From positions 1-20,877 of IMG/VR virus record IMGVR_UViG_3300005909_000008: a stretch of 20,877 nt of DNA; one strand, written 5' to 3'. The notes under the pieces are model-generated. The model was given only the letters and a program-made list of their open reading frames with translations. It ran no database searches and was not told the DNA's origin. The first letter of the stretch is position 1. Each line of letters opens with the position of its first letter. Of this stretch, positions 1 to 20,877 are shown piece by piece. Both the position numbers and the translations under genes were made by a program. Source of the DNA: a virus.

Positions 1-1
1 A

Positions 2-868
2 TACCTTAAAGATGTGCTTGGAGAAACCGCAGATAACGCCGACTCTATACTAAAGCTTTTAGCAACTCCAGATATATTGGATTACCTAAAACTTTTGATT
101 GGCGTTGAAGGCGAAAGGGATGCGGGCAAATCACTGACCGCATATTTAAAAGATATAGCCGGGGTTAGCAGCGAGAGAGATGATGGCAGTTCAGTAATCG
201 CTTATTTGCAAAATATGGTTGGTGTTAAATCCGAAAGGGACGGTGGAAAATCATTGACTGAATATGTTAAAAATATATTTGGAATCAACAGTGAGAAGGA
301 TGCCGGTAATAGCCTTTCGGTATACCTGCAAGAGACACTAGGTAAGGTGTCAGAGAAGGATTCAGAACACAGCTTACTATTATACTTGCAAAATATATTT
401 GGAATCAACAGTGAGAAGGATGCCGGTAATAGCCTTTCGGTATACCTGCAAAATATGGTTGGTACCGACATCGAAAAGGATGCCGCTGAAGGAACCGGGA
501 GTAGCCTGGTGAAATCGTTGAACCATGTGCACGGGGCGCATTGGCACGGGGCCAACCATGGGTGTGGCGACATTCCCGTGGCTTGTGGTTCGTGGAATTT
601 CGGGTCAAGCGCTCCTTATGCGGCAAAGCTCATTAATGAATATATGGCGTATGAAGATCTTGACGGCAACGGGTTGATTTATGGCCGTGATTTCAAGGTA
701 GCAGATAGCGAAGACAAGCCCCCTATGTTATTTTCTGTAGAGGACAATCCGGCATGGACCAATCCCCCTGTCGAGGTGTCTTGGGCCGCTCTTAAAGCAT
801 GGGGCAATAACCCAAATGCGGCACCAAACCCTTTGAGCGGTGTTGTCCCTGTTATAGAGGTCGAATAA
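2..868 (+). CDS. Repeat-containing phage structural protein, 5' end missing
   Basis: The reading frame is open to the left edge, and the residues before the first possible start (GTG at 14) already fit the repeat pattern (YLKDVLG), so the gene begins upstream. The visible part has seven 20-residue repeats of the type Y-L-Q-N-I-F-G followed by SEKDAG and SLS, probably helical. A His-rich stretch follows (about residues 173-184 of the visible part: HVHGAHWHGANH), which could bind metal, and then a non-repeated C-terminal part of about 100 residues. The stop TAA overlaps the start of the PAAR gene (TAATG), so the two are probably translationally coupled. Similar 20-residue repeats occur in phage particle proteins. 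A role next to the spike tip is inferred only from the neighbour; no enzyme domain is recognised. Confidence 0.7.
   Translation, partial: YLKDVLGETADNADSILKLLATPDILDYLKLLIGVEGERDAGKSLTAYLKDIAGVSSERDDGSSVIAYLQNMVGVKSERDGGKSLTEYVKNIFGINSEKDAGNSLSVYLQETLGKVSEKDSEHSLLLYLQNIFGINSEKDAGNSLSVYLQNMVGTDIEKDAAEGTGSSLVKSLNHVHGAHWHGANHGCGDIPVACGSWNFGSSAPYAAKLINEYMAYEDLDGNGLIYGRDFKVADSEDKPPMLFSVEDNPAWTNPPVEVSWAALKAWGNNPNAAPNPLSGVVPVIEVE
83..502 (+). repeat. Seven in-frame 60-bp tandem repeats
   Basis: Tyrosine codons opening each unit fall at 83, 143, 203, 263, 323, 383 and 443, an exact 60-base period. Units are diverged except that 270-331 and 390-451 are identical over 62 bases, pointing to a recent duplication or gene conversion two units apart. 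The repeat encodes a 20-residue unit with conserved Tyr, Gly and an (S/G)E(K/R)D core. Confidence 0.9.
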
Positions 869-1185
869 TGCCAAGACAAACAAGGCTGGGGGATCTGACG
901 GTTGGTGTCGGTTCTCATGGATTGCCGTGTTGTCCTCATGGGATAGTGGGCTTTAGAATTACAGGGTCTTCTGATACCTACACGAATGATAAAAAATCTT
1001 CTAGAGCTCCAATTGATTTCGCCGTGCATTCTTGCCCACATTGCGGTGTCAATATGACCATCTCAGGCAGCCCCGACGTTTTTATCAATAGCCACCAGGC
1101 GCACAGATTAGGAGATATGGTGACAGAATTTTGTGGAGTTGGTGTTACCGTTACCGGCTCTCCTGATACATTTGATAATGATTGA
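868..1185 (+). CDS. PAAR-domain spike-tip protein
   Basis: This 105-residue protein has the size and pattern of PAAR proteins, which form the sharp metal-stabilised cone capping the central spike of contractile tails and type VI secretion systems (T4 gp5.4 is the phage example). Seen here: an N-terminal TRLGD start, two Gly-rich strands each ending in GSPD or GSSDT (near residues 34, 67 and 97), and Cys/His clusters (CCPHG at about 21-25, CPHCG at about 55-59, SHQAHRLGD at about 74-82) able to ligate zinc. The start overlaps the previous stop (TAATG) and has an AGAGGT site upstream, so it is coupled to the repeat protein. A terminator follows. Confidence 0.8.
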   Translation: MPRQTRLGDLTVGVGSHGLPCCPHGIVGFRITGSSDTYTNDKKSSRAPIDFAVHSCPHCGVNMTISGSPDVFINSHQAHRLGDMVTEFCGVGVTVTGSPDTFDND

Positions 1186-1231
1186 CTCACCTACTTCTCA
1201 ATTCTCTTTGTGAAAATAAAATAAAACATAG

Positions 1232-1267
1232 AAAAGCCTTCATGCTATTCGGTATGAGGGCTTTTTT
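1232..1267 (+). terminator. Rho-independent terminator after the PAAR gene
   Basis: An inverted repeat AAAGCCTTCAT / ATGAGGGCTTT (one G-T wobble, loop about 10 bases) runs into a six-T tract at 1262-1267. It ends the PAAR transcription unit. Confidence 0.85.
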
Positions 1268-1445
1268 ATACTCTTCCCAGTTCAAAAAACAATAAAAAAC
1301 CGAAATTTTATATATAATTCCCTTTATATATCTATATACAATGTATATGAAACACCAATTCTTTACATTATAAAGAAACTCGCATAATTGTGAACTTTAA
1401 AGGTTTTGCATGAAAAAGTTTATTAATTAAAATTGCGAGGTAGAG
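1268..1445 (+). promoter_or_regulatory. AT-rich leader of the capsid gene, possible promoter
   Basis: No gene is visible between the terminator and the capsid gene; the stretch is very AT-rich. A weak sigma-70-like pair is TTTACA at 1362-1367 and CATAAT at 1383-1388, with a short 15-base spacer. Several TATATA runs near 1308-1345 could also be late-promoter material. The capsid start has a GAGG site at 1437-1440. A promoter here is expected because a terminator precedes a highly expressed gene, but the exact site is a guess. Confidence 0.3.
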
Positions 1446-3065
1446 ATGGGAAAAACAACGAAGTACGATGAACGAGTAGTTGACATTGCACAGAGAGCAG
1501 AAGCGATGAAAAGCGTTCTTTTGGAATCTGTTGTCGATCAAACAACCGGTGAATTTATTGGTAGCAGAGCAGAGCAGCAAGAAAGATTGTCTGCGGCTGC
1601 AAAGGGCAGTATCTATGAATCCCTTGGAAAAGGCGGAGCAATGGTTCTTGCCACTCATTCCAAGAGTTTGCAGAGCTATTGTAATCAGGCTGGTATGCCA
1701 AATGATGAAACTCTGGCAACGGCTCACAAAGCCCTTGAGAATGCTGTTCTTATAACATCCGGGGAAGCCAACGAGCTCACTGGTATTTTTGAAGCGGCTG
1801 GTGATGAGATATCTTCCTCCGATGGCATCCTGATGCGTGACCGCATGGTTGCATTGATCCTGCCGGTTATGCTGCAATCCATCACAACCCAGATGATCAC
1901 TTCCATTCCTGGGGACTTCAATCAGTCCGAAATGTTCAAAATTTCAAAAGTGGCCGGTTCCACTTTCGGTGATCTGACAAAAGGCGATGTGATCGATTAT
2001 GATTACAATTCCCGCTATTCCGTGATGGATCAGCGTTGGAGTGCTCCCGATGGCGACGACACGGAAGTTGGTGGTGCTGCATCCACTACAGCAAACTTTT
2101 TCCAGTTTGATTCGAACACTGTTTTCGGCAAAGTTTACCCCATTAAACAGAAAAGTATCAAAATTTTGCATGATCATGATATCGTCGCTGCTGATAATGG
2201 TTCCGGTAGTATTTTTGGTACTTTCCTGGTCGGTGAAACAATTGTCAATGTTACCGGCACCGTTGATTATACAACCGGCACTGTGAACCCCGTATTCTCT
2301 GTGGCTGTTGCGGATGGGATTGAAGTTGATATCGGATATGATGTGGATATTGAAAAAGACCCCACATTGATTCCCCGCGTTGATCATGTTATGGCATCTG
2401 AAACACTTTATCCCCATGAATCTGCAATTAGTGCATCCACAACTTTGCAAGCCCTCTGGGGTCTGCGGCGTGAATACAACATGAATGCGGATAACATGGC
2501 AATGCAAGCCATGAGGAATCTGCTTTCCGCTGACAAAGATAGAAAAATTCTCCGCGACCTGTACTATTTTGCGAAGAATGCCACCTCTTGGGACATGACC
2601 GTTCCGGCTGGTACCTATTTTCACGAGCATTACGAAACCATCAAACAAACCCTGCTGAATATTGATACCATGCTGGTTTCTCAGACAGGATTTAGTGGTC
2701 TTGTTGGCCTGGTTGGTGATCCCAAAGCGTGCGCGGTTTTCCGTAGCATGAAGGCTCCCTTCTTTGTGCCAGCACCCGGTTATCGAAAAATGGCACAGCC
2801 CCATTACGTGGGCCGTCTTTTCGGCATGTGGGACTTGTTCGAAGATCCCGCAGGTACAGAATATTCGGCCTTGTGTTTCGCCAAGGGTCAGAGCCATGGC
2901 GAAGCTGGTTATGTGGCCGGTGACGCGATTCCCGCCCTGTCCTTTAAGCACCCGACCATGACCGATCTGGTTTATCGTTCCACTCTGTGGGAGCTTGGTT
3001 ATCGTGACCTGAATCCGTTCTATGGAAGGAAATGTTTCACCATTCTCAACATCATTGCGACTTAA
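1446..3065 (+). CDS. Major capsid protein
   Basis: This 539-residue protein is the candidate major head protein. The N-terminal part is helical and charged (about residues 1-120), as in the delta/N-arm regions of HK97-fold capsid proteins. The middle has an SIPGDF / STFGDLTKGD stretch followed by beta-rich sequence (about 200-300), and the C-terminal part carries aromatic strands ending in LGYRDLNPFYGRKCFTILNI. Its place directly before the sheath, its own leader and terminator-separated unit, and its length fit a T4-type or jumbo-type capsid protein. Residues about 255-300 look like an inserted beta domain (GTFLVGETIVNVTGTVDYTT), possibly surface-exposed. The ATG at 1446 is chosen for the GAGG site five bases upstream. 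The identification rests on overall pattern and gene order, not on a unique motif. Confidence 0.7.
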   Translation: MGKTTKYDERVVDIAQRAEAMKSVLLESVVDQTTGEFIGSRAEQQERLSAAAKGSIYESLGKGGAMVLATHSKSLQSYCNQAGMPNDETLATAHKALENAVLITSGEANELTGIFEAAGDEISSSDGILMRDRMVALILPVMLQSITTQMITSIPGDFNQSEMFKISKVAGSTFGDLTKGDVIDYDYNSRYSVMDQRWSAPDGDDTEVGGAASTTANFFQFDSNTVFGKVYPIKQKSIKILHDHDIVAADNGSGSIFGTFLVGETIVNVTGTVDYTTGTVNPVFSVAVADGIEVDIGYDVDIEKDPTLIPRVDHVMASETLYPHESAISASTTLQALWGLRREYNMNADNMAMQAMRNLLSADKDRKILRDLYYFAKNATSWDMTVPAGTYFHEHYETIKQTLLNIDTMLVSQTGFSGLVGLVGDPKACAVFRSMKAPFFVPAPGYRKMAQPHYVGRLFGMWDLFEDPAGTEYSALCFAKGQSHGEAGYVAGDAIPALSFKHPTMTDLVYRSTLWELGYRDLNPFYGRKCFTILNIIAT

Positions 3066-3079
3066 GAGGGAGGGGATGA

Positions 3080-3556
3080 ATGGACACGATTAAAATCAAA
3101 CTTGAAAATCCAACTGGCAATAGGTTCCTTGTCAATTTTCCCGGGCATAGGGTTGAGATCCCACCTTATGCCTACGGGGAAAATTCCGTGGTTATTGATC
3201 TCCCGGACCTGCCTATCGTTGGCCGGTGGCTGGATAGCCTTATTTCTAAGCATAGAGCCATCAAAGTAACCCCAGTTGAGTCTGATGAAGGTTGTTTTGA
3301 CCCGGATGAATCTGACAACGATGAACTTGTTCAGAACCCAGGCCCGGACGAATCCGTCCCGGTTGAACTTGACCCGGATGAATCTGACAACGATGAAACT
3401 CTTGACCTTTTTAAGCTTGACGTTATTTCCGCCAAAGAAACTGGTGGCGGATGGTGGACGGTAGAAATGAAGGACATTGAAGATATCAAGGTCCGAGGTT
3501 GTGAGGATGAAGATGCGGCCATTATTGAAGCTTTTAATAAATATATGAAGGGGTAA
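3080..3556 (+). CDS. Small acidic repeat protein between capsid and sheath
   Basis: I do not recognise this 158-residue protein. The first 65 residues look like a compact beta domain (IKIKLENPTGNRFLVNFPGH). Residues about 66-110 form an extremely acidic linker with two exact copies of DPDESDNDE and a degenerate copy (PDESVPVELDPDE) between them. The last 45 residues (GGGWWTVEMKDIEDIKVRG... ending in AFNKYMKG) may be a second small domain. A strong GGGAGGGG site precedes the ATG, and the sheath start follows four bases after the last codon. Position suggests a head decoration, head-completion or sheath-related virion protein. Confidence 0.75.
   Translation: MDTIKIKLENPTGNRFLVNFPGHRVEIPPYAYGENSVVIDLPDLPIVGRWLDSLISKHRAIKVTPVESDEGCFDPDESDNDELVQNPGPDESVPVELDPDESDNDETLDLFKLDVISAKETGGGWWTVEMKDIEDIKVRGCEDEDAAIIEAFNKYMKG
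3297..3397 (+). repeat. Direct repeat encoding DPDESDNDE
   Basis: A 29-base sequence is repeated exactly at 3297-3325 and 3369-3397, 72 bases apart and in frame. A degenerate third copy lies between them around 3342-3361. The repeat makes the acidic linker of the small protein prone to expansion or contraction. Confidence 0.9.
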
Positions 3557-3559
3557 TTC

Positions 3560-5284
3560 ATGAAAAATACAATTACCAACGCTGCCGAAATAACAATTCT
3601 CAATGTGATTGACAATACGTTCAAGACCGGCGGGGGGCCTGTCTCTGTCGGTGGAACGGTTGTTATTGCATCCAAAGGGCCGGTCGGGGTAGTTACCCAG
3701 GTCAGGGATGAGAATTGGCAAGATATTTTCGGCAAACCGTTGACCAAAAAAACCACTGGAATGGAAGGATTGCGCCACTTGGCCGATGCCACACCTTATT
3801 GCAACTACGTGAATGTTGTCCGGGTTGTTGACGCAACAGCAAAGTTCCCATCACTGGCTTTTGCTTTTGGGAAAGACACGGGCGATTGGGAGGCCGGTGA
3901 TTATGTAGTGGGCGATCTTATCAACCATACTGACACCACGACTGTCCTTCGGTGTATCGCTGATTGTACTACGGTAGCAGAACCAGCGGCGGCGGGTACT
4001 GATGTTGAATGGGAAATCTTCACGATTTATGAAACAGCCGATGCCGAAGCCTATGGTACCACCTTAACCTTGGCCGCTTCTGATTTGATGCTTATCGCTC
4101 CTGTTGACGGTGATCCGTCTGTAAATCGGGCGATTGAATTTGAGAACATAGACACGGTCAAAGAGCGGTTTGATATTGTCATCACTGACAAGGATAGTCT
4201 GGGCGATACATACACCCTTGAGTCCTTTACCGTGGGTGTGAATCCAGATGATGTCGATGATATGGGCCGTCCTGCTTATATCGAAACTGTGTTTGAGCAG
4301 CAATCAGATCTTTTTTCCTGTGACTGGAATGAGGATCTTGCCTGGGCAGATGCCCTGGAAACCCTTCAAGCCATTGAAGACACCGTAGCCTCTCCCAAAT
4401 CTTTTGCCTTTGTGGGTGGTACTAACGGTGGCGAGCCGACAACCGAAAACTGGACCGATGCCTGGGATCTTCTCAAGAATGAAAGCATCACGGTAAATCT
4501 CTTGTTTGCTGCCGGTTCATACGACACCGATGTTGTTGCAAATATTGCGGCCATTGCCGATCTCCGTCATTGCGCAGCCTTTGCTGATATTCCTCCGTAC
4601 TTGCCCCATGATGAGGCCATCACCTGGCTTACCGATGCGGGTATCACCTCTCGCCATATGAGAGCGTACCATTCTCCATTTAGCGCTTCCGATCCTTGGC
4701 GGGGCGGAAAAACTGTTTGGGGTGTATCTGGTGCTGCTGTTGCTTCCAAAGCCATTTGTAATGCCATCTTTACGGGTAGTGTGCCGGGTGTGCATTATGC
4801 TCCTGCCGGCGCCAAAAGAGGCATGCTAAAACGCACTGGTGTAAAATCATTGTTTCCGGATGACATTATTAATCGTGATGACCTCTATACTGCCAGGATC
4901 AATCCCGTTATTGCATTTGATACAGGGGGTGCGGTCATTGATGATGATCTAACGCTTCATTATATGCAAAACTACAGCCGGTTTGGTTGGGTCAATGATA
5001 TCCTGGACTACATTGACCATAGGTTTCTTGAAGCGGCGGGGTATGCCAAGTTTGAGCCGGATGGGTTAACGTATAAGATTTTGAATACTCTGACCAAAGA
5101 GATCCTGGAACAACTTGTTACCTCCGGCGCACTTGTCCCCCCCAGGAATCCCGCAGAAGATGGGTCAGAGCCGTTTATCCTCACGATTAAACAACTTGAG
5201 ATTGATTTGTGGCATGTGGAATGGGCTATTTGCCCCACTGGCAGCGCTCGCCGAATTGCTGGACAACCGGTCCTTATTAAATAA
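3560..5284 (+). CDS. Contractile tail sheath protein
   Basis: This 574-residue protein forms the outer contractile sheath around the tail tube. Typical sheath features are visible: an N-terminal segment with VSVGGTVVIASKGPVGVVTQV and EGLRHLADATPYCNYVNVVRVVD (about 27-91), a variable middle domain, an Asp-rich core with a WTDAWDLL helix and NLLFAAGSYDTDVVANIAAIADLR (about 300-340), and the conserved C-terminal part (AARINPVIAFDTGGAVI-like strand, GWVNDILDYIDHRFLEAAGYAKFEPDG near 476-505, ending in WHVEWAICPTGSARRIAGQPVLIK). Sheath subunits interlock by N- and C-terminal strands. It lies upstream of the tube gene, as usual in myophages. An AAGGGG site precedes the ATG. Confidence 0.85.
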   Translation: MKNTITNAAEITILNVIDNTFKTGGGPVSVGGTVVIASKGPVGVVTQVRDENWQDIFGKPLTKKTTGMEGLRHLADATPYCNYVNVVRVVDATAKFPSLAFAFGKDTGDWEAGDYVVGDLINHTDTTTVLRCIADCTTVAEPAAAGTDVEWEIFTIYETADAEAYGTTLTLAASDLMLIAPVDGDPSVNRAIEFENIDTVKERFDIVITDKDSLGDTYTLESFTVGVNPDDVDDMGRPAYIETVFEQQSDLFSCDWNEDLAWADALETLQAIEDTVASPKSFAFVGGTNGGEPTTENWTDAWDLLKNESITVNLLFAAGSYDTDVVANIAAIADLRHCAAFADIPPYLPHDEAITWLTDAGITSRHMRAYHSPFSASDPWRGGKTVWGVSGAAVASKAICNAIFTGSVPGVHYAPAGAKRGMLKRTGVKSLFPDDIINRDDLYTARINPVIAFDTGGAVIDDDLTLHYMQNYSRFGWVNDILDYIDHRFLEAAGYAKFEPDGLTYKILNTLTKEILEQLVTSGALVPPRNPAEDGSEPFILTIKQLEIDLWHVEWAICPTGSARRIAGQPVLIK

Positions 5285-5301
5285 TCAAAAGAGGTGATTT
5301 T

Positions 5302-6024
5302 ATGAAATTTAATTATTCAAACTATAAGGAGGATCGAGATATTGTCCCGGCCCCCTTAATGGCGAGAGAAAACCCCAATAAGGATGACCCCGATGGTCTT
5401 ATCCTTGAAAATGTCGACTCTGCCGGTGAGCTGGCAAGCGCCCAGATGCGATCCATGGCCATGAACGTTGTCCTGGCATGGGTTAATGGTGAAGACTTTT
5501 CTTACCTGGCCTTTGACGAATTCATGGTCGGGATGGCGGATCTTGACGGTGACGATGAATTAACCGATGAAGAAATAGCCGTTTATGAAGATCTATGGCA
5601 GATGGCCGCAGATGCCATGCTTTCTCTTGGTGCCGATGCTGACAATGTTGAGGAATTCCTTGACGGCGAAGATGATACTGCCGGTGAAAAACTTGGTGGT
5701 TTCCTGTCCGGTATCATGGACAAGATGCCGTCATCTGATAGCGAGATAACAACCTCATTCGCAACCGGAGTCGATGGCGCTGTCTTTGAGTGTGCTGGTG
5801 GTCTTGAAGGTATCGAAGATACCATTCTTGAAGCCGCATATAAAAAGACCAAGGTGGTCCGTGGCGGGAAAGTGGTGATTAAAAAGAAACGCATTTCCGG
5901 AAAAGTTCGTTTGTCATCAGCTCAAAGGGCGGGCCTCAAAAAAGCCAGACGCAAATCGAACACCTCTGCTGCTAAACTGCACAGGGCCAAATCTGCTCGT
6001 GTAAGAAAAAAACGAGGCATGTAA
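5302..6024 (+). CDS. Virion protein with acidic body and basic tail
   Basis: This 240-residue protein has two opposite halves. Residues 1-175 are acidic and helical and include DLDGDDELTDEE at about 74-85, which places Asp at positions 1, 3 and 5, Leu at 8 and Glu at 12 of an EF-hand calcium loop (the usual Gly at 6 is Asp). Residues 180-240 are dense in Lys and Arg (KKKRISGKVRLSSAQRAGLKKARRK, ending VRKKRGM), which suggests nucleic-acid or acidic-surface binding. An AGAGGTGA site lies just before the ATG, and the gene sits between sheath and tube-initiator-like genes. I do not recognise a family. It could be a minor structural or assembly protein. Confidence 0.75.
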   Translation: MKFNYSNYKEDRDIVPAPLMARENPNKDDPDGLILENVDSAGELASAQMRSMAMNVVLAWVNGEDFSYLAFDEFMVGMADLDGDDELTDEEIAVYEDLWQMAADAMLSLGADADNVEEFLDGEDDTAGEKLGGFLSGIMDKMPSSDSEITTSFATGVDGAVFECAGGLEGIEDTILEAAYKKTKVVRGGKVVIKKKRISGKVRLSSAQRAGLKKARRKSNTSAAKLHRAKSARVRKKRGM

Positions 6025-6027
6025 CGC

Positions 6028-6660
6028 ATGTCCTACTTGTGGGATCAGGGGAAGGCCGTGGGGAATAATGACCCCGCTGCTTCCCCTTACTTAAAAACCT
6101 GGATTTCCCAGGGAAACGTTCTTGTTTGTGGCGTTACCGGGGAAGGCACATCAAAAGAGATCCAGGCCAATTGGGACTCTCCTTTTGAGGGGGAATCCGC
6201 CGGGTCAAAAATTGGAGAGGTGACCGGTGGTGGAGAGGTGACCGGTGGCGTGGCTCAAGTTGTGACAGGCAGGACAAGTATCACCACGTTTCAATCCCGG
6301 CAGGTCTGGGGCGGAAATAGGCCAACTCAATTTAACGTTGTTCTACAACTTTATGCTTTAAGTGATCCGCAAACCGAGGTTATGGATGCCCTTGCTGCGC
6401 TTGAAAGAATGGCATCTCCTCAGGTCAACAGCACCGTGCCGGTAAGCCTTACAGGGAATTCAGCAGGGAATCACTTCGGAAGAATCCCCGGAACAGTAAT
6501 GATAAATATTGGCCGGAATGCCATTTACCCAGATTGTGTAATTGAAAGCGTATCTGTCCCTTTGGACAAAGAAGTGAACAAAGATGGATTGTTTATCCGC
6601 GCAGAAGTGAATCTCAGCATCCAAACTATGCAAATGCTTAACAGGTCCGATATCAGATAA
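6028..6660 (+). CDS. Tail tube / baseplate tube-initiator-like protein
   Basis: This 210-residue protein ends in the pattern of tube-fold proteins: QFNVVLQLYALSD, then GRIPGTVMINIG and the beta-hairpin CVIESVSVPLDKEVNKDGLFIRAEVNLSIQTMQML. The phrase 'Asp-Gly, hydrophobic strand, Ser-Ile-Gln-Thr' is common in T4 gp54/gp48-like tube-baseplate connectors. There is a small internal direct repeat (GEVTGG twice, 6219-6248). It starts three bases after the previous stop, with a GAGG inside that gene's end. Function as tail-tube cap or initiator is an inference from fold-like pattern and from its position beside the tube gene. Confidence 0.6.
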   Translation: MSYLWDQGKAVGNNDPAASPYLKTWISQGNVLVCGVTGEGTSKEIQANWDSPFEGESAGSKIGEVTGGGEVTGGVAQVVTGRTSITTFQSRQVWGGNRPTQFNVVLQLYALSDPQTEVMDALAALERMASPQVNSTVPVSLTGNSAGNHFGRIPGTVMINIGRNAIYPDCVIESVSVPLDKEVNKDGLFIRAEVNLSIQTMQMLNRSDIR

Positions 6661-6684
6661 CGGTACGGACAAAAGGAGCCTATA

Positions 6685-7212
6685 ATGGCCAATATTTCAG
6701 GTGTGCAGGGGAATGTAGCCCTGGTAAAAAAATCGTACAAAAAACTTTTGGCACTCGGAGAGGGCGTTTCTGGTGATGAATTCAAAATGACCATTGAAGG
6801 ATACCCGGATATTACCTATTTAATCCAAACATCTCAACTTCCTGCTCTTATGCGAGAAAATATTGAGTCGTTTGGGCCTCATGGCGTTCAATTCAACCAG
6901 CAGGGCCGGTTTAAAAATGCCCAGGAAGTTCCCATTTCATTCAAAGAAGTCATCACGGGGGTTGCATATCAAGCGATCCGTGAATGGGTCAAAGACAAAA
7001 AATATCTTAAGGTCGTCGTGGGACTGCTTGGTGAAAGTTTTACCTCTTCCAACGAAAACAACACTGTTGTGATGGAAGATTGTTGGCTTGAATTGGAAGG
7101 AGCTGACCTTTCCGTTGAAGATGGTGCAACATTAATTAAGCCTTCCGGGACACTCCATGCGAATTGGGTTGGTTGGCTTGATGATGAAGCAGAATTACTT
7201 TCAATGGAGTAA
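6685..7212 (+). CDS. Tail tube protein
   Basis: This 175-residue protein has the size and pattern of T4 gp19-like tail tube subunits, which stack as hexameric rings inside the sheath. Seen: an early strand EFKMTIEGYPDITYLIQTSQLPALMRENIESFGPHGVQFNQQGRFKNAQEVPISFKEV (about 32-92), then a helix AYQAIREWVKDKKY, and strands around CWLELEGADLSVEDG near the C-terminus. The conserved Ile-Gln-Thr-Ser-X-Leu-Pro and the Phe-Gly-Pro-X-Gly loop are typical of tube proteins. A good AGGAG site lies seven bases before the ATG. It follows the tube-initiator-like gene. Confidence 0.8.
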   Translation: MANISGVQGNVALVKKSYKKLLALGEGVSGDEFKMTIEGYPDITYLIQTSQLPALMRENIESFGPHGVQFNQQGRFKNAQEVPISFKEVITGVAYQAIREWVKDKKYLKVVVGLLGESFTSSNENNTVVMEDCWLELEGADLSVEDGATLIKPSGTLHANWVGWLDDEAELLSME

Positions 7213-7218
7213 TCACTC

Positions 7219-7767
7219 TTGACTCCTACACAGCTTCTTGATGAAGCAAAAACAAGATTTACGGTGCTTTATCACAACGATACAACATCCTTAAATATAC
7301 TTTTGAAACAGGCTCTTGGCAAGTATCAAGAGAAGGCAGGATCTGTCGGGACGGTTCAAATAAACCCGGAAGATGAGGGTGCGATTAGTCTCCCATCTGA
7401 CTATCTTGAAATCATGACGGCCATGGACGCGAATACAAGGTATATTGAAAGCTCTATCCAAAACGATAAAATAGACATTGTAGTCATTGATGATGAAACT
7501 GAATTTCCTGTCACGGTGCATTATTTTCAAAATCTCAGAGAATGGGTTCTTACTGAGAGTCTGCCCCCTGGAATGACCAGCATTCTACTTGATTATCTTG
7601 TGGCTCTGATTGATGTCCCAAACACAGAGAGGGAGAGAGCTGTGGCCGCAGCTACCAACATAGCTATTGAATTGCCGTCAAAGCAGGAACTTAGAGAAAG
7701 AGTTCTACAGCTTGAGGAGGCCATGGAAGAATCCAGATCAATTGGTATCCCTGTAGCAGTGTGGTAA
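7219..7767 (+). CDS. Head-tail adaptor / neck-like protein, TTG start
   Basis: This 182-residue protein starts at TTG, six bases after the tube stop. There is no ATG before codon 56 and the sequence reads as a natural N-terminus (MTPTQLLDEAKTRFTVLYHNDTTSLNILLKQALGKYQEKAG), so the TTG is preferred. The only SD-like site (GGAG in the last tube codons, about 7206-7209) is about nine bases away. The helical N-terminus, a SLPSDYLEI middle and a long C-terminal helix (KQELRERVLQLEEAMEES) resemble the small connector/adaptor proteins that seal the head-tail joint. The placement is by pattern; a tail-completion role is possible. Confidence 0.55.
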   Translation: MTPTQLLDEAKTRFTVLYHNDTTSLNILLKQALGKYQEKAGSVGTVQINPEDEGAISLPSDYLEIMTAMDANTRYIESSIQNDKIDIVVIDDETEFPVTVHYFQNLREWVLTESLPPGMTSILLDYLVALIDVPNTERERAVAAATNIAIELPSKQELRERVLQLEEAMEESRSIGIPVAVW

Positions 7768-7817
7768 AAATAACAGGTCTAAAAATAATAAAACATAAAT
7801 AAAGAGGAGTAATCACG

Positions 7818-8306
7818 ATGGAAAGTTATCAGCAAGAGTACAGAGAAATGGAACCAGATGATGCTAAATTGTGGGGTGACGATGGGTCCGGCGTTGAGGG
7901 CTTTGTCTCCGGGAACAGACTGACACTCAATGAAAATTTCGAGCTCGTGGCTACGACCACCGCTGCAAATGCTTTCACTGTGGGTGAGGTGGGTTATCTG
8001 GTCGCAGCTGGAACCATTACCATGGCTGATGCAGATGCTGTAGCGTCGGTAAACCCTTTGGTTGTAATGGCCCTTGGCACAATTGCAGCCGGTGAAGAGG
8101 GTACGTTTCAAATGCCCGTTGGTAAAAAGGTCACGGTAACCGGCCATGGATTCACGGTGGGCGCAGCTCTTTATATCAGCGGCACTGCGGGCGAGCTTAC
8201 GTCAACAGCCCCTGGTGCTGGTGGCTTTATTCGTATTGTGGCATATGCCCTTGATGCCAACACGCTGTATTTTACCGGTGGTGGTGGAATCGCAGCCGGT
8301 TCGTAA
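7818..8306 (+). CDS. Decoration-like beta protein
   Basis: This 162-residue protein is Gly/Ala/Thr-rich and beta-predicted. The pattern GKKVTVTGHGFTVGAALYISGTAGELTSTAPGAGGFIRIVAYALDANTLYF (about 108-155) matches the 'value-like' strands found in phage head-decoration and fibre-tip domains (similar to DUF2190-type proteins). The N-terminal 40 residues are charged. A strong GAGGAG site lies before the ATG and a terminator follows immediately, so it closes the capsid-sheath-tube unit. Function as a capsid surface protein is an inference. Confidence 0.6.
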   Translation: MESYQQEYREMEPDDAKLWGDDGSGVEGFVSGNRLTLNENFELVATTTAANAFTVGEVGYLVAAGTITMADADAVASVNPLVVMALGTIAAGEEGTFQMPVGKKVTVTGHGFTVGAALYISGTAGELTSTAPGAGGFIRIVAYALDANTLYFTGGGGIAAGS

Positions 8307-8324
8307 TTAGACAAATTAATTAAA

Positions 8325-8367
8325 ATAATGCCCCCTCCCATTACTTTGTGTGGTGGGGGCATTTTTA
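8325..8367 (+). terminator. Rho-independent terminator after the decoration-like gene
   Basis: A GC-rich stem AATGCCCCC (8327-8335) / GGGGGCATT (8355-8363), loop about 19 bases with possible further pairing, runs into a T tract (8362-8366). It separates the capsid/sheath/tube unit from the second unit, though read-through is likely because no clear promoter follows. Confidence 0.9.
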
Positions 8368-8382
8368 ACAGCCAGGTGATTG

Positions 8383-8883
8383 ATGTCAGAAGATTTTAAC
8401 ATGCTACGATTGAAAGTCCACACTCTTGTCGGAACTGATTTTAAGCAAGCCTGGGCGTTTAAGCTGGACATAGACGGGCAACCAGCTGACATGGACATTT
8501 ATGTCAAAGACATCACCTTTGGGCCAACTGAAATCGCGAACGATCCGGTAAAAGTCGGTGGCAAAACTCTTACGTTCCCAACCGGTGCAGAACCGGTATC
8601 TTTGTCTATGACGGTAAGGGATCATCGGGATGAGAGGGTAGCAAAATTTTTCGATGATTGGGCCACAGAAGTTGTGAATGCTGACGGCACGGTGAACCTG
8701 CCAGGTATAGACGGCAGTGGTTATGTAAGAAAGGCCAAAAGATACGCTCTAAATGAGGATGGAACAGAAGACCTGAGAAACACATGGGGAATATTCCCTG
8801 TTCAACGTGGAGATGTAACGGAGTCCCGGGAAGATGGAATGTTTCTTGAATTCCCGATGACATTTATTCAATTTCGTTCATAG
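8383..8883 (+). CDS. Second tail-tube-fold protein
   Basis: This 166-residue protein (from the ATG at 8383; a TTG one codon earlier is possible) resembles tube proteins: an N-terminal strand (MLRLKVHTLVGTDFKQAWAFKLDIDG), a SMTVRDHRDERVAKFFDDWATEVVNADG core, and closing strands WGIFPVQRGDVTESREDGMFLEFPMTFIQF. It may be a tail-completion, tube-initiator or baseplate hub protein of the tube fold, since it lies just upstream of the hub-assembly and tape-measure genes. An AGGTGA site lies very near the ATG. The tube-fold call is from pattern only. Confidence 0.55.
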   Translation: MSEDFNMLRLKVHTLVGTDFKQAWAFKLDIDGQPADMDIYVKDITFGPTEIANDPVKVGGKTLTFPTGAEPVSLSMTVRDHRDERVAKFFDDWATEVVNADGTVNLPGIDGSGYVRKAKRYALNEDGTEDLRNTWGIFPVQRGDVTESREDGMFLEFPMTFIQFRS

Positions 8884-8898
8884 AAAGGCACGGATGAT

Positions 8899-9699
8899 AT
8901 GAAAACAATACCTGAAATAACCCTCCCGAGTAATCCGAGTGTAACAATCCGGTTAAGGGAGACAACGGTTGCAGATGCAATTGATTTTGCTGGTGTGCAA
9001 GAAGGCATGGAAGAGGCTGTTACAAGTCTTTTTCTTGAGCGCTTGCAAGATAAAGCAACATTTACTGACCCCAAAAAATGGACCGGTGAAGATCGGCGTT
9101 TAGCGCTGTTCTGGTACTGGATGCACACCACAGATGAGTTTGACCCGGCATTATCCTTTGAGTGCTCGGTTTGCGGAGAAAACCATACAGTTGCTGTGGA
9201 TTTAAGGCAAATAGCGAACAACTACAAGGTGATCCAGGGGAAAGCCGAACGTGACGTTGAGTTTGAAGACGGAACCGTAATTGTTCGTCCATTATCCGGG
9301 GAAAGCCTGGAAACAATTGAAATGGTACGCCTTGAATTGATGGATGCCATAAAATCTGACGGCACCGGGTCTGGGAAGGCAAAAACCCTTAAGGCCAGGA
9401 TCAGTTTGTTAAAATTTATGCACAGTCTCGAATTTTCGGAAGAAAAAGGGGAGGATGACCCGATCGCTTTCCGGGAAAAGAAGATACTTGCAATGGGACA
9501 AGGGGCCTTTATCGAATTGGCAGATAAGGTTGAGTCAGCCATTTCCGAAATGGAGCATGGGTTACCCAGTCTTTATGAAAAGGGTAGAATATACCTGCTG
9601 ACCCCATCAATCCCATGCACCAAAACAAAGCACGAAAAGGAGGTAGGGACGCAATTGCGTTTACCGTTTCGGAATAGCGACTACATTCCAAGAATATAA
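8899..9699 (+). CDS. T4-type baseplate hub / tape-measure chaperone-like protein
   Basis: This 266-residue protein shows features of the T4 gp26/gp51-like 'baseplate hub subunit' family, which helps assemble the hub around the tape measure. Seen: N-terminal strand LRETTVADAIDF, an HTTDEF...ALSFECSVCGENHTVAVDLRQIANNY zinc-ribbon half (Cys-X2-Cys near 94-97), then VRPLSGESLETIEMVRLELMDAI. The C-terminal half is helical. It lies immediately before the tape-measure candidate, as chaperones do. An AAAGG site lies ten bases before the ATG. Alternative: an ordinary hub component. A +1/-2 frameshift into the following ORF is possible in principle but I see no convincing slip site. Confidence 0.55.
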   Translation: MKTIPEITLPSNPSVTIRLRETTVADAIDFAGVQEGMEEAVTSLFLERLQDKATFTDPKKWTGEDRRLALFWYWMHTTDEFDPALSFECSVCGENHTVAVDLRQIANNYKVIQGKAERDVEFEDGTVIVRPLSGESLETIEMVRLELMDAIKSDGTGSGKAKTLKARISLLKFMHSLEFSEEKGEDDPIAFREKKILAMGQGAFIELADKVESAISEMEHGLPSLYEKGRIYLLTPSIPCTKTKHEKEVGTQLRLPFRNSDYIPRI

Positions 9700-9715
9700 T
9701 GAGAGGCAATGGTCA

Positions 9716-9844
9716 ATGATTATTGAAAATCTTTGCCTTTACGGAGGGCAGGACATGGGATCTTTATTAAACGTCCCGAAATCAATGGCTATCACTCTTA
9801 ATAGCGCCTTGGTCAAAAAACAAAAATTGAAAAGAAAAAAATAA
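9716..9844 (+). CDS. Small coupled ORF, 42 residues
   Basis: This ORF begins at the ATG at 9716, nine bases after a GAGAGG site (9701-9706), and ends in TAA at 9842-9844, overlapping the tape-measure start by one base (TAATG). It encodes MIIENLCLYGGQDMGSLLN..., ending in a Lys-rich tail (KKQKLKRKK). The tape-measure gene has no good SD of its own, so this ORF could serve as a coupling leader. Small coupled ORFs before tape-measure genes are common in phages. I do not know its product's function. Confidence 0.5.
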   Translation: MIIENLCLYGGQDMGSLLNVPKSMAITLNSALVKKQKLKRKK

Positions 9845-12120
9845 TGCCTATTGCTGATGCTCAAATAGTTAAAAAGGAACCATCTGTAATCCCATTTGAG
9901 GATGCAGCCGATGACCATATTTTAAGTATGGTTAATATTCTTTCTGATCAATGGGACAGCATCGATGGGCTTAAAGATTCCATCAATAAAAGCGTAGTTC
10001 CCCTTTTAGCCTCAATAGAAAGGAATACGAGACTCCTTGACCCTGTTAAATCTATCAGAAAAAAAATCAGGGCCTCTAAGATTGCTGGGGCAAGCGCCGC
10101 TGATGGCTACAAAGCTCCTGTACCACGTACCACGAATACCCTAAAATCTGCTCCATGGGGGCGGCCTGGTGTTGACTCATCCGTGCAAGTTACGCCAGAT
10201 AAAGCTGTCCCCATCTCCCCCGCACAAAAAGCTGAAACACTCAAAAGAGAACAGACTGATATTGTCGGCGGAAAAGATACTGACAATTTTAGTGAGAGTT
10301 TGGTAAGCAAAAGGGTGGAGGACTTCAAAAAACAGGAATCTTTAAAAACAAAAGAGGCCAACAGAGAAAAACAATCCACGACTGAAAAGAAAACAGATAT
10401 AAAAGAAGTCGGGTCCAAAGATGCTGCAAACGAGGTAAAGCTCAAAAAAGAAAGAAAGCAGGAGCAAACCGGGTTCGCAGATAAGTTTAAGGACGTTGTA
10501 TCGGGTTGGGATGGCAACGTTCTTTCGCAGGGTGGCGGCAAAAGTGATGATCTGAAAGATGTAGTTGGCTCGGCAAGTGGCGGTGTCTTCTGGGCATCAA
10601 TAAAGGAATTAAGTGATGCTGCTGGGAGCCTGAACGAATCCAATGCCGATGACAAGAGTGTGACTGGGATGATCAAAAAGGCACTCATGGACAAGACCGG
10701 TATCACTACGGTCAAGGAAAAAGCATCTTCTGTAAAAGAAAAAACCATTGAAAAGATAAAGGGGTTTGCTTCCAAGGGAGAAAAGGCCGAACCATTATCC
10801 AAAGGGTATAAAAAAGATAAAAATGGCAAACTCAGAAACGGGAAAGGACATTTTGTCACTGGTCCTGAAAAGACGTTGCTCAATAAAAATGATGACTCCG
10901 GAGATGATCAAGCCGAAGCTCTTGGAGATATCTCAGATACTCTTAAAGCGACCGATAAAGAGGCTAAAAAACGGCATGATGAACTTGTAGGTGCCGTGGC
11001 CGCTGCCGGTGCTGGTGCTGGTGGCGGTGGTGGTTCTGGTTTTTTTGGAGACACGGGTCAGGATTTTTTTAGCAATAGCAATGGAAGTCGGGACAAGAAA
11101 AAAAAAGATAAGCGGAAAAACCAGAAAAAAAAGTACATCAAAAAAGGGGGGAAAGGCAGTCGCCTTGCTAAACTTTTATCGAAGGGTGGCGGCAAGCTTG
11201 GCAAACTTGGCAAGCTTGGTGGCATAGCAACAGCTGTCCTTGGCGGTGGCATGGGCATGGATGGAATGCTCCCTTCTATGCTCGGTGGGCTCGGAGGGCT
11301 TTTTGGAAACGACACCGAAGATGCATCACCTTCCCAAAATATCAAAAGGAATGTCACAGAAGCGGCCACAAATAAGGCGACTGACTCGGTATCTAATAGA
11401 ATCGAGAAAAAAGCGGCCAGCCGGGTAGAGAAAAAAGCGGCCAGCAAGGTTGCCAAGACCGCTGTGCAGAAAACTGCCACCAAATCAACCTCTAAAGTAG
11501 CGGGCCTGGCCTCTAAAATGGGTGGAAAGGGTATGTTAAAGGCGCTTTCCGGTGCCAGTAAAATGCTAAAAGTGCTCGGGCCGGTGGCAGCGATTGCGAC
11601 AGCTGGGGTTGATGCATACCAGGGCTATAACGACAAAGAAATGCAGTCTAAGGCGTTTGGTCTTAAAGAAGGTGAAGAGGCAACTGGTGGGCAAAAAACA
11701 GCCAGCGCAGTGGCCAATGTATTAGATATGGGTGGGTTGGTTTCAGGTGGCCTTGGTATGCTCGGTGCTGATATTGAAACGGCTGATATCGCAAAGGGTA
11801 TTTATGAGTTTTTCGGTGGCAAAAATGACAAAGAAGAAATTGCCAACGAAGCCACAGCCACAATTCAAAAAAAAGACAAGCCTAACCCGGAATCAATTCA
11901 AAAGCTTCGTGAGACAGCCGATGCCGGGAGGGCAATAGAACCGAACTCCACACAACCATCCATTGATAAACTGGCAAAGCAAGTCGAAAAACTGGCATTA
12001 AGCTTGGACCCTAAAAAATCAATAATGGGGTCTGTGAAAAAAGGCATGAAGGAAATTCCACAAATTATGACAGAATTTGATGATTCAACATTAACCCTTA
12101 TGGCGCATGATAGAATATGA
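9844..12120 (+). CDS. Tape-measure-like tail protein
   Basis: This 758-residue protein is the best tape-measure candidate: the longest in the tail region, placed after tube and chaperone-like genes. It has a helical N-terminus (about 1-80), a long Lys/Asp/Ser-rich coiled and disordered region (about 90-370), a Gly-rich stretch (about 385-405), a strongly basic patch (KKKKDKRKNQKKKYIKKGG, about 420-435), and two hydrophobic Gly/Ala/Leu regions (about 460-495 and 575-640) that may insert in the host membrane during ejection. An imperfect repeat (IEKKAASRVEKKAASKVAK) lies near 520-540. The start overlaps the previous stop and the end overlaps the gp25-like gene (ATGA). A tail of this gene length would be short to moderate. 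Sequence alone does not fix the role. Confidence 0.65.
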   Translation: MPIADAQIVKKEPSVIPFEDAADDHILSMVNILSDQWDSIDGLKDSINKSVVPLLASIERNTRLLDPVKSIRKKIRASKIAGASAADGYKAPVPRTTNTLKSAPWGRPGVDSSVQVTPDKAVPISPAQKAETLKREQTDIVGGKDTDNFSESLVSKRVEDFKKQESLKTKEANREKQSTTEKKTDIKEVGSKDAANEVKLKKERKQEQTGFADKFKDVVSGWDGNVLSQGGGKSDDLKDVVGSASGGVFWASIKELSDAAGSLNESNADDKSVTGMIKKALMDKTGITTVKEKASSVKEKTIEKIKGFASKGEKAEPLSKGYKKDKNGKLRNGKGHFVTGPEKTLLNKNDDSGDDQAEALGDISDTLKATDKEAKKRHDELVGAVAAAGAGAGGGGGSGFFGDTGQDFFSNSNGSRDKKKKDKRKNQKKKYIKKGGKGSRLAKLLSKGGGKLGKLGKLGGIATAVLGGGMGMDGMLPSMLGGLGGLFGNDTEDASPSQNIKRNVTEAATNKATDSVSNRIEKKAASRVEKKAASKVAKTAVQKTATKSTSKVAGLASKMGGKGMLKALSGASKMLKVLGPVAAIATAGVDAYQGYNDKEMQSKAFGLKEGEEATGGQKTASAVANVLDMGGLVSGGLGMLGADIETADIAKGIYEFFGGKNDKEEIANEATATIQKKDKPNPESIQKLRETADAGRAIEPNSTQPSIDKLAKQVEKLALSLDPKKSIMGSVKKGMKEIPQIMTEFDDSTLTLMAHDRI

Positions 12121-12470
12121 CTGATATCATAAGAGAAGCTGACCGGCTGATTAAATCCAGCATAGATGAAGAAGTAACCAAATTTGGTGATGGGGAGGCA
12201 TTGGCCGAAAGAATAAGGGAATGGCTCACGACTCCTGTTGGGACGGTTGCCGACAAACCCGGGTGGGGTCATGCTCTCAGCTCCTTTAAATTCGATCCTA
12301 CAAACTTAAGTCTTGATGTTGCAATTGAGATTGCAATTGCTAAAAAAATTCAAATCGATATTCGGGATCTTGTTTTTGTCGGTGTCCGAGCCGATTTTAT
12401 GGAAATTGACTTATGCAAGATCGTTATCCGACACCAGTTTGGGGATTCAGTATCATTGTTGAAACTATAA
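12117..12470 (+). CDS. gp25-like baseplate wedge protein
   Basis: This 117-residue protein has the size of T4 gp25-like wedge proteins, which link baseplate to sheath. The core shows LAERIREWLTTPVGTVADKPGWGHALSSF (about 28-57), which corresponds to the family's 'IR-LLTTP-GE---PEFG--L' pattern, followed by a DVAIEIAIAKKIQID helix and a closing strand IDLCKIVIRHQFGD. The start shares ATGA with the tape-measure stop, so translation is coupled. It lies just upstream of the gp6/J-like gene, the usual gp25-gp6 pairing in myophages and contractile injection systems. Confidence 0.75.
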   Translation: MTDIIREADRLIKSSIDEEVTKFGDGEALAERIREWLTTPVGTVADKPGWGHALSSFKFDPTNLSLDVAIEIAIAKKIQIDIRDLVFVGVRADFMEIDLCKIVIRHQFGDSVSLLKL

Positions 12471-12502
12471 TTTACTAAAAAAGCAAATGATTTAATATTA
12501 AA

Positions 12503-12549
12503 TATACTTTTTAAAGAGAAAAACACCTTTTATTCTCTTTGAAAGTATA
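12503..12549 (+). other. AT-rich long hairpin between wedge genes
   Basis: The 114-base gap between gp25-like and gp6-like genes holds an imperfect inverted repeat: outer arms TATACTTT (12503-12510) and AAAGTATA (12542-12549), an internal bulge (TT / G), then inner arms AAAGAGAA (12513-12520) and TTCTCTTT (12533-12540), loop 12 bases. There is no T tract after the stem, so a simple terminator is unlikely; mRNA processing or attenuation is possible. The rest of the gap is AT-rich with no recognisable gene. Confidence 0.6.
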
Positions 12550-12599
12550 CTATGCTGTAAAAGTTCAATATTATTGATATAGCCATGAGGTTACCTGTA

Positions 12600-14012
12600 A
12601 TGTATAGTGTTGAAGAGTCTGTAGAAAAATTTAAAGAAATACTGCAAGGCAAACCGTCATGGCAAAACCTGCAAGATTCACAGTTTGTTGAGCATTTAGC
12701 TATTCTGGCCGGATGGTCATTGCGGGATGCTCAATTCAAAGCAGAGCGGACTAAACAAGAATTTTTTATTGCATCGGCCCTGAACAGATCAAGCATTACC
12801 GCGCATGCGGAAGATAGGGAATATTTACCACGCAAGCCTATCGCTGCTACGGGAGCTGTAGAAATACGGAATAAAGGGGCGAATTCTGTTACGTTGCCAG
12901 CATATGTAGAACTCTACTCTGATGGTGATATTGTTTGTCGAACACTTGCACCTTCCATCATTCCCCCTGGCGGATCTTCTATTATATCGGTTGAACAAAA
13001 GACAAAAACCCAAATTACACATACGGTGTCAGAAGAGAAAGATTTTTATGAAATTCTTTTGTCTCGGGATATTACTTCTATGATTGCCGGGTTCGATGTA
13101 TTCGTCGATGAGGGCTATGGTTTCGAACAGTATCAATATGCAAGGTTATTCCAAAATGCCGAAAGTGACTCAAGGGTGTACGATGAATTTTACGCCCATA
13201 CTGAGCAGGTCGGTATAAGATTCGGCAATGGGATGTTTGGGCGTATCCCCACTATAGATACTGAAATTCGGCTTGATGTATTCGAAACCAAAGGCGATAT
13301 TTTTCTTTCGAATGGGCAGGAACTTTTTCCTACAAATGATATTTTTGATTCAAATAGAGAGATAGCACAGATTGAAATCCATGTAAGTACATCCGTCTCT
13401 GGTGGATCTCCACCAGAAGGAACAGAAGAAATAAGAAATAATCTTCGTTACTGGCCTACGTACAACGAAAAGTTAGTGTGGGACGATGACTATGTATTTT
13501 TTTTAAAACGCCGGTTCTCCCAAATCATCTTTGCCAAGGCGTGGGGAGAAACGGAGGCCGAGGCAATGGCCGGATCGCTACAATTTGATTTTATTAATAG
13601 AATATTTATTTGTGCGTATGCCGAAGATTATAGCGGTTTGGAAAGTGACTGTATCGAGGCTTTAAATAATGTGCCATTGCTCAATCGTAAGTTCACATGG
13701 CAAGATCCCGTTCATGTCGAATTCACTGTGTCTGTTACAGGGAAGGTGCTTAAAAGCGTGGTGCTATCGGATGTTGAGACGGCGATCAAAGATAAACTGA
13801 CTTTATATTACGGGCAGAACTCAACATCAAGGAGACCAAAAGTTTCTTTGTCAGAAGTATATGAATCTATCCAGAATACCGGTTATTTTGTCGCCTCTTC
13901 TGGGGCAAAATTTACGGCAAACATTGCCGGGCAATACGAACCGTCTTTTCTTTATGAAATGATTTCGATAGATATCGATAGCTCAACCTTTAATCTCACA
14001 TATATTGAATAG
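12600..14012 (+). CDS. gp6/J-like baseplate wedge protein
   Basis: This protein (470 residues) matches the long baseplate wedge proteins of the gpJ/T4 gp6 type, which form the baseplate iris dimers. Seen: helical N-terminal part (WQNLQDSQFVEHLAILAGWSLRDAQFKAERTKQEFFIASALNRSSITAHAEDREYLPRKPIAATGAVEI, where the 'Ala-X-Asp-Arg-Glu-Tyr' and 'Pro-X-Pro-Ile-Ala-Ala-X-Gly' motifs are typical), beta domain (about 90-265) and a helical C-terminal part (DVETAIKDKLTLYYGQNS, VSLSEVYESIQNTG). The ATG at 12600 is preferred over 12585 because GAGG (12587-12590) lies nine bases before it. The gp25-like and gpI-like genes flank it as expected. Confidence 0.75.
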   Translation: MYSVEESVEKFKEILQGKPSWQNLQDSQFVEHLAILAGWSLRDAQFKAERTKQEFFIASALNRSSITAHAEDREYLPRKPIAATGAVEIRNKGANSVTLPAYVELYSDGDIVCRTLAPSIIPPGGSSIISVEQKTKTQITHTVSEEKDFYEILLSRDITSMIAGFDVFVDEGYGFEQYQYARLFQNAESDSRVYDEFYAHTEQVGIRFGNGMFGRIPTIDTEIRLDVFETKGDIFLSNGQELFPTNDIFDSNREIAQIEIHVSTSVSGGSPPEGTEEIRNNLRYWPTYNEKLVWDDDYVFFLKRRFSQIIFAKAWGETEAEAMAGSLQFDFINRIFICAYAEDYSGLESDCIEALNNVPLLNRKFTWQDPVHVEFTVSVTGKVLKSVVLSDVETAIKDKLTLYYGQNSTSRRPKVSLSEVYESIQNTGYFVASSGAKFTANIAGQYEPSFLYEMISIDIDSSTFNLTYIE

Positions 14013-14013
14013 C

Positions 14014-14436
14014 ATGATTGATTGGTTAAAAAAAAGGCTATCAGGCTCACAAAAAGAGAGCGATAGGTATATTGAACTTGCCGAAGCTATCCAAGAATTT
14101 TGGGAACAAGATTTTGACCCTGAATTAGAAAAAATTATTAACCTGCGGTCTATATATGCTGCAGACATCGAAGGTCAAAAAGAAATTGTTTCTGAATTGG
14201 GAGGGTATTACGAGTATGATCTTCCTGATAAAAATATTCCCATATCCGTAGCGTTCAGAAAGCTTGAACTCTTTCAAAAAGATACTGAAATCCCCCTGGT
14301 AGCGTCATTAAAGCGACTGGAGTGGATGCCGAATGGAAACCCCTTTATGCCAGGAGGGGCGAAGCATATGGGACTGCTTTTTATACTACGGATGAAATTG
14401 AACCGACATGGATTGATGGTAGAGTGTTGCCATTAG
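14014..14436 (+). CDS. gpI-like baseplate protein, N-terminal part (frame broken)
   Basis: The first 100 residues (MIDWLKKRLSGSQKESDRYIELAEAIQEFWEQDFDPELEKIINLRSIY...) read like the N-terminus of P2 gpI-type tail proteins, with the helix VAFRKLELFQKDTEIPLVASLKR. After Leu-Lys-Arg (about 14316) this frame turns to unconvincing sequence and stops at 14436. The natural continuation (GVDAEWKPLYARRGEAYGTAFYTT) is in the -1 frame. The ATG at 14014 is preferred over an in-frame TTG at 14005. Its start follows the wedge stop by one base. The residues after about position 101 are probably not real product unless frameshifting fails. Confidence 0.6.
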   Translation: MIDWLKKRLSGSQKESDRYIELAEAIQEFWEQDFDPELEKIINLRSIYAADIEGQKEIVSELGGYYEYDLPDKNIPISVAFRKLELFQKDTEIPLVASLKRLEWMPNGNPFMPGGAKHMGLLFILRMKLNRHGLMVECCH

Positions 14437-15194
14437 ACGGATCTTGGCAGGTAAGCGCAACGACTCCCTGGGAGTTGGCGGATGGTGTGTTCTTGACATC
14501 CAGAGGTCGGCTGAATGTTAATTTAGCTACCTTATCAAGCCAGTCTTTGCTTGATACTGTCAGAGACCGGATTCAAGGCATAAAGCCATTGCATATAGTA
14601 TTTGAAGGTTTTTCATATCATGTGGCGTTTGAGGTGTTTGTGTCATTAAGAACAGAGACCGAGGCGATATTGGAGGCCAGCACTTATACGAGGGCGTTAT
14701 ATTGCGCAAATCCATTAGATGGTTCCTGGAAGCTCGGCAGGTCTGCTCTGAATATAAGCGTTGACGGTACATGGCAATTAAGTGGCGATGTGGCTGTGGG
14801 TCAGGTGATTCCTGCTGTGCCCGAAAGGCAGTTAATCAATTGCCGAACCCAGACAAGCGCAGAAGTGAGTACCGAGTTTTCGGTTTTAGCCGGGTTGCCA
14901 GATCTTTCACAGGAACCCTGGTTCCAACTTAAAAACAACTCCTGGTTCTCATTGATTGTGGTGCAGCGAAAACTTGATGGGAGCTGGGCAGTAGGCGCGG
15001 ATAAAAAACTTGATGGCACTTGGCTATTGGGCGGTTTTGTAAAATTGAACGCTCTTAATTTGGGCACTGTAGGGCTTAATCGGCTAGAAAATGGTCTAAA
15101 GATAGGATACCAGGCGCAAATACTGGATGGATCACGAAAAATTGGGCTTATGCCCCCTGAATGCGAAACCTGGCCATCTGTGAAGGCGGCTTGA
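14322..15194 (+). CDS. gpI-like baseplate protein, C-terminal part with LDGSW repeats
   Basis: This frame begins, in conserved sequence terms, with TGVDAEWKPLYARRGEAYGTAFYTTDEIEP, the continuation of the gpI-like N-terminal part. The formal start is a GTG at 14322 with no spaced SD, so independent initiation is unlikely. A middle helical/beta region with RDRIQGIKPLHIVFEGFSYHVAFEVFVSL (about 84-112) fits gpI-like proteins, and the rest has short repeats of (L/V)DG(S/T)W (near 14433, 14716, 14761, 14972, 15008, 15122), a motif I associate with phage tail-fibre-attachment extensions. Together with the upstream part it would form about 393 residues. It is followed by the fibre-attachment gene, as gpI precedes fibre genes. 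Confidence 0.65.
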   Translation: MDAEWKPLYARRGEAYGTAFYTTDEIEPTWIDGRVLPLDGSWQVSATTPWELADGVFLTSRGRLNVNLATLSSQSLLDTVRDRIQGIKPLHIVFEGFSYHVAFEVFVSLRTETEAILEASTYTRALYCANPLDGSWKLGRSALNISVDGTWQLSGDVAVGQVIPAVPERQLINCRTQTSAEVSTEFSVLAGLPDLSQEPWFQLKNNSWFSLIVVQRKLDGSWAVGADKKLDGTWLLGGFVKLNALNLGTVGLNRLENGLKIGYQAQILDGSRKIGLMPPECETWPSVKAA

Positions 15195-15215
15195 AACAAA
15201 ATGGAGGAAGTATAA

Positions 15216-15590
15216 ATGGCTAATCAGGGCAGCACCGATGGATTCCGAGCGGATCTGGCCGCAATGTATTTTGAAAGAATGACAACCGGGCCGCTGACTG
15301 TTGAGTTCGGCGATGGAGGGCACGAGGAGGATGGTACTCCGAAGCCATTTGACCCGGCCCAAACAGAACTGAACAACAGTCTTCTTTCGAAAGCTCCAGA
15401 AGTTTTTTCTATGCCGGATGACTGGTCTATCCAAATTACCGGAAAATTGGAAGACTCGGAGCTGGTAGGCGAAGAAGTCAGTGAATTCGGGATATTCCTG
15501 GATGGTAGTCTGGTTGCATTACGGAATAATTCAAAAAAAGTCAAAGACAGCGATGAAGAATATCCGATTACAATAACGATCTATTTTTAG
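15216..15590 (+). CDS. Tail-fibre attachment / collar-like protein
   Basis: This 124-residue protein has the pattern of fibre-attachment domains in P2-like tails: a GDGGHEEDGTPKPFDPAQTELNNSLLSKAPEVF segment (about 32-65), then strands ITGKLEDSELVGEEVSEFGIFLDGSLVALRNNSKKVKDSDEEYPITITIYF with the 'E-X-GIF-X-D-G-X-LVA' motif common to phage fibre N-terminal domains. It has a GGAGG site eight bases before the ATG and is followed 13 bases later by the fibre gene. It likely connects the fibre to the baseplate. No enzyme motif is seen. Confidence 0.65.
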   Translation: MANQGSTDGFRADLAAMYFERMTTGPLTVEFGDGGHEEDGTPKPFDPAQTELNNSLLSKAPEVFSMPDDWSIQITGKLEDSELVGEEVSEFGIFLDGSLVALRNNSKKVKDSDEEYPITITIYF

Positions 15591-15603
15591 GAAGGAGAAA
15601 AAC

Positions 15604-18438
15604 ATGTCACTCCCCAATGAACCAATAACCCCGATACCGAACACAGACCCCGACGCGGTTCCATCACTTTGGAACACAAGGTATGTGGAGATAGATGAAA
15701 ACTTCGCTAACCTGAATAGCCGGGCTGAAGCTGTGGAGAATGAACTGGAAACGGCAATGGGAAGCGAAGAAACATTTTCAGCCAGATTTTTGGCTGTCGT
15801 CAACGAAGTCGTAAGCGTTGGCGACCGTGTAGGTGATATTGAGTTGGACAGTGCCCAGGCTGTCAGTGATGCCGTGCGGTTGGACTGGCTGTACCGCAAC
15901 TTGCGCATGGCTGTGGAACTCTGGACACCGAATTGGACCTTGCTTGATGATATTAACTTGACCGTCGTCCAGGCCGTGGCAGGAGATAACTCTGTAGACG
16001 TGGACGCCACCGCCAATTTGGTTGTAGACCAGGAATATGTAATTGATGACGGGACAAACCGTGAATCTTTAGTTGTAGAAGAGATTTTATCAGCGACCCG
16101 TTTCACTGCAACTACCAACCTTGTTAACTCGTTTTCCGCAGGAGCAGTAACCCGTTCGAATTTCACTATCGAAAACGGGATAGCAACGGCCCTGGCAGGG
16201 CGGCTCTATTTCTGTGGGCCGATGGATCTTGGTTCAGAAGATACGGACAAAGCAGTCATCATCCGCAGGGATGATAATGACACGCTGATGAGAATTTTTT
16301 TCAAGGACTCTTCGCATGAAGCATGGACCGAAGCGACTTGGGAATGGCAAAGAAATGTCGAAACCGGCATCATTGATGTCGAATACCGAGTGCCCGCACG
16401 GGGGGAACTGGATATAAAGATAGCTATTGAGGCGGGTTCGGCAACCAGTGAAGTCGATATCCACCATATTGTCGGAGTGCATGCTGACACCAGTTTGGAA
16501 GGTACCCATCATCCACCTGAAATGCCGGTCAATAGCAGTCCGGCGGACACTGCCGAAGGCGTAACAGAAACCCCAACTATTTCAGTCGCTTCTTATGCTT
16601 CGGTTGTGGGATCTTCCCTTTGGGCTTCTCAGTTACAGGTAACAACCGTTTCTGAAGATTACACGACTCCGGTATATGACTCTGGGACGTCTATTCCGGG
16701 TGCCCTTGGCATGCCTGTTGCGGCTGGATTGTTGGTTGAGAACACTGCATACTACTGGCGTATGCGCCTACAGGATACCGAAGGTGCCTGGTCCGAATGG
16801 TCTGCCGAAACGAGCTTTACTACAAATGCCTCGTTCGAATATGTCAACACCCCTGTCAACCAGTCCCCAGGTGCAGGTGCTGTTGACATTTCCGAGCAAC
16901 CGTCACTTTCATCAAGTCCGTTTGATACAACCGATTTTTCGTTAATATCACTGAGTGATGGGGCAACGGATAAATGGACGGACTCACCCGCAACAACTGG
17001 CGAATATTATTTTTCAGCTGCGGGTGGTCCCACAAACAAACCCATAGGCGTGTATGCTAATAGCGCCCTGCTTTCCGAAGGAACATTGGGAAGCCTGAGT
17101 AATGATGAATGGGCGTGGGGAGATCAGGATACTATCGGTAGCGATCGCATTTATGTGAAGCTGGCTATTGGTGATCCAGATGCCCAGATTGAGGATTATA
17201 TTCAATGCAGCGAATCCCATACCGTATCACAATGGCAGATCAGAACCGCTATTGGGGACTATTCAACACCGCTGTATGACTCAGGTGAAAGCACGGACTT
17301 AGAAAGTCATATTGTCCCTATAGGAAATCTTGAAGAGGGTGAAAGCGATTATTTTTTCCGGGTCCGGCATGAGGGTGAAAATATTGGATTCTCGGAATGG
17401 TCTTCTGAATCAAGATTTACCACCAAAAACGTTTTTGCCAACATTGTTGGTATCGCCATGGTTTCTTCCGGTGGCGGAGCAGGAGTATTTCAGCGTATTG
17501 ATGAGGACGGTAATAATAAAACCACGGATGCTGCTTTCTTTAATAATCATCCTGTTTTTGGTGACATTTCGAATGTCACCATTGACAGCCAGGCCATGGT
17601 AAAGATTCCCAAATTTTATGCCAAACAGGGCACGGTTGCGGCTGGCGCAGATCAGGCTGGCAAAAAAGCATGGTGGGTTAGCGATCAGCCTGTCTCTGGC
17701 TTTTCTCTGGAATCAGCGTTCATGGATGGCGGAGTTGAGCTTGATCAGTTTTATTACGGCGCATATGAAGCCACAAATGACGGCGGGACAAAAGCCGGAT
17801 CGGCTACCGGGGTTGCACCGCTGGTTTCAATTGATTTTCCGACTATGCAAACCCGTTGCACTGCCAGAAACACTGGTGGGGTGGATGGGTTCCATATGGC
17901 AAACATTCATGAACTGTCTGCTATCCAATTGCTAATTCTGATTGAAAACGGTGGTCCTGATGTCCAAAGCACAATCGGTATTGGGAACACTGCATCTTCT
18001 GCGGCTGTTAACACCGGCGCGAGCAACGCGGTTTGGCGCGGTATTTATGAATTATGGGGCAATGTTAACTGCATGATTGACGGGCTTCAGTTCGATACTG
18101 CTAACCAGATTAAAGTTTTTGATCAGAATGGCAACGGAACATATGTTGCGACAGGAGTTACGGCATCAACAACAGATGCCTGGATCACCGGGATGCATGA
18201 AAATATTGGGACTGGTTTTGATCTGAGGACGCTGTTCATCGGTGAGACTTTTGATGCAACAGAGAGCAACGGATCATTTGGCGATTATCAATATTCTCCA
18301 GATTCGGCTGAAAACAATGTGTGTCATCACGGTGGCGGCTGGGGCTACGGTTCTCAGGCTGGTTTGTTCTGCCTGCACCTGGTCAACGACGCTTCGGACT
18401 CGCGCCCGGACGACGGTTCCCGCCTGGCAAAAGTGTGA
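15604..18438 (+). CDS. Tail fibre with DGR-variable lectin tip
   Basis: This 944-residue protein is the target of the retroelement. In order: an N-terminal segment (about 1-60), beta/coiled region (60-290), a fibronectin-III-like module with WSEWS and SFTT (about 303-402), and a second one ending in FSEWSSESRFTT (about 415-602). Inside the second sits an inserted domain (about 442-533: DGATDKW..., EYYFSAAGGP, GTLGSLSNDEWAWGDQDTIGSDRIYVKLAIGDPDAQIEDYI), a module common in phage proteins. The C-terminal region (about 610-944) has FGE/C-type-lectin-like features (YELWGNVNCMIDG near 816-829) and ends in the variable repeat (residues 909-942). An AAGGAG site precedes the ATG. It should act outside the cell as receptor-binding protein. 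Confidence 0.85.
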   Translation: MSLPNEPITPIPNTDPDAVPSLWNTRYVEIDENFANLNSRAEAVENELETAMGSEETFSARFLAVVNEVVSVGDRVGDIELDSAQAVSDAVRLDWLYRNLRMAVELWTPNWTLLDDINLTVVQAVAGDNSVDVDATANLVVDQEYVIDDGTNRESLVVEEILSATRFTATTNLVNSFSAGAVTRSNFTIENGIATALAGRLYFCGPMDLGSEDTDKAVIIRRDDNDTLMRIFFKDSSHEAWTEATWEWQRNVETGIIDVEYRVPARGELDIKIAIEAGSATSEVDIHHIVGVHADTSLEGTHHPPEMPVNSSPADTAEGVTETPTISVASYASVVGSSLWASQLQVTTVSEDYTTPVYDSGTSIPGALGMPVAAGLLVENTAYYWRMRLQDTEGAWSEWSAETSFTTNASFEYVNTPVNQSPGAGAVDISEQPSLSSSPFDTTDFSLISLSDGATDKWTDSPATTGEYYFSAAGGPTNKPIGVYANSALLSEGTLGSLSNDEWAWGDQDTIGSDRIYVKLAIGDPDAQIEDYIQCSESHTVSQWQIRTAIGDYSTPLYDSGESTDLESHIVPIGNLEEGESDYFFRVRHEGENIGFSEWSSESRFTTKNVFANIVGIAMVSSGGGAGVFQRIDEDGNNKTTDAAFFNNHPVFGDISNVTIDSQAMVKIPKFYAKQGTVAAGADQAGKKAWWVSDQPVSGFSLESAFMDGGVELDQFYYGAYEATNDGGTKAGSATGVAPLVSIDFPTMQTRCTARNTGGVDGFHMANIHELSAIQLLILIENGGPDVQSTIGIGNTASSAAVNTGASNAVWRGIYELWGNVNCMIDGLQFDTANQIKVFDQNGNGTYVATGVTASTTDAWITGMHENIGTGFDLRTLFIGETFDATESNGSFGDYQYSPDSAENNVCHHGGGWGYGSQAGLFCLHLVNDASDSRPDDGSRLAKV
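18329..18430 (+). repeat. DGR variable repeat (VR)
   Basis: These 102 bases at the fibre 3' end match the template repeat without gaps (offset 549). There are 14 differences, all at template A positions: nine A to G, three A to C, two A to T. The 3' end (18413-18430, GGTTCCCGCCTGGCAA region) is invariant and GC-rich and likely holds the homing-initiation site (IMH); after 18430 the two sequences part. Eleven residues differ from the template-encoded sequence. Confidence 0.97.
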
Positions 18439-18470
18439 TTTGTTTTTTGGTTTCTGATGCTTTGGTTTTA

Positions 18471-18484
18471 GCTGCGATAGCAGC
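18471..18484 (+). promoter_or_regulatory. Hairpin downstream of VR
   Basis: A perfect 5-bp stem GCTGC / GCAGC with a four-base GATA loop lies 40 bases after the VR, between fibre and avd. In BPP-1 a hairpin or cruciform with a G-purine-N-A loop just downstream of the target promotes retrohoming. The loop matches that pattern but the stem is short, so the role is possible, not proven. Confidence 0.4.
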
Positions 18485-18513
18485 GGTTAACAATATTAAG
18501 AGGTGATTTAACA

Positions 18514-18876
18514 ATGGGCCTGGATGATCTGACAATTTTAACAAAACTTGAGGAACTTGATGCGTATTCCCATGGAACTTTAATCAATTTCCCAAAATAT
18601 GAAAAATTTGTACTTTGTGCAGAAATCAGACAGACCCATTCCACTATTATGAAGCTAACGGTTCGGGCGGCTAAACGATATTATAAAAAGACCACACTTC
18701 AGGATCTTGACGTTGAAATCGAATATCTTAGAAGCCTGGTTCGGAAGGCCCACACAATGAAATATATTAATACAAGGAAATACGGCATATGGATTAAACA
18801 TATCAACGAGATAGGTAAAATGGCAGGGGGCTGGATAAAATCCAGCAAACAAACAATACACCGGGTGACTGCTTAA
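18514..18876 (+). CDS. avd: DGR accessory variability protein Avd
   Basis: This 120-residue, all-helical basic protein (many Lys/Arg: TVRAAKRYYKKTTLQDLDVEIEYLRSLVRKAHTMKYINTRKY) has the length and four-helix-bundle pattern of Avd (Bordetella bAvd is 128 residues), which forms a basic pentamer that binds the DGR RNA and the reverse transcriptase. An AGAGGTGA site precedes the ATG. The stop at 18874-18876 is one base from the template repeat, exactly as expected for the avd-TR arrangement. The call depends on pattern plus position. Confidence 0.85.
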   Translation: MGLDDLTILTKLEELDAYSHGTLINFPKYEKFVLCAEIRQTHSTIMKLTVRAAKRYYKKTTLQDLDVEIEYLRSLVRKAHTMKYINTRKYGIWIKHINEIGKMAGGWIKSSKQTIHRVTA

Positions 18877-18877
18877 T

Positions 18878-18979
18878 ACGGTGGCAACTGGGACAACGGT
18901 TCTCAGGCTGGTTTGTTCTACCTGAACCTGAACAACGACGCTTCGAACTCGAACACGAACAACGGTTCCCGCCTGGCAA
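18878..18979 (+). repeat. DGR template repeat (TR)
   Basis: This 102-base unit lies between avd and RT and is not a coding sequence itself. It is rich in AAC codons in the VR frame (nine), which upon adenine mutagenesis can give most amino acids but no stop codon. Twenty-six adenines are present, 14 of which differ in the VR. The template-encoded peptide in the VR frame is GGNWDNGSQAGLFYLNLNN and onward. Confidence 0.97.
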
Positions 18980-19050
18980 GCAATACGGCCAGAAGTTAGA
19001 GTCCCATGGGATTTTATCCAGCGCTTTTTATTTGGGGCGGTCATCCCTCT

Positions 19051-19070
19051 TCCCTGGCAAACGCCAGGGA
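19051..19070 (+). other. Stable hairpin in TR-RT spacer
   Basis: A perfect 8-bp stem TCCCTGGC / GCCAGGGA with loop AAAC. There is no following T tract, so it is not a typical terminator. The 3' arm (GCCAGG, 19063-19068) can also pair with CCTGGC at the TR 3' end (18972-18977), suggesting alternative folds of the DGR RNA. Confidence 0.7.
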
Positions 19071-19148
19071 CAGAAAAGATAACTCATGACCGTGCGGCAA
19101 GTAGGCCTAAACGCTGAACGTGGCACGGATCTTAAAAGAAAGAATTTT

Positions 19149-20189
19149 ATGACTAAAACGTACAATAATATATGGCCTGAGATCACAGGCTGGGACAATC
19201 TCTATAACGCTTTCGTGGCTGCTAAAAAAGGAAAGCGTTATAAGCCTGGGACATTGCGGTTTACTGCAAACCTGGAAGAAAATATTACCAATATTCAAAA
19301 CCATTTGCTATGGGGGTCATGGGAACCATCTCCTTGGAAAGAATTTATGGTTTATGACCCTAAGCACAGGCTGATCCAAGCACCACCATTCAAAGACCGG
19401 GTGGTGCACCATGCGCTGGTGGATGCTATAGAACCATTGTTTGAGAAAAAAACTATCTTTGATTCGTATGCCTGCCGAAGGGGTAAGGGGTTCCACGCAT
19501 CTGTGAAGCGTGTTCAGACTTTCTTGCGCAAAGCTGCCGTGAATGGAGATAAGGTTTATGTGTTGAAAGCTGATATTTCAAAGTATTTCCCATCTATAAA
19601 CCATGATGCTTTATATGATATTCTTTGCCGTACCATCAAAGACAAACAAGTCCTCAGCCTGTGCAATACCATCATAAAAAACACAGGGTTTGAAGGGCGT
19701 GGTATCCCGGTTGGGGCATTAACAAGTCAACTATACGCAAATCTATACATAGGGCAACTTGATCATTATATGAAGGATGATCTTGGGGTTAAATTCTATT
19801 GCAGATACATGGATGATTTCATCATCGTTCACAATAACAAAAAAACCCTTTGGAGTTTGTTGGAAAAAGCTGTTGAGTTTTTAACCAAGAATCTCATGCT
19901 GACGCTTAATCCTAAAACGGCCATTTTCCCTGCTGTTCGGGGAGTTGATTTTTGCGGATATCGTATTTGGAAAAATTATATCCTGCCCAGAAAAAGAATC
20001 ATCCGTAATGCCAGACGTCACCTTTCTCACCTTGCAAGTCTTTGTTCCAGGGGCATCATTTCTCTTGAAATGGTTCGCCAGAGCGTAATGAGCTTCCTTG
20101 GCTATATGAAGCATTGTAATGGATACAAAACAACTGAAAATATTTTGTTAGACACAACAATTAGAAGGAGGTCACATGGAATTAGGTAA
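19149..20189 (+). CDS. DGR reverse transcriptase
   Basis: This 346-residue protein copies the TR RNA into error-prone cDNA. RT motifs in order: PKHRLIQAPPFKDRVVHHALVDAIEPLFE near 75-103, YACRRGKG near 111-118, LKADISKYFPSINHDALY around 138-155, GIPVGALTSQLYANLYIGQLD (about 186-206), RYMDDFIIVHN with the catalytic YMDD at 220-223, and FCGYRIW near 267-273. The V/I-G-X-X-X-S-Q motif (GALTSQ) is the DGR hallmark, where group II intron RTs have QGXXXSP. The start at 19149 (MTKTYNNIWPEITGWDNL) is preferred to the upstream ATG at 19086, as BPP-1 RT begins near the same place. Its stop lies within the next gene's start (overlap 14 bases). Confidence 0.95.
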   Translation: MTKTYNNIWPEITGWDNLYNAFVAAKKGKRYKPGTLRFTANLEENITNIQNHLLWGSWEPSPWKEFMVYDPKHRLIQAPPFKDRVVHHALVDAIEPLFEKKTIFDSYACRRGKGFHASVKRVQTFLRKAAVNGDKVYVLKADISKYFPSINHDALYDILCRTIKDKQVLSLCNTIIKNTGFEGRGIPVGALTSQLYANLYIGQLDHYMKDDLGVKFYCRYMDDFIIVHNNKKTLWSLLEKAVEFLTKNLMLTLNPKTAIFPAVRGVDFCGYRIWKNYILPRKRIIRNARRHLSHLASLCSRGIISLEMVRQSVMSFLGYMKHCNGYKTTENILLDTTIRRRSHGIR

Positions 20190-20454
20190 CACTATCAATT
20201 TACCCATCGTTAACGGCATTCAGGGCCTGGTTTATACCTTGCCTGATTCTGAAACAAACCGCCGTGTTAAAGTCTATCAAGTCCCGGAATCCGTGAGTTC
20301 CGATCGATATTACATCTCTATCATCCAGCCGGGCGCTGTGGAAGCCATGCCGCCCTGTCGGGGAAAAGACACCTTGCTTTTGGTCGATTATTCTCAGGAT
20401 CAGGCCGGAGACGTAAAAATTAATTACATTAATGAGGAGATCAAAAATGCCTAA
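20176..20454 (+). CDS. Small unknown protein after the RT
   Basis: This 92-residue protein is not recognised. A perfect AAGGAGGT site lies just upstream, inside the RT end, so it overlaps the RT gene by 14 bases in another frame and is likely coupled to it. It is beta-predicted: NLPIVNGIQGLVYTLPDSETNRRVKVYQ, then YYISIIQPG and a C-terminal DVKINYINEEIK. It could be a fibre-region or DGR-linked protein, but no function is visible. Confidence 0.7.
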   Translation: MELGNTINLPIVNGIQGLVYTLPDSETNRRVKVYQVPESVSSDRYYISIIQPGAVEAMPPCRGKDTLLLVDYSQDQAGDVKINYINEEIKNA

Positions 20455-20701
20455 AATAGCAATATCCACAGCCTCAAGCCCGGCTATCAGTAAGTTGGAT
20501 TTTTTGAAACGCTTTACCTTTGAGGAGAGAGTGGCAATGGAAATAGCCGCTGAAACAGATCCTGAAATCAGGGTTGTCCGGGAAGGCTTAAGGCTCGCTG
20601 AGTATGTCAGATTGGACGATCCCGAAACAATCATGGGCCTTGCTTTTTATGTGGGCAAGGGTTTGATAACAGAAACCCGAAAGGTTGAAATTTTATCATA
20701 A
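20447..20701 (+). CDS. Small unknown protein, 84 residues
   Basis: The start at 20447 (MPKIAISTAS...) is preferred to the in-frame ATG at 20432 because GAGGAG (20434-20439) lies seven bases before it. It overlaps the preceding gene by eight bases, another sign of coupling. The sequence is helical (LDFLKRFTFEERVAMEIAAETDPEIRVVREGLRLAEYVRLDDPETIMGLAFYVGKG). The FTFEERVAMEIAAETDPEIR segment resembles that of small phage proteins near tail-fibre genes, but I cannot name a family. Confidence 0.7.
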   Translation: MPKIAISTASSPAISKLDFLKRFTFEERVAMEIAAETDPEIRVVREGLRLAEYVRLDDPETIMGLAFYVGKGLITETRKVEILS

Positions 20702-20757
20702 TAAATGTGTGATGTAGCTAAAAAAAATATCTATATCATATAAAAGGAGCAATGTTT

Positions 20758-20877
20758 ATGCCCCAGGTCAAAATAGATTTTAATAAGATGACAAAGGCTG
20801 GTCTAAAATCGGTCATCACAAAGTTTGAGAAAAAAGGCATGAAGGTTGCCGATGTTGATGCTCCGAACAGGCCAAAA
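20758..20877 (+). CDS. Small unknown protein, 3' end missing
   Basis: The frame from the ATG at 20758 (AGGAG eight bases upstream) is open to the end of the window, giving 40 residues: MPQVKIDFNKMTKAGLKSVI..., with Lys-rich sequence. An ATG at 20752 is in frame but too near the ribosome site. It follows a 56-base AT-rich gap. No family is recognised. Confidence 0.6.
   Translation, partial: MPQVKIDFNKMTKAGLKSVITKFEKKGMKVADVDAPNRPK

Follow-up and report, generated by a model that had tools for sequence, protein, structure and literature searches.

An intact BPP-1-type DGR with a tail-fibre target in an uncommon P1-type phage setting

We analysed a 20,877-base virus record (IMGVR_UViG_3300005909_000008), which is a fragment and is referred to here, at its full length, as the window. 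A complete diversity-generating retroelement (DGR) is found at 18329-20189, with its parts in the order VR-avd-TR-RT and every part on the + strand; the BPP-1-like order and single orientation noticed in an earlier sequence-only reading of the same DNA are therefore confirmed. The same reading had placed the cassette inside a contractile-tail gene cluster, and tail sheath, tube and baseplate genes are indeed present upstream. The features of the locus are as follows.

3560..12470, + strand: P1-type morphogenesis genes (sheath, PmgG, tube, PmgC, tub, PmgB, Sit-like, PmgA-like)
12585..14012, + strand: P1 BplA-like baseplate protein (31% identical to P1 BplA, E 1.6e-71)
14005..15194, + strand: P1 gp16-like gene (phrog_2015 halves, with a frameshift between about 14292 and 14331)
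15216..15590, + strand: baseplate/fibre-base protein between gp16 and the fibre (weak phrog_9521, 1.1e-5; phrog_5417)
15604..18438, + strand: DGR target, 944-aa tail fibre (phrog_5302 tail protein, 1e-29; Ig_Rha78A_N)
18329..18430, + strand: variable repeat (VR), a 102-nt match to TR that stops 8 nt before the fibre gene end
18413..18430, + strand: candidate IMH, the identical 3' end of VR (18-nt block equal to 18962-18979; position by BPP-1 analogy)
18471..18484, + strand: candidate DNA hairpin GCTGC-GATA-GCAGC (GRNA loop; 40 nt after VR)
18514..18876, + strand: avd, accessory variability determinant, 120 aa (NF033474, PF22296, phrog_3206)
18878..18979, + strand: template repeat (TR), which starts 1 nt after the avd stop codon
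18980..19148, + strand: TR-RT spacer, conserved structured DGR RNA (conserved match 18980-19136; covariance model R1)
19149..20189, + strand: DGR reverse transcriptase (RT), 346 aa (phrog_1423, 9e-131; RVT_1 above cut-off)

TR lies 549 bases downstream of VR, and the two repeats are identical at 88 of 102 positions. The 14 mismatches are all located at TR adenines (26 A among the 102 nt; hypergeometric p 1.6e-10), which are replaced in VR by G (nine), C (three) or T (two). Non-adenine differences are absent from the whole 102 nt, which suggests that homing took place evolutionarily not long ago. Adenine changes create a stop in none of the 33 TR codons tested, among which AAC is frequent, and about 10^13.6 proteins are reachable through such changes. 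No second VR was found in the window, and a promoter scan of the cassette gave results near chance.

The same pattern is seen among relatives with identical TRs, whose VRs differ almost only at TR adenines: 15 of 15 differences for L012/L018, 11 of 12 for L015/L016, 19 of 19 for L043/L057, and 15 of 15 for both L059/L060 and L072/L073. A masked TR pattern search of viral contigs gave no match to an identical copy of the window's TR elsewhere, and no close relatives of the window phage were found with a sheath scan and a single-sequence BplA scan.

HMM searches with models of the DGR RT and of Avd, the check named in the sequence-only reading, matched both proteins; together with the adenine bias of VR and TR, these matches bear out the complete DGR claimed there. 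Avd scores 108.6 bits against NF033474 (cut-off 80), is also above the cut-off of PF22296 (bAvd) and matches phrog_3206; with 120 aa and a computed pI of 9.7, it agrees with the short basic protein that had been described. Concerning the RT, the two motifs noticed before, GALTSQ (in full VGALTSQ) and YMDD, are both present and correspond to the pattern of the DGR lineage ([ILV]GxxxSQ and YxDD), and the protein shares 37% identity with BPP-1 Brt across 295 aa (E 8e-68). The longest open frame places the RT start at 19086; this start was rejected, as relatives and Brt align from residue 1 at the ATG at 19149. Bases 19086-19148 belong to the TR-RT spacer and are mostly structured RNA.

The spacer was searched with R1, a covariance model built from 18 relatives with the window left out. 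R1 has a sole match in the window (79.2 bits, E 3.6e-25), and in a wider search it also matches most other DGR loci, some of them near copies of the sequences from which it was built. In the spacer alignment including the window, 91.8% of cells pair, and there are 94 double-changed cells versus 29 in shuffles (0/500) and 21-35 with the partners slid. Three related spacers are above the gathering score of Rfam RT-14 and the window is below it (28.4 vs 48.1). Since RT-14 matches the spacers of related DGRs, it represents, for these loci at least, an RNA of DGR spacers.

The hairpin after VR has a stem of only 5 bp and an unremarkable folding energy (z -1.8). GRNA hairpins are present after 35 of the 62 VRs of the DGR set, including that of the window, and after none of the 62 TRs, with a shuffle rate of 0.0015 for the specific hairpin search; the other 27 VRs have no GRNA hairpin of at least 5 bp. 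Guo et al. (PMC3240598) described GC stems of 7-10 bp with GRNA loops, located 4-34 bp from VR.

The target fibre consists of an N-terminal segment of about 62 aa, an Ig/FN3-like middle and a predicted C-terminal C-type-lectin domain carrying VR. The N-terminal segment is common to the P1-type relatives L006 and L007 (58-65% identical). Residues 524-944 were modelled with AlphaFold2 using 19 homologues (pLDDT 87.5). In structure the model is most similar to TaqVP, a variable protein of a DGR (5VF4; Z 28.0, 2.7 A, 252 residues); next come Treponema TvpA (Z 15.9), FGE-type proteins and then BPP-1 Mtd (Z 13.4). A stretch of ~87 residues at the start of the model resembles fibronectin III domains (Z about 8). 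Based on these matches, the VR-bearing end is predicted to be a C-type-lectin domain on an Ig/FN3-like stalk; a long fibre with a lectin-like end had previously been a guess, and the predicted structure now supports it.

Upstream of the fibre, the genes at 7219-15194 are collinear with those of P1 (PmgC-tub-PmgB-Sit-PmgA-BplA-gp16; blastp to P1 proteins, E 5e-4 to 2e-71). Identities to P1 are 33% for PmgC, 37% for tub, 27% for PmgB, 47% over 83 residues for the Sit-like protein and 35% for PmgA, and among phage records BplA finds its matches in P1, P7, D6 and their enterobacterial relatives. Homologues of the fibre-base protein (36-40% identical) are found in the same position in L004, L006 and L007. 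After gp16, P1 contains R, S and U with the Cin-invertible C-segment, whereas the window contains the fibre-base protein and the DGR fibre. R, S, U and Cin have no match among the window proteins, and such genes could lie beyond the contig end, 0.7 kb past the RT. In P1 itself, the annotation of the 30 kb surrounding the fibre genes shows no DGR parts.

A scan of IMG/VR for distant BplA relatives gave 80 loci, many of them mutually close, of which 44 have at least 5.2 kb beyond BplA. Within the DNA examined, R or S is found in 40 of these 44 P1-type loci and a Cin homologue in 6; a DGR is located in the fibre slot of only one, L124, which is on the contig of L007. L126, a candidate for a further DGR-bearing P1-type phage with the same fibre base, was rejected, since 10 kb of its sequence contain neither an RT nor an adenine-biased repeat. 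The position of the cassette at the Cin-invertible fibre place of P1 makes it probably the mutagenic counterpart of P1 inversion. Both systems follow BplA-gp16 in the same slot and both vary the fibre, but P1 inverts between two preset fibre ends without a reverse transcriptase, whereas the DGR cassette probably reaches the same outcome by mutagenesis.

Looking at known and related DGRs, the window resembles BPP-1 (mtd-avd-TR-brt) in its parts and their order, the candidate GRNA hairpin after VR and the predicted C-type-lectin target tip, and the spacers differ little in length (BPP-1 144 nt, window 169 nt). The two differ in phage type (BPP-1 is a Rauchvirus, whereas the window phage is P1-type), in repeat length (102 nt in the window, 134 in BPP-1) and in the hairpin (a 5-bp stem 40 nt from VR in the window, an 8-bp stem a few nt from VR in BPP-1). 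Also, the Avd proteins are only 20% identical, and R1 does not detect the BPP-1 record. Annotated avd and RT genes also occur in the P1-like phage-plasmids p0908 and pAMBAS45, alongside capsid, sheath and Pmg genes of the P1 type (the latter shown for p0908). PMC4132613 calls both p0908 and its relative pVv01 P1-like. The DGR of p0908 and pAMBAS45 precedes baseplate V and capsid genes instead of following gp16, and its RT is 43% identical to that of the window. P1-type elements therefore carry DGRs in at least two positions.

The closest relatives of the window differ between its virion genes and its cassette. For the virion genes and for residues 1-62 of the fibre, they are L006, L007 and L124 (75-79% at the start of gp16). 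The contig of L007 and L124 (3300035548_000535) has a P1-type BplA (45% identical), a gp16 that is 75% identical over the first 110 aa, and a fibre base and DGR that occupy the slot used in the window; however, its Avd is only 40% identical to that of the window, its spacer is of the RT-14 class, and its target is a separate 338-aa lectin protein beside the fibre, whereas in the window the target is the fibre tip. The cassette groups instead with L005 (IMG/VR contig 2829501449), the sister of the window in the trees of RT (95/90) and of Avd (97/90), which has the same spacer class and a 68% identical Avd. The C-terminus of the window's target is 50% identical to that of L005 and up to 57% identical to that of L015, and has no such match in L007. 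The L005 target is short and stand-alone (354 aa), near anti-repressor and C4-RNA genes, and the window's P1-type tail genes have no match at the L005 DGR locus.

This mosaic may be explained by cassette replacement at a fixed slot, with the lectin fused to the fibre in the window and left as a separate gene in L124. As the virion genes and the fibre N-terminus are closest to L124/L007 but Avd, RT and spacer class point to L005, we lean slightly towards the view that P1-type phages swap whole fibre-diversifying modules after gp16 (Cin with R, S and U in P1, DGRs in the window and L124), and that the window phage gained a cassette of the L005 type, whose lectin tip became joined to the attachment segment at the N-terminus of the resident fibre.

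Shown directly are the parts of the DGR and that they are intact, the restriction of VR changes to adenines, and the prediction of a lectin fold. We consider it close to certain that the locus represents a canonical phage DGR which varies the fibre tip of a P1-type contractile-tail phage, and its biochemistry, homing and effect on host range would be expected to follow BPP-1. In such a system, RT and Avd would bind the RNA made of spacer and TR; TR would be reverse-transcribed, with random bases placed opposite its adenines; and the cDNA would be installed at the 3' end of the fibre gene in place of VR, with the identical 3' ends of the repeats and the downstream DNA hairpin as guides. VR encodes the end of the predicted C-type-lectin tip, so each round would give a new fibre tip, which would most likely alter the receptor range of the phage. 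The earlier description of the system as working-looking holds for its anatomy, with no break detected in any part of the cassette and only adenine-linked differences between the repeats, while activity and receptor switching are expected by analogy. The P1-type architecture, the spacer RNA, the hairpin after VR, the RT start at 19149 and the gp16 frameshift are additions to that earlier reading.

It is rather unlikely that the DGR is decayed or recently silenced, i.e. that it diversified the fibre in the past but has since stopped homing, with the phage or prophage remnant around it breaking down as well. The short 5-bp hairpin stem points in this direction, as shortening of the BPP-1 stem reduced activity (Guo et al., PMC3240598), and so does the frameshifted gp16 homologue; however, the gp16 homologue of L124 is one open frame, and the frameshift in the window may be an assembly or read error. 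Against decay, avd and RT are open with both RT motifs intact, the spacer RNA is conserved, and drift without homing would be expected to bring in changes at other bases as well, of which the repeats have none. An RT from another element (group II intron, retron or DRT defence RT) next to an ordinary duplication can practically be dismissed: group II and DRT/retron models also match the RT, but all far below their cut-offs, its best match is the phage DGR RT family, and an ordinary duplication would not place 14 of 14 changes at adenines. These identities were rejected on the joint evidence of Avd, adenine bias, spacer RNA and RT family.

C-type-lectin folds have many binding partners. Instead of receptor choice, variation of this surface protein by the DGR could serve another end, such as general adhesion or evasion of recognition by the host or by neighbours. 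We regard this as quite improbable, since the gene for the target, a virion fibre, immediately follows the baseplate genes, and P1-type relatives have its N-terminal segment in the fibre gene at the corresponding position.

DGRs of phage fibres have been known since BPP-1, and more than 30,000 DGRs were analysed by Roux et al. (PMC8144416); the element itself is one further case, an intact BPP-1-type DGR in an uncommon P1-type setting. The new covariance model detects the spacer RNA across many related DGRs, and RT-14, annotated in Rfam only as an sRNA, is now tied to DGR spacer RNA in these loci. Concerning the P1-type phages, site-specific inversion and mutagenic retrohoming, two unrelated machines for varying the fibre, occupy one slot in virion clusters that are otherwise collinear, which provides a natural comparison between them.

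The window begins with an incomplete, repeat-bearing gene, which is followed directly by a PAAR tip gene:

Window 2-868: incomplete gene with tandem repeats of about 20 amino acids (SEKDAGNSLSVYLQN-type)
Window 868-1185: PAAR tip gene

Within the partial gene, a 60-nt unit is present in 3.6 copies at 270-485. A family search with the product of this gene gave no noteworthy match; the product is probably a spike or baseplate protein. Further downstream, a frameshift located at about 14292-14331 divides the gp16-like gene (14005-15194), whereas the homologue of this gene in the P1-type IMG/VR contig 3300035548_000535 is a single open frame. The frameshift of the window may be a read or assembly error, or else a genuine lesion.

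Among the related loci, the Rfam family RT-14 (RF02921) matches the spacer between TR and RT of the DGRs of L004, L006 and L007, with scores above the gathering score. In the Bordetella hinzii-like group (L012-L014 and L017-L023), a 3-nt CAA or CGA loop seems to replace GRNA in the post-VR hairpin. Upstream of the DGR target of L005 (IMG/VR contig 2829501449) there are an anti-repressor gene and:

L005 2221-2293: C4 antisense RNA (RF01695)

Some loci contain DGR parts in duplicate. L008 (4897-4998 and 11796-11897) combines a single TR and two VRs; the second VR is part of another lectin-type gene and lies downstream of the RT, at a distance of about 5 kb. In each of L027, L091 and L092, about 1.7 kb separates two DGR-type spacer RNAs, and between those of L027 a second RT frame, an avd and a second TR-like stretch are readable; this arrangement represents tandem DGR cassettes.
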